Shown in pieces: positions 1-64,000 of a stretch of DNA of 64,000 nt; position 1 is the stretch's first letter; the number at the start of each line of letters is the position of its first letter. The translations under genes and the position numbers were made by a program. The notes beneath the pieces are model-generated. The model saw only the letters and a list, made by a program, of their open reading frames with translations. It was not told the DNA's origin and did no database searches. The DNA comes from Hyaloperonospora brassicae (taxonomy: Eukaryota; Oomycota; Peronosporomycetes; Peronosporales; Peronosporaceae), in the NCBI GenBank assembly GCA_947650285.1, contig CANTFL010001426.1:405573-469572 (forward strand). The letters run 5' to 3'.

Positions 1-2835
1 CTTTGCTATCGTTCAAGTAAGTGCCAGCAAGTACCACACTATAGCGTTGAATGCAGCAGGTGAGTGTTTTGCGTGGGGTTTTGGCAAAGGCGGCCGTCTC
101 GGCACCGGATCTGAGTTCGAGTACGTGAGTCACCATCTTTTTGCTCGCCGATTTCCTGCTGACTGATCGTTGTGTGTTGTTTGGCCAAAAGCCTGGTTGA
201 ACCTACACAGGTAATGTCGCTGAGTAGTACGCCTTTGAAGAAGGTTGTCGCGGGGGAGAATCATACAATGGCGCTTTCTCGAACTGGCCAAGTCTATTCA
301 TGGGGATCAAATAGTTTTGGTCAATTGGGACATCCTGGAAAGTCAAGCTCGTTGCAAAGTCGCCTAACGCCCAAGCGTATCGAAGCTTTTCGGCTCCAAG
401 TTGTCGCTGACATTGCAGTGTCAGGATGTCATTCTGCTGCTATTGCTGCGGACGATGGCGCCGTCTACTCTTGGGGTAGTAATCGCCGGGGCCAACTTGG
501 ACGCAAAGAAGGATGTGGAACAGACCAAGCCGATGGTACTCCGCGCACCGTTGATGCGCTGCGACCATGTTGTCCTACGAATGTTATATATGGCGATTAC
601 GATTCAGTGCGAGCTGAGAAACTTGCGTTGTCGGATTGGCACACGTGTGTAGTACTGCGCTGCTCTCGCAATGGTCGCAGTCTTGGTCAAGTGTGGCAGT
701 TTGGGTACGGCTCCTACCGTCCCAGTCGTGTGAAGTTTTCGTCCTCCGCTTTTGCGAATAACGCCGTTATGTGCGATACGTGGATACCCACGTCCAAGCA
801 GCACGACATTGATATTCTGGATATTTCTTGCGCCCAAAACCACTCAATCGCGCTGAGTGCCAGTGGTTCCGTTTTCACGTGGGGGCACAACGTACCTGCG
901 CTGTCGCATCAATCGAGCGGGAGCTTGCGCGACCGGCATGCCGAACCATTTGGAAACCACATAGCGGTATCTCCATCGCCTAGCGCTCCGCAGATGGTGC
1001 AGTTACGCAAATACGGCCCTGCCGCAAGTGTTTGCGCTTCTCAAGACCATTGTGCTGTCGTTACCCAGCAAGGCGATCTCGTGACGTGGGGCTGCGGCCA
1101 ACAGGGTGTGCTGGGCCACGGGCGTAGCAACACGTGGCAACCGTGTCCCAAGCGAGTTGCTGGTGTGAAGAAAGCAATTGCAGTGGCAGCTGGTCATCAG
1201 CATTCGGCGGTGCTGATAGCACCTGTACATCCCGCTTTCAGTAATGTGGCAGATGTCACTAGTGAGAGCATGGTTCCGTCATTAATGGAGCTGGTGGAAA
1301 AGAAGCTTGCAGCTTGTGTAGACATCACAAATTGTGTGCTGTTGTGGCAACACGCTGAGCGCTACGCTGCGCTTCGTTTGCAAACGTACTGCTCACGGTA
1401 TATGCAAGAAAACTGGGACGCTATTTTAGACATAGTGGGGGGAGAGCGGATGGAGACGCTCTTCGATGTGATGCTGCCGCCAATGGAAGAAGTGGTAAAA
1501 TTGGAGAATGCAGTCGATGTAGGTGCGCCGAAGAAGTACATGAAGGAAAAGAAAGCGGGCAAGCAGTCATGTGCAAGTCGAGGCACGCGTGGACGCCAGA
1601 AACACTCGTCTTGTGTGGCTCAGAAGGAAACGGACGCTGCAGCGAAAGAATTGGACGATGACTGTTCCACTGTCTTGTCAACCTCTGGCAAACCCGATGA
1701 ACGACGCAGGAGCAAGAGTACCAAGTTTGTGCCGTTGCAATCGTTTCTATCGAGCAAGACTGGCACCGCCATCACACGTGATTGCAAAAGCCCTTGGGAA
1801 GCCCGCGCCTCTGTCACGTTAGTAAAAGAAGACGAAATGTTACCGGCGCGGGACAAGTGTGCGTCTTCTGCATCGCCAATATTCACGCCCGGCACAGACG
1901 CTCTTTGCGTCGATCCACAAGCGTTCCCCGAGCCTGTGGCTTCGGTACGTAAAGATGGCACCACTGGCACCGCGTCAAGACAGCGCAGAACAAACACCGG
2001 CAGCCAACGTTCGTCAAGCCCGCGAGTTTCTGTTTCGCCGAGTCCGGTACCAGGCAAACACGTGCTGGATCACGACGGTAATCAGCACAAGCAGCTGACA
2101 GCGTTTTCGCTCAACTTGTTTCTCAAGCGACCCGCTCGTCGGACTACTCGTAGTGAGCGCGAAAAACCAGCTGCGCGGACATGGATAGAGTCATCTCCAG
2201 AGCCGAGTGCTGTAGCTCTAGAGCAAAAGAGTCCGCCGCCAAAAACGCTGAAGGAGATCCAAGAAGAGGAAGAAACATTTGCAGCTCGCGAACGAAAGGC
2301 GAAGGTCGGCCTCGGTGGTGGTGTGGGGCAGCGATCGCAGTCGACGATCAACAGCTGGGGGCTCGTTCGCCCGCCTGGTCATGTGTCATTAGCGGATGTC
2401 CAAAAGCTTCAGGAGGAGCAAGAGTTCATACAGCAACAGCATCAGATCTTGGCGGAGATTGAACGAGAGAGAGCGGAGAGAGCTCGAGCAGTGGCTGCAG
2501 CGGCGCAAAGCAAGCCGTCGGCAAAGCGGAGAGATTCCGGGACTCGCAAGCAAAGGCGCAAAGTGGGGAATGTCGCGAGCGGGAAGGACGTGTCCAGTGC
2601 AGCTACGAGTGGCCGCGCGAACCAAGAAAAGAAGCAGAAGAACGCGAGAGAGCGCAAAGCCGCCAAGAAGGCTGCGGGCGGGACGTTTGCAGCAACTGGG
2701 AAGCGCATCGTGGACTCCACCCGAAGCGCAGGTCAAGAAAGAAAGGCTGGAAACTCTGCCGCTGCGCAGCGTGGTGGCACTATGGCCGAAGCAGAAGCGC
2801 TTCGTCCAAGGCCGTCTCAGTCACGGCCGACGTGA
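1..2835 (+). CDS. RCC1-repeat protein, IBTK-like (5' partial)
   Basis: The 5' end lies outside the window. Exon 1 reads in frame 2 up to base 120. A 71-bp intron (donor GTACGT at 121, acceptor AAG ending at 191) joins it to an exon running to TGA at 2833-2835, and the splice restores a continuous RCC1 blade. RCC1-type repeats (AL..GxVYSWGSNxxGQLG pattern) are seen at about 250-340, 420-500, 830-890 and 1040-1120. They form a beta-propeller that usually binds proteins or chromatin. A helical BTB/BACK-like stretch follows (about 1260-1500), then a basic low-complexity region, a repeated EIQEEE/QKLQEEQE-type motif (2250-2290, 2400-2430), a coiled coil and a Lys/Arg-rich tail. RCC1 repeats, a BTB-like part and a late SPW/EE-motif tail recall animal IBTK, a cullin-3 adaptor. 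The RCC1 call is firm; the IBTK assignment is inference. A generic RCC1/BTB protein is the alternative. Confidence 0.8.
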
Positions 2836-3585
2836 GAACCCCACCCCACGAATTGACCCAGTCGTCTATCTGAACAGGCGTATTGCATGGTAAGAGACGA
2901 TGGCCTCGTGTGCTGTAGATGTGAGCAAGGTGACGCTCTTGTCGTGGCAGAGTGCCGCTCGTTTCTTGCGGCTTGACAGTGGATTCGACGCGGGAGATGC
3001 GACGCGACTGCATTGCCGCAGCATCGACGATACTACCGCTGCATTGATACGTCTGAGGTGCCGCAGATCGTGAAGCCGCTTCAGCAGACACGCATCGGTC
3101 TCGTGGCGTAGCATTTTGTAAAAGTTGACACAGGCTGTCTGGGGCACAGGTATAGTAAAGTCGATTGGTGTTTCCGAGACCTGTTGCAGATTTGTAGTTT
3201 CTTCTTCTGCGGCTGCAACACGCGGGAAACAGAAGACAGTCATACGCAAAGATCCGCGTGAATTCAGCTTAGATGGAAAGGCTGCAGCCCACTTGAGGCT
3301 CTCGGGCGCAAGAGAGCTGGGACAGAGCCCATGCGGTGCAGTAGAGCACGTCGAGTGTGGCTCAGGTCGCGCCGCTTCGTGAGTGTAACGCTACGAATCC
3401 ACTCGAGCGTCAGAGAGGGACCCGCCTTTCCGCCGTTGACGCCGTATCTCACACATCGTACGATTGGCCAAATATGATCAATAATGCTCTGAATTGTTTC
3501 GCCTTTGGCCAATCAGGAAACTCGCCCATGGCATTTTGAGCTTCGGCGCGAAAGGCGAGCCAGCCCGCGGTATCTCGCCCATAAA
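2836..3585. other. Intergenic region, no gene supported
   Basis: This stretch separates two plus-strand genes. Short ORFs here have no recognisable domain. The last 130 bp probably contain the promoter of the next gene. Confidence 0.5.
3462..3514. promoter_or_regulatory. Inverted CCAAT-type repeat upstream of the five-exon gene
   Basis: The 11-bp arm GATTGGCCAAA (3462-3472) is matched by its perfect reverse complement at 3504-3514, with a 31-nt spacer. Each arm contains an ATTGG/CCAAT core. It lies 72-124 bp before the chosen start codon, where CCAAT boxes normally sit. A regulatory role is inferred from position only. Confidence 0.4.
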
Positions 3586-5071
3586 ATGATGGCGACGCCT
3601 TTTACGGCCGCGTCGTCCGCGTCATTCGTCGTCCGACGCGAGAAGCGCCGGCGCCAGAAAGCGAGTGCTCCGACGTAAGTGCTCAGTACTTTGTCTTCTT
3701 CCTGTGCGTGTGCGTGTGGTGTGTGTGGTCCGACTGACTGTCGCGTTCGTCTCTGTGTTTGTTTCGCTTCACAGGGGCACGCGACGCACTCCTCGACGAG
3801 GCTTTAAGTTTAGCGATAAGAAAGACAGGGAAGCGAATGAGGCGCCCGTGGAGGCGACGCCTGTGGGAAAGAGAGCCCCCGGGACCCCTGCGAAAGACAA
3901 CACGTTTGTGTTCCGCGTCCGAAAGGACGATGAGAAGGAGGTCGACAAGCAGCACGAAGTGGACGCAGCTGCGGTGTCGACAGCGCTGCGAGAAAAGCAA
4001 GAGAAAGCGGCCAGGGCTGAGATGCGACGACTGGTGCGTCAAAAAAAGCGCGAGGAGGCGGCGCGAGAAGCGCTGAACGAGGAGGAGATGAAGAAGAAGA
4101 AGATGTCGACCGATCAGGTGTCGCTCTATCACATGGTGCAGCGACAAGTGAAGCGTGAACTCCGTAAGGTGAGAAAAGAGTTTCTCACCTCAGCCGCACG
4201 TCGAGACATAATGCAGATCAGCGAGACGAGCCTGCAGGCCATGAAGCAGGAGCTGATTGTTTTCATGGCCGAACACCCGCCAGGGAACGTCACGGTACGG
4301 TCTTCATCTCTTCTTTTTGGTGTCTCGTAGGTATGGTTCATCGCATCTCATGTACATCGATATCTATATCTACGTTGTGCAGATCAAGATTTCGAACCCC
4401 GAAAATGCTCGGATACGTGCAGCAATCGAGACGTACGACCAGCAGCTTAAAAGGTAAGCTCATGGTATGAACGCTCTACGACGCTGCTACGACTGACCTT
4501 TCTGCTTGGCATGTAGCTTGGAAGAAGAAGAGAAGCAGTGGCTAGAACTGAAGACTACAGTTGAGATGGACAGGCAATTTGCATGCAGCAACGCAACAAT
4601 CGAAGCCAGGAGCACAGACTCGGAGTCCAATACAGTGAGTACTCAGGACAAGCCCGATATCGAAGAAACGTTGCAGCAGGAAGAGCTGTCGTGCGGATTG
4701 GAAGTCACCCGAGGTGTCAATGCACTCCAGCGCTCGGCGCTGCAGCAACTCAATTCGACTACGGAACAGGTACGTTCATGAGATCGGCTGTGGCACATAC
4801 ATGCTGTCGTCATTGACACGCTCACATCAACGTTGACTGACGCTCGTTTGTTTGTTGGTCTTGCTCCCGCTGAAATCGTTCTCTTCAGCTGACGCTGCTG
4901 GACGCGTCCATGCTGACAGTAAACAGGTTAATAGTGGAAGCCGAAATGAAGAAGGCGCGGGTCTTTGACGCATATCATGACAGTGCCTTCAAGGGCTACG
5001 GTAACGTAGCGCGACCAAAGGAAAGTCTGCGCGCGCTGCTCGAGTTGCCGGCCCGGGGCGACGTGCCGTAA
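3586..5071 (+). CDS. Coiled-coil protein, possible Mis12-complex subunit DSN1
   Basis: Five exons were assembled by reading splice sites: 3586-3674, 3775-4294, 4383-4453, 4517-4769 and 4889-5071. All introns (100, 88, 63 and 119 bp) have GT-AG ends and phase is kept, giving 371 codons ending in TAA. The start is the first of two adjacent ATGs. The N-terminus is basic and disordered. From about codon 110 there is a long charged helical region rich in Lys, Glu and Arg. Next comes an IKISNPENARI...YDQQLK segment followed by LEEEEKQWLEL, and near the end ARPKESLRALLELP. A helical stretch, an 'NP-N' turn, then an E-rich helix with a conserved Trp and a terminal P..LRAL motif resembles Dsn1/Mis13 of the kinetochore, which links centromeres to Ndc80. 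The gene model is good; the DSN1 name is a moderate inference. Confidence 0.7.
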
Positions 5072-5720
5072 AATAATTACGATGGATTGTCTAATAGTAT
5101 AGTAATGCTAAATAGTGTATTCGCGTAGCGGTCTAGCGATTGTCAAGCTCGCGTCGTTACTGACGACGTACCAACGAGGCTGTACGTATGACACGTTGAC
5201 CTTGCTAAATGACGGATTACCCGGGCTTTTTTCTGCGACGTCAGGACGAGACGGCAACGCAACTGGCGACAGCAGATCCTCGATAGTGCGGCCTCTGACG
5301 CTAGTTTGAGCCCTGTCGGAGGCGCAAGTCGTGGCAGCCGCCGGATATTCGATCGCCATGTCGTGTGTACGTGAGATGCCACGAAGCGCAGCGCCAGCAG
5401 TAACATGCCGGTCGTCGCAATGGTAGCGATTGCAGCTCTGTGTCGGCAATAGCAATCGGTAGAGGCAAGTGCGAGCCAGTTGTTGTTGTTATTGTTGTTG
5501 CTGTTGTTGTTGTTAAATATGACGTCTATGCCTTCCCGTCCGTTTGACAGACCATTCCGTACGAGGCTTAAATACTGGCTTCAACTACCATCCACGCAAA
5601 CCAACGCACACTTCGATCGCGTGCGCCAGCTGCCGCTAGTATCGCCTAGCTCCATGTAGACCTGCGCTCCGCATTTATGTTACTAGTGTCCGCATCTCCG
5701 GCTGCAGTAGTTGCATCAGC
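5072..5720. other. Convergent intergenic region
   Basis: This is the shared 3' flank of the plus-strand five-exon gene and the minus-strand membrane protein gene. It has short ORFs only, with no domain. A TGT/TTG microsatellite is present at 5480-5515. Confidence 0.5.
5480..5515. repeat. (TGT)n microsatellite
   Basis: About 12 units of a TGT/GTT trinucleotide with two interruptions (an A and a C) are directly visible. Confidence 0.9.
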
Positions 5721-6224
5721 CTACCGCTTCTTGGAGCTGAAAAAGAAAATCTCGTTCTCCGGAATTGTGCCGAGGCGTCCAAAGTGCGTCTTGCGGCTGC
5801 TCACCCAGCGATTCGTTGCCCGAGGTGCGTGCAGTGGCAGCACGCTGGCGCCATAGTCGTCCTTCTCCAGGTCGTCCCAGCCCCGTGCCAGCTTGTACAC
5901 GAGCGCTAGAAGCACAGAGACCACGAAGACCGTCCCAGCGAGCATGAGCATCTCCGTCTCGTTCACGTCGCGTCCAAAGGCGTTCGAGCTGCCAAAGACC
6001 ACTATCATTCTGCCAGCGTATGCCTTTGTCGCAAGTTGTTCCGTTGCGAGCGTCTCAGGAAGCGCAGCGGTCGGGACTGGAGCAGTAACAAACGCTGCAG
6101 CTGTCGTCCGTTGTCGTAGTTGTAGTGCCTCTTGCTGCTGATGCGTTGGAAGCAAATTCAAAAGTGACAGCCGTTTCGGCAAATTTTTGTCTCGCCCAAT
6201 AGCGCGCGTGGCGACGTGGGTCAT
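5721..6224 (-). CDS. Small single-pass membrane protein, unknown function
   Basis: This ORF encodes 167 residues on the minus strand. One strong hydrophobic segment spans about residues 92-111 (MLMLAGTVFVVSVLLALVY). It is followed by KLAR and an acidic DDLEKDD patch, the positive-inside pattern expected of a type I or tail-oriented single-pass protein. The segment before the helix has an N-x-T site (NET). The C-terminus is basic and ends in SSKKR. Residues 1-72 are Gln/Ala/Thr-rich. An internal Met at residue 73 is an alternative start, and the upstream ATG falls inside a 20-bp tandem repeat. No family is recognised. It runs convergently with its upstream neighbour. It may be a real gene, but there is no homology support. 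Confidence 0.45.
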   Translation of the reverse strand: MTHVATRAIGRDKNLPKRLSLLNLLPTHQQQEALQLRQRTTAAAFVTAPVPTAALPETLATEQLATKAYAGRMIVVFGSSNAFGRDVNETEMLMLAGTVFVVSVLLALVYKLARGWDDLEKDDYGASVLPLHAPRATNRWVSSRKTHFGRLGTIPENEIFFFSSKKR

Positions 6225-6260
6225 AGTGGGCGCATGTGGGTCATAGTGGGCGCACGTGGG
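6216..6260. repeat. 20-bp tandem repeat, 2.2 copies
   Basis: The unit GTGGGTCATAGTGGGCGCA(T/C) occurs at 6216-6235 and 6236-6255, with a partial third copy. It covers the start codon of the minus-strand membrane protein gene. Confidence 0.85.
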
Positions 6261-6479
6261 CTAATCTTCGACAGCAGCGTGCAAACGCATAATCATGGAG
6301 TGGACACGCACAAGAAACAGGGCAACGTACCGCACGCACCTACTCCGGCGCACCGTGCCGTGATTGTGGCAGCTCATGCCCGCGCAGGCCCTAGGAAAAA
6401 GTATTGGCGCGTACAGGTGGGGCCGCCACTTCGACACGCTCCTGTCTTGACTTAATGTGACATCTCATTGACCGCCCGG

Positions 6480-7745
6480 GAGCCGCCCGGTGCAAACGGT
6501 ACCTGTCATTTGGTCGAGACAAATGCAGTAGCGTCCGTGAAGAGAACTAGTCTGCGTCGCTTCCACCGCATTCAGGTGATCCGAAGCAACCGCGAGCTGA
6601 TTCAATTGCCACATGTGGAGCAGTACCTGCGCGAAGGTGCTGCTGACCAGATAGTTGTGGTAAGAACGACGTGTCTCTCCCCCTCAGCTCGTGGCCTATG
6701 AGTTGACTGAAAGTTGTCACTAGTTTGCCGTCCAAGGCAACGATGAGGACTGGCTTCGCAGCAGCACTCGGTCCGCCCCTGGCTTTGCAGGGACCGAGTT
6801 GGACAGATAGACCTTATTCCCTCCATAACAGGTGCAACAAACAACCTCCTCGTTGAGAAGTTCTCGCAGCCTTGCGTCCAGCACACACTGACTGGAAACC
6901 GTTATCAAAGTGTTCGTGAATTTGACGTGGCTAGTGTTATCCGACGCAAATGCTCAGCTACTGTCTGCTTAGCTCAGCACTGAGTTGCGACACTCGAGTG
7001 CCCCACTGAAGAGCTGCGCATCGAAAGCACAGGCAAGACGTTCTTTGGCAGGTGCAGGCAGTTTGCCAGAGCGAGCCGGCATCGTAAAAATTGGTACAAA
7101 GCCGGACGTCCGCGCGGCTTGCTGACTACTACAGATACGTGCTTCAATGTCGCAGCGGTACCTTCTGACACAATTTCTGACGCTGCCTATCCAATCGAGG
7201 GGACAAAAGGTCTGATGAGCGGGATTTTCAGCCACCCGAGCGCCTGACAGACGCGTGGAGCTTGCGTTGCTGCACCAACTTTTACACTTTCTTCTCTGGC
7301 TCTGTGCACATTTGTTTGCGGTCCACCTCGGTGTGTGTACGTCGTGACGCAAGTTTAGACGCTGAAAGACAGACACGTTGCGTGGTATATAATGCTGATA
7401 AACATGACTACAAAAGGTGGTGGCCGCCGTCTCGTCCCTGCTTCTTCACTTTTTGTTGCCACTCTTGTGCGCTGACTTGACTTGTTCGTGGCACTGGCGG
7501 AACTTTGCCCACTCCTGCTTTCCAACGTCAGCCATCGATCTTCCCCACTTCAGTACATTGAGCATCGCTTACCTGTGTACAAGCTGAGACGCGGCCATTG
7601 TTGAGCTTCATACAGGCTGACAAAGCACCACGAGACATGCGTCAGTCAAAAGAGCGGCGTCCACTACAAGACAGTCCCGTTGCGGCAAACGATACTAGGA
7701 ACGCCGCGTAGCAATATCCGCGCGCAGCTCACCGTCTACGAGCAG
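6480..7745 (+). pseudogene. Series of exon-like fragments, unrecognised gene or pseudogene
   Basis: Several protein-like stretches lie on the plus strand in changing frames. About 6540-6659 reads as a basic then amphipathic helix (RRFHRIQVIRSN..., EQYLREGAADQIVV) followed by a GTAAGA donor. About 6722-6806 reads AVQGNDEDWLRSS... and stops at TAG. About 6800-6978 continues in another frame with IPSITGATNNLLVEKF and ends in TGA. About 6975-7130 and 7145-7250 hold further open stretches. About 7617-7744 is an open stretch with a CAG acceptor before it and a CAG/GTATGA donor after it. The shift between the second and third stretch looks like a one-base loss. No family is recognised. It may be a decayed multi-exon gene, or a real gene whose introns cannot be placed by eye. 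Confidence 0.25.
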
Positions 7746-8069
7746 GTATGATTCCTCGCAGCCCGTGTCGTGCACGGCGCTCTCGTGATGCGCGTCGTCT
7801 CCTGGCTTGCACGCCAGGCATTCCTTCGGGGGCATGTTGGCCGACGCTCTGCGTTTTTGTGGCGCTGCTGTCCGTTGGCGGCGTTTTATTTCGTCCAATC
7901 ATGCGCCCCCGATCGTGCCGCACCTATCGTCCACTCTCACGACGCGCGATGCGCCTCTTCTACGCGACGACGGTAGAAAAGAGACGTTGTGTGCTCGACT
8001 CTGTGTGCCAATCGCCGCGCGCGAGTCGGCCGGCCACACTTCGTTTCGAGTCGGACGAGCGAGCGAACG

Positions 8070-9158
8070 ATGGCGCAGCTGCACGACGACGACGCCGCCG
8101 CCGCCGCCGCCGTCGAGTGGCTGGACAGCGAGTTGGAGGACAGCCCGCGCTCGAACGACGGCATCGGCGGCATGTTCAGCAGCAGCCCCAACAACAACGC
8201 CAAAGAGGCCGCGCCCCGGGGCGTGCGCTGGTCGGACCACAAGCCGCAGATGCAGCGCCCGGCCGCCGTGTCGTACGCTGGCTCGGAGGACGTGGAGGGC
8301 GTGGAAGGTGACATGCGCTCGTTCTACGGCCCGCAGTTTGCAGCGCAGCCAGAGACGGCCAACTACCGCCTGCCGGCCAAGTCCGTGGGCCAGCAGCGCT
8401 TCCAGGACATGCCGATTGAGCTCGTGGCCGACCACGGCGTGGCCGCTAAGCGTGCCCTCATCCGCCGCATTCATCAGGAGTCTATGACGCAGTTGGCTAT
8501 GGGGTGCCAGGCCATGCTGGTGCGCGGGGCTTCGGGCAACTACTACGTGTACCACCTCGAGATCACGAGTGAATACTATAAGCAGAAGTGGGTCGTTTGC
8601 AAGCGCTACTCGGAGTTGTACCGCCTACGGAAACGGCTGCTGGAACGTCTTGCAGCACACAAGAAGCAGCAGGGATGTTCCGTATGCGGTGCCGTGCGCG
8701 ACCAGCTCAAGGACGTGGGCTTTCCTCGTCGCATTGTCATGTTCAAAGACCCTTCGACTCTTGTTGGTAGACGGACAGCTGGGCTCGAAGAGTTCATTGT
8801 TGCCCTGTGTGAGTACCTCGGCGCTGAACAGCAAGCGGAGATCTGTGGCGAGATCCTGTCCACACGGTTTCTCGTCAAGGAGTTTCTCCAGTTTCCACTC
8901 GATCATGAGCGGCAGCATGTTCGATCGATCCGGCAGCTCAAGTACGTCGACCCACGAGATGTCCACGTCGACTCAGACTCTTGCCCCATTTGCCTTTGCG
9001 AGTGGACCGAATTAGATGGCAACCAGCTCGTGCTGTCGCCATGCGGCCACTTTTTTCACGAGCATTGCATCAACGAGTGGTACCGCACTCGCTTCGACTG
9101 CCCCATCTGTCGAACAATCTCAGGCGAAGGAGAGGGCAGCAATGCGTGCGAGCACTGA
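8070..9158 (+). CDS. PX domain / RING-H2 E3 ligase-like protein
   Basis: This is 362 residues in a single exon. The start at 8070 is preferred over the in-frame ATG at 7989 because the extra 27 residues look like translated leader, but the longer form is possible. The N-terminus is acidic and Ala-rich. A PX (phox) domain lies at about residues 150-265, with the VVCKRYSELYRLRK phosphoinositide-contacting strand and the proline/basic loop before DPSTLVGRR. A classic RING-H2 finger lies at about 305-345: CPIC, then CGH, HEHC and CPIC, with all eight zinc ligands visible. PX domains bind PI3P on endosomes and RING-H2 recruits ubiquitin E2, so a membrane-targeted ubiquitin ligase is the likely role (inference). 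It converges on the protease gene 181 bp downstream. Confidence 0.9.
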   Translation: MAQLHDDDAAAAAAVEWLDSELEDSPRSNDGIGGMFSSSPNNNAKEAAPRGVRWSDHKPQMQRPAAVSYAGSEDVEGVEGDMRSFYGPQFAAQPETANYRLPAKSVGQQRFQDMPIELVADHGVAAKRALIRRIHQESMTQLAMGCQAMLVRGASGNYYVYHLEITSEYYKQKWVVCKRYSELYRLRKRLLERLAAHKKQQGCSVCGAVRDQLKDVGFPRRIVMFKDPSTLVGRRTAGLEEFIVALCEYLGAEQQAEICGEILSTRFLVKEFLQFPLDHERQHVRSIRQLKYVDPRDVHVDSDSCPICLCEWTELDGNQLVLSPCGHFFHEHCINEWYRTRFDCPICRTISGEGEGSNACEH

Positions 9159-9339
9159 ACGAAAGCAGCCTGGCAGACGCGAATGACGTACCACCTACGA
9201 GATACATACACGTACAAAGAGTTGTGAGGCCACAACACACTGCGACAACTAACAAACACTTGTGCTTTAGTTGTTGCGTCCTTGATCTACGTGCTGTTCT
9301 GCTCTATGGCGTGGCGGCAGGTCGGCGCGTGCATCATTT

Positions 9340-12300
9340 CTACGCCTCGGAAGAGGTTGACGAGGTATATTGCCGCACGTCGAAACCCTTGTTCGAGAAC
9401 TGGAGGAGATCGTCACTGTCTTTGCCGATAATAACAGTGCGTCTGTTTGGCACGTTCCCGCTGAAATACTTGACCGCGACGTCCACGAGCTCTCGGCGCG
9501 TCAAGGACAGGTATTGCTCACGACGGCGCTGGCGCATCTCGTTGGTGATGCCACGCAAAAAACTCATTCGGCCTTTCATTGATGGAGTCTTGGGGGCGTC
9601 GATACTTGCAAACACCGACAGTATCGCTTCCTGGACGTCTCGATCAGAGAACTTTCCACCGACAGCCCACTGACGTGCACCTGCGTAAGCGTCAAGCGTC
9701 TTGAACGTGTTTGGGTCGTAGTGCGAGCTCATCGACAAGGAGCCCTCGTTTTGAGACACGCCAGACCCGTACGCCCCACCTTGCTCACGCACTTGCTGAT
9801 GCAGGTAACACGATGACATCATCTGTGCCAACACAGTAAGCGGTACATGGTCGTCGTGAGCAAATGACACTGACGGCTGCGTCTCCACGACGGAATGCAC
9901 AGAGACGGGAAAGGCAAAATAGTTCTTGCTTGGCGCAATGGGCAGCTTGAGCTCCTCGTTCGACAGCGTCAGCGACGCAACGTCGACAAGTGAGGAGGAT
10001 CCAGCGAGCGGCTGAAGAAATTTCGACACCAGCGACTGTTCGATCTGACCACGAAGCTTTTCTTCCGTTACAACAGATAGGCGCAGAGTCGTGGGCGAAA
10101 ACACGACCCGCGCAATGTCCTGAAGTTTACCAGCGAGTTGGCGTAGATCATCATCGGAGCACTGTGCCCAGCTCTGGAGCTGCTCAATCCGCGTCAAGCC
10201 GCTGTACAGCTCGTCGTACATACTTGCAAAAGTAAGACCCACGCGTGAGCGTATACCGGCTAAGGCGGAACCTGATGACGAGATGCTGCTGCTAGCGGTG
10301 GACGCGCTACTCTGCAGCATAAGACGCAGCTGTCGTAGATTCTCTTCGCTTTGAAATTGTGTGTCAACGAGCAACTCGAGCAGAAGACTCAGCGTCGCAT
10401 CCACCTTGTGCGGCAAGCACATTGTACCAACCAAAAGGGCTTGCTTGCTGGGCGCATCGCTCGCATCCACAAGCGATGGCGCCGTCATAGCTGAGCACGA
10501 TATGCCTCCACTGCAGTTTGCGATTACCGTGGACAGCTCGTCGTAAGCATATCGTGTGGTACCCAAGGATCCAAATACCGTCGTAAAGACGTTAATGTAT
10601 CGGTGGTACGCTGGGGGCAGCGCTTCCAAATCGAAGAGGAGGCGCAAGTAAGAAACTTCATTGGTCGACGGCACGCGCACGAACTCCGTCGATGTCGAAT
10701 GAAGATGTGTCTTGTCGATACGGTCAAAGTTTCCTTCTTCGACGCGCGGAATGTCGTCCAGCGTCAGTGTAGGCAGGCATTCCACGGGCTGCTCTTTCTG
10801 CTGATGACGCTCAAGCTGCGCTGTGGCCTCAGCGATTCGATCTAGGTCAGTGTTGACTTGCTCAAGTAGTGTCGCGGCTAGATTCTCACGCTCAGAGAGT
10901 TCTTGGTTTCGCACAAAGTCTTCGGAAGGCAACATGAGTATCTGAACTTCGCGCAAATCGTCACGCATAAAATAGTCGCGCACATAGGTCTCGATGTACT
11001 TTGGGTCGCGAGTCATTTCTTCATTCAAGCGCTCCAGTAAAGGATTCAGTTGCAGATTATCAATGATGTCGCCTCCATGAGCCCAGGCAGAGCTGATGCC
11101 ATGCATGAGCTGCAAGCCAAAGTTGCCCGTCACATGCTTTAGACTTAGCTCCAGTTGGTGCAGTAGACCATCCACTCGTCCTTTTTCAAATCCGTCTGCT
11201 ACTACCTTCTCCAACGCGTCGCGCACAGCCTTGCGGATGACGGGAATCGCATCTTGTCCACCCTCGATGCCCTCTACACCTACACCGAACGTAGGGTAGT
11301 AGGTAGACGTGTCAAAGCCCGTACCAACTGAAAAGTCTTGCGCAAGATTCGAGTCAATCAGTGCCTTGTATAATGGTGATGCCGGGCCATTTGTCAACAA
11401 ATAGCCAGCTATCCGCAGCACAAAATTTGGGAAAGGGTCTGTTGACTTCACGTCGACAAACTTGCTGATGCAATACTTGGTGTTAGGATCAGTAGAGTCG
11501 CTGCTCATGTTGCTGCTGGGGCCTTGTATCACAATCAGATCTGCGTTCTCTGGGTCGGTCTTATAAATGTTGAACCCCTCTGTATTCACTCGAGTAGCTG
11601 CCGATTCGGTGCAGTAGTCAAACTTGTTTAGGACCTCCTGGTCCAGATAGGCCAAGTGGTCCGTGAGTGGCAAGTCACCATAAGAGTAGAAGCAGCAGTT
11701 GGACGGATGGTAGTTTTTCTTGTGAAATGCGCACAACTCTTCGTACGTCAACGACGGAATGTGCTTCGGGTCACCTCCACTCACGTGCTCGTAGATGGTG
11801 CCACGCATAAGTTCCTGTTGCAATCTCGTACCGAAGAGGTTGTTGCTATCGGAAAACACTCCCTTCATCTCGTTTAGCACGACTCCCTTGTACACAAGTT
11901 GTCCATCTCCGTGCTTGGTATCCTCACTGATTTCGAGCCGATGCCCCTCTTGCAAGAAGTCAAGCGGATCCAATTTGGGGAAAAAGGCTGCGTCAAGATA
12001 TACACTCATTAAATTGCGCCAGTCTTTGGCGTTGGTCGTCGAAAACGGATACATCGTGTGATCTACTCCCGTGAGAGCGTTCATGTACGTGTTCAGACTG
12101 CGCTTGATCATGTTGAAGAACGGGTCGCGCACAGGGAAGCGCTTCGAGCCACATAGCGCTGTGTGCTCCAGAATATGCGCTACACCCGTCGAGTCGCTCG
12201 GTGGCGTGCGGAACATGACGGCAAAAACATTGTTCACATCCTTTGCATCGATGTGCAGGTACCTGGCCTTCGTGGGCTCGTGACGCAGCTCCAGGGCGTC

Positions 12301-12477
12301 CACGCCATACTCAGGCACAGTCGCGACTCGCTCAAGTGTAAAGTTGTGGTACGTCTCGCCCACTTGCAGCGACTTGCAGCCCTGTCCCCTCTTCGAGACA
12401 CGAGGGATTGAAGAGCTGAGACATCGTAGGCGACGAATGCGACGTCCAGCTGGCGCTAGGGACGTGTGGCGCAGCAT
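9340..12477 (-). CDS. Mitochondrial presequence protease (M16C metallopeptidase, PreP/Cym1)
   Basis: This is 1045 residues in one exon, the usual PreP length. The N-terminus (LAPAGRRIRRLRCLSSS) is rich in Arg and Ser with no acids, as in a mitochondrial targeting peptide. The inverted zinc motif HxxEH is seen as HILEH (H101, E104, H105), and the distal ligand is E203 in the LNEMKG motif. The family signature around it (HTALCGSKRFPVRDPFF, SLNTYMNALTG, YPFSTTN) is complete. The C-terminal half contains the second M16 repeat, including the REQGGAYGSG substrate-binding region near residue 890. PreP degrades cleaved targeting peptides and other unstructured peptides in the matrix. The gene appears intact, has no introns and converges with the PX-RING gene. 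Confidence 0.96.
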   Translation of the reverse strand: MLRHTSLAPAGRRIRRLRCLSSSIPRVSKRGQGCKSLQVGETYHNFTLERVATVPEYGVDALELRHEPTKARYLHIDAKDVNNVFAVMFRTPPSDSTGVAHILEHTALCGSKRFPVRDPFFNMIKRSLNTYMNALTGVDHTMYPFSTTNAKDWRNLMSVYLDAAFFPKLDPLDFLQEGHRLEISEDTKHGDGQLVYKGVVLNEMKGVFSDSNNLFGTRLQQELMRGTIYEHVSGGDPKHIPSLTYEELCAFHKKNYHPSNCCFYSYGDLPLTDHLAYLDQEVLNKFDYCTESAATRVNTEGFNIYKTDPENADLIVIQGPSSNMSSDSTDPNTKYCISKFVDVKSTDPFPNFVLRIAGYLLTNGPASPLYKALIDSNLAQDFSVGTGFDTSTYYPTFGVGVEGIEGGQDAIPVIRKAVRDALEKVVADGFEKGRVDGLLHQLELSLKHVTGNFGLQLMHGISSAWAHGGDIIDNLQLNPLLERLNEEMTRDPKYIETYVRDYFMRDDLREVQILMLPSEDFVRNQELSERENLAATLLEQVNTDLDRIAEATAQLERHQQKEQPVECLPTLTLDDIPRVEEGNFDRIDKTHLHSTSTEFVRVPSTNEVSYLRLLFDLEALPPAYHRYINVFTTVFGSLGTTRYAYDELSTVIANCSGGISCSAMTAPSLVDASDAPSKQALLVGTMCLPHKVDATLSLLLELLVDTQFQSEENLRQLRLMLQSSASTASSSISSSGSALAGIRSRVGLTFASMYDELYSGLTRIEQLQSWAQCSDDDLRQLAGKLQDIARVVFSPTTLRLSVVTEEKLRGQIEQSLVSKFLQPLAGSSSLVDVASLTLSNEELKLPIAPSKNYFAFPVSVHSVVETQPSVSFAHDDHVPLTVLAQMMSSCYLHQQVREQGGAYGSGVSQNEGSLSMSSHYDPNTFKTLDAYAGARQWAVGGKFSDRDVQEAILSVFASIDAPKTPSMKGRMSFLRGITNEMRQRRREQYLSLTRRELVDVAVKYFSGNVPNRRTVIIGKDSDDLLQFSNKGFDVRQYTSSTSSEA

Positions 12478-15477
12478 GACACCGCTTCGTGCAAAGGTGT
12501 GCTGGCTGGCTGCTATGAGTCGACAGATGCGAGAATGGACTTTTGAAGGTTAATTCGAAATCGCACACGAAGAAAAGGGTACTATGTGCTTGACAAAAAC
12601 GTAAGATGTAGGCGTGACTCAATGGGAAAGCGCCACAGATCACCTGTTTTTTGCTGATTGAGACCTACCACTCACAACTATATTCTGCTGGCCTCCTGAC
12701 ATGCGAGAAGTGTGATTCAATAGCTGCGCACCGATCTGTGGACTCGGCCATGTATACCAGTAATTTAGTCGAAGATTAGATCATAATTCGGAGTGATGCA
12801 ACAGGTAACATGTTACACAAACTTGACATTTATGATGGCGTCAATGTAAAAATTATCGCTGCAGATATTCATTCAACAATATCTCCCGAAGCGGGTCATT
12901 TTGAGAAAAGATTGCCTGTGAAGCCTACGTGCGGCGGCACTAACTAGCACTTGTGGCGAACATGGTCATGATACCTACAGTAAATGCTAGGCGCACGCAA
13001 AGTATGTCGAGCAAGTAGTCAGCTCACGTGGTTGTAGCTTGACTGATAGAAAGTAAGGTTGTAGGAAGAATTGGAGGTAGACCTGACTACAATATTCATA
13101 AATCTCTTGTTCTTTTATATAGCTGAGCTAGTCTAATTCAGCTGACTGCGCTGCTCTGCACGTATCGTGAAAGTGAGATAGCGGAGCACCCGATATGTCA
13201 TAAGTGTACGTAGCTTATCATGTGACCAGTTCACGTGACTTTTACGAACACCAATATAGGTAGCTTTTACTATCACCAAAACAAGCGCGGGGTACGCCTT
13301 GACATCTGATATCACTGTGTGGTGCATCTGAGGATCATGGATCCATGTATTATGAACTTGCGTGGTAGTAGAAGCTCCAACTCCAGTATCAATGCTTTTT
13401 CCACCACACTTAATCTGATAGGAGGCGATCGAAGGTACGAGTTTGACAGTACGCCGGCCAGATGTCAGTACCATTTATTAGTCTAAATAGGCAAAAAGTA
13501 TCGTGCCACAGTCGCAAAGTACAAAAAACATGTAATTGACGCAGCTGAGTAATGAAATATCTTTCTTCGACCGCAAGGCTCCAACAGACAGAGATAATGA
13601 GAGAAGAGGTTGCACGACGTAGCAATCCGATACATACGAGTAACAGTTTACTATTGCGCCAAGATGATGCATGCGCATCGGCTAAAACGCTTGAGATTTA
13701 TATCTCAGAGCTAGGGGCAGTCGAAGGAGATTGCGCATTAGTTAAGTTCGCCAAGCTTAAACTGTATCAACCAAGCTCGACGCAATTGAGCCAATGCGAA
13801 GAGGTGGAGGATAGCATATAAACCTAGCCAGACGTGCTAATTATTGGGCCTTTCGGGTCGATCTTTACGAATCTTGTAGTTTGAAGCCGTATGCGAGCGT
13901 AAAGCGGAGCTCAGACTCACGACTGAACTGCCCCGTGGAAAGTTTAGGGCTTATGCCGAGCTCCTAGACTGGAGGCAAGATTAGCATCATTACGCTTATG
14001 CGGTGAAGTGATATGTATAAAAAACAATCAGCATGATCAGTTGATTTGTTGTCGGAGTTTTAATTGCTCAGATGCGATAACAAAACTGCCTAAGCATTCG
14101 AAATATTTCTTTTGGGTACGCGATGTGGGACGCAGCCAGTTTTCCGAAAACAAGTTTCTGTCTAAATCGATCATCTAACGGCTCATTTGTATGGCGATCA
14201 CTCGTATCTCCCGAAGAAAGGGTTGACGCGGTAGCTTCTGCCTTGATAGCGCCAAGCTGCAAATAAAAAATACTGAGCTCAATTTGATGGCGTACGTCGC
14301 GTCTGCTCGAATTGAAGTGCAAGCAGACTTACTGATGATAATTGATCTCGGTGCTCTTTATAGCTTGCGTACAATGTATGCAAGAAGCGTTTAATCAACC
14401 AAGAAAGCTTTCCAGAGGGAGAAAGGAAACAGTAATGAATATGTTGATTGCACCAGAATCAACAAAAGTTGAGTTCTCTCAACTGATGAGCCAAAGCATG
14501 TACTATAACTATCTGCTCATCACGTTTTGCGTGTCTGTGCTGATTGATGAAAAGTAGTTGATATCTGTAATGATCCGAGATGAAGCTTGAACGGATGGTA
14601 CTGTTGCAGAAGTGGTCGATGCAAGAGTGAGGACTGTATTGATTGTTTTTTGTTAAAGCTCTGTTTGCCAATGAAAGCTGCTACTCCTTCCATGTCCACT
14701 AAATATACAAAGCGCATTTCAAATAAACACTAGCAGGTCTCCGTGTACCAGTTCCGTCGATGCTGATCACTTACAACTGCCTGAACCACAACTGTAAGCG
14801 CTCTGATCCTGTCTGAAGCAGCCGGTTGCACAACTGACTCGAATGCAAATCTGGTTACGCCATCAATATCATGGTCGATGTCAACCCACGTGCTGAACAC
14901 CGTCTTTCGTTCACTAAATATTACCTTATTGAGAAATAATCTGTAATGGAGTAAATTTCCCATTGAAATATGCACAATATGAAATTTACCCAACTTTATA
15001 ATGTAGAGTAAAATCCAGACGGAAACCCCGGAAGAGTGATCATCAGTAGGGCTAGTCTATCAACACCTGCGAATATGTCATGAGAAACTGAATCAGAGTA
15101 ATTCGTGACTCAATGAATAGCCATGCAGCTTATCAAGTGCTGCAATGAACGCGCGGATCAGTTTTGATATGGTGGTGTTCGCTCGATATAGCACCGACCC
15201 CTTCAACAGCAAAAAAAGCTTTCAGCGCCTATGATGATACAGATTAAATTACCTCATGAGTGCACCCGAGCATCCGATCCCGATAACAGGAAAGCACATG
15301 ATGCTTACAACGCATTCGGCTCGAAGAAGCGACACCAACACGCTTTACAGCATACCGTTTGATTGCGACACGAAATAGTGGTTGCTACGTGTGACTGATA
15401 AAATTGAAGTTGATAGGTGATGTTATGGCCGTTGCACGGCCGTCGGCATTTAAGGTCAAAACAGTTGGTAGTCAGAA
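12478..15477. other. AT-richer intergenic region, no confident gene
   Basis: This 3-kb stretch lies between the protease promoter and the family-A retroelement. ORFs are short and lack domains. The only supported content is a tRNA-like repeat at 13118-13195 and the target-site copy CAGAA at 15473-15477. Confidence 0.5.
13118..13195 (+). repeat. tRNA-like (SINE-type) repeat, copy 1
   Basis: This has a box-A-like start (TAGCTGAGCTAGT), then TTCAGCTGACTGCGCT, and an AGCACC end 65 nt after box A begins. The same words at the same 65-nt spacing recur at 27979-28060. Box B is degenerate. It is probably a tRNA-derived SINE fragment or tRNA pseudogene rather than a working tRNA. Confidence 0.5.
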
Positions 15478-15868
15478 TGTAACGGGGCACACCCTTGCGT
15501 AACTTAACGCAAGGGTTTTGGGTGCCCCGACAGACGTACACGTGGCAAGCGAGGAAGCGTAGGTAGGGCAAAAGTAGAGCTGTTATATTAATATAATTAA
15601 GTCTTTAAACTACTGTCTCTTCGTTTGACTTAGTTTAACTATACTAATATAACTGGATGTATGGTGACGTCTCGTCACCACTCATTGCGCGCGTCTTGCG
15701 GCGATTGGTGGGTTGATATCATCACGATATCAACCAATGAACAGACCCTTTGGTCGACCCTTCAATATCACCACTTTGGTGATATTGTTTAAAGAATACC
15801 CATCTTTATATTCTTTATTGTCACTTTCCTTAAAGTGACAATTTCATGGAACGGGCTGCCCCGTTACA
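15478..15868 (-). repeat. 3' LTR of element A
   Basis: This LTR is 391 bp and starts TG, ends CA. It contains at least five perfect hairpins: 9 bp at 15492-15515 (nested in a 7-bp outer stem 15484-15490/15522-15528), 7 bp at 15663-15679, 10 bp at 15711-15735, 10 bp at 15764-15786 and 10 bp at 15818-15841. Confidence 0.97.
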
Positions 15869-15881
15869 TCACCCCCCTTAA
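15869..15881 (-). other. Polypurine tract of element A
   Basis: On the minus strand the bases just before the 3' LTR read TAAGGGGGGTGA, the expected plus-strand DNA primer for Gypsy reverse transcription. Confidence 0.8.
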
Positions 15882-15998
15882 CTGATAGTCACCGTGTGAC
15901 TATCGAAAATATGGAGGCCACCCGTTGGCCACCATTGGGACAGGGAGCACTTGTTGGGTCCGTTCCATTCACTTTCCGCTTGACCTCGCATAGTTAAC

Positions 15999-17606
15999 AT
16001 GTCTATGCGAGGTGACTCAAGACCCACACAGCCCGGTGCTGTGCCAGCCTCTGCGGCAGACGATTCTTCGTCTGCTGCCCCTTCTTCGCCTGCAGCAACA
16101 GGTGCTGCAGGTGCACGCGGTATCACACCGCGTGCGCACGATGACCCTGATTTATAGGTCATCTACTCTGGCGAGTCAGACGTGTCTGACTCGGGCAATG
16201 CTCCAGAGGCGTCTTGCTCACCGGCGACGCCTCAGTATTCGCCAAGACCACTGCCGAACGAACGGACTCGTGATTTGCATCACAGTCTGTTCGGCAGTGA
16301 TGATGATGATCAGGGTGGTGAGGAATTCTTTTCCTCACCACCGCCGGCTCGTGCGTCTTCGCACGAGCGTGATGACGATGGCGCGAGCCGTCGTCAATCT
16401 GGGAGACGTGGTACCGACAAGGGTACCACTGTGAAGCGTGATGAGTCGAAGCCGTGGCGTTTGCCCGAACTGCTCATCAATAGCCTGTCTCACGAGACAG
16501 GCCAACACCATCGAATACCCTTATTCGATGCAACCGAGCTTCACGGCTTGAGTTCCAGCGCGAAGAACTTTCGCGCTGAAGAAGATTTTTATCTCGATGT
16601 CTTCCTTAGACATCGATGGTACAACAGCAACCAAAAGCGTGACAAAACATCGCTTTTGGCTGCGTGGAACGCGTTCGTCCAAAACGTAAAGAATTTTGGA
16701 CGAGAAGGGTGGCTCAAGAAACTTGAGGCGACACGCCTCAGGTTCGAAAGGCGAACGCCAACCGGTGCTAGGTAACGGTTGCATTGTTTATCGAGTGAGG
16801 CAGGCATTCCTTGCCTCACATGGGGAGACCCTTGTGCGAGTTGTGCTGACAACTCGCAACGTGCGCAGAGCGACGTGTATTCCCTAGATTCGCCCTGGGG
16901 AAGAGCACACATCTCGGTTGAGATGCGTGACGCGATTGCGAACTTGCAATCCGTCTACAAGCGCCTAGGGCGCGTGTTTACCGATGGGCCACAGGACTCA
17001 TCGGATGGGTCTCGTCATACTGGCGGACGAGACCTTCAACATCCATCAACAGCTGAGAGCGGGGCTCCCAGCTGTTCCAAGAGGGTGGATACCCCCGCCA
17101 CTGGACGAGGTAGCTCGTCCTTGATCCTGAATCGTCACGGTGATTCAAGATACGCTCCACTAGAAAGCGTTGATCGCCGTGAGCATCCACCAAAGGATGT
17201 GGTGGAGGAGGAAAGACCTCCTCCAGATGATTCGGTTCACCATCTCGACCCTTACGAGATGGATCGCGCAATCGATGAATTGCGCGATGACTTGAAGCAC
17301 GAGCGCGACCGGCGCTACGCTTTGACTGATACCGTGCGGAAGAACCGCAAGGATCACGAGGCTGATCGGGCGAGGGATCGCGCCGATTATGCCACAGCGC
17401 AGCTTCAGGTCGAGCGGGATGTCCGCTCCCTATTCGGCGAGCTGGCGACAGCTCGCGGGGAGATATCTCGGTTGAGTTCCGAGGTATCATATCTGCGCGA
17501 CCAGAAGGATCGTCTGGAGCGCGAACGCAAGAACTTGATGGATGTTCTTGAACGTGGGGGCTATCTTCATCGGAAGAAGAAGGCTCGTACTGACAGTACG
17601 ACCTAA
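15999..17606 (+). pseudogene. Antisense ORF of element A (opposite strand to gag-pol), coiled-coil protein
   Basis: One reading frame of 536 codons runs from ATG 15999 to TAA at 17604-17606, interrupted only by TAG at 16155-16157 and TAA at 16773-16775. The order is: Ala/Ser-rich N-terminus, acidic stretch (GSDDDDQGG), a central conserved block (IPLFDATELHGLSSSAKNFR and NFGREGWLKKLE, about 16515-16730), then a C-terminal coiled coil (about 17250-17560) ending KKKARTDSTT. Its last 629 bases lie opposite the integrase chromodomain frame. In the decayed family-B copy the homologous blocks (53700-53800 and 53895-53940) differ mainly at third codon positions, and that copy has GAG where this one has the TAG at 16155. 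A once-functional protein is therefore likely. No family is recognised. A roadblock, regulatory or RNA-binding role would be guesswork. Confidence 0.7.
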
Positions 17607-19214
17607 GCCTCCCCACGTAAAACATAGGATGCGTGCGCATCTTACGTGGCAATTCGAGTGTGTATGCATTGCCCTTGCGATGCAACACTCGAAATGGTCC
17701 AATGTATTTCGGCAGTAGTTTACTACTGCCGACACTAGTGACTGCATGTCCAGGTAAGTTTACCGTAGACAGTAGTACTAGGTCATTAACCTTAAATGAA
17801 AGAACATTTTCTCTTCCATTCTTGTCTGCGTTCCGTTTCTGACGGTCCATCGCATTTGAGATGGAGTCCTGAACGAAACGGACTACCGCCTCTCGATTCA
17901 GCAGGAAGTTCTCTGCTGACTCTTTGTTTTGTCTTTCAGTGCGCTTCGTGCGCATTGCTAAGAGATTGTTCTCTTCTTCAGCGAGGGTGTCTTCTTCCTC
18001 GCTGGAATAATCGTTGACGATGCTGAATATACCAGCATCGTCATCATCATCCGAGTCAATAATACCGTCGCCGCTATTATTGAGGTGATTTTCTTCATCG
18101 ATGTTGACATTGTCGACATCGGTATCATACGTGACGACGTTAGCGTCGACACGTGATGAGCAAGAGCCAAAACGGTTTTTGCTCGAGCGAGTCCCTCCCC
18201 CCTATCCAAGAGTCACACTCTAGAAGGGCGGGTACACGTGTATGGCGTAAGCCACTCACGCAAAACGGTGTGTGCTGCGTGGAAGCATGCACCGAATTAT
18301 TGATGGCGGATTCCACCATGGGTAGGAATTCGCTCCAACTCGGAAACGAGTGGATATATCCTCGAAGGATCTCTTCGAGGACACGGTTCGCACATTCCGT
18401 CTGACCATCTGTTTCGGGATGGTCAGAAGTAGACATTTGTAATCTTGTTCGCGTCTTCGGGAAACCTGAAGACGAAGTCCATTGAAACGGACTGCCAGCA
18501 CTCTGTCGGAACAGGCAGTGGCTGCAATGGCGCACGGGATGGAGGACTAGGCTTCACCCGTTGACAAACCTCGCAAGCACGTATGTACTTGCGAGCAAAC
18601 TGATACTGGCGGGGCCAGTAAAAGTCACGACTTACCGTGAGGTAAGTCTTTTCCCTTCCACGATGGCCGCTTGTTGGGGCATCGTGACACTCATACATGA
18701 TGCGCAAACGCAAATCATGATGAGCGGGTACGACGACACGAGGCGTGTCGTCGGCAACAGCTGTATAGTACAGCAATCCGTTGCGTGTACTATACCGATC
18801 CGATGAGGATCGGTACAAAGCCGGTAAATCCCTCATGGATTTACTGGATGGATTCACCAAATGATCCATCAATCGCAGAAGATCCTTATCTTCCGCGTAT
18901 GCCTTTCGTACGTCGTCAAGTAAACTTGACGACGGGACACTGACTGACAGTGTCGCAACAGTGGGCTTATCCTCACTGTTGGATTGTGCGTCCGGCTCGA
19001 AATCGGGCCGGCGCGAAAGCGCATCAGCGACGACATTGAGTCGTCCCGGTTTATACTCCACGGAGAAGTTATACTCCGCGAAGAAAGACAGCCACCTCGC
19101 CATTCTTTGCGAGAGGTGTGGGCTGTTTACGGCCGTGCGTAATGACGCATGGTCCGTGTAGACAACAAACGGTCTATCTCCCAAAGAGATAGACGCGGAA
19201 CTTAGCCAGTGCAT
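16978..19214 (-). pseudogene. Integrase with chromodomain, element A (internally deleted)
   Basis: RNase H tail residues (VYTDHASLRT, ADALSRRPDF) lead into the integrase zinc domain (HHCC: H-GHRGREKT..., CEVCQRVK) at about 18560-18720, then the start of the catalytic core (SMDFVFRFPED, about 18460). From there the sequence jumps at about 18435-18455 to TSDHPETDGQT, the Glu-containing end of the core. Compared with element C, about 65-70 residues are missing, including both catalytic Asp positions (the VDR and SDRDPRF motifs). The C-terminal part (16978-17955) contains a GPF/Y-like region and a chromodomain ([20 protein letters not shown], then W-x-S-WEP) at about 17000-17130. Several frameshifts are also present. 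The integrase is non-functional. Confidence 0.85.
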
Positions 19215-20745
19215 ATTTCATGGCAAGGAGTTCCTTGTCATGCACTGGGTAATTACGCTCAGCTGCTTGCAGCTGACGCGACTGATAACAGATGACGCGC
19301 TCCGCGCCATCTGCATCGAACTGCATTAACGCACAGCCGATTGCGAAATCGCTGGCGTCACAGACCACATGAAATGGTCTGTCCTGATCTGCAATCGCCA
19401 AGATCGGCGATTGCATCAAGCTTTGCTTGATACCTTCAAAGGAACGCTGGCACTCAGCGTTCCATGACCACTTGACATTTTTCTTGAGCAGACAAGAAAG
19501 ATGAACAGTCATCTCGGCGTAGTTGCGCGAGTACTTGTGCAAGTACACCGCAAGACCAAGGAACTTCCTTAGTCCCTTGACATCGACTGGCACTGGCCAG
19601 TCGGTGATCGCCTTGATCTTTTCGGGATCAGGGCGTACGCCGTGTTTACCCACGGTGCACCTAAGGAGAGCTAAATCGCTAGCCGCGATTATACACTTCC
19701 TGAGGTTGTCGTACAACTTATACTTGCGCATAAGTTGAAGAACCCGACGAACGTGAGTTCTGTGAACTTCAACGTCCGTCTTTCCGTCCATATCCCGGAT
19801 ATGAACGAACACATCGTCGAAGTAACTCGGTTGCGAAGTCTCGCACCGGTCTCAACACATTGGTGACACATCTGTTGAATGTTGCAGGGGTGTTGCTCAT
19901 CCCCTGAGGCCTCACTAGCCACTCCCACAGCATACCGCTGGGGGTACTCACTGCCGTGAACGGGACGTCCCGTTAACGCATGAGGATCTGATAGGATCCA
20001 TCAGATCCATGGACGAAAAGATGGTACTCTTTGACATACCATCTATGATCACGTCCTTCTTCGGTATCGACGTCTGAGTCGGTACCGTTGCAGCATTCAA
20101 TTTGTTGAATGCGTGCACTATCCGCCACCCTCCTGTGGCCTTTCGCACACAGAAGGTCGGAGAGCTGTGAGGGGATGTTGATTCCCTCACATGGCCCGCT
20201 GCTAAGCGATCGGCAAAGAACTTGTCGATCGCTAGTACTTGTTCACGAGGCAGTGGCCACTGCTTCATGACACATTACTTCGAGCCCGGTTTGAGCTCGA
20301 TCTCGTGTCGAGTGCCTTTGTCCTTAGGCAACTCGCAAGGTACGGATTCAGGGAACACATCCCTGAATTCGATCGAATCCTTATACAAAGGATTTGCCTG
20401 AAGTGACTCCCAGGATTGAGACGTGTATCGTTCAATCTGAGTCTTCTCACCGATGAAGCTTTCGTCCATCGATGAGCTGCTGAGAACCCGTTCGTTCTCA
20501 GCAAACACTGTTGCCGACCGAATGTCGGTCACATACTCATCCTCTGTGACGAGTATGCAGATCTGCTTGACTTTGCCACTACGCAGATCACGCAAGAACC
20601 GTTTCGGTTCTAGCGTTGGCAACTGAGTTATCTCCGAAGTCAACTTCGGAGGCACAATCAGATCAAGCGTATAAGCGCCTACGCTTGATCCGTCATTAAC
20701 CAAGACGTTCAACGTCTCGGTTTCTTCCTGGGAACTTGCTTCCAC
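19174..20745 (-). pseudogene. Reverse transcriptase and RNase H, element A (broken)
   Basis: The RT start (KQWPLPREQVLAIDKFF, SSPTFCVRKATGGWRIVHAF) lies near 20080-20268. The catalytic SYFDDVFVHI lies at about 19805-19832, and the connection and RNase H (CDASDFAIGCALMQF, VHDKELLAMKYALAKF) at 19180-19500. Breaks: TAA at 20275-20277 where the sister copy has TAC; a frameshift after SSMDLMD near 20000; a frameshift just before the YFDD motif near 19835; and another near 19200. The two frameshifts near 20000 and 19835 are shared with the family-B copy at 57100-57320. Confidence 0.88.
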
Positions 20746-20763
20746 AGGTTGCTGAGGGCCTAA

Positions 20764-21609
20764 TCACTCAGCAAGCGACTCTTGGGGAATTCCTTCCTCA
20801 AGTACGTGGGGACTTATTCCCTCGACGTCTTCCGACTGTGGCTGTGCAACCACAGTCAGGCACCGATCCTCTACGGTCGACTCTCCAGTCGACCTAGGAT
20901 TTTCATGTTGCCCCTTGGGGGCAACAGATTTCTTTCTTCTAAGATGCTGCCCGCTAGGCATGCATCCATGTCCCGGTCCACTCGACTTATTCGAGTGGTG
21001 GACCTTCGGCGCCGCCTGTACATCTGTACAGCCGCCGGGAGCTTGCTCCACAGTGTAGTGATCAACTACACTATGATCTTGTGCAGTCGTGCTAACGACC
21101 GTACCGCAAGTGAGGCCATCGCACTCACTCGCAGAACATCCACACGCTTGTGGACGCTCCAAGATGTTCATCAGATGGCCATCTGATGAACAAGAAGCAG
21201 ACATCTTCACGGATCGATGCTGCCAGCTCACCCTTGGCTCGTACTTTCTGAGCCAAGGTAATCCCAGGATGACATCAAATTTGTCATCCAGATCCAATAC
21301 GATGAAGTCATCATCGTACTGTTCGCCCTCTAACGTGTAGTGGATTCCTACTACACGTTTCTCAACGGTTATCGATGCGCCTGTGGCGAGGCACACTGTC
21401 ATCCTCGTTGAAGGAATGTCGCGCTCAATGAACTTGAGCCTACGACCCTCTAGTGACTGGCGACGAACAAAGTTGTTCGACGCCCCACAGTCTACTAGGG
21501 CACGAAGCGACAAATCATTTGTCGCTTCCAACTTCAAGGTGATGAGCGAAACGTCATCACCAGGTGCAGAGACACACAATGATTGTGTATCTAGAGCAAC
21601 CTTCGTCAA
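20764..21609 (-). pseudogene. Retropepsin-like protease and linker, element A
   Basis: The flap and active-site region reads LVDCGASNNFV, in which the usual Asp-Ser-Gly is Asp-Cys-Gly. The DVILGLPWLRKYEP motif typical of Gypsy proteases follows about 75 residues later. The frame ends at a TGA at 20764-20766, where the sister copy keeps a sense codon and continues into RT, so the linker is cut by a nonsense mutation. Confidence 0.85.
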
Positions 21610-21659
21610 GAGATTTACAAATTCTCTTGAGGTTGCTGGATCAGTAGGGCGCTCCGCCC

Positions 21660-22807
21660 CTACTGACCCCGACCATTTTTTGATGGTCCGTCTCGCTGTT
21701 GCGGCTTCGCAACAGCGCTGGACCCACGACCATTGCCCTTTCTGGCGAATGGTCGTCCATTTCGCTCAGTACTGTTTGGTACTGGGCGTGGAGCACTACA
21801 CTCGTATGCGTAGTGCCCTAACTTCTGACAGCGATTGCACCTCTGCAATCGCTTGTTGTTCGAAGAGCGAGGTCTCTCGCTCTCAACATAGCAGAGGTCC
21901 ATTGGTTCTGGACCTCCGATCTCTTGTCGTCTCGGTGGACGATAAGAGTTTAAGCTAGCATGAGCCTGTCTCATGCTAAAGTCTTCCTGTTCCGCGGCTG
22001 ATATCGCATCTTCCAGCGTATTCAGCTCAAGGCGGAACAGGTGGCTCCTGACGGACCCCTCTGCGAGCCCTTGCATGAAAACCGTACTCAACGTGTGTTC
22101 ATGTACTGGGTTAGCAGTTATACTACTCGCAAGGAGTCGTATATGTTGTGCGTAAGCGTGCACATCACGCTTACCCTATTTGAGTTTCAGGAGCTCTGAA
22201 CGAGCCCTGAACTCAGCCCGTGGCGGCTCAAACGTTTGTCTGAGCCGGGACTTGAAGTCATCTGGCGACCTAAACACGTTTGGGTCGCTACTCTCGAGTC
22301 CCAGGGACCAAGTTTTGGCACGCCCTGCCAAGTGGGTCTGAGCAAATGTGAGTTTCATTTGCTCATCTTCGACGCGACGAGCCCTTAGGGCTCTGTCGAG
22401 TTCGACAAACCACAGTAACAGGGAGTCTTCCGGGACTCCACTGTACTTGGAGATGTCAACTTTCATGACTTCGGGACGACGCGCATGCGCCGTCCCGCCC
22501 ACAGCAGCATGGAATTGCTGCTGTCTCAACAGCTCCGTCTGTTGAGCACCGAGTTCTCTCAACTGCTCGGCCTGTTGAGAGCCTTGCTGGTGAAGCAAGG
22601 CTACTTGTCCCTCTCGAGAGCAAGTTCATTCTGAATGAACTTGGCAATAGCGGCATGTTGTTGGTCTCTGTCTAGAGACTCCAACATGGCGCTAACGACG
22701 AGATCGCCTACGGTAGAACTCATTCGTTCTACCGCACCCCATTCGATGTCACTCAAGTGGGTAAACCCTTCATGCGTGGCGTGAAAGGTCCCTTCATCAT
22801 CCAACAT
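21660..22807 (-). pseudogene. Gag with zinc knuckle, element A (broken)
   Basis: ATG at 22805-22807 opens an N-terminal helical region. A one-base shift near 22605 moves to the main Gag frame (capsid-like helices with VDISKYSGVPEDSLLLWFVE). A CAG-to-TAG change at 22176-22178 interrupts it; the family-B copy has CAG. The C-terminal third contains a CCHC zinc knuckle, CNRCQKLGHYAYEC, at about 21800-21840, preceded by the EPMDLCY motif. The Gag would coat the element RNA. Confidence 0.88.
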
Positions 22808-22842
22808 GTTCAGGTTGGATGTTGTGGTCCTTGGAAGGACTA

Positions 22843-22855
22843 CAAAGTGCTACCA
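22843..22855 (-). other. Primer binding site of element A
   Basis: Two bases inside the 5' LTR the minus strand reads TGGTAGCACTTTG, beginning with the TGG expected to pair with a tRNA CCA end. The first eight bases (TGGTAGCA) fit an initiator-Met type primer. A similar GGTAGCACTT follows the element C LTR at 28940. Confidence 0.65.
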
Positions 22856-22857
22856 GG

Positions 22858-23248
22858 TGTAACGGGGCACACCCTTGCGTAACTTAACGCAAGGGTTTTG
22901 GGTGCCCCGACAGACGTACACGTGGCAAGCGAGGAAGCGTAGGTAGGGCAAAAGTAGAGCTGTTATATTAATATAATTAAGTCTTTAAACTACTGTCTCT
23001 TCGTTTGACTTAGTTTAACTATACTAATATAACTGGATGTATGGTGACGTCTCGTCACCACTCATTGCGCGCGTCTTGCGGCGATTGGTGGGTTGATATC
23101 ATCACGATATCAACCAATGAACAGACCCTTTGGTCGACCCTTCAATATCACCACTTTGGTGATATTGTTTAAAGAATACCCATCTTTATATTCTTTATTG
23201 TCACTTTCCTTAAAGTGACAATTTCATGTAACGGGCTGCCCCGTTACA
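22858..23248 (-). repeat. 5' LTR of element A
   Basis: This LTR is 391 bp and identical to the 3' LTR except for one base (T at 23229 where the other has G). It is followed by the target duplication CAGAA. Confidence 0.97.
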
Positions 23249-24527
23249 CAGAACATTTGAGGTAGTGCGGCTAGCCAGGGTAGTGGAGGTAGTTCAGCTA
23301 GTCAGGGTAGTTGAGGTAGCAGAAGCGATAGCTTCAGCAGTAGTTTCGGTATCAAACTTGCAAAAAAGAAGTGAGAGCGAATAGTCTCGGCGCTGCCAGA
23401 GTAGTAGAAAGCTACTCGATAACCTTTTATACGTACACGCGCTGCTGCTCCTCGTATCATAACACATCCTTCTTGCCAACCCCCCAATTCCCGACGACAG
23501 CTTACGCTTACCTGGTCTTTGCAAAAGATATCACAGATAATTGGACTAAGACTCGAGAGTCCTTCTTTTTATAGTGTGCTGTCATTCTAGCATGCTGAAT
23601 GTGATGATCGATTGGTCCAGCACAATTCGTCCATAGCAAAATGTGCCCATATGATACCGGATGTGTACCGAACGTAAGAATATCTTACCCTGCCACCTTC
23701 GATACCACGCTCGACTCTCAAGAAGATTCGTAAGTCTTAGCATGATTGCCGACACTTGTAACAGTGAGCTAAGGTAAAGAAGGTGACATGCTATGTGACG
23801 GGTCGGTGGCCCTACGTGATCCATCAATCTCTCTCGGGCGTATGACAGTGCTTTCGAACACCTCTAGAGCGGTGCAAGCCACACACCATTACATGTAGTG
23901 TGCCAAAATACGAGGATACAAGTCAGGCTTGCAAATGCCCTCGTAGAGCGCATGCACGGATGAAACAATGTCTTCTTAAGAAGCCGTGCAATTTGTACGT
24001 CACCTTGTTTTGTCATAGGAATTTTGAAAATGGGTGAGCACCCGAGCTCACTAAGTTCTTGCGGTGGTACACTTCCGATGATATCTAGCAACTTAGACCC
24101 ACTCAACCACAGCGTCAATCGGCCTATATGTATATTTGCGCCGGCAAAGCTGTTAGTGTTTTGGTATCCATGCATGTCATGTGATGGATAGTTTCGGCTG
24201 TCGACGCGCAACAAAAAAGACAATCCACACGCCTGGAACTTTGCACAAAGCGAATTAAAAGTATAACATTTACCTGGTACACTGCGGGATCGTTATTCTT
24301 ATAGATTTATTTTTGCTTTGTTTGACTGAAAAAGCACAGCGCACGTTATCGTTTGAGAGCGAAGTGTAATCGGCAATCCGAAGGCTAGACAGACTTGTGC
24401 TTAGCGGCCTATCTTAAATGAAGATTCGAGATGCAGAGGCTGTATCAAATGTATTGCCTCACCTAAAGCCACGTGCACATTCGTGATAATTAACAGCAAT
24501 CACAAAAGATGTTTTTGTTTGCTAGTC
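23249..24527. other. Intergenic region, no confident gene
   Basis: A 29-bp unit (GAGGTAGT.CRGCTAGYCAGGGTAGT) is tandemly duplicated at about 23261-23320. A 119-codon minus-strand ORF at 23864-24223 has no recognisable domain. Nothing else is supported. Confidence 0.45.
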
Positions 24528-26972
24528 CTAGACAAGGATTAAGGTGTTGTCCACGGCTCCTGCATTCGACATGCTGCCTTTTCGTTCTGGCTGCTTCTGA
24601 CTGCATCCTTTTGATCGCCTCCATTTGACCGCCTCGATCTGATCGTCAAGTAATCGGCTAAAAATGGTGAGGAAAAGGCTTTCATCGTGCACGCTACCAT
24701 CAAGCTCATCATTCAGCGCCTCAAATTCATCCTTGTCTTCTTCAAAGCCGATAGAAGAATATGTCGAAGAACGTGACCCATCATCTTGAACCAAACCCTT
24801 GTGGCCATTTACCATGGCATTGTCGAGTAATCTGCGTGATCCTGTGTGCTCAACCTTCGCGCATTGGATAGCATCTGAAAGGGCATGCGATGCCATCTTG
24901 TCCCAAGCACCCATTAGGCGCGATTTCTCGCTCGTGCGCGCTTCAGAATGCTTACACGCACCATTGAGTGGCGCACGTTCCAAAAATTCACACGAACTGT
25001 TGTGTTCCTCATCAGGCAAGCTAAAGGGAGCATAGCTCGCCCAAAATCCAGGCGGGGATTGTGCACCGTTCGCTACAGGCGAACCCCTGAACGGTTCTTG
25101 AACTGACGTAGAATCAATCGACACCCGCAAATTACGGAACGATGTCTGGGGAGATGGCGATATACCGATTGGATCACTTCCGCGTCTTTGTTCTGCAGCA
25201 GCCAATTTACTTGACTTGATCACCGAAGCGACGGCTGGTTGCACGTGACCGTGGTGAACTAGCTTCTCGTTTTCCTTGCGCTGCTTGACAACATGCAGCT
25301 GGCAAAACGCCTTGATGCACAACTGCTCCAATGTAGACGGGGCGTCGAGGTCGTCACGACACATTATCCGAGCTACTTCGAACAAGGGCAGGTCTGCACA
25401 CACGCCCTTTTGCACCACCATGCCAGCAATAATCATATTCCGTCGGCAAGCACGCCGCAACGGAATTCTTTTTGTCAGCCGGTCTGCGTCCTCCTGAGCC
25501 GATAACGATAATACGTACGATCGGTCCTCAGCGCTCAGTGGCTTCTGCAGCTGCGGCCAGTTGTACCAGCACCAATCACACCAGCCGATTTCTAGAAACT
25601 GCGGTAAGCAATAACCGTGGTCGATCGGTATCAATTCGTATTCAGTGTGGCTTGTTGTCGATGACCACCGCTTGCGCACCAAGATGTTCGCGTCATTTCG
25701 ATCAGTATTTAAAAGCCGCATGTCCAGCAGCGCAATCTTGTGGACTTGGTGGACCGAAAATTGGTTTGGTGCCAGATCGCTCACTACGTCATCGTGACGT
25801 ACGAATTCCTGCAACGATCCTATTTTAAAATGTAAAGCGCCCACACCTGCCGTGTAATTGAACACGGGATGTCGCGCCTCCACAAGTGACGTAGCGGGGA
25901 CTCCTGCAAAGTGATCCTGCGCGTGAATGGTACAGAAAGCACATCGTCAGTCGATGTGCAATCTATGCATAGATTTCGAACGCTACATGCACACTAACAC
26001 TCGTCATCGTATGACAATTTAACAAAGCCCAGTAAGCTGGTACCTTGTCTAGTATATACGCGGCAAGCTCACGTTCGCAAGCTTCTCCAGAAAGAATTCC
26101 TCGACGAAGGCCACTCTGTATCGAAAAAGCCGCAGTAAGCGAAAACGTTTTGCCCATAAAACGATCGCATCCCATGATGATCGCGACTAACCTGACCTAG
26201 CCGACCCACCAACCCGCGAGGATTATTAGGCCCAAAGGGCTCCTCGTCTTGGGGCTTAAAGCAGCCCACATTGCGGTGGGATGGACACTTGAAAAAGTAC
26301 GTACCGCCGGTACCATCCATTGCTAGCACCGGTGCGAGACCCAAGGCAAGGCCTTGCAACGCCTTCACGAAATCCACATACAATTTTCATGCAAGTTTAC
26401 ACTCACGCAAGAAACCGCCGCATTACACCGCAAATGCAGCTTACCTGGTGCATGACTTTCATAAGAACCACTGGCAATAAATGTGCACCATATGGATGGA
26501 CATTCACGGCGGGCATCTGCTCTGGTCTCAAGTTCGCCATCGTCTTGTTGTTCACTCGACATGATGATGCTCTTTTCGCACCAGGCCCTTCGCCATTATT
26601 CCTGTTATTGCTCGCATCACTTCCGCTCTCCATTTCGCACTCTTGAGCGTACACCATTGCAACATTCTGCGGTCTTCTAGCCACAAAGTCCACAACGGCA
26701 TCGTCATGGTATATACCACATTGCTGCAAATTGTGCGTATTCTTGAGCTCTCGCCCGTGGTAGAAAAGCTTTTGCGCATTCGACGGCACGTTGAACACCA
26801 CCTTCAATTTGTTTTTAATGTCCTTGATAGTAGACCATGGATGTAGCACGAGCTTCTTGCGGCGCTCGAGCGGGTCCCGAAAATCCTTAACATAAACTAC
26901 CACAGCTCCGTGGCCGCTTTCCAGCCAGCCACCAGGGAGCGAGCGCGACATCTTGGCCTCGTCCTGCTGCAT
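24528..26972 (-). CDS. Ubiquitin-like domain phosphatidylinositol 3/4-kinase family protein (PI4K type II-gamma-like)
   Basis: Four exons on the minus strand: 26972-26445, 26362-26192, 26115-26044 and 25916-24528. Introns of 82, 76 and 127 bp have GT-AG ends and keep phase 0, giving 719 residues. An ATG at 26951 is an alternative start. Residues about 24-96 form a ubiquitin-like fold (KKLVLHPWSTIKDIKNKL, ...QKLFYHGRELKN). The kinase domain has the PVLAMDGTGGTYFF loop, the ATP-site lysine in GCFKPQDEEP, the catalytic LLNTDRNDANILV and the metal-binding IPIDHGYCLP. This matches plant and oomycete PI4K-gamma/UbDK proteins, some of which phosphorylate proteins rather than lipids. The C-terminal 250 residues are Ser-rich and probably disordered. 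The gene is intact, flanked by transposons on both sides. Confidence 0.93.
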
Positions 26973-28285
26973 CGTTGTGAGCTTGTATTTCAGTGCTTAC
27001 TCACCGTTTAGACTTCGTTCCGATGGTGTTCGTGAAGCGAATTGTAGACGTACGCCCTCGACCGTGCGAGAGCGATGAGGGAGTCAAACTTGCAAGGCTG
27101 ATCTGGTCAAATATGGCCAGCGTATAATGCGCGACGTTTAGGCCAATTTTGTCGATCAACCTTATTCTATCGGCCAAATATTTGTGTTGATTGCGCGCTT
27201 GTATTTTATAACTTCGTACTCGTACGACAGCGTAACGTTCTTTGATTGTTACTCAGTATTGTCGATTTTCAGGAAGAGGGTACGAACAAAAGGCGTACAG
27301 AGTTCCGGATACGTGAAAATGCACCACATGCTCGATAGTTGAGTGGTGTTATCGGTAGGAATATTGGGTTTTCCATTACTAACTATTGTGATACTAAATT
27401 TAGAATCGATTTAATCTTTGTTAAAATTACAAAACGATTTGCGTGTGATTTGCGTATGCGGTGCGTAATATTCACTTATTAAGGATTTTAGTCCAATCAT
27501 ACTTAGAAATAAGAAACATAGAGTCGAAAGCTTTAAGGCAATTGCAGAAATAAAAAGTACAGAAGCTACATAATTAGAAAGCATATTATTTAAATATTTA
27601 ACATTAAAGCAATAATGTATTATTTATGACGTATCTTGCTTCACTTATTTACTACAAAAAGATAAATGTATTTACCTAGTTCAGCACGGATATATCGTCA
27701 CGAAACTTATGTAAGTGCATCATATTCTTACATGTGGTCTTCGCGAATAATATAAAAAATCGTGTTCCTATAATATGGATAATAAGAATGATGATATGTT
27801 TGTATTTGGTGACATCTACCCATGTAGGTCTTGCGGCTGTAGGTGAATCCACCAATCAGTGCTAGACGCACATTTTACCTGGCGAGCAAGGTATCGATAG
27901 TCAAGTTACAAATTTACAATAAATCGAGAAGGATGTAATTTATATGTAATGACGTGAATATATTGTACCATAAAATCCCCATTTAGCTCAGTTAGTGTGT
28001 TCAGCTGATTGCGCTAACTCTACATTTATAATGTTCTTTTGATTTCGAAGCACCTGTGTACGCTGTAATGAGTGTTGATGTTGGAATTTGAGGTTAAAGG
28101 TCGCGAGTTGCGATTAGCGCCAGCCGTCAATCTGGTCAAAGATAGTCAGTGAAAGATGGTAGTAGACGAGTTGGTCATCAACCATCTGTCCTTAGGACGG
28201 TTGGAGCACAGACCTTTTAAGAATTAGTGGATAGGAGACAGAGCAAACAATGCACGTAATATTATTTTCATCCTACTGCTCCTAC
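26973..28285. other. AT-rich intergenic region
   Basis: No ORF with coding character was found. The stretch includes the probable promoter of the PI4K-like gene (next to 26973), a tRNA-like repeat at 27979-28060, and the target site of the family-B LTR at its right end. Confidence 0.5.
27979..28060 (+). repeat. tRNA-like (SINE-type) repeat, copy 2
   Basis: Box A (TAGCTCAGTTAG) begins at 27984 and a box-B-like GATTTCGAAGC lies at 28041-28051, about the spacing of a tRNA gene. TTCAGCTGATTGCGCT and AGCACC match the copy at 13118-13195 with identical spacing. The acceptor stem does not pair convincingly, so a SINE or tRNA pseudogene is more likely than a tRNA gene. Confidence 0.5.
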
Positions 28286-28450
28286 CTCCTTGTAACGGAG
28301 CGCACCCCTTGCGTGAGCTTAACGCAAGGGTGACGTGTGCCCGACAAGCGTACACAGGGCAACCGAGGAATCGGTAGGCAAAACAGAACCCGAAAGCTCT
28401 TTTCTGAGGGAATAGTAGAACTGTTTATTGAATATAGGTATTACGTTAGT

Positions 28451-28936
28451 TGTAACGGGGTGACACGTCGACTGGTAGTCGACGATAGGTGTGGTGCACA
28501 CAAGAGAGGGGGTACCCTAAAAGTAATTTTAGAACACAGTGAGTGTATCAATTGTTGAAGACTGATGTCTGTCAACAATTGATTACGAGATCTTTAGAGA
28601 GGTTTTACTTTGAACCTTAGTGACTAGGTTAAGTACGTTGTTCTATGGTCTTCTTTATGTTTAAAGAAGAAATAAAATTCAGTTCCCCTTTTGATCAATA
28701 AGAGACACGTGCCTTACGAGGCTTCTTTGATCGGGAGGACAAAAGCAACGCCTGTAAAGGTAGCTTGTCCTCGAGCACTCTGTGCTGTGATTCGTTTGAA
28801 TCGTTTGGTCCCTCTAGAACGGGGACCGTTAGCTCTCTGAGTTATTGACTCTCTGAGTCGAGTTCTGTGAACTAAAGTTGCTCGTGAGAGCGTTAAAGTC
28901 TTCCTCTGACTTAAGGAGCTGTGTAGCTCCGCTACA
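28451..28936 (+). repeat. 5' LTR of element C
   Basis: This LTR is 486 bp, TGTAACGGGG...GCTACA. It has many short hairpins, such as 28466-28473/28477-28484 (8 bp) and 28549-28558/28572-28581 (10 bp). A primer-site-like GGTAGCACTT follows at about 28940. Confidence 0.93.
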
Positions 28937-28994
28937 CTAGGTAGCACTTGTAGTCGATCTACGCTTGAGTCGTTACGACTGACCCTCTGCGAGG

Positions 28995-30017
28995 ATGGAG
29001 CAATCCACACCCCTCAATGAGGCCCAAAAGGGTGTGCTAGATAAGCTAACCGCGGCCGTAGGCCCAGAATATGTTGAGTTTCTCGCTGCACAAGGTCCCG
29101 ACGTGCTCAATGCTCGTGTCGAGACCTTTATGCAGTATGAAACGGCCCTTTTAGGGCAGGTTCAAAACCAGGTAGCGTCGGGTATGCCCACACGCTTTGT
29201 GGCTATGCCAGACAAAGAGGATAAGCCTTGTCCCCTTAAGGTGGACGTCAAGCATTTCTCCGGAAAGGAGGGTGTAAACCTCATCCTCTGGATCCTTGAG
29301 ATCGAGATGGCCATGAGATCTGGCTTGATCTCAGTCGAGCATCAGCGAGTATCGCTGGCGATCTCAATACTCGATGGAAGAGCTAGAGATTACGCTCTGA
29401 CGTGCGGCACGTCGGTCGACTTGGCGTTTCCCACATGAAATTCGCTCAAGCTAGACCTGTTGCGAGTTTTCTCGCCGCCCAACCAGGCCTATCGCGTGCG
29501 TTCACGCTTCTTGTCCACCCGTCAGGGTAAGAACGAGTTAACGGACTATGTCCAAGAGTTGAGAACTCTGATATCTGCCATGCAGTCTGACCCTCTCCCT
29601 GAGACTGTCTGAGTGACAGTCTTTATGGAAGGTCTCCGCAATGGCGCTGCCAGGACCGAGGTGTTTCGAGTCCATCCCTCGACTTTCGAAGAGGCTGTGA
29701 TCATCGCTCAAAATGCTGAGCATAACTACGCGTCAGCAAGACTTGGTTGGAATGGGTACAACCCAAGCTTTGCGAGAGCAACCTCTGCAAGCACCTCGGC
29801 TTACTGTAAGCCAGAACCGATGGATCTCAGCTATGCTGAAGATGAAGGTGAAGCGGATCTTCATGTTGCAGAGCAACGACAGGAAGTGAGACGTTGTTAT
29901 ACGTGTGGAAGCACCAAACATCTACGCCCCACTTGTCCTTTGCGTAAGCAACAACGTAACCCTATGGGCCGCAACCAGAAACCTGGTATGGCACGGGGAA
30001 ACGTCGACACCCAGTAG
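28995..30017 (+). pseudogene. Gag with zinc knuckle, element C
   Basis: One frame of 341 codons from ATG 28995 is interrupted by TGA at 29436-29438 and TGA at 29610-29612. The contexts suggest Trp (TGG) and Arg (CGA) originally. Capsid-like helices are followed by EPMDLSYAED and a CCHC knuckle, CYTCGSTKHLRPTC, at about 29895-29940. It is homologous to the element A Gag. Confidence 0.87.
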
Positions 30018-30103
30018 GCGCGGGGTGCCCTACTGGGGTAGAACTGAGTTCTGTCACTTCTCTACGAGGTAGAGCAAAATAGGGCTTAGCCCCACAGAGC
30101 TCC

Positions 30104-30907
30104 GTGCCAGCAAGCACAGAGCGTGGATACAAGCCTGGCTTGTTGGTCGCCGAGGCGATAGTTAAAGGCTTTGAGAAGCACTGGTCGATATTAATCGATT
30201 CTGGGGCGTCATGGAATTATGCTAGACGCCGTTCCCTTGAGGGGAGTCAGCAATATGCTGAGGCGCGTAAAGCGCACGAAGGTGATTCCATCACTGTTCG
30301 GTTAGCGACGGGTAGTCGCGTTACTGTGCCTAAAGTTCCGTTGAACTTGGGCGTGAAGTTTTTGGACTTTGATAGCACAGAACGCTGTCTTGTCCTTGAC
30401 TTGGATTCGAGATACGATCTCATCCTAGGCATGGCCTGGCTTGAACGCTATGAACCATGGATCGATTTGAGGTCTAAGACCTTAGGCGCAACGCGCAATG
30501 TTCCTAGTGAAGTTTTGGAGAGTCATGAACCCACCTTCGCTAGGCAACAAAAGCGCTATTGGCGCAAGCCAATGACGGAAGATGTCAATGTGCTGGACAT
30601 TGGTATGTCGGAGTTGATTAACTCGAATGTCTATGACATCCATATTGAGCGGAACTCTTACACCGTATGTGAAGAGAGTTGTACTCCGTTGAATGATACT
30701 CGTTGTGATAATGAGTCACTGCATGCTATTAGCATGATTGGCCAAGGGCCGAGACATCAAGAATGTACTTCCTCTGATGTGAGTGGGGTGGCACGTGAAA
30801 TTCCACCGAGTGAGGGTGGCCGAGTTGGCACCAAACTGAATGTCGGTAATGACATTGTTGGCGATAAGACCAGAGCATACAGGGCTAGACCCGGATGCTG
30901 GTCGTGA
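30104..30907 (+). CDS. Aspartic protease region, element C
   Basis: This open frame of 267 codons has the active-site motif LIDSGASWNY (Asp-Ser-Gly intact), LATGSRVTVP and the downstream DLILGMAWLERYEPW typical of Gypsy retropepsins. It lies in a different frame from Gag. The first Met is not necessarily the natural start, because protease is normally part of a polyprotein. Open space to about 31450 forms the linker to RT but carries stops. Confidence 0.8.
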   Translation: MPASTERGYKPGLLVAEAIVKGFEKHWSILIDSGASWNYARRRSLEGSQQYAEARKAHEGDSITVRLATGSRVTVPKVPLNLGVKFLDFDSTERCLVLDLDSRYDLILGMAWLERYEPWIDLRSKTLGATRNVPSEVLESHEPTFARQQKRYWRKPMTEDVNVLDIGMSELINSNVYDIHIERNSYTVCEESCTPLNDTRCDNESLHAISMIGQGPRHQECTSSDVSGVAREIPPSEGGRVGTKLNVGNDIVGDKTRAYRARPGCWS

Positions 30908-31451
30908 AGTGGTACGTGTAAATCCACTGGGTGAAGTGTTCGATGTTACGTAACACTTCACCAGATGTCGATCAAGACATGAGCTCTCGTATAGAGCGTG
31001 CTATAGCAGATAGCAACTACAGGGACCCTACTTTCCCGGCCTCTAGGAGGCGTAAGGTTTCTTTGAGGAAACAATCTCGGCGTCGGGTGGCAACTGTCAA
31101 GCGCCAGACGTCCGAGATGTTAAGGAGTGATAATGGTAATAATACACTATATACACTTGTCAATGGAATGACCGGCCATGTTGCTGGCAACATTACTCTT
31201 GAGACTCTTCCTTCTCTAGATAGTCTCTTTGAACTAGATGAAATGTCTGATGGCAAATTCAGCCAAGCCTTAAAGGCAGGATAGTTATTCGACTTAGTGG
31301 TCATTCGACCCGATGTTGAGTTAAACTCATCCTCTTTATTGGACGAGTCAGTCCTTGAGGACACAAAGGCAACACTTAATTCGCGTAGTGGATCATCGAT
31401 CTTAAGGATCGTCTTGATCCGTTTTATCCTTTAGTAAAGTAATTTCAAGAC

Positions 31452-32542
31452 GTGGTGTGTCACGACCCACCGTCTGTCTTACCTCCGGATAGAGGTGTGC
31501 GTCATGAAATTGACCTAGTACCTGGAACTAAATACTGCGTAACACGGCAGTGGCCTTTACCAAAGGAGAAGTGTGACGTCATAGACGACTTCTTTCGTGC
31601 AAAGCACGCAGCGGGGATGGTTCGTGAGAGCAAATCTCTTCATTCCACGCCCACATTTTGTGTCCGAAAGCCCAATGAGAAGTGGCGCATTGTTCATGCT
31701 TACAATAAGCTTAATGCTGCTACCATCCCGGCTCAGACACCAATCTATAGGAAAAATGTTCTTCGAACAACATGGTGGGATGTACAATGTACAGTGCGCT
31801 CGACTTAGTCAATGGTTATTACCAATTGCTCCTGCGTGAGAAGGATATTCCGCTGACAGCGGTCAGTACCCCGAGCGGTATGCTCTGGGAGTGGCTAGTT
31901 ATGCCACAGGGCTTGTCCGATGCCCCAGCTACTTCAATCGTCTTGTGACACAACTGTTTCGTGCTCACCGAGTTTATGTACATACTTACTTACTTAGATG
32001 ACATTTTTGTCCATAGTCGTGCTATGAACGGCCGGTCTGATGTGGATAATCACATCGACCATTTAAGAGCAGTGCTCGAGTGCATGCGCACGAACAAGTT
32101 GTATGCCAACGCCTCTAAGTGCATCTTTGGTGCACAAGAGATTCCCTTTTTAGAATGCTTCATTGGAAAGCGTGGTCTTAGAGCGGATTTTACAAAGATA
32201 AAAGCCATAGTCGATTGGCCGGTTCCTAAGAACCAAAAGGACCTACGTAAGTGGCTTGGTCTCGCCAATTACTTACACAAGTATAGTGCAAACTATGCAG
32301 ACATGGCTCGGTCATTATCCAATCTCCTTAAAAAGGATATGGAGTGGTGCTGGACTAACACCGAGCATGAAGCCTCTACGGCGTTTAAAGAGAGTCTTAT
32401 TCATGCGCCAATCTTGGCTTTGCCCGATCCTGATCGGCCTTTCAGTGTCGTCTGTGACGCATCTGACTTTGCCATCGGCAGTGCTCTGTTACAAACAGAT
32501 GATAACGGACGGGAATGCGTCATTGTGTTTCAGTCCCGATAG
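31452..32542 (+). pseudogene. Reverse transcriptase, element C (broken)
   Basis: The fingers region (RHEIDLVPGTKYC, SKSLHSTPTFCVRKPNEKW) is at 31500-31790. A frame change leads to the palm (SALDLVNGYYQLLLREKD, TPSGMLWEWLVMPQG) at 31790-31930. A base missing near 31932 shifts again before the catalytic TYLDDIFVHSR at about 31985-32020. RNase H begins with CDASDFAIGSALLQ. TAG at 32540-32542, in the context QSR-stop-LKAAE, replaces a Gln codon. Confidence 0.88.
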
Positions 32543-32593
32543 CTAAAAGCAGCTGAGAAGAACTATCCAGTTCATGACAAAGAGCTGCTTGCG

Positions 32594-34516
32594 ATGAAGT
32601 ATGCTTTAGTCAAATTCAGAGTTCATCTGCTTGGCTCTAAGCCTTTTGTGATCTATACAGATCATGCGTCATTACGCACTGCGACCCAGTCGCCACATCT
32701 CTCTCAGCGAATGGCCCGTTGGCTCTCATTTTTTGCCGAATACAACTTCGAGGTGAAGTATAAGCCGGGCAAGCAGAATGCTTTGGCTAATGCGTTGTCA
32801 CGTAGGCCTGACTATGATCTCGCTCATGTTACGACTCTGTCATCATCGGTCACAGACCTCCTTCGTTCGGCATATGCCAAAGATGAATATTGTGTAGCTT
32901 TGCTACGTGCTCTGGGGAGCAAAGAGTTTAACGACTCAGACATTAAATTGTCGGCACGTTTGCGTGCGAGGCTACATCGATACTCCATCGATCAAGGCCT
33001 GTTGTGCTATAGCACAGATATGGAGGATACTCCCCGTATCGTTGTCCCTCATGATGAGGAATTGAAGTATCGCATCCTCTATGAGGCGCATGATACTGCG
33101 GTGAGCGGTCATCTCGGTCGAGAAAAGACATATAGCTCCGTGAGCCAATACTATTGGTGGCCCAAACTTTACAAATGGGTAGGCACATACGTGCGTTTGT
33201 GCGAAACGTGTCAACTGGTGAAACGCTCAGCTCATGCGGCTGCGCCGCTCGCTAGTCTCCCTATACCCTCTGGGTGCTGGGAGTCCATCAGCATGGATTT
33301 CATGTTCGCTCTGCCGAAAGATGTACAAGGCAATACGGGTATCGTGGTCTTTGTTGACCGTTTGAGCAAGATGGCTCACTTGGTGGCTGTGCCAGATATC
33401 ATTGATGGTGAAGGTACAGCTACGCTGTTTATCGATAGAGTGTTTCGACAGCACGGCTTGCCTGTGGCAATTGTCTCTGACCGAGATCCCCGCTTCACTG
33501 GGAAGTTTTGGAAGTCCATCTTCAAGGTGCTCGGCACACATTTGGACATGTTCACGGCGGATCACCCGCAGACCGATGGTCAAACCGAGCGAGTCAATCG
33601 CGTTATCGGTGACATATTACGCAGTGTTTGCGCTAATACACCAAAACATTGGAGTTCGATGCTCTCTGTTGTTGAGTTTGCGTTGAATAACGTTGTGCAC
33701 GCCTCTATCGGCTTTACTCCGTTCTACATAAACGGTCTCACACACCCTCGCGTTCCGTTAACGCTACCACTGCGTGGTTCAGGGCTTGGTGGGGGAGAGA
33801 TGGCCGATCGGCTTGCAGATATCAGCCCTGCTACTGTTCACAAACAGGTAAGCGAGTTTCTTGTAACGCGCTTGAATGTGTTACGACACGTGCGTGATGC
33901 ACTGGCTGATAGCCAAGATAAACAAAAGGAGCAAGCTGATGTTAAAGGCAGAGGATGTATTGAACGTTATAAGGTCGGAGACCAAGTTCTACTCAATGCT
34001 AAAAACCTACCTACAAATGTAGTCTCTGCTGTCTTCAAGACAAAGTTGCGTCCGCGCTTCATTGGGCAGTTCACGGTCATCGCTAAGAAGGGATTGGCGT
34101 ACACGCTCAACCTTTCGCGCAAACTGCGCACGCACCCAGTGTTCTACGTTGGCTTGCTTAAGCCGTATCTGGACCCGTCCCATGTGAACTCGGAGGCGCT
34201 TGCGCCTGGAATTAAGGCCTTGACGTCGACTGTTGCATCCGAACCAGGAGGTCAAGCTGGCCATCCACACGGGCTAAGGCCAACTCCAACGCCTGAACAC
34301 GGGCTTGCATCGCGCCGAGTTCATTCTGGGTCTTACCCAATGTCTCTCGGAGACCACTCAGCTCAAGGAGCACCTCATCATACTCCTCCTTCGGTACCCC
34401 GACCACCACCGACGCTGCTCGGTGAGCAAGGGAACCACCAGTTCCATGTGGAGAAAATCCTTCAGCGACGTCGTCGTCGTGGCCAATACCAGTATCTGGT
34501 GAAGTGGCGAGGGTAA
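32594..34516 (+). CDS. RNase H C-terminus and integrase with chromodomain start, element C
   Basis: This is a 640-codon open frame continuing the RT frame after the TAG. It holds RNase H residues (YTDHASLRT, ADALSRRP-like NALSRRPDY), the integrase zinc domain (H-GHLGREKTYS..., CETCQLVK), and the full DDE core: VFVDRLSKM, VSDRDPRF and the TDGQTERVNR glutamate region. The C-terminal GPF/Y-like segment (LNLSRKLRTHPVFYVGLLKPY) is followed by a Pro-rich linker and the first half of a chromodomain (FHVEKILQ...YQYLVKWRG). A stop comes right after WRG, where the domain should continue with WEP, so the chromodomain is truncated. This is the best preserved integrase in the window. Confidence 0.9.
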   Translation: MKYALVKFRVHLLGSKPFVIYTDHASLRTATQSPHLSQRMARWLSFFAEYNFEVKYKPGKQNALANALSRRPDYDLAHVTTLSSSVTDLLRSAYAKDEYCVALLRALGSKEFNDSDIKLSARLRARLHRYSIDQGLLCYSTDMEDTPRIVVPHDEELKYRILYEAHDTAVSGHLGREKTYSSVSQYYWWPKLYKWVGTYVRLCETCQLVKRSAHAAAPLASLPIPSGCWESISMDFMFALPKDVQGNTGIVVFVDRLSKMAHLVAVPDIIDGEGTATLFIDRVFRQHGLPVAIVSDRDPRFTGKFWKSIFKVLGTHLDMFTADHPQTDGQTERVNRVIGDILRSVCANTPKHWSSMLSVVEFALNNVVHASIGFTPFYINGLTHPRVPLTLPLRGSGLGGGEMADRLADISPATVHKQVSEFLVTRLNVLRHVRDALADSQDKQKEQADVKGRGCIERYKVGDQVLLNAKNLPTNVVSAVFKTKLRPRFIGQFTVIAKKGLAYTLNLSRKLRTHPVFYVGLLKPYLDPSHVNSEALAPGIKALTSTVASEPGGQAGHPHGLRPTPTPEHGLASRRVHSGSYPMSLGDHSAQGAPHHTPPSVPRPPPTLLGEQGNHQFHVEKILQRRRRRGQYQYLVKWRG

Positions 34517-35459
34517 CCGGAGTCGGAGAACTCGTGGGAGTATGAGATAGCCCTTCGACAGGACTGCCCTTACGCCGTGGATTTTTTTAAAACATCGTGA
34601 CCAGGGTCGCCTTGCGAACGAGAACGCTTCTCACCAATAGTGGTGGGAGGTAGCGTGTTGCTCCGCACCTTAGGGTAGTGACCCGTGATTGTCATTGTAG
34701 CCGGAGCATAACGCGTACGTGTACGCAACTGACCCCTGGCCTTGAGTTTGGCATACTCGAACCGAAGCTTTCGTTCCAACCGAACGTCGGCCACATCGGC
34801 GCTGGCCCGCAGCGCTGGCACACTGCTAAAGTGTCGCTTGCGATACACCCAACGGATAAACTGATTGTCCTCCTCCTCGGGCAGTTCGCCAGTGAACAAC
34901 AAGATGGGCACGCCCTTAATCGGTCGAACCGAGACACCACGAGACAAGCTCTCAAGATGCGCGCGGTACTGACCTTGCGTGGTAAAGAATGTTTCGAGAA
35001 TCTCTCATTTAGAGCCTGACGAACGGCTATATCTTCTGGCGACGTAGCCGCGGGGCCCATGGCATATGTTGAAAGGCTACGGCCTTCCGTTTGACGGAGG
35101 CGTTGCTCCACCTCAGGTGTTGTAAACACGTAACCACTCCGGTTTTGAATAGCCGTCTGGGTATGAGTGCGACGTAGAGCACGCTTCTCACGCTGGAGGG
35201 TTAACTCCTGTTGCTCGTCGAGCGGGTTTGTGATGATGTTCTCATCCGCATCTTTTGTTTGATGCTGCGCCCCTGGCGCTGTGGTAACACCACGTCTAAC
35301 GAACGGATTCGGTGCTGTTAGAGGTCTAGCCTCCGATACAGCGGAGTGGGACGATATCCCTTCATCTCCAGGGACACTGGTATCACTACCATAGTCCACA
35401 TCCTCATTAAGACCGAGGTAGGAGGAAAGAGTTTGAGACTCGTTGGGTGGCGATGCCAT
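34212..35459 (-). pseudogene. Antisense ORF of element C, coiled-coil protein
   Basis: ATG at 35457-35459 opens a frame running through Ser-rich and Gln/Arg-rich segments. A one-base shift near 34985 leads to a second segment (YRAHLESLSRG, then VPILLFTGELPEEEDNQF, WVYRKRH). A slip at the seven-T run 34582-34588 leads to a third with a clear leucine-heptad coiled coil (VLLELSGLRETL...LELALARVDGQLDLLV), ending at 34212. With two single-base corrections it would span about 415 codons. It lies between integrase and 3' LTR, and its coiled coil sits opposite the integrase tail and chromodomain (34212-34516), as in element A. The middle P-x-LF-x-x-EL...EED pattern is also faintly shared with the element A protein. 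No known family is recognised. Confidence 0.6.
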
Positions 35460-35551
35460 GGTGTTTCGTGTTTTGCCACCGTGAGGTTAAGCGCACACAC
35501 ACCGACCTCTTCGAGGAAAGAAATTGATTGACGTTTTCTGGTAACGTCAGT

Positions 35552-35565
35552 CTGGTGGGGGAGGG
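35552..35565 (+). other. Polypurine tract of element C
   Basis: GGTGGGGGAGGG directly abuts the 3' LTR start at 35566. Confidence 0.75.
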
Positions 35566-36051
35566 TGTAACGGGGTTACACGTCGACTGGTAGTCGACGA
35601 TAGGTGTGGTGCACACAAGAAAGGGATACCCTGTAAAGTGATAGTAGAACACTGTAAGTGTATCAATTGTTGAAGACTGATGTCTGTCAACAATTGATTA
35701 CGAGATCTTTAGAGAGGTTTTACTTTAAACCTTAGTGACTAGGTTAAGTACGTTGTTCTATGGTGTTCTTTAGGTATAAAGAAGAAATAAAATTCAGTTC
35801 CCCTTTTGATCAATAAGAGGCACTTGCCTTACGAGGCGTCTTTGATCGGGAGGACAAAAGCAACGCCTGTAAAGGTAGCTTGTCCTCGAGCACTCTGTGC
35901 TGTGATTCGTTTGAATCGTTTGGTCCCTCTAGAACGGGGACCGTTAGCTCTCTGAGCTATTGACTCTCTGAGTCGAGTTCTGTGAACTAAAGTTGCTCGT
36001 GAGAGCGTTAAAGTCTTCCTCTGACTTAAGGAGCTGTGTAGCTCCGCTACA
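35566..36051 (+). repeat. 3' LTR of element C
   Basis: This LTR is 486 bp, the same length as the 5' LTR, with about 20 substitutions relative to it. It ends GCTCCGCTACA. Confidence 0.93.
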
Positions 36052-36379
36052 TTAATATTCATCTTTGATTTACATTAATTATATTAAACTACTTTCTTCT
36101 ATGTGTGTCCCTTGCTCACCACCCATTGCGCGCGTCCAGCAGCGATTGGTGGTTGAGGTGGTTGATGAATACTGTACATCAACCGAGAAGTGGACGCCTC
36201 CACGCTTATTATCGTTAGCGATAATAATCAGACAACATCACTCATTTCGAGTGATGTTGATTGAATATTATCAAAACTGATAATATGCAAAAATTGGTAC
36301 TTTTGTACCAATTTTTATGTAACGGGCTCACCCCGTTACACTCCTACTGCGCTACACACTCGGTTTGCAACAGGTTATG

Positions 36380-38063
36380 AGCCCAATGGCAGGAGCCACA
36401 AAACCAACTACGAAGACACCAGGTGTTGTCGCGCGACCTAAGCCAGGGGTGGGTCGCCAGCGCGTGTGCTCATACCGGCCACCGCGTCCGCAGTCGTTGA
36501 AGACACGTCCGCGCAGGAGACGCGTGACAAAAAGACCCTCGCAGCACTCGCGAGCGTGACTGAACGCCTCGCGACGCTGGAATAGTCGCAGCGGGTGCGC
36601 GACAAGACGAGCGCATGTTAAGCGCTGCCGAGAGCGGCATGTTTGCATCGAAGCTCGGCGCGAGCATGCGCGGGAGTCCGATGACGATCGACGCGCTTGG
36701 GTCGCCGAAGAGGAAGCCGGAAGCGCCGGCAGCGTATAAACGCAAGCATGATTTCGGTGTATCTCGTTTCGCGACGCTCGAGCCACCTGATGCGCGCTTG
36801 CCGCAACATCATCCCGCGCCAATGCACGCAACGTCACCACCTCAGAAGGCAGCGTCGCCGCAGCATACGTGCGTCCGGGACTAAACGGTTACGGGATGCC
36901 TTCTGCAAGTCAGCGGAAGCTAAATATCCGAAAGTTTGACGGGACCAAGCTCACCGTGGGCTGGGTAGCGGTTTCTTCGACTGGGGCCGTACGTTCGTGC
37001 GCGCCGTGAGCCTCAGAGAAGCGTCGTGCGGCTTAGCGTGAACCGAGGACGTCAAGTTTGACTTCCTTGGCCACTTCCTTGCGGGAACTGCGGAGCGGTA
37101 CTACCACAAGCAGGTCGACACCTGGTGGGTGCAGGTGCCACGTTTCAAGTATATTATCGAGCAGCTGATGCTGATGTTTAAGACCACGATCAATGCAAGT
37201 CAGGCCATGAAGCTTTTTATGGCAAAAAAGGAGACGCGACGAACCTGGGCCGAGCACTTTTATTACATGGTTGCAGTCAACGAGGCGCGCGGCGGCGCTG
37301 ACTCACTCGTGATGGAAAATATCTTGCATTACGAGTCGCCGGAGTTGGCAAACGTCATGCGCGCGAAGTACGACCCGATGCGGGTCGATTACCTGCGTCT
37401 CTCAGAAGAGCTAGCGCACCTCGCTTAGTCGATCGAGCACGGCAGTGGCGCGGTCGGCCGCGAGGTGGTCGCAGCACATGTCGAGACTACACATAAGGCA
37501 CCGCGCGTGTGTTACCGGTGCGGCACACCAATGCACATTGCGTCTAACTGCAGCGCGCGTGTATTCATGACGACAAGGCGCCTACGCAAACTGGCGGCAG
37601 CATGATCCTCGCGTTGACCGAGAAGTCGCCAGGCGCGGTCTCGAGACGACTCCAAAACAACAAGAAGAGCTCGCGCGGCAAAGACGCCGCTGCGGGCGAC
37701 AAGAGAGGCAAAGCACAAGCCACGGACGGCGCACACGGCTTTGCGATTTAGACGAGCAGCGAAGCTGAAGCCACGGACGGCTCGCTTGGCCTCGTGCTTG
37801 CAACGAATGACGCAAGCAAGATCACCCGAGGCGACTGGATCCTAGACAGAGGTGCAAGCCGACATCTGGTGAACGACGAGAAGCTTCTGCTTGACTTATC
37901 CGATTTCTGTCACGAGATCGCAATGGCGGACGGGGAGTCGTTGCGACTGACACGTGTTGGCAGCGTGCGCCTCGAGGTCCTCGCGCGTGACGTAGAGACG
38001 ATCGTGACGCTCACGGACGTTTATCCGGCACCGCGACTGGCGAAGAATGTGGTGGAGTGGTGA
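36380..38063 (+). pseudogene. Copia (Ty1-type) gag and protease fragment
   Basis: From about 36925 the sequence reads as an oomycete-type Copia Gag in shifting frames: IRKFDGTKL, FDWGRTFVRAVSL, then an open run 37129-37428 with [17 protein letters not shown] and [17 protein letters not shown] knuckle (CYRCGTPMHIASNC) lies at about 37509-37550. The protease (WILDRGASRHLVND, with Arg replacing the catalytic-motif Ser) is at 37830-37870. It stops near 38063 with no integrase or RT downstream, so it is a truncated dead copy. The same family occurs on the minus strand at 60.4-63.7 kb. Confidence 0.8.
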
Positions 38064-38720
38064 TCACAATTATCTGTGATCTCGACTCTCCACTGGCGCC
38101 CAAACGACCGACTAACGGAGGGGGTACCCCGATTACGTGTTCTGTATGTTCTTGGTCACATTGTGTACCCGTCGGTGGGGCTAGTTGCGCTCTTCTTGTT
38201 GTACTAAAGTTGAAGCTGAACTTGACCGTCTTAGGGATAGGTGTTGATCGTGTGGATATGCTTCACCCGGTCAAACGTGGGGTGGATCGCGTGTAAATTC
38301 TTCACTCGATCGCTTGTAACTTGGGCGCTCTCCCAGAGTCGCCTTTGCCAGGGGTGATGCTTGATACGCGAGCCTTCTGACCACTTGAGCCGTCTCGCGA
38401 TCTTCAATCTGAACCGTTGGGTTCACTGCGTCCTATCGCAGCTGATTGGGGGTGAGAATTAACTTTCCGCCTGGCCAAACAATCCAAGAGCAAAGTTCGC
38501 TGAGACGTGGGTGACTCTCTATTCTACAGGAGGCCAAAAATCCTGCCCGGGAGAAGTCGACGCGTGTCTTTCGTTGAAAATTCAAATCTGTTTAATGTCA
38601 ACCAACCAAATTCAAACCCTATGAATATACCTATATGTTCGCTAGGTCAACTGTTGTGCACCGCCTGTCTATGTCATTCATATCTTACCTCATGTGGTCC
38701 ACAGCAGATACTCCGTAGTG
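38064..38720. other. Region between Copia fragment and GATC-rich element, unassigned
   Basis: No coding ORF is supported. It could hold the LTR of the minus-strand Gypsy element to the right, because GATC and GGATCG words already appear here, but no matching copy was found near 46.7-47.4 kb. Confidence 0.35.
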
Positions 38721-38840
38721 GATAGCTCCATAGTGGATCGCTCCAGAGTGCATCGCTCCACAGTGGATCGCTCCAGAGTGGATCGCTCCACAGTGGATCG
38801 CGGTACAGTGGATCGCGGCGTAGTGGATCGCGGTATATGA
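38721..38840. repeat. 15-bp tandem repeat, about 8 copies, each a mini-hairpin
   Basis: The consensus unit is GATCGCTCCACAGTG with substitutions. Most joins read GTGGATCGCTCCAC, a 5-bp stem with a TCGC loop. The reverse strand would encode repeats of AIHCG/AIHSG, but no gene is supported. Confidence 0.85.
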
Positions 38841-39297
38841 TCCACACCAATTATGTGATCCACACCACCCAGCGGTATCCAGGATAAGGTGGATCAACCT
38901 GCGCGACTTGGAAAGTCGTATCCCTTCAATCAGTCGTCTGGTCACCTTTCTCATCCCAACAGGTCCATGTCCGTACGCGCTCCACCAATCAAACTGGTTT
39001 CGCACTTAAGGTGGATCGCGCGATCCACACCTTCTTCATTCTTCCGTTGCGCTTCTCTAAAAATGTCCCTTGCATCGGCGATCGACATAAGGTGTCGATC
39101 GACTGTGCAACCACAACGCCCATGGCTCCTGCATCACCTGCATCTAACACCTTGGAGATCATCACTAAAATTTATATTATTTGCCTTTTTTAATTACTCA
39201 CTGCGATCGGGTTTGATACCTGGATCGCCACACACAACCCTTACCTTTGTTCACATCTGAAAACTTTTTGCAGGCAACTTCCGATTCGACACATCGG

Positions 39298-40809
39298 CTA
39301 TTCATCCACCGCTGCTTCGTGTGATTGCATCACCTCGAAGTGGTTCTTGCTGACTCGATCGCGATCGGACTCTTGCAGCAAGGCCCCACAGTTCAAGTCG
39401 ACATCATCTATCCAATTCGGATCGACCGATCCCATCCAATGCACCAAATACGGGCGCTGCACTCTGCCAATACGGGTCCGTTTGCCGGATCGCATATCCA
39501 ATATCTTCTCGACTTCAAATTCATCATTATACAATGTGCGTTTCCAGCTACTTCCGGCAGCAGGGATTCGTCACAATCGATGCGATCCGCCTCTCCAACG
39601 TTTAACAGGTTTTTTGGCCGATCCGGGAAGGTTTTCACACGCTTAAGCTTGGATATATGTAGCAACGAGAATAATCGATGCGGCGTATTCGAGATCTCCA
39701 ACCGTATCGCGTGTCTCCCGTAAAGTTCCCTTACCCGGAATGGCCCATGCCACATATGTGCCAGCTTTCGGGCGTATACTTCTTTCACTCGATTCAAATA
39801 GAGCCACACTTGCGATCCAACTTCGATTTCATGCGACCCGTCCTCAGTGTTGTGTCGATCGGCCCTATCTTGGATTGCGATCCGTAGACGATCTTTAACG
39901 GCTTCTATCGCTCTCTAGTATGACGTTGTATATGGTAACGCCATCTTCTTGGATCTTGGTCCCGTCGTTTGGTACTTTCCAAAGGCAAAGTCGCTTTCAG
40001 CGTCGATCGTGGGTCCCAACCGTGAATCAGGTAGAATGGCTTATCTCCTCGTACGCGATCGTCTTCAACGCCCTCTTCCGGGTCTGCACCATTCTTTCTG
40101 CTGTTCCATTCGCTTGGAGTCGATATGCCATAGTAGCACGCTATTTTCGACCCGCGATCCGGTTGAACGCTCGGTAAAATTCGGACATGAATCCGGGCTC
40201 TCGATCATGGCGTTTCGCTTCACTAGCTTCAAATTTTTGAAACACACACTCTTCGTAATTTTCAGCGATCGTTTGCGCAGTTCTGGAGGTACTCGCCTTG
40301 GCGATCACGTACCCTGAGAACAGATCTACCCACAACAACAACTCAGTGTTTCCCTTGAAAGATCGCGGCAACGATGGAATGTGATCCATGACAATTATCT
40401 GAAACGGGTTAGTGGCTTGGACATTACCCGGCGATTCGCCGCGCAGGGTAGATTTATCTTTTCCCGTCGTGCAATCAACATATTCTCCCACATTCCGCTG
40501 GACACTCCGATAGAGTCCTCTTCAGTGTAACTTGGACCGGATTCGCTGGCATGTTCTGCCGATACCTTGGTGTCCGCCCTCCAGACTTGTATAATAATGG
40601 TGCAGGAAATCTTGCTGCAGTAGTTCCGGCGCCACCAAACGAATCAATTTTACGCGGCTATCTGGATCTTCCGTTGATAGAGGGCAGAAAAACAGTAGTC
40701 CGCTTTCGTCAACTTCATAATCGAACGCGATCCTAGCACATAACTTTGCTTCTTTATACTCAACTTCGTTATGTCTCCGATCAAGAATTCCTTCAGGTTG
40801 GCGATCCAA
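39298..40809 (-). pseudogene. Integrase and chromodomain-like end, GATC-rich Gypsy
   Basis: The zinc-binding region (LLQQDFLHHYYTSLEGGHQGIG, then C..I) is at about 40560-40620. The core (FQIIVMDHIPSLPRS, VDLFSGYVIAKAS) is at 40270-40420, and a YNR/FNRIAG end region near 40150. The C-terminal domain (MWHGPFRVRELYGRHAIRLE) is at 39700-39760, and a chromodomain-like segment (FEVEKILDMRSGKR, PYLVHWMG) at 39420-39520. Frames change between the pieces. Confidence 0.75.
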
Positions 40810-40897
40810 CTCTCTTCTTTCTGTGCTTGATTGATTATCTCGATTCTGATAATTTGAAAGAATTCCTCTTGCGTTACCTCAGGTGACCGTCGTCTCC

Positions 40898-41508
40898 TTA
40901 CGGCTGATCTAGTGACGGGCAGATAATCTTCACGACCCGATCGACACTTTTGGGTGTCAATAACTCGTCCAACCGGTTCAATGAATGTAAATTCTGACGA
41001 TCCTGATCGAATACAGTCATCGTGCATTTCTCTTGTTGTAAAGCGTTACTTGCCAGTCGATCGGCAATCTGATTCCAGTCCCTCTTCATGTGTAAAAATT
41101 TGTGAATCGGCCACGATCGGAGTTTCTTCATAGCTTTGTCACGTAGCAACTGCAATCCGGGCGCCTTGCAGTCAATTTCTCTGCGCATCTGCCGGATCAC
41201 TACATTAGAATTGCCATAAATGATGATGCGCCCCCGCGCCTAATCGGCTAGGAGATCGAAAACTAGTCGCAGGCCACGATACTGGGCTTCATTTTACTGT
41301 AAGGTCTGTTGCGTATTCATCTGCGACATTCACGATCTACCATTCTGGAAGTATTCCACAAGATTGAACTGTACGCCCCGCCTTTTCGTTTGATTCGGGC
41401 CGATCCATCGAAACTGACCACCCAAAGACTTTTACCTTCCTCCACCGTTGGTGGTGGCATACCTATGGTATGTTTCGGCTGCTTCCTCGGGGCGATAGCG
41501 ATCAACAT
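40898..41508 (-). pseudogene. Second RNase H domain, GATC-rich Gypsy
   Basis: SLWVVSFDGSARIKRKGGAY (41360-41430) carries the first catalytic Asp of an RNase H fold. After a frame change, IRQMRREIDCKAPGLQLLR and HMKRDWNQIADRLASNAL (about 41060-41200) give the C-terminal part with the last Asp. A canonical RNase H already lies upstream at 41653-41892, so this element had two. Extra archaeal-type RNase H domains are known in some Gypsy lineages. Confidence 0.7.
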
Positions 41509-41652
41509 CTCGTCAACCTCTTCACGCGGGGTTATACTGGCAGCGAGTCTACCCAGGATCTCATCTGCTCCCTTTTCACACTTCTTGATCTCCAGGATCT
41601 AATATGATAGCAACGCCGCCCATCTCTCCAGCCTTTCATTAAGGCCTGATGA

Positions 41653-43372
41653 TTATACCAGCCGGGCCAACGTTAAATGACGTGTGACTTCCTTGATCTC
41701 TCGTGTTACCAACATAGTGTAGACGATATCCAGGATGCGAAACAGAGCTAAAACTTCTTTCTCCACCGTTCCATAGTTAATCTCATTAGGTTTTAGCGTT
41801 CTGCTAGTGTACGTTACAGGCCAGTATACTCCATCGTGTTCTTGTAGCAAAGCTGCATATGCTGCCCATTTGCTAGCATAGACCACGATCACTGGAGGGC
41901 GATCCGGATCAAAATGTTTAAGAATTGGAGTCTTAGAGATCTTATCCTTCGAAACGGTGAACGAAATAATCGCCTTATCCGATCGGCTTCTGTTTGTGCA
42001 GGTAGGATCGCCCCCAGCAACACCGGAAATTGCCAGATCGCCCCCTAAATTTTGTTTCGGTCCGGATCACCCCTTGCAGCACCGGAAAACTCTATGTCAC
42101 CCCCTGTAAGACCGATGCGACATGGATCGATGTCACTACGACACTTCCTGTCGTCAGCTCTCTTTCCATTCCGTATTGACGATTCCGTCTCATCCATACG
42201 TCGGATCTCGTGGAAGTCGGCTTCGCGTAATTCGTTGAGCACTGATGCGTATATGCAAAGTGTTTAATGAAAAGGCTGTAGTAATTCAAACCCCCTAAAA
42301 ACGACTGCATCGACCGCAGCGTTCGCGAAAACGGAATGTTGACCAGCGATCCGAGATCCTTTAGGTGGGCTTCGAATCCAGCGAGTGATACTTTGTTGAC
42401 CAAGATAATCCATCTTGCGTCTTTTTCAAAAACGTTTGGTCAGGCTGATCGACAAATTCCACTTGTCGCATACACGTAGCATTCTATCCACTCTTTCGTA
42501 CAAATCGGCCCACGATGTAGCTGGAATCAATATGTCATCGATGTACGATCTTCGACCTAGCACAGAAGGTGTCTGACCGATGTCCGGCTCTACTTCTGTG
42601 AACACGTCGATCCGTTTGGACGATTACGTAGAGGAGGCGTCAGGATCAGCACCAATCGTCATGTATCCATACAATGCATTGTCGATCAGGCGTTGGTACA
42701 TCTGTGGAGCGTTTTTCAACCCAAACGATATCCTTAGTCATTCAACAAGCCTGACGGCATGATGAATGCTGAAATCTTACTTGCTCGTTCTGTCATCTCC
42801 ACCACCCAAAATCCGCTAGCCATGTCCAGTGGGCAGTAATACATCGCTTTTTCCATGTCCTGTAAAAATTTATTGATCAATGACATTGTGTACACCATCA
42901 GCCTTTTCAACTGATTTAACCGTCGATAGTCGATGCCCAATCGAATGTCCTCGCCATTCTTTTTGATGATAACGACGATCGGCGAGGCCCAAGGTGATGT
43001 GGAAGGTCGAATAATCTTGGCCGATAGCAGTCCTTTAATTAAATAAGCTAATTTTTCGCGATACTTGGGTGCTACTGGCCGTACTCTTTGCGCGATCGGG
43101 CTCGCTCCTCCCACGTCAATATCGCATATCGCCCCTCGTGCGGCTGGATGGAGTGCGTTTCCTTTTACAATAAGAAGATGCTTGTTTCTCCAGATCATTT
43201 GTCGTAATTGTTCTTGGTCATCAGTCAGCGGTACGTCTCGATTGCCTACCTGAATATCGCCGATCGCAACTTCGGCAATTGGCGTAACAATGTCGGGCAG
43301 TACCGCCACGTGATGATCCACATCCTCGGCGTACAACTCCTTACATTCATGATGATAGGTAGCGACGTCCAA
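41653..43372 (-). pseudogene. Reverse transcriptase and first RNase H, GATC-rich Gypsy
   Basis: RT fingers (ICDIDVGGASPIAQRVRPV, STSPWASPIVVIIKKNGEDI) and palm (PLDMASGFWVVEMT) are at 42734-43150. The catalytic SYIDDIL motif is readable at about 42531-42548 although no long ORF covers it. The connection (SFLGGLNYYSLFIKHFA) is at 42250-42330. The RNase H part (VVYASKWAAYAALLQEHDGV, SRTLKPNEINYGTVEKEVLA) is at 41740-41890. The pieces are in different frames. Confidence 0.8.
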
Positions 43373-44128
43373 TTATCCCGCAATCCGTTCATTATCCGGA
43401 CCAGGCTCTTCGTCGATTGTCACATCTGGTAAAGGTTCGGCCTCTTTCTTCGACTGATTTCCTGCTCCATCGCTCGTCGTGCGCTCGTGAATGTATGAAC
43501 CACGGGCATGACACTTGTAGGTCGGTGATCCACTTGTCGATCGTCGATTGCGTCATGCGATCCGTCATGCGATCGATTAAAATCCCTGTGTTTATTCGTT
43601 GCAACATCTTCAATTGCTTTCCCGGGTGCATGAACGCTTCCGCCCTTACCCTCGATCGTGTTAACGACAAGTGGAAGTGGTTCCAACCAGGGTAAAACTT
43701 CCTCTCTTCGGGTCGGGCTGTCATTTGATACAATTTTTTCCGTAGGCCGACTTAAAACCTTCTTTGGCGTAGGGTAAGTCGGGTGATCCACAAGCGTTCA
43801 AGCGTATGCGGGCGGCAATTCTTCCTCTATTTCAGTCGTAGCTTTAAAGGCTAGTGTCTGTCACTCGTTGTACCGTCGTAATCCAATTGAGACGTAGCCT
43901 GGGTATCGAAGCACCATGTCGGCAGCCGTAATCCAGCCTAAGGTCGGTCCGCGATCGAGAGTTACTACCTTGTCACTGAGATTTGTCAGCTGCAAGAACT
44001 TGATTCGACCTATCCCAGTGGTTACGGTGGGTACCCATGTAGGATCGCGCATTAACCCAAAGCTTGGCGTTGAACTGGGTATATCCGATCCATATATTTG
44101 TCGATCTACCGACCAGTACAACTACATG

Positions 44129-44736
44129 CTATTCCGGGATCACGATCGACTGCATGGACGATCCGTACAGAGTTCGTCGTTCTGCTGGATGAATCCTCAC
44201 TTCATCTAGCAATACTAGCGTCCCATCAGCTAAATCCAGACGTATACATGCAGGTAACATGAAATCCATACCCAGGATCACTTCTTGACCGACTTGATAA
44301 CCCACCCAAACATCAAAATAGTACACCAGCGATCCAGTTAGGGTGATTGCGATCTTGGTACGTTCTTCGGTCATGTATGTGTTTTCACCTATCCCCACGC
44401 ACTTCTTTTTTATTCTCGTAGAAGACACATCCTACCTTACGAAGAGGCAGTTTCCACGATCGAGATATCAGCTCCTGAGTCCAGTAGCATTGTGGCTTTT
44501 TCGTTGTTAATCTTTCCAACCACGTTAGCTTGATAGAACCATTTTCTTGGTGTATGGTATTTCCAATATCTCCTTGACTCGCCCATCTCGTAGACATGTT
44601 CCATCTTGGCGGGCGATCGGGCGTACTCATAACGTATTCGTACGCTCGAAATGAAAAGCAGACCGTTTAAAAAATCACATGTATTATGTAGATCATCCTG
44701 CATGACATCGCTAGCATCGACCAACTTCCTCTCCAC
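44129..44736 (-). pseudogene. Aspartic protease, GATC-rich Gypsy
   Basis: ATMLLDSGADISIVETA (about 44450-44500) is a retropepsin active site with an intact Asp-Ser-Gly. After a frame change, the EVILGMDFMLPACIRLDL flap/second-motif region follows at about 44220-44290. Confidence 0.75.
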
Positions 44737-44882
44737 AAGTGCATATACGCAGAGCCTAGAACAATCGGCTCGTATTAGATTCCAACCTGGCGAGCGTCAT
44801 AATTTAGCATCTTCTCAGCTTGTTCTAGCAACATTCGTGCATGCTTGGTAGGCACATACCACTGACGGATCATGTTGTAAAA

Positions 44883-46717
44883 CTATTTCATCGGGCACTT
44901 TCCTTCCTCGTGGAAGTCCTTGCATACAGAACACACGTGGTAGCATTTTTCCGCAGGATACCCTCTGAGTCCAAACTTTTGACACGTAAGTCTCTTCCAA
45001 CATCCACGATCGTCATGTCTCTTCGACCCACAGTGCGTACACACTGTTTGAGGCTTTCCACGATCGTAGTGCCGATCGCGGTCGACTTGCTCACTTTGAA
45101 TGAGTGGTTTTCCCGGGTTCTGAGCGCGATCCGCAGCTGTAGCCATGTACATATTATATCGATCCGGGATCTGAGCGCGATCCGTAGCCGTGGCCATATA
45201 CCTGTTGCGTCGATCCGAGTCGAAGTCCGATCCGCAAGAGTCTATGTCTGATCCACTGCTCTCGCTATTCAAGTGGATGGCTCTCACCGCTCGCGCTGAT
45301 TTTGCTGGCACTTGGGCCGCCTGTGGAGCAACACGCTGTCGAAATTTGCTCGAACCCATAGACGCGTGAGCTTCTCGAGCTTCCATGTTCACACATTCTT
45401 GCAGCGTTTCTTCCAGATCATCTGCATCTCCAAGGCGTAACATCGTTAGCATTTTAGACAGATCAGATCGTCCAGGGTATTGATATAATGATTCACATGT
45501 TCCTTTCGAGTGGCGGGCGATCCATCTCGTATCGGGATCTTCGCCCGGATCGCGGCCACATTTATACGGTACAAATACTTCAATGGAGTCTCGTTCGATC
45601 GCTTACGCGCATGGTAGTAGAGTCTCCCAACTTATACACTATTCTTCCTTCCGTATTAAGACATGAAGCCTTCCATAAGTGCCTTTCACGAAGTCCTCGT
45701 TGAATAACTGAGGTAAATATACCAGTCACGTGCCGGTCCCGAAAGAAGATCGATGAACACTAAATACTTCTTCACTTCTGGCGCTTGATCTCGTAGAAAC
45801 GCCGACTTCACCTTACTGATCCAGTTCCTGGTCCGTTCTTCATTCTTGACTCGGCCGGAGAATTCGTTCAGCTCGGCCATGGCAGACGTTTGAATCCTTT
45901 GGTTAGAGAATCCACCACTCTCCGCCTCTCCTGCCGTCGCTACCTGCGGTAATCTCTTGCCTTCTTGCTCCCGATGCGCATTACCATAGTCATGCGATAC
46001 ATTACGACGCGATCCAACCGACTCCATGTCAATATCCGGCACGTCGATCTCCGGTTCGGGATGGAGATTATCCGATCGTCCAGCGTTCATGTGAGATTGT
46101 TCTAGCTCGTACTTCATCATGGCTGCTCAAAAAAAGGAACTTACTTGTTCTTACTCCACCGTGTTCATAGGCTGTGTTGCCGATGGCCTTCCCACTTGCG
46201 CTTCGGCCTCATTACTTTCAAATGTCTTCCGCAATAGATCCGCGCCCTTTGGTCATAGCGACATCAGTTGGATCTCGAACAAATCGTTCGAGCCCTCTTC
46301 CGATTCAGCTGAAGCGTATCGGGACGATCCAGTGCGTTCCTCCTTGGGAAGTTGCTTATCGGTAGTGAGAATTTGATCCATCGTGATTCGCGGCGTGATT
46401 CGTAGATTCGTGGTGCTGATCGGAGGGGTCGGGTTGTTTCCAGGGTCACGTATTCCTATGAACAGACTTAACGTCTTAAACAGCGACTGTCCGGCATGTA
46501 TCACTCGATCGTAATTGCATTCTAGTAGAATTTGTTCGTCGAATGTTCCCGCCGTAAACCCAGCCTCTGTCAGCTGATTGATTAGACGCCGGAGCCCCTT
46601 CAACACGTTGAGAGTTGGTTTGGGCTCTGTTATCGGTCCGCGTAGCGACCCGTTCAGCTTCGGCTTGATCGTCTTAGGTACTGGATCGCTCGACATAAGC
46701 TTCTTCAGATCCTGCAA
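44883..46717 (-). pseudogene. Gag, GATC-rich Gypsy
   Basis: Three open pieces (46717-46253, 46120-45686 and 45452-44883) give a charged N-terminus, a capsid-like segment (FSGRVKNEERTRNWISKVKS) and a C-terminal region. The C-terminal region has Cys-rich CTHCGSKRHDDRGCW and a second Cys cluster ending CSVCKDFHEEGKC. Between them is a 51-bp tandem repeat (about 45118-45220) encoding two units of the form DR-x-RYMATATDRAQIP. The first two pieces share a frame. Confidence 0.7.
45118..45220. repeat. 51-bp tandem repeat, 2 copies, in Gag
   Basis: The unit starts CTGAGCGCGATCCG at 45118-45121 and again at about 45170. The two copies are about 80% alike. It produces a repeated 17-residue peptide on the minus strand. 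Confidence 0.75.
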
Positions 46718-47379
46718 ATGGTAATCCCGGCTGATTTCGCCGAATCGCCAATCTTTTTACTTTAATTTGCGATCCACTGACTTTGAGCCTTGATCTATCC
46801 TCTCCGTCTTGACCTTGCATCCGGCTGGCTTGTTCTTGTACACATTTCGATCTTGTTTCGCCGCAGCCAGCTTCTTAAAGTGCGGCTAATACAAATTATC
46901 TGCTCTCTTGAATATTAACTTTATTAATTATATCAGTAATTGTAGCATTCAGAGGACTTATGGCGACGAAAGATTTTTGTCAGCAACCAGACGTTACAGC
47001 ACAATTCGATCGTTTGTCGCAGCAAACGCTCTCCATGAGCACTGCAGCAGGCAGACGACGATGTAAGTGGTGATTTCATAGTAAACGGAACGATTATCCA
47101 TCGAATCGCTTGCTTCATAATTTGATTGTCTGAGAACCTGCTTGGAGCGCAGAAGGTGAAGTACGACTGGTCATTTGCGACTCCAGCTCAATCTGGGAAC
47201 TAGATAACGAGGGTAGTCTGCGCAGACCACTGGCCGAACCCTGTGGATGATAGAGTGTATTTTCAAGTTCCAACGGTCGTTGATGATCATGCAGGATGTA
47301 TTTAGTGCAATGATGCTTTGCAATTTGTCCGTCGATATCAGCTACACGTCTATGCACATTAGTTATCCTTCAGCAAAGT
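46718..47379. other. Unassigned region between dead elements
   Basis: No gene is supported. It may include the leader or LTR of the GATC-rich Gypsy element, but no repeat partner was found. Confidence 0.4.
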
Positions 47380-47856
47380 TGACGTAACTTGGTTACACGT
47401 CGTTTGACAGCCGACGATAGGTGTAGTTCACGCAAGGGATGAGTCCCATTACAAATGATTCTAGAATACTGTATTTGTTGTTGAGGGATGATGTATGTCA
47501 GCCATTGAATATGAGATCTTCCGAAAGGTGATTATTAGAGCATTAGTGTCTAGATTAAGTACGTTGTTCTAAGGTGTTATTTTAGGCAATAAAAAGAAAT
47601 TCAGGCCCCCCTTTAGTCTGTCAAGGGCACATGCCTTCCCAAGGCGACTTGGACCATTTAGAGTTAGCACACGCCTTACTAAGATATTTTCTTTTAGAGC
47701 ACTCGTGTGCTGTAATATTTTGAATTGTTTGGTCCCCTGGAACAGAAATATTTAATTCTCTGAGCTAGTTGACTCTGCGCCAAATTCTTTACACCAAACG
47801 TTGCTCGTTGAGCGTTAAGTCATCCTCTGATTAAGAATATGTGTAGCTCCGCTTTT
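47380..47856 (+). repeat. Decayed solo LTR of family C
   Basis: The full LTR can be followed by shared words in order: TTACACGTCG, CCGACGATAGGTGTAG, TGTCAGCCATTGA, TTAAGTACGTTGTTCTA, GTGCTGTAAT and GTGTAGCTCCGCT. It is about 477 bp against 486 bp. Many substitutions break the hairpins seen in 28451-28936. No target duplication could be recognised. Confidence 0.85.
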
Positions 47857-48077
47857 GGTAAACTCTCCCGTTTTTTTCTCCAGTAGGCTTATGCCATCGA
47901 AACTATTTGAAATTGGTATATTGTGCACCGCCGGGCCGGTATTAGGGTGTCATAATTACAGCCGTTACATGGCTTTTAGTCCTTGATTACGGACGTGCAC
48001 CTTAAGGCGTTTTCATTGTAGCAGCATTTGCGCTGTATTATAGCAAAAATAGCGACATTTGATGGCGCATATTTAAC

Positions 48078-48155
48078 ATACCCTACATTATAATTTAGAG
48101 AAATTACATAGAAAAGGACACTTTTTATTGAAAATTCGCAAAATAGGACCCTTTT
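48078..48155 (+). repeat. Left terminal inverted repeat of the MULE
   Basis: It contains GAGAAATTACATAGAAAAGGACACTT-type sequence (core at 48099-48120), paired with the right end near 51079-51145. The outer limit is uncertain. Confidence 0.7.
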
Positions 48156-48236
48156 TTTCACTAGCTATAAGAGGAATATAAAACGGCGAATGAATCAAGC
48201 GCGCGCGGCCTTTCTGCGTAACGGAGCGATTCGGCG

Positions 48237-48328
48237 ATGGCTCTTCAAACACGAACTTGTGTTTCTCTTGCTGCACTTCGAGCTGGAAAGCGTCATGCTG
48301 CTTTGCTCGGTGCATTTTCGAGCACCAG
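48237..48328 (+). other. Candidate captured exon with mitochondrial-presequence character
   Basis: Starting at ATG 48237, the frame reads MALQTRTCVSLAALRAGKR..., basic, Ala/Leu/Ser-rich and free of acids. It ends at a textbook donor AG/GTACGT (48329). No matching downstream exon was recognised. It lies just inside the left MULE end, which would fit a captured host 5' exon. An alternative frame from ATG 48190 is also open to the donor. Confidence 0.35.
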
Positions 48329-49261
48329 GTACGTCTCTCATTGTTTAACTGAAAACGAGGAGCTGTTTGAGGATATTTAACCCTTACCGGAGATCGTCTA
48401 ACGAAAATTTACGGTACTCTATTTATGAGTGACCAGGGTGGCACGTTATTGTTATATAACACTATAGAGGTCTCGGACTACAAGAAAGATGGATGACACT
48501 GGCAGAAGCGCAAAGGTAAGAGTGGGAGGAAGCGGAGATGGTTATTGAGTGGTCCTGCCACGTGCTTGGTGAATATTATGTCATGCTGACGCCCGACCCA
48601 ATGTGTCCAAATTTCAGGTTCGTGAGGACAGAGCAAATCTGGTGATCAGCCGAGAGGTAATCATCTTGGGAAGTTATGTGCATTCTGCAGAGATTTGCGT
48701 AAGTTGGTGTGTTTTTTTGCAGTACGAATTGGAGGGTTTTTATGGACGACTTTTATGAGATACTGCTTTGCTGTTTCTAATGAGTTTCTTGTAGACGTTT
48801 CATCGAAGGGTGTATTACATCAGGGATTCAACCAAGAACATTGTTCTTGTTCACTACTTTGACGAGACAAAATAAGGGGGGACGTCAAGTACTAACATGT
48901 ATAAGCAACGGCAGCTACGGGATAAATCGGCCGCTACACGTTGCTACAGAATTTGTGTTAACAAATACTGCGTCAAAACAAACATGGAGAGGAGAAGTTA
49001 TTAATTACGATACAGATTCGCGCCCGCCTTCTTCTTTGTAATTCCGCTCCTTCCCCTCCTCACCTAACCTGATCACATATGAGCCTCTCTACAAGTTCTC
49101 CTATTGTGCCCAAGCTGTCAAAATGTCTTGCAAGGTTTCCTACTCATCTCTTTTTGGTGAGAATCGCTTTCTTTGCGTTTCTTAGCAGGTCGTCGCCGGG
49201 GTTGAGAAACCTTTGGTGGTAAAAGTGGCGACAGCGAGAGATTCACAATTAAGACTTGAAC

Positions 49262-50896
49262 CTATGGACGGTTGTATGTTGCGCGATAGATGTCAACGGT
49301 GTTGAATTCGTCGACTAGTGTGATTATGACCACCCTTACTTTCAATGCAAACGCACAAACGTGGCAAAAAGGCATAACGAAGTTCTGATACCTTCTACAG
49401 GCGCAACTACCAATCGGACGATCCGGAGTTGGAAGGATGATCACATCTTGGTAATTTAATACACCTACGACCGTTTCACAAGTTTGTTCCGCCGGGAAGA
49501 CGGTGTACATCTTAGCAGCATTCAACTCCTCACCTAATTTCTTCATCGCCAACGGCACCAACGGTGCAACTCAACCAGTTGCGGACTGCGCCCGTTTATG
49601 AAACTTCTCCATTTGGTGGCGATACAAAGCGTCCAGCATCTGAAGAAAAGGTAATTTCCGCATCTGCTTCAGAAAAGACTGCAATCTCTGCTAAGTTTGA
49701 AGTGACATGTCCGAAACGGTGAACGTCACAAGCGTTATGTTGCCCATTGATTGTGCGGAGATTCCGTTATGTAATCGGCAGAAAGAGGCTGGATTTTACG
49801 GATTTGATCGATAAACTTGTCGAAATAAGCTTTGTTATCGGCGTAGACGCATTTCCAGAAGAGTCAAATGTAGCAAAAACATTCGGATCAGTGTCAATCA
49901 TGACTTTTCATCATTCCTTAACAGCTTGACTCGGATATTACATACCTTTTGATGACAATTCCATGTTTCGTCTAAACGTTTGCAGCAATGTGATAGCAAC
50001 AAAAGGCATTATGAGCGTTCGGAAGACTTTTTGCTACTGAGCTTATCAGCCCTTTTTCACGGTCATTTACCACTACACTTCCACGTTCGTTGATCCCAGG
50101 ATGCGCTTTCCCCAAGCTAGTCGAAAACCAGTCCCACGTCTCCTCACAATTATTTGGAACAACCGACCATCCCAAAATCACCAGTTCATCCTGAGCATCT
50201 ATTGACACAGCCAAAGGAAGGATCTGGACAAAGCGGGTTTTGGTAAAGATTCCATCAACATCCACAAAGCAGCGAATGTGTTGAAAAGCGTATCTCGTTG
50301 CACCCGGAGCGATGAATAAACCATGAAATCGTTTTTCCATGCCGTTTTCGCTTGAAATTTGTTGTGTTTTGAGTATCACAATATTTTCGGGAACCTAACG
50401 AAGTAACATTGAACATAGCCTTCCACCAGATTGAACTGCTCCCGTTGCGCATTGATTGTCTCAGCACACACTGCTCTTTTTGCTTTGTGAGCGGTAGTAT
50501 AAGGAATATCGACACCAAGTTTTCCTTTTGGAAACTGCTGAACATCCTAAATAAGGGCCTTGCTATTCACTGGTATGCCTTCGCGAAGCTGCTTTACCAA
50601 AAAGGTGTGCTCACGCTGGGACCCCGAGGTTTCTTAAGCGATCATTAGCATTAATGCTGATCTTGCACCTGATTGATACGAAATTGCTCGGGGGTTTTGT
50701 GGAATGATATGCGGGCATATGCACGACAATCGTCACCAGAACACGTGAGGCAGGCTATGGTCTTGTTTCTTTCGGATAGATTGTAGCTGACGTGATCTTT
50801 TGATGCCTGTGATCGAATGACCATCATTGCTTCATCCATAGTAGCGAAGGATAGTCCTTTTAAAGCTGGCACGTCGGGAGTGATGGTAGGTGGCAT
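49262..50896 (-). pseudogene. Mutator-like transposase (broken)
   Basis: Pieces on the minus strand: an N-terminal region with a C..C...C cluster (ACLTCSGDDCRAYARISF, 50651-50896); a linker; the MULE transposase core (49972-50379) with CFVDVDGIFTKTRFVQILPL (first DDE Asp), AVSIDAQDELVILGWSVV and VVVNDREKGLISSV (second Asp) followed by the CCYHIAANV helix; and near the C-terminus a SWIM-like CACRRYQNFVMPFCHVC at 49262-49561. Frames change and stops intervene, so the gene is dead. Confidence 0.82.
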
Positions 50897-51078
50897 GACG
50901 GATGGTTGAGGATCCTGTAAAAGAAGCAGGTTTGGAGCGATGGGAAGAATGATCTTAAGGAATGATGTCTCGGAGAGGATCTTTCGAGACTGCGAGTGGG
51001 AACTAGAGGGGACTTTCTTGTGTCGCTCGCGAGGCTCATGCCAAAAAGACTAAAAAGTGTCCTATCTGGAGAATAAAT

Positions 51079-51160
51079 AAAAGTGTCCTATTCTAGAATT
51101 TCCGATAAAAAGTGTCTTATTCTATGTAATTTCTCTATAATTTATTTCGAAGGGATACAA
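51079..51160 (-). repeat. Right terminal inverted repeat of the MULE
   Basis: It is the reverse complement of the left end, with ATTCTATGTAATTTCTCTAT at about 51118-51137 as the core. An extra internal copy of the AAGTGTCCTAT word lies at 51055-51065. Confidence 0.7.
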
Positions 51161-52480
51161 TGTACGTGGCGATGTACGTCAACACAATGTCAAACACGAC
51201 TGCCCAGCACGTATTGGAGGGCGACTTCACCGACGGCCGTTGACTTCATCACCAACACCATGATTGAGTTTGGTGCAAGTTTTGATAAAAAGAGACTATG
51301 TCAGACAACTGATTTCTTCTAATGTCTGATTTGTGAGGCATAACACTTGCATCAAAATGAAGTGAGGGTGGGTTCCAATGGTAACTCACATGTCGTATAT
51401 TATAGGTAATGTGCCACCATGAGCAGTATCGACCAATAATATAGGGCATAAACTCATAACCTGGCAGCTCCTACAATCTTTGCAAAAGGGACGACTATCT
51501 TCGTGAAAGCATAAAATTCATCATGACCAAGGAGATGATCAGTTGTACGATGGCTGCATTGATTACTCCGCGATATGGACGAGCACGCTTCCCAACACAA
51601 CCAGCGTTGCGCTGCATGTACGATCATTGGTCTGGATGATGGCACTATGAGTAACAAGTGACATTTTGCATTTAGACACAAGTTGTATTCGGCACTTAAA
51701 ACAAGACAATCAACAAAAGTAATAAAACACAGAAACGTTTGGCAAGCAATGACAATTTCTTTGCGCTTAGACCAAAAATTGTCCATCGTTACAGCGACCG
51801 ATTGGCTAAAGACTCGCGAAGTGGAGACGCTCATGTGCGCATGACACGAAGGAAGGACCCCACATTGTTGTGCAACAACATCTCGTAATTCCTTTTTTTC
51901 TACCGCAGATTATTCAGCAGCATTCGATAATCTCATTTAGGACCTTATATTTTGTGAACAGACTAAAACAGCTGTCGTATGTTGTCTGCACTTATTTACC
52001 AGGTGTGTTGCATGTTGGGTCATCGTTGGAGATGGGAGGAACCGCGTCCTGACCAGAGATGGAGACGACGGCAGCGAAAATGATGAGGGAGCTGCTGACT
52101 TTGATGTTCAATACGCTGTAAGCAGGAATTGAAAACTGTTCTGTGCTTGTTACGTCGAAATACAGAGTGAATATAGGGGAGGCAGGGCTGGAAAGTTAAG
52201 GACACCACGCAATCAGACGAGATGTAGCGACTGAACGTGGACAATGATGCTAAGATACGAAGATACGTTGTTGGGGTAGTGTACCATCGCGGAAGAGCAT
52301 ATTTAATGCGAAGGTTTTGCCGAATGCAGTGTGCTAAGGTCTTCTTAGCTACTGATGTGAGCAAGTAATATGAGTCAGCTCTCGTCGATGAACATTAAAG
52401 ATTTATATTGCTTAGTGCGATACCCAGTTATCCTCACATTAATCACCCTTACACATTTCTGTCACATGGCAGGTCTTAAA
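51161..52480. other. Unassigned region
   Basis: The minus-strand ORFs of 126 codons (51454-51834) and 114 codons (52020-52364) show no domain and biased, unlikely composition. No gene is supported. Confidence 0.4.
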
Positions 52481-52920
52481 TGTAATGGGGCACGCATTTT
52501 GTCAGCTCGACACAAGGTTGTGTGCATCCGACGTTACGTGCACGTGGCGAGGAAGCGCAGCGAAGTAGGCAGAGCTCGAAAGATTTGTCTAAGGGAAAAA
52601 GTACAAGTGTTATTTAATATAGTTAAGCTTCTTACTAAATCATCATTCGCCTTATTCTAACTTCGTTAAACTACCATCTCTTATGTGGGTATCTTTCTCA
52701 CCACCAATTGCGCGCGTCCAGCAGCGAGTGGTGGTTTATTTGGTTGATGTCGATAATACATTAACCAAGAAGTAGATCACCTACGAAAATAACCCTTAGG
52801 GGTGAAATTCCGACAACATCTCCTCTTCTCGAGTGATATTGATTAAATATTATCTAAATAGATAATACTAAAAAATTGACACTTTCTATCATTTTTATGT
52901 AAAGGGCTTACCCCGTAACA
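52481..52920 (-). repeat. Decayed 3' LTR, family B
   Basis: This LTR is 440 bp, TGTAATGGGG...CCCCGTAACA, matching the split LTR 28291-28450/36052-36340. Several hairpins that are perfect there are mismatched here. A C-run at 52924-52932 is the polypurine tract on the minus strand. Confidence 0.88.
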
Positions 52921-53039
52921 TTACCCCCCCCCTCAACCATCAGTCACCTTTGTGAGAGATTTCGATTGGTGACAAAACGATTACCGTGGTGTTGCTCTGG
53001 GTACAGGGAGCACTTGTGAATTTTTTCTACCATTCCAGG

Positions 53040-54720
53040 TTTTCAGCGCATGACGAGTCCGTACATGCTCTGCGCAAATAAAACCGCAACGGAAGAGGCT
53101 GCAAGGATGAGTGTAGCCGGAGAACAATCTGTCCAAGAATCAGAGAAACAGGGGTCACGTCACCTTCTGCTTCCAGCAAGCATACTGCGAAACCATTAGT
53201 TGCAGGAGCCCGTGGTCATCCACTTGCAGCTCCTTCACCCGCAGCTTCGTCTGCGGGTGGTAGTCCCATGACCCATGAATCCAAATTAGAGGTAGTCTAT
53301 TCGGTCAAGTCGGAATCTTCCGACTCGAAGCCATCCGTAAAAATCGACCGTAAGGTTATTAAAACGACGACTACTGCTCTTCGCCACAGCCTCGGTTAAA
53401 ATTTACGCTATTAGACGGTCGGTTCATCCGCCGATTCTGAGAATTCATCGCCTGGACTAAACCGGAAACGCTAGTATTTGTACGAAGCGAGTGTAAAACA
53501 TGAGGACGGAATTCCTCATGAGAATGTTAGTGACTCTTCGCGGAGTTATTGTTGCCATAGTCGCAGCAATACTGGGTATCGCGGCGATCGTGGTGGCAGC
53601 TCTCATATTGGCACCACGCAGAAAGAGAAATTCCGCAACGCGTTGCGATCTTTTCATGATAACAAGCCATGTATGCCTACCTTAAGCGAATTAAGAGGGT
53701 GGTTTGGCTGTACCACTGGGAGTTCTCGAATCCTACTCTTTGACTCGTCAAGGATTCATGGACTTGATCCCAGTGCGAAAAATTATCGCACTCGGCATCA
53801 TTGTTAATCGATACCTATTTCAGAAATAAATGGTACTACGGTAACCACAAGCGAGTCGAAACTTTATTGTTTCAGGCGTGAAATGATTTCATCGGCAAAT
53901 TTAAAAATGTTGGCCGTGACAATTGGCTAAAGAGGCAGGTTTCCTTGCCTCTCGTAGTGTCAATCGTCAGATTTGTGTTGACAGCTCTGTTTGTGGCCCT
54001 AGGAAGGAACACCTCTTTAATTAACTCTATGGAAGGGCGCGCATCTCGTCTGAGATGCTTTAAGTGATTGAGAACCTACAATCCCTTTAAGAACGCGGCG
54101 GGCGTTCGTATGACGATGGTCATTTATCTTTAAAGGGTGTGTCTTGTCGTACAGCTCGACGAGACTGAGCACATCCTTCATTAGCTGGGAGCGGGGCTCC
54201 ATGCAGTTCCACGACGGTGGATTCACCCGCCACTGGACAAGGTAAGTCGTCCTTGATCCTGTATCGTCACGGTGGTACAAGATAGGCTCCACCAGGAAGC
54301 TTTGACCCCGTGTGAGTCTACCGAAGATTGTGGAGAAGGAGGTAAACTCCTCCAGGTCGTTCTGCTCACCATCTTGACCCGCACTAGACGGATTCCGCAA
54401 TTGTTTGATTGCGCGAGGATATGGAGCACGAGTGGGAGAGGGGCTAGGCTCTGAACGATTCTGTGCGGCAAAAATGCAAGGGTCGTCAGGCTGATCGGGC
54501 CTTGAATCGTGCCGAATACGCCCTCGCCCAACTTCAGGTCGAGCGCAATGTCCGACTCCTCGATGAAGAGACGGGGATAGCTTGTAGAGATATCTCTCAG
54601 CTGAGTTTTAAGTCTCTTCACCCCGCGTCCAGAATGAACGTCTAGAGCGCGAGTACAAGACCTAATCGAGAATCTTGTACGTAGGGGATATCTTCATCGT
54701 AAGAAGAAGGTAAGAACTGA
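53040..54720 (+). pseudogene. Antisense-ORF remnant, family-B element
   Basis: Plus-strand fragments align with the element A antisense protein: LEVVYSVKSESSDS at about 53296 (the site of the element A TAG reads GAG here), RHSLG at about 53380, RILLFDSSRIHGLDPSAKNY at 53727-53795, FKNVGRDNWLKRQ at about 53896-53935, and coiled-coil remnants near 54480-54650. Amino-acid changes are conservative and many codon differences are synonymous. Numerous stops make it a pseudogene. Confidence 0.65.
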
Positions 54721-54779
54721 CAGTACGAAGGAAATGAACCTCATAAAAGGTAGACTTTTTACACATTCCAAGCGGAAGC

Positions 54780-57700
54780 TTAATCGTGTATGCGTTGCCT
54801 TGTATCCGCCGCACACGAAAGGGGCCGATGTACTTGGGCAGTAGTGTACTGCTAACAGGTCAGTTACAACGTGTGCAGGGAGATTTACCGTAGATAGTAG
54901 GACTAAGTCGCCTTTAATACAAAAAAGAACATTTTCTCTTCCATTCTTGTCAGCGTTCCGGTTTTAACTGTCCACCGCGTAAGCAATTAAATCTTGTACA
55001 TAACAGAGAACTGCTTCACGAGCCAGCAGAAATGCTTCTGCTGACTCGGCATTGTTCTGTTCACTTTGCCGTGTATGTACTACAGAAAGAATTCTCTCCT
55101 CTTTCTGTCATTCAGCGAGGGTGTCATCGTCCTCGCTGGAATAGTCGTTGGCGATGCTGGATATTCCAGCATCGTCACTATTGTCTGACGTAGCAGCAGC
55201 GTCATTGTTACTGCTCATTTCAACTTATTCGATGTCGATATTATCGACATCGGCTTCAAACGTAACGTCGTGAACGATGATACGTGATGAGCAAGAGCCA
55301 AAATGGTTTTCCTTGAGCTACCTTCCCCTAACCCAGATTCACTATGTATCGGGGCGGGGATGCGTGGGTGGCGTAAGCAATCCACATATTTGCGTCGTGG
55401 ACGCATACACGGAGTTTTTAAAAAAAATTAGACCATTAGCTAGAACTCACGCCACCTCGGTAAGGGATGGACGTATCCTCGAAGGATCATTTTGAGGACA
55501 TGGTTATACGTTCTGTCTGACCGTTTGTTTCGGGATGGTCAGATGTTGATATCTTTAACCGCGTTCCGAGTGATCAGAACACGGAATGCCAAAACTTCGC
55601 CGTGAACCGAGGGTCACGGTCAGACACGACTTCTCGGGGTAATTCGTGAAGTAAAAACACTGTATGGATAAAGACATGAGCACAGCCTTGTGCCGTGATC
55701 GACTCGGGGACAGCAGCAAGATGACCATCATGTTGAAATAGTCACGAGCACAAGAATACCAATATTTTTGCGAGTGCTGTCGAGAGTCCCGAAGACAAAA
55801 TCCATGGAAACGGACTATCAACACTCTGCCGAGACAGGCAGAGGTTGTAATGGTGCACGGAATAATGGACTGAGCTTCACCCGTTGACAAATCTCGCAAG
55901 AACGAATGTACTTGCGAAAAAACTGATACTGGCGGGGCCAGTAAAAGCCACGACTTAATGTAAGATAAATCTTTTCTCGAACACGATGACCACTTGTTGG
56001 GGCATCGTTACACTCATAAATTATGCTCAAGCGCAGATTGAAGAAAGTGGGCACGACGACACGAGACGTGTCGCCGGCAAATGCTGTATAGTACATTAAC
56101 CAGTTGCGTATTGTATACCGATCCGATGTAGACCGATACAAAGCCGGTAAATGTTTCAACAATAACGAGCTGGATTCACCAGATGATCCATCAAGCGTAG
56201 GAGATCCTCATATTCTGCGTAGGTCTATCTCACTTCGTCAAGTAATGTTGACGACGTAACACTGACAGTAAGTGTCGCAGTAGTGGGCTTGTCCTCACTG
56301 TTGGGTTGCGCTCCCGGCTTGAAATTGGGTCGGCGTTTAAGCGCATCAGCGACGACGTTAAGTCGTCATTGTATATAAATTACGGAGAAGTTGTACTCAA
56401 CCTCGCCATTTTTTGCGATAGTTGTGGACTAACTATGGCCGTGCGTAGTGACGCATGGTCCGTATACACGATGAACGGTCTATCTCCCAAGAGATAGAAA
56501 TGAAACTTGTCTAGTACATTTTGCATATAAAGGTGTTGCTTTTATGCACTGAAACATTACTCCCGGCAGCTTGCAGCTCACGCGAATAATTAAGATGAAG
56601 CTCTCTGCGCCATCTGTATCAAACTTCATCTACGCACAGCCGATTGCAAAATCGCTGGCGGCATAGAACACATGGAATGGATTGTCCTAATTTGAAATCG
56701 CCAGTATGAAAGATTACATCAAGCTCTGTTTGAAACCTTTAAAGAAACGCTGACAGTCACCGTCCATAACCACTTAACGCTTTTTTGAGTAAGCGAGAGA
56801 GATGCACAGTCATCTCTGTGTAGCTGCGCGAGTATTGTGCAAGCTCGCCGCTAGGTCGAAGAATTTCCTTAGTTTCTCGATATCGACTATCACAAGCCAG
56901 TCGGTGATCGCCTTGATCTTTTCGGGATTGGGGCGTACGCCTTGTTTACCCACGACGCACCCAAGAAGAGGTAAATTGATAGCCGCGATTATACACTTCC
57001 TGAGGTTGGCGTACAACTAATTCTTGAGAATAAGTTGAAGAACCTGACGAACGTGTGTCCCGTGAGCTTCCACATCCGATTTCCCGTCCATAGCCCGGAT
57101 ATGAACGAACACATCGTCGAAGTAACTCGGTTGCGAAGTCTCGCACCGGTCTCAACACATTGGTGACACATCTGTTGAATGTTGCAGGGGTGTTGCTCAT
57201 CCCCTGAGGCCTCACTAGCCACTCTCACAGCATACCGCTGGGGGTACTCACTGCCGTGAACGGGACGTCCCGTTCACGCATGAGGATCTGATAGGATCCA
57301 TCAGATCCATGGACGAAAAGATGGTACTCTTTGACATACCATCTATGACCACGTCCTTCTTCGGTATCGACGTCTGAGTCGGTACCGTTGCAGCATTCAA
57401 TTTGTTGAATGCGTGCACTATCCGCCACCCTCCTGTGGCCTTTCGCACACAGAAGGTCGGAGAGCTGTGAAGGGATGTTGATTCCCTCACATGGCCCGCT
57501 GCTAAGCGATCGGCAAAGAACTTGTCGATCGCTAGTACTTGTTCACGAGGCAGTGGCCGCTGCTTCATGACACAGTACTTCGAGCCCGGTTTGAGCTCGA
57601 TCTCGTGTCTATTGTCTTTGTTCTGCGGCAACTCGCAAGGTACGGATTCTGGAAACAAATTCTTGAATTCGATCAAATCCTTATACAAAGGATTTGCCTG

Positions 57701-58680
57701 AAGTGACCCCCAGGATTGAGATGTGTATCGTTCATTCCAAGTCTTCTCATCGATGAAGCTTTCGTCCATCGATAAACTGCTGAAAACCCGTTCGTTCTCA
57801 TCAAACACTGTTGCCGACCGAATGTCGGTCACATACTCATCCTCTGTGACGAGTATGCAGATCTGCTTGACTTTGCCACTACGCAGATCACGCAAGAACC
57901 GTTTCGGTTCTAGCGTTGGCAACTGAGTTATCTCCGAAGTCAACTTCGGAGGCACAACAAGATCAAGCGTATAAGCGCCTACGCTTGATCCGTCATTAAC
58001 CAAGACGTTCAACGTCTCGGTTTCTTCCTGGGAACTTGCTTCCACAGCTTGTTGAGAGTCTGTTCTCTCAATATGTAACTCGAGAGGGAGTCCTTCCTCT
58101 TGAACGTGGGGAGTTGTTCCCTCTACGACTTCTGAATGTGGATGTGCAACCACAGTCAGGGACTGATCTTCTACGGCTGACTCTTTAGTCGACCTAGGAT
58201 GACCGTGTTGCCCCTTGGGGGCAACAGGTTTCTTTCTTCTAAGATGCTGCCCGCTAGGCATGCATCCATGTCCCGGTCAACTCGACTCATTCGAGTGGTG
58301 GATCTTCGGCGCTTCTTTTACCTCTGTACAGCCGCCGGGAGCTTGCTCCACAGTGTAGTAATCAACTACACTGAGATCATGTGCAGTAGTACTAACGACC
58401 GTACCGCAAGTGAGACCATCTCACTCACTCGTAGTACATACACAATCTTGTGGACAATCCATGACGTTCACCAGATGGCCATCTAGTGAACAAGCAATAG
58501 GCATCTTCACGGATCGATGCTGCCAGCTCACGCTTGGTTCGTACCCTCTGAGACACATTAATCCTGGGATGACATCAAATTTGTCATCCAGATCCAATGC
58601 GATAAAATCACCATCTTACTGTTTTCCCTCTAACGTGTAGTGGATTTGTACTACACGTTTATTAACGATCATCTATGCGC
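54780..58680 (-). pseudogene. Pol remnant (protease, RT, RNase H, integrase), family-B element
   Basis: Integrase zinc domain pieces (SGHRVREKIYLTLSRGFYWP) lie at 55818-56162. The catalytic segment missing in element A can still be traced at 55580-55760 in broken frames. RT (RHEIELKPGSKYC, HSSPTFCVRKATGGWRIVHA) is at 57248-58261, where the frame is open for 337 codons, and the YFDD region is near 57110. The protease part (58199-58680) has many changes. Confidence 0.8.
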
Positions 58681-58779
58681 CTGTGGCGAGGCACACTGTC
58701 ATCCTCGTTGAAGGAATGTCGCGCTCAATGAACTTATGTCTACGACCCTCTAGTAACTGGAGACAAACATTGTTTTTTC

Positions 58780-59760
58780 GACGCCCCACAGTCAAATAGA
58801 GCACAAAGTGACATATTATTTGTCACTTCTAACTTTAAGGCGATGAGTGTCAATTCATACCAGGTGCAGAGACACACAATGATTGTGTATCTGGAGCAAC
58901 TTTCGTCAAGCGATTTGCAAATTTTCTTGAGGTTGCTGGATCAGTAGAGCGCTCCGCCCCTACTGACTCCGGCCATTTTTTGATGACCCGCTTTGCTTTT
59001 GCGGTTTCTCAACAGCGCTGGACCTACGCCCATTGCCCTTCTTGGCAAACAGTCGTTCATCTCGCTCAGTACTATTTGGTACTGGGCGGGGGCACTACTC
59101 TAGTAAGCGTAGTGTCCTAGCTTCTGACAACGATTGCACTTCTGCAATCGCGTGTTGTTTGAAGACCGAGGCCTCTCGATTTCAACATAACATAGGTCCA
59201 TTAGTTCTGGACCTGTAGTCTTTTGGCGTCTTGGTGGACGATGGGAGCTCGAGCTAGCATGGGACTGTCTCATGCTACAGTCTATATGTTCCGAAGGTGC
59301 GATGCTTGTTCATGTGTATCCATATTTAAATTTAACAGGCGGTTTCTGACGGACCATCTGCGACAATTGCATTAACACCGTAATCAACGTGTATTTACAT
59401 ACCGGGTTAGCACTTATACTACTCGCGAGGACTCCTATATGCTGAGCGTAAGCGTGCACATCACAATTAGCCTGCTTAAGTTATAAGATCTCTGATCGAT
59501 ATTCTAAGTCATCCTTTGGCGGTCAAACGTCGGATTAGGTCGGAACTTGAAGAATTCAATCTATCTAAAGCTTATGGGTTGCTTATCTCGAGACCTATGG
59601 ATCAAGTCTTGGCACGTCCTGCCAAATAGATTTGAGCAAATGTCAGATTCATTTGCTCATCGTCGATACGACGTGACCTTATGGCTCTGTCTGGTTCGAC
59701 GAACCATAATAGCAGGAATGCTTCCTCGATTTCTCTGTACTTAAATATATCAACCTATTT
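58780..59760 (-). pseudogene. Gag remnant, family-B element
   Basis: Zinc-knuckle and downstream Gag sequence homologous to element A 21660-22470 can be followed with many frameshifts. CAG is retained at the site where element A Gag has TAG. Homology is lost near 59760. Confidence 0.7.
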
Positions 59761-60014
59761 CACCTAGATCATGCTGTAGGTGGTGCCAGAAAGGCCGCCG
59801 CCCCAGCGGTCGGTCACCCCCCTGTACAAGTTCGGACCTGGTATCAATGCAGACACAACTCGCGCCCCGCGAAATGTGTAAATGCGTTAAGCGTGAAAAT
59901 ACATGTCTTCATACTGTAAATCCATTCAAACACCAACTCCATCCGTTCACATTTCATGGCGACATCGAAGTAGACGAGGCATTTCCCACCCATTAGCCTC
60001 AGTGTGACGAGAAG

Positions 60015-60404
60015 TGTAACGGGGCACACCCTTGCGTAACTTAACGCAAGGGTTTTGGGTGCCCCGACGGACGTACACGTGGCAAGCGAGGAAGCGTAGG
60101 TAGGGTAAAAGCAGAACTGTTATATTAATATAATTAAGTCTTTAAACTACTCTCTCTCTGTTTGACTTAGCTTAACTATACTAATATAACTGGATGTATG
60201 GTGACGTCTCGTCACCACTCATTGCGCGCGTCTTGCGGCGATTGGTGGGTTGATATCATCACGATATCAACCAATGAACAGACCCTTTGGTCGACCCTTC
60301 AATATCATCACTTTGGTGATATTGTTTAAAGAATATCATCTTCATATTCTTGATTGTCACTTTCCTTAAAGTGACAATTTCATGTAACGGGCTGCCCTGT
60401 TACA
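60015..60404 (-). repeat. Family-A LTR inserted in Copia RT
   Basis: This LTR is 390 bp and about 97% identical to the element A LTRs. It interrupts a minus-strand Copia reverse transcriptase right after a VMDMST motif. The five flanking bases (AGAAG on the left, GTAGA on the right) do not form a target duplication. Confidence 0.92.
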
Positions 60405-60625
60405 GTAGACATGTCCATAACGGCAGCAAATGTGAGGACACAGTCGACTTCAAATACAAGCTCATTGCCCCACGCCAATAGTCGCGCTTTGAGGCGTTTG
60501 ACGTCTCCATCAGCAGTTTTCTTTGTCTTGTACACCAACTTCGTGTGGAGTGCATTGCTGCTGCTCGGACACTTAATAAGATGACATACGTTGATGCTCT
60601 CGAGCTCTTTCAATTCTTCATACAT
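60405..60625 (-). pseudogene. Copia reverse transcriptase N-terminal fragment
   Basis: YKTKKTADGDVKRLKARLLA (about 60480-60540) followed by LTFAAVMDMST is the first RT block of Ty1/Copia elements. It is cut by the family-A LTR at 60404. Confidence 0.85.
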
Positions 60626-61041
60626 CGCCTTCTTAAGTCCTCTCTTATAGGACTTCGCATTGATTTGCGGTAGTTCTTCGGACCACGCTCGTATACGTGG
60701 TTTACGACGCTCGTATAGCTTACTGGCTAATCACGTGCCGCGACTAACTGAGAGAACTTTGACGCGCTACACGTACCGTGTGACGAGCGGGTCCATGACT
60801 TGTTCTTCGACCTCCCGCTACGCATGGTATATTTCCCTTTTCTTTCAGTTTTAATGAGACCTCGAGCGATGCCGTCGACGGCGCAACAGATTCTAAATTT
60901 CTGGAACAGCTGGGGTGGCTGATTCTTTGTATTCGAGCGCGCGCTGGATCTGTTCCTTTTGCTCGTGACTAAGATCGCAATGTATTCACCTGCTGCGTGA
61001 CGACCACGACGTTGTCATTTTTCAAAAAGGCTCGATAGCCT

Positions 61042-61988
61042 TTAGTTTCGTCGCTCCTTCCAACGATAATGCCAACTTGTGCTTGTTGTGCAAGCAGTTA
61101 TTTTACGAGGGCCTTGATAGAGCGTGCAACATGAGCTGAATACCACTGTTTTGCGAAAGTCGGAGGCAACCTTCGTGAGTACATGAAGTGGCGACGCGCG
61201 TCGCAAATTTGCGCTTGTTGGGATCCTGTTAAGGATGTACGCCGCGTATTTGACGGCATCTCCCCAAAATGCTAACGGCAGGTCACTTGCAAAGATCTTG
61301 GACCGAGCCATATTTTCAACGGTCCGATGCATCCGCTGCGCCTTGTCGTTCGAAGCTTAATTTACTGATTCTGAGACTTAAAGGGCTACTCCAGTGCGCT
61401 TGCAGAAAAAGTCCAAATTTTGGTACTTTACGCCACCGTCCGTACGTAGGACGTGATATACGACAATAAAAGCGCTTTAAACGCGCTTTTTAAAAAACAC
61501 TAAAAAGTGTTTTAACTTTTCTGCTGCTCGATCCTTGGTTAAGGTTAGAAACACGCGGCAGTAGTATGACTTATGGTCGACAAAATTTACAAGATATATG
61601 TTTCCATGCCATTGCTTCGGCGTCATAGGTATTTTAGATCCAAACAGATGACTCCACCAATCCTGTCGATTAGTGCGTTCACGCCGGTGTTCTTTTGCGA
61701 TTAAATATTCTTCGTCAGCTTCCTTTCAGCACATGACGAGCTCGTGAGTCTATACCGATCTGTAAGCTTAATCCCTGACGCAGCATCCTTCGCCATTCGC
61801 TTCACTGTGTGGAAGGAGAGGTGTCCGAGTCGCTGTTTGAAATTAATGAGCGTACCCCTTTGAAATTCCGACGATGACATAGCCGTTCTTTCGTCGGCCA
61901 GTATAGCCATCAGTACGTCACTTGGCATATCCTTTAAGTGCGAAGTTTCCATTGTCTTAACGTAAAGTACGTTGTTCTTTATAGACAA
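61042..61988 (-). pseudogene. Copia Gag-pre-integrase domain and integrase remnant
   Basis: The RLGHLSFHTVKRMAKD motif (H..H zinc pair, about 61800-61850) is followed by a CAERK region. The later core part reads RTVENMARSKIFASDLPLAF...AAYILNRIPT at 61200-61332, the conserved end of Copia integrase. The middle of the core is out of frame. Confidence 0.78.
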
Positions 61989-62081
61989 CTAGAAAGCCAC
62001 TTCCCCATTCCTTCGATTGGCAGGCGCACGCGTCCCGTCATCGTACACCATTCCAAAACCCTTGAGCTCGCAATTTCCATA

Positions 62082-63662
62082 TTATACAACGTTGTGCTCG
62101 AGTTCAGTCGCAATTTGGACGTCGGTAAGCTTGACCTTCCTCTCCTTACCACAAGCCAAATCGCATCTACGGACACGGCCGGCCCTTGAAAAGGATAGTG
62201 TTTCTCCATCCGCCATGCTGCACTGATAGTTGCAGACCTGTGCGTCCAATAACATGATCTTGTCCTTCACAAGGTGTAGAATTGAATTACTGTCCAAGAT
62301 CCACGTGCCCTTTGTGTCGTTTGCATCTTCGACTTCATAAATCAGATCCGTACTTTTGTTGCCATGTGACGATTTCTTGTTCTTGCCTCCACTGTCGCTT
62401 ATCGCTAGAACCATATCTACACCACCTCCTTTGCCACGACGTCCACCGTGATTCTTACGGGTTTTGCTGCGACAGTCAGCCTCTATGTGGTCAACTTTCC
62501 CGCACACAAAGCACGTGCGCCTTTCTCTCTTTGTCGGTATCTCGTCAACTAGAGCAACGACGTCTCGTCGAAGTGCGCGACCTTTACGCGAGTCAAGCTC
62601 CACAGACTGCGCGAAGGCGGCGAGCTGCTTGGCTTGACGCAAATAGTCAACCCGTGAATTGTCGTTCTTAGCCATAAGAAGTGTGCTAAATTTCGAAGAA
62701 GCGTAGTGCACGATGTTGTCGAGCACTTGTTGGGACGCACCCCCGCACGCGTCACTAGAGGCAACTAAGTATAGGTAATGCTCCGGTCAGATTCGTTTGG
62801 GGACTTTCCGCACCGTAAAGGCTGCATCGACTGCGACGCCTTAATCGTATTCTTGACAGTCTACAGGACCCTTTCCATGACGTGGTCGAGTGTAAGTAAC
62901 TGCGTGTACCACAACTACAGCTGTTTATTGTAGTGGCGTTCTTCGGTGCCACTCAAGTAGTGTCCTAGCAAGCCGGCTTTGACTTCTTCGAACCAGGCAA
63001 AGCTGCATGCGTGCTGAGCCATCGTTACTAGCCGTAAGAGATCCGACCCCATTCGAGAAGGCCAGAGCCAAGACCATGTTAGAGGATGCTTTCGTCGATC
63101 TTCGTGATAGTTAGCTTCTGCTGACGCGCCTCTGGCACTCTGTACGCAGGACACGCTTTCTGATATTCATGTCGCGGCGCTTGATGCTCTTAAAAGCCTT
63201 GTCGCGGCTCAGGTGCGACTTACTGTGAACCGAGCTGTTCGACGTGCGCTGCTTGCGCTGGTGACCATCTTGCTAGTTATCGTAGTTGGTCTTAGCATGG
63301 TATGGAACTTGTCGACTTGACGGCGACTTACCAAGCGCGTCCAAGTGCATTGGGCAAGCGTTGCCCATGTTGCGACCGAGAAGAGAGCTGAAGAGCCCAC
63401 TCTCGATTGCACCTCAGAGCTGCTCGTTCTCGTCCATCTGCATTTGAGACGCATCCGTGCGCTCCATGCGACCTTCGAGTTCCATGAGCATCTTGAGTAT
63501 CCTCTCTTTCACGCCAGCGCCACTTTCGTGAGTTGGAGGGTCGACGATTTCGGTAGGCGGCGTCACGGTCCTTTTGTGACCTGTAATTGGCGGCGCCTGT
63601 GCCGTGTCGTCGGAGGTGTCATTGAGGCTCATATCCTGTTCAACATAGTGCTTAGTGGTCAA
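62082..63662 (-). pseudogene. Copia Gag and protease remnant
   Basis: An ATG at 63660-63662 opens a Thr/Asp-rich N-terminus. A capsid-like segment includes LLGHYLSGTEERHYNKQL (about 62915-62970) and LDNIVHYAS with DYLRQAKQLAAFAQSVE (62580-62726). The CCHC knuckle CFVCGKVDHIEADC is at about 62470-62515. The protease has WILDSNSILHLV at about 62270-62305, where the usual Asp-Ser-Gly-Ala is Asp-Ser-Asn-Ser, so the active site is lost. The family is shared with 36380-38063. Confidence 0.8.
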
Positions 63663-64000
63663 CAGGATTCGGTTGTTACGTATTAGCCTACCAGTAAACC
63701 GTTCAAGCTTTAAGCTTCCTTAACATTCAGTAAATTGGTTGCAGTGTAACTCCTTGGTTGACCATACATAAAAGTCAGACAGTATCATCAGCCGGATCTC
63801 ACTCCTTTCATGACTATTTGCAAATTCTTCTTGAATAGTAATCATCAACTCCATCGATCTTCCTTCATTCTTGTTCACATTGGCTGGCTTTGACATGCTT
63901 AGCTAAGCAAACCAAGAGCTGGCTCAGCTTCACAAACGCTTTCTGTGGCTGCATGCGTCAGAGTCCGAGATCTGCCGGAACAAAATAATATGGCCCTTCT
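63663..64000. other. Probable Copia leader or LTR portion, unassigned
   Basis: The sequence lies upstream of the Copia Gag start. TGGTAGGCTAAT on the minus strand at about 63680-63692 could be a primer site, but no LTR partner is in the window. Confidence 0.3.

What the first reader, a model, noticed from the sequence alone, without database searches (positions are those of the whole stretch)
15478..23248. Hairpin-paved retrotransposon: back-to-back perfect short inverted repeats through LTRs and coding DNA
Element A is built from consecutive perfect hairpins. Stems of 8 bp or more between 16173 and 16858, read by hand (stem arms): 16173-16181/16184-16192, 16206-16213/16226-16233, 16249-16259/16289-16299, 16318-16325/16331-16338, 16347-16355/16360-16368, 16408-16415/16422-16429, 16483-16491/16494-16502, 16509-16517/16522-16530, 16556-16564/16570-16578, 16594-16602/16608-16616, 16631-16639/16651-16659, 16676-16684/16694-16702, 16795-16802/16812-16819, 16835-16844/16849-16858. 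That is 14 in 686 bp. With equal base use, a perfect 8-bp stem with a loop under about 12 nt is expected well under once in this length. The LTRs and pol look the same (for example 18917-18940, 19170-19192). Host genes in the window do not show this. Possible causes: ordered RNA structure for packaging or reverse transcription, resistance to silencing, or template switching that perfects quasi-palindromes.
Basis: seen in the sequence. Interest (0 to 1): 0.9.

Follow-up and report, generated by a model that had tools for sequence, protein, structure and literature searches.

The report
Retrotransposons paved with short hairpins
A family of jumping genes in this genome has its sequence, protein-coding parts included, sculpted into a chain of tiny perfect hairpins that look to be held there by natural selection, with far more built-in folding than structured RNA viruses are reported to have.

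Summary
All 14 listed stems are perfect. Element A, a Ty3/Gypsy element with a chromodomain, has 95 perfect stems of 8 bp or more; dinucleotide shuffles give 2.0 and host DNA is at chance. Six near-full copies hold 100-117. Synonymous-codon shuffles remove the effect: pol 57 versus 1.8.

A sister-family copy (L070) has 106. Against it, compensated double changes number 31 versus 5.5 expected, and synonymous change in arms is about a third of that outside. Among 32 copies, hairpin-breaking variants decline with frequency, while singletons show no push toward pairing: selection, not mutational perfecting.

The window's other Gypsy element (28451-36054) is paved too, mainly with 5-bp stems and 3-5-nt loops. 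A Copia piece and a rumen Gypsy are not.

Stems show no clear G.U preference and folding excess is near 50% on both strands. My inference: both strands are kept folded so that sense and antisense RNAs anneal poorly. That function is unproven. Nine paper searches listed no such report.

The parts
15478..23248 (-). Element A, Ty3/Gypsy family 1, gag-pol on the minus strand, flanked by CAGAA on both sides; lacks about 0.2 kb (near 18440) that six near-full copies have
   Evidence: LTRs 390 of 391 identical; flanks; alignment to six copies
15478..15868 (-). left LTR (3' LTR of the genomic RNA), with seven hairpins
22858..23248 (-). right LTR (5' LTR of the genomic RNA), with seven hairpins, the last one ending exactly at the LTR end
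15869..15880 (-). purine-rich tract next to the 3' LTR (probable PPT, by eye)
   Evidence: sequence printed
22838..22857 (-). probable primer-binding site next to the 5' LTR (by eye, TGG after two bases)
   Evidence: sequence printed
22176..22598 (-). gag piece
   Evidence: Retrotrans_gag, Ty3_capsid
21660..22163 (-). gag zinc knuckle piece
   Evidence: zf-CCHC below or near cut-offs
20764..21609 (-). aspartyl protease piece
   Evidence: RVP_2
19174..19812 (-). RNase H piece
   Evidence: RT_RNaseH_2, RT_RNaseH
18423..19214 (-). integrase zinc-binding piece
   Evidence: Integrase_H2C2
16978..17955 (-). integrase C-terminus and chromodomain
   Evidence: SH3_Tf2-1, Chromo
16182..17606 (+). antisense ORF in two pieces (16182-16775, 16779-17606); 540 codons open in four of six near-full copies
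15491..23248 (.). 146 non-overlapping local hairpins, arms 7-13 bp
   Evidence: list; 95 perfect stems of 8 bp or more
28451..36054 (+). Gypsy family 2 element, paved mainly with 5-6-bp hairpins (137 vs 39.4 at 5 bp or more, loop 3-9)
28297..28448 (.). part of a family-3 LTR, the other part being 36049-36340
   Evidence: 92% identity to the LTR of L070
36049..36340 (.). rest of the family-3 LTR, with hairpins that match family 1 in place but not in sequence
52481..60404 (-). copy B, decayed relative of element A (84.7% identical over 4.0 kb), 32 perfect stems vs 1.9 over 52600-60404

Best explanation
SHOWN by computation: Ty3/Gypsy elements of this genome (families 1, 2 and 3) carry a dense chain of short, local, perfectly Watson-Crick hairpins through LTRs, gag, pol and an antisense ORF. 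In the coding parts they are built with codon choice. In families 1 and 3 they are held by purifying and compensatory evolution. Hairpin size differs by family (about 8-13 bp against about 5 bp), and the pattern is alike on both strands. INFERRED: selection keeps BOTH complementary strands folded into short-loop hairpins, so that the genomic RNA and a convergent antisense transcript anneal slowly and come apart easily and do not make the long duplex that Dicer would cut; the stems themselves (13 bp or less) are too short for Dicer (recalled). NOT SHOWN: that an antisense transcript exists, that RNA silencing is the selecting agent, or that the hairpins form in cells.
For: Density and shuffles. 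Compensated double changes 31 vs 5.5 expected, max 13 of 1000 shuffles; synonymous change in arms 6.3% vs 18.6% in pol and 12.0% vs 44.6% in gag. Inherited variants depleted in arms, singletons much less so; breaking variants fall from 33% (singletons) to 11% (frequency 3 or more), random 43.5% (repeated on the outgroup background). G.T and A.C mismatches equal (15:15 in L063); folding excess 50.7% and 48.9% on the two strands of family 1, 46.0% and 43.6% of family 3. ORFs on both strands. [quoted passage not shown] In Phytophthora infestans small RNAs of both senses map along two Gypsy families (PMC3522703, passages); that this host is an oomycete is only my guess.
Against: Family 2 has the same kind of antisense ORF but only 5-bp stems. 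Its arm conservation at synonymous sites is not significant (8.7% vs 12.5%, P 0.15) and it shows 2 compensated vs 1 non-compensated double change. Its codon register is unbiased (33/31/23). The same simulation study says hairpins slow annealing less than they speed melting. One-sided changes lean slightly to G.T in some sets (41 vs 34; 49 vs 41; 25 vs 18). No transcript or small-RNA data. Perfect pairing on one strand is automatically perfect on the other, so symmetry alone cannot prove selection on both.
Confidence: 0.42

Rival explanations
1. Structure of the genomic RNA alone is selected: packaging by Gag, orderly reverse transcription, or shielding from small RNAs and nucleases, as proposed for genome-scale ordered RNA structure in viruses. 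Strand symmetry is a by-product of perfect pairing.
For: Hairpins run through the whole transcribed unit; folding excess is slightly higher on the genomic strand in families 1 and 3 (50.7 vs 48.9%, 46.0 vs 43.6%); selection on pairing is shown; one-sided changes lean slightly to G.T in some sets.
Against: No clear tolerance of G.U over A.C: 15:15 in L063 stems, 44:41 among copy variants, both at chance in family 2. In family 2 the folding excess is higher on the antisense strand (20.3 vs 16.5%).
Confidence: 0.28
2. Template switching or hairpin conversion during reverse transcription rewrites one arm from the other, perfecting quasi-palindromes without any function, as was suggested for the coding palindromes of Nematomorpha mitochondria.
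For: Perfect pairing without G.U preference; LTR arms diverge as fast as the rest (29.8 vs 30.2%) with 10 compensated vs 2 non-compensated doubles; in family 2 one-mismatch stems are not in excess for G.T or A.C.
Against: Singletons improve hairpins no more than random changes (7.2 vs 7.1%; 6.6 vs 8.0%). Copy B has few stems left (32). Family 2 stems stop at 5-6 bp, with longer ones rarer than chance extension (24 and 3 of 141, P 0.03 and 0.04). A Copia piece of the same genome has none. Many singletons arose after insertion, so a process confined to reverse transcription is weakened rather than excluded.
Confidence: 0.13
3. The hairpins serve a single-stranded DNA stage (cDNA protection, RNase H or strand-transfer steps) or cruciform DNA.
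For: Hairpins fold well as DNA (z = -10.7 for 16173-16372); strand symmetry suits DNA.
Against: No evidence tells DNA from RNA here; only one cDNA strand is single-stranded for long (recalled).
Confidence: 0.08
4. Chance, base composition, codon bias or an assembly artefact.
For: None found.
Against: Dinucleotide and synonymous shuffles; six near-full copies and 29 pol pieces; a sister family with compensatory changes.
Confidence: 0.01

Closest known systems
Genome-scale ordered RNA structure (GORS) of positive-strand RNA viruses (PMC7642675, passages)
   Same: Folding energy in excess through the whole genome, coding parts included, made of many local stem-loops; depends on base order, not composition.
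   Different: Excess is near 50% here, against about 15% for SARS-CoV-2 and 23.4% for the highest coronavirus in that paper (methods differ). Here stems are short and mostly perfect, alike on both strands, of family-specific size, and kept in place with compensatory changes at 88% identity, whereas the paper calls GORS poorly conserved in position. The carrier is an LTR retrotransposon.
Coding palindromes in mitochondrial genes of Nematomorpha (PMC6649704, abstract and discussion)
   Same: Perfect inverted repeats inside functional coding sequence, with unequal codon phases.
   Different: There the repeats are long (up to 284 bp), gained and lost, and the authors favour a conversion or template-switching process. 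Here stems are 5-13 bp, pave the element, and changes bear marks of selection.
Both-strand structure of RNA phages such as Q-beta (recalled; one search did not return it)
   Same: Both complementary RNA strands folded so that they do not anneal.
   Different: Phage RNA copied by an RNA-dependent RNA polymerase; here a retrotransposon. Recalled only.
Oomycete Ty3/Gypsy elements with chromodomain (Chronos; PMC5348765, passages)
   Same: gag-pol of Ty3/Gypsy type with a chromodomain.
   Different: The words palindrom*, hairpin and antisense do not occur in that paper's main text. Membership was not tested, and that this host is an oomycete is my guess.

Membership tests
Ty3/Gypsy LTR retrotransposon with chromodomain | LTR pair TG...CA with target-site duplication | tested here: met
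   390 of 391 identical, TGTAAC...GTTACA, CAGAA on both sides
Ty3/Gypsy LTR retrotransposon with chromodomain | gag, protease, RT, RNase H, integrase in this order, then chromodomain | tested here: met
   Pfam matches in order in A; RT itself gave no Pfam match in A's piece 19948-20268 but RVT_1 matches near-full copies, e.g. C18:470736-471233
Chronos (oomycete chromodomain Gypsy with plant-related RNase H) | plant-related (archaeal-type) RNase H domain | not tested
   only the chromodomain was checked
GORS | folding excess over shuffled controls along the genome | tested here: met
   50.7% and 48.9% in 31 windows of 250 nt per strand
GORS | structures poorly conserved in position between relatives | tested here: not met
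   pairs kept in place between families 1 and 3: 91.2% of 1370 pairs still Watson-Crick, shuffled 87.2%
GORS | genome of an RNA virus | tested here: not met
   LTR retrotransposon
Coding palindromes as in Nematomorpha mitochondria | long perfect inverted repeats (tens to hundreds of bp) | tested here: not met
   longest stem 13 bp among 167 hairpins of L063
Coding palindromes as in Nematomorpha mitochondria | arm identity kept by conversion rather than selection (authors' proposal) | tested here: inconclusive
   singletons show no push toward pairing; a process confined to reverse transcription not excluded
Pre-miRNA or other Dicer-fed hairpin loci | stem long enough for Dicer (about 20 bp or more, recalled) | tested here: not met
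   stems 7-13 bp
Both-strand structured RNA (Q-beta type) | both strands folded without G.U preference | tested here: met
   with slight G.T leanings in some sets
Both-strand structured RNA (Q-beta type) | both strands exist as RNA in the cell | not testable with these tools
   ORFs on both strands only

The most novel reading that the evidence does not exclude
A retrotransposon lineage has evolved a strand-symmetric hairpin code: through codon choice the whole element is written as short perfect hairpins of a family-specific size (about 5 bp in one family, about 10 bp in others) so that its sense and antisense RNAs cannot pair. It would be a sequence-wide way of escaping RNA interference that needs no protein and can be seen in DNA sequence alone.
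Probability: 0.33. Interest if true: 0.95.

Novelty: new variant of a known kind. Interest (0 to 1): 0.88.

Why it matters
It shows that a whole 8-kb protein-coding element can be written as perfect hairpins while its proteins are kept, at an intensity about twice the highest coronavirus value in the GORS paper consulted. Two related families in one genome with different hairpin sizes, a Copia piece without them, and a decayed copy that has lost most make a natural experiment on why transposons evolve structured RNA. The trait is a sequence-only signature that can be looked for in other genomes, and it offers a direct test of whether structure protects transposons from RNA silencing.

Tried and rejected
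Chance, composition and codon bias were rejected by dinucleotide and synonymous shuffles. A first thought that family 2 is an unpaved control (2 stems of 8 bp or more vs 0-4 in ten shuffles) was wrong: shorter stems showed it to be paved. A versus B was uninformative for compensation (14 compensated, 14 non-compensated doubles) because B is decayed. The badly aligned stretch 391-1100 of family 1 vs 3 (28 compensated, 19 not) was left out of the statistics. The 'fixed' class is biased by its background, so the test was repeated on the outgroup background. The synonymous arm test in family 2 was not significant (P 0.15). The codon-register bias of family-1 pol is not seen in the other three ORFs of L063 nor in family-2 pol. 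GNRA and UNCG loops are few. Relatives in IMG/VR: none in 2 scans. GTDB genomes: one 39% relative, in a rumen MAG contig, not paved. The LTR-pair figure 0.345 for L064 comes from a one-base offset and was not used.
Full report
WHAT IS THERE. Element A (15478-23248) is an LTR retrotransposon of the Ty3/Gypsy kind with gag-pol on the minus strand. Its LTRs differ at 1 of 391 positions, CAGAA stands on both sides, and Pfam finds gag, zinc knuckle, aspartyl protease, RNase H, integrase zinc-binding, SH3_Tf2-1 and chromodomain in order. A purine tract and a probable primer-binding site (by eye) agree that the minus strand is the genomic RNA. An ORF lies antisense over the 3' part: in two pieces in A, 540 codons open in four of six near-full copies, 539 in a fifth and 329 in the sixth. 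A's frames are broken; it is 96-98% identical to six near-full copies in its longer aligned block and lacks about 0.2 kb.

THE OBSERVATION. 14 of 14 listed stems are perfect. A holds 95 perfect stems of 8 bp or more (loop 2-20) against 2.0 in 20 dinucleotide shuffles (max 6). Three host stretches of 13, 4 and 14 kb hold 4, 1 and 4 against 2.9, 1.1 and 3.2. With occasional mismatches allowed, 146 hairpins put 36% of the bases in arms. Six near-full copies (L061-L066) hold 100-117 perfect stems; 29 pol pieces (L032-L060) hold 43-53 in 3.6 kb where A's own piece (L031) holds 38. The old copy B keeps 32 against 1.9. Hairpins fade as copies decay.

NOT A CODING SIDE EFFECT. In copy L063, 30 synonymous shuffles each give means of 1.8 stems in pol against 57 seen, 0.6 against 14 in gag, 0.3 against 10 in the 3' ORF and 1.0 against 25 in the antisense ORF. 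In pol the codon register in which third positions face each other is under-used (36/13/36, P 0.002), as expected if synonymous sites did the building. The bias is not evident in the other three ORFs nor in family-2 pol (33/31/23).

GEOMETRY. In L063 stems are 7-13 bp and loops mostly 2-10 nt. Inverted repeats of 9 bp or more number 80 with spacers of 2-20 nt (0-1 in 5 shuffles), 9 with 21-60 (0-2), 0 with 61-120 (1-4) and 3 with 121-200 (2-4). The pattern is local.

A SECOND FORM. The window's other Gypsy element (28451-36054, family 2) first looked nearly unpaved: it has 8 stems of 8 bp or more against 1.8, and an intact copy (L069) has 2 against 0-4. But L069's folding energy is in excess by 16.5% and 20.3% on its two strands, and shorter stems explain it: 170 hairpins of 5 bp or more (loop 3-9) against 39, none of 8 bp or more; the window copy has 137 against 39. 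The excess sits at 5-bp stems with loops of 3, 4 and 5 (51 vs 3.7, 32 vs 2.7, 19 vs 4.0). Thirty synonymous shuffles give 16.4 (max 29) where 87 are seen in pol, 3.5 vs 19 in gag and 4.7 vs 28 in the antisense ORF; 106 of 141 closing pairs are pyrimidine-purine. Longer stems are rarer than chance extension would give (24 of 141 at 6 bp or more, P 0.03; 3 at 7 or more, P 0.04). Another family-2 piece (L073) shows the same (31 vs 8.4). A Copia piece (L074, 801 bp) shows nothing. One more Gypsy family (L075, 801 bp) shows a slight excess (7 vs 2.7, shuffle max 6). A Gypsy in a rumen MAG contig (L076) is at chance for 5-bp stems (25 vs 28.0) with 7 vs 2.7 at 7 bp or more and 3.7% folding excess. 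Bins of 2 kb along the window pick out A and the family-2 element, and more weakly B, by hairpin count alone.

SELECTION. The family-3 copy L070 (LTR about 62% identical to family 1; 88% over a 7.0-kb block; most of pol 96% identical as protein, the antisense ORF 62%) has 106 perfect stems against 0-5 in ten shuffles. Between families 1 and 3, leaving out one badly aligned stretch, 43 of 1370 pairs changed on both sides where 6.9 are expected if independent; 31 of the 43 are compensated, against 5.5 after shuffling partners (max 13 of 1000). Synonymous change is 6.3% in arms vs 18.6% outside in pol, 12.0% vs 44.6% in gag and 30% vs 59% in a short part of the 3' ORF (P 7e-8, 2e-8, 0.02); arms were defined on family 1 alone. 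In the LTR, where both sides are free, arms diverge as fast as the rest (29.8% vs 30.2%). Family 2 gives weaker signs: L069 against the window copy, arms 5.2% vs 8.1%, 2 compensated and 1 non-compensated double, synonymous 8.7% vs 12.5%, P 0.15.

SELECTION OR MUTATION? Among 32 family-1 copies over 3.6 kb (three duplicate loci dropped), derived singletons lie in arms in 126 of 379 cases (arms are 39.5% of sites), frequency 2 in 10 of 37, 3-9 in 3 of 38, 10 or more in 12 of 60 and fixed in 33 of 144. Singletons improve hairpins as often as random changes (7.2% vs 7.1%) and break them somewhat less (32.7% vs 43.5%); variants at frequency 3 or more break them in 11.3%. On the outgroup background: singletons 6.6% improving vs 8.0% random; breaking 16.2% at frequency 3-9 and 8.3% at 10 or more, random 42.6% and 42.3%. 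A mutational perfecting process should show among new variants and does not. Many singletons arose after insertion, so a process confined to reverse transcription is weakened rather than excluded.

BOTH STRANDS. If only one RNA strand were selected, G.U should be tolerated over A.C. Mismatches inside stems are 15 G.T and 15 A.C in L063, and 15 and 16 in A (counted by me from the list). One-sided changes between families 1 and 3 are 41 and 34 (plus strand of A), variants among copies 44 and 41, one-mismatch 8-bp stems 49 and 41, family-2 changes 25 and 18. In family 2 both types of one-mismatch 5-bp stem sit at the chance level (36 vs 36.6, 28 vs 31.1). Folding excess is 50.7% and 48.9% in family 1, 46.0% and 43.6% in family 3, and -0.5% and 0.2% in two host stretches.

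HOW IT MAY WORK. What needs both strands folded? I think a pair of complementary RNAs that must not anneal. The elements carry ORFs on both strands. [quoted passage not shown] In Phytophthora infestans small RNAs of both senses map along two Gypsy families (PMC3522703, passages). Stems of at most 13 bp would not feed Dicer (recalled). The chain from both-strand folding to escape from silencing is inference. What ranks it above one-strand packaging or shielding is the lack of clear G.U tolerance and the symmetry; what weighs against it is that family 2, with the same kind of antisense ORF, gets by with 5-bp stems.

COMPARISON. GORS viruses are nearest in effect: SARS-CoV-2 about 15%, highest coronavirus 23.4% (PMC7642675, passages); shuffling methods differ, so the comparison with about 50% is rough. 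Coding palindromes of Nematomorpha mitochondria (PMC6649704, abstract and discussion) are nearest in appearance. A maize study links miRNA-like structure in transposons with small RNAs (PMC10760457, abstract), and the yeast Ty3 genome has a mapped RNA structure with a well-folded core of about 20% (PMC11381356, passages). Nine full-text searches listed no paper that, by title and start of abstract, describes hairpin paving of a retrotransposon; each listed only its top 5-25 papers, and most subscription papers and bioRxiv preprints are not in that library.

LIMITS. One genome, unnamed. Family 3 rests on one copy, family 2 on one intact copy, the window copy and one piece. No expression, probing or small-RNA data. 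The homologous-protein database was off.

Noticed in passing
28297-28448 and 36049-36340: The family-2 element appears to sit inside a family-3 LTR: the two flanking stretches match positions 1-152 and 147-438 of that LTR, overlapping by 6 bases like a target-site duplication.
   Followed up: partly
52481-60404: Copy B has unlike LTRs: the right one 96% identical to family 1, the left one 75.5% identical to the family-3 LTR, and the bases outside them do not match. Its right LTR is much closer to A (96%) than its pol (85%) or 3' part (70%), which suggests a composite.
   Followed up: partly
L063 and other near-full copies: gag, pol and the 3' ORF lie in three different frames that overlap end to start in L063 (399-codon-scale gag, 1339-codon pol, 411-codon 3' ORF), while other copies show longer open frames of 1605 or 1666 codons. 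Frameshifting was not studied.
   Followed up: no
16978-17606: Both strands are open over about 0.6 kb: integrase C-terminus and chromodomain on the minus strand, coiled-coil-like antisense ORF on the plus strand.
   Followed up: no
L069, 141 mini-hairpins: Closing pairs are pyrimidine-purine in 106 of 141 and the outer pair of the 5-bp stem is G-C in 66 of 141, a weak strand-symmetric motif.
   Followed up: no
L076 (JAEEHM010000116.1): A eukaryote-type Gypsy element lies in a contig filed as a rumen Bacillota MAG, probably a contaminant.
   Followed up: partly
9340-12477: Host gene for a presequence-protease-like M16 peptidase, 1045 codons, minus strand.
   Followed up: no
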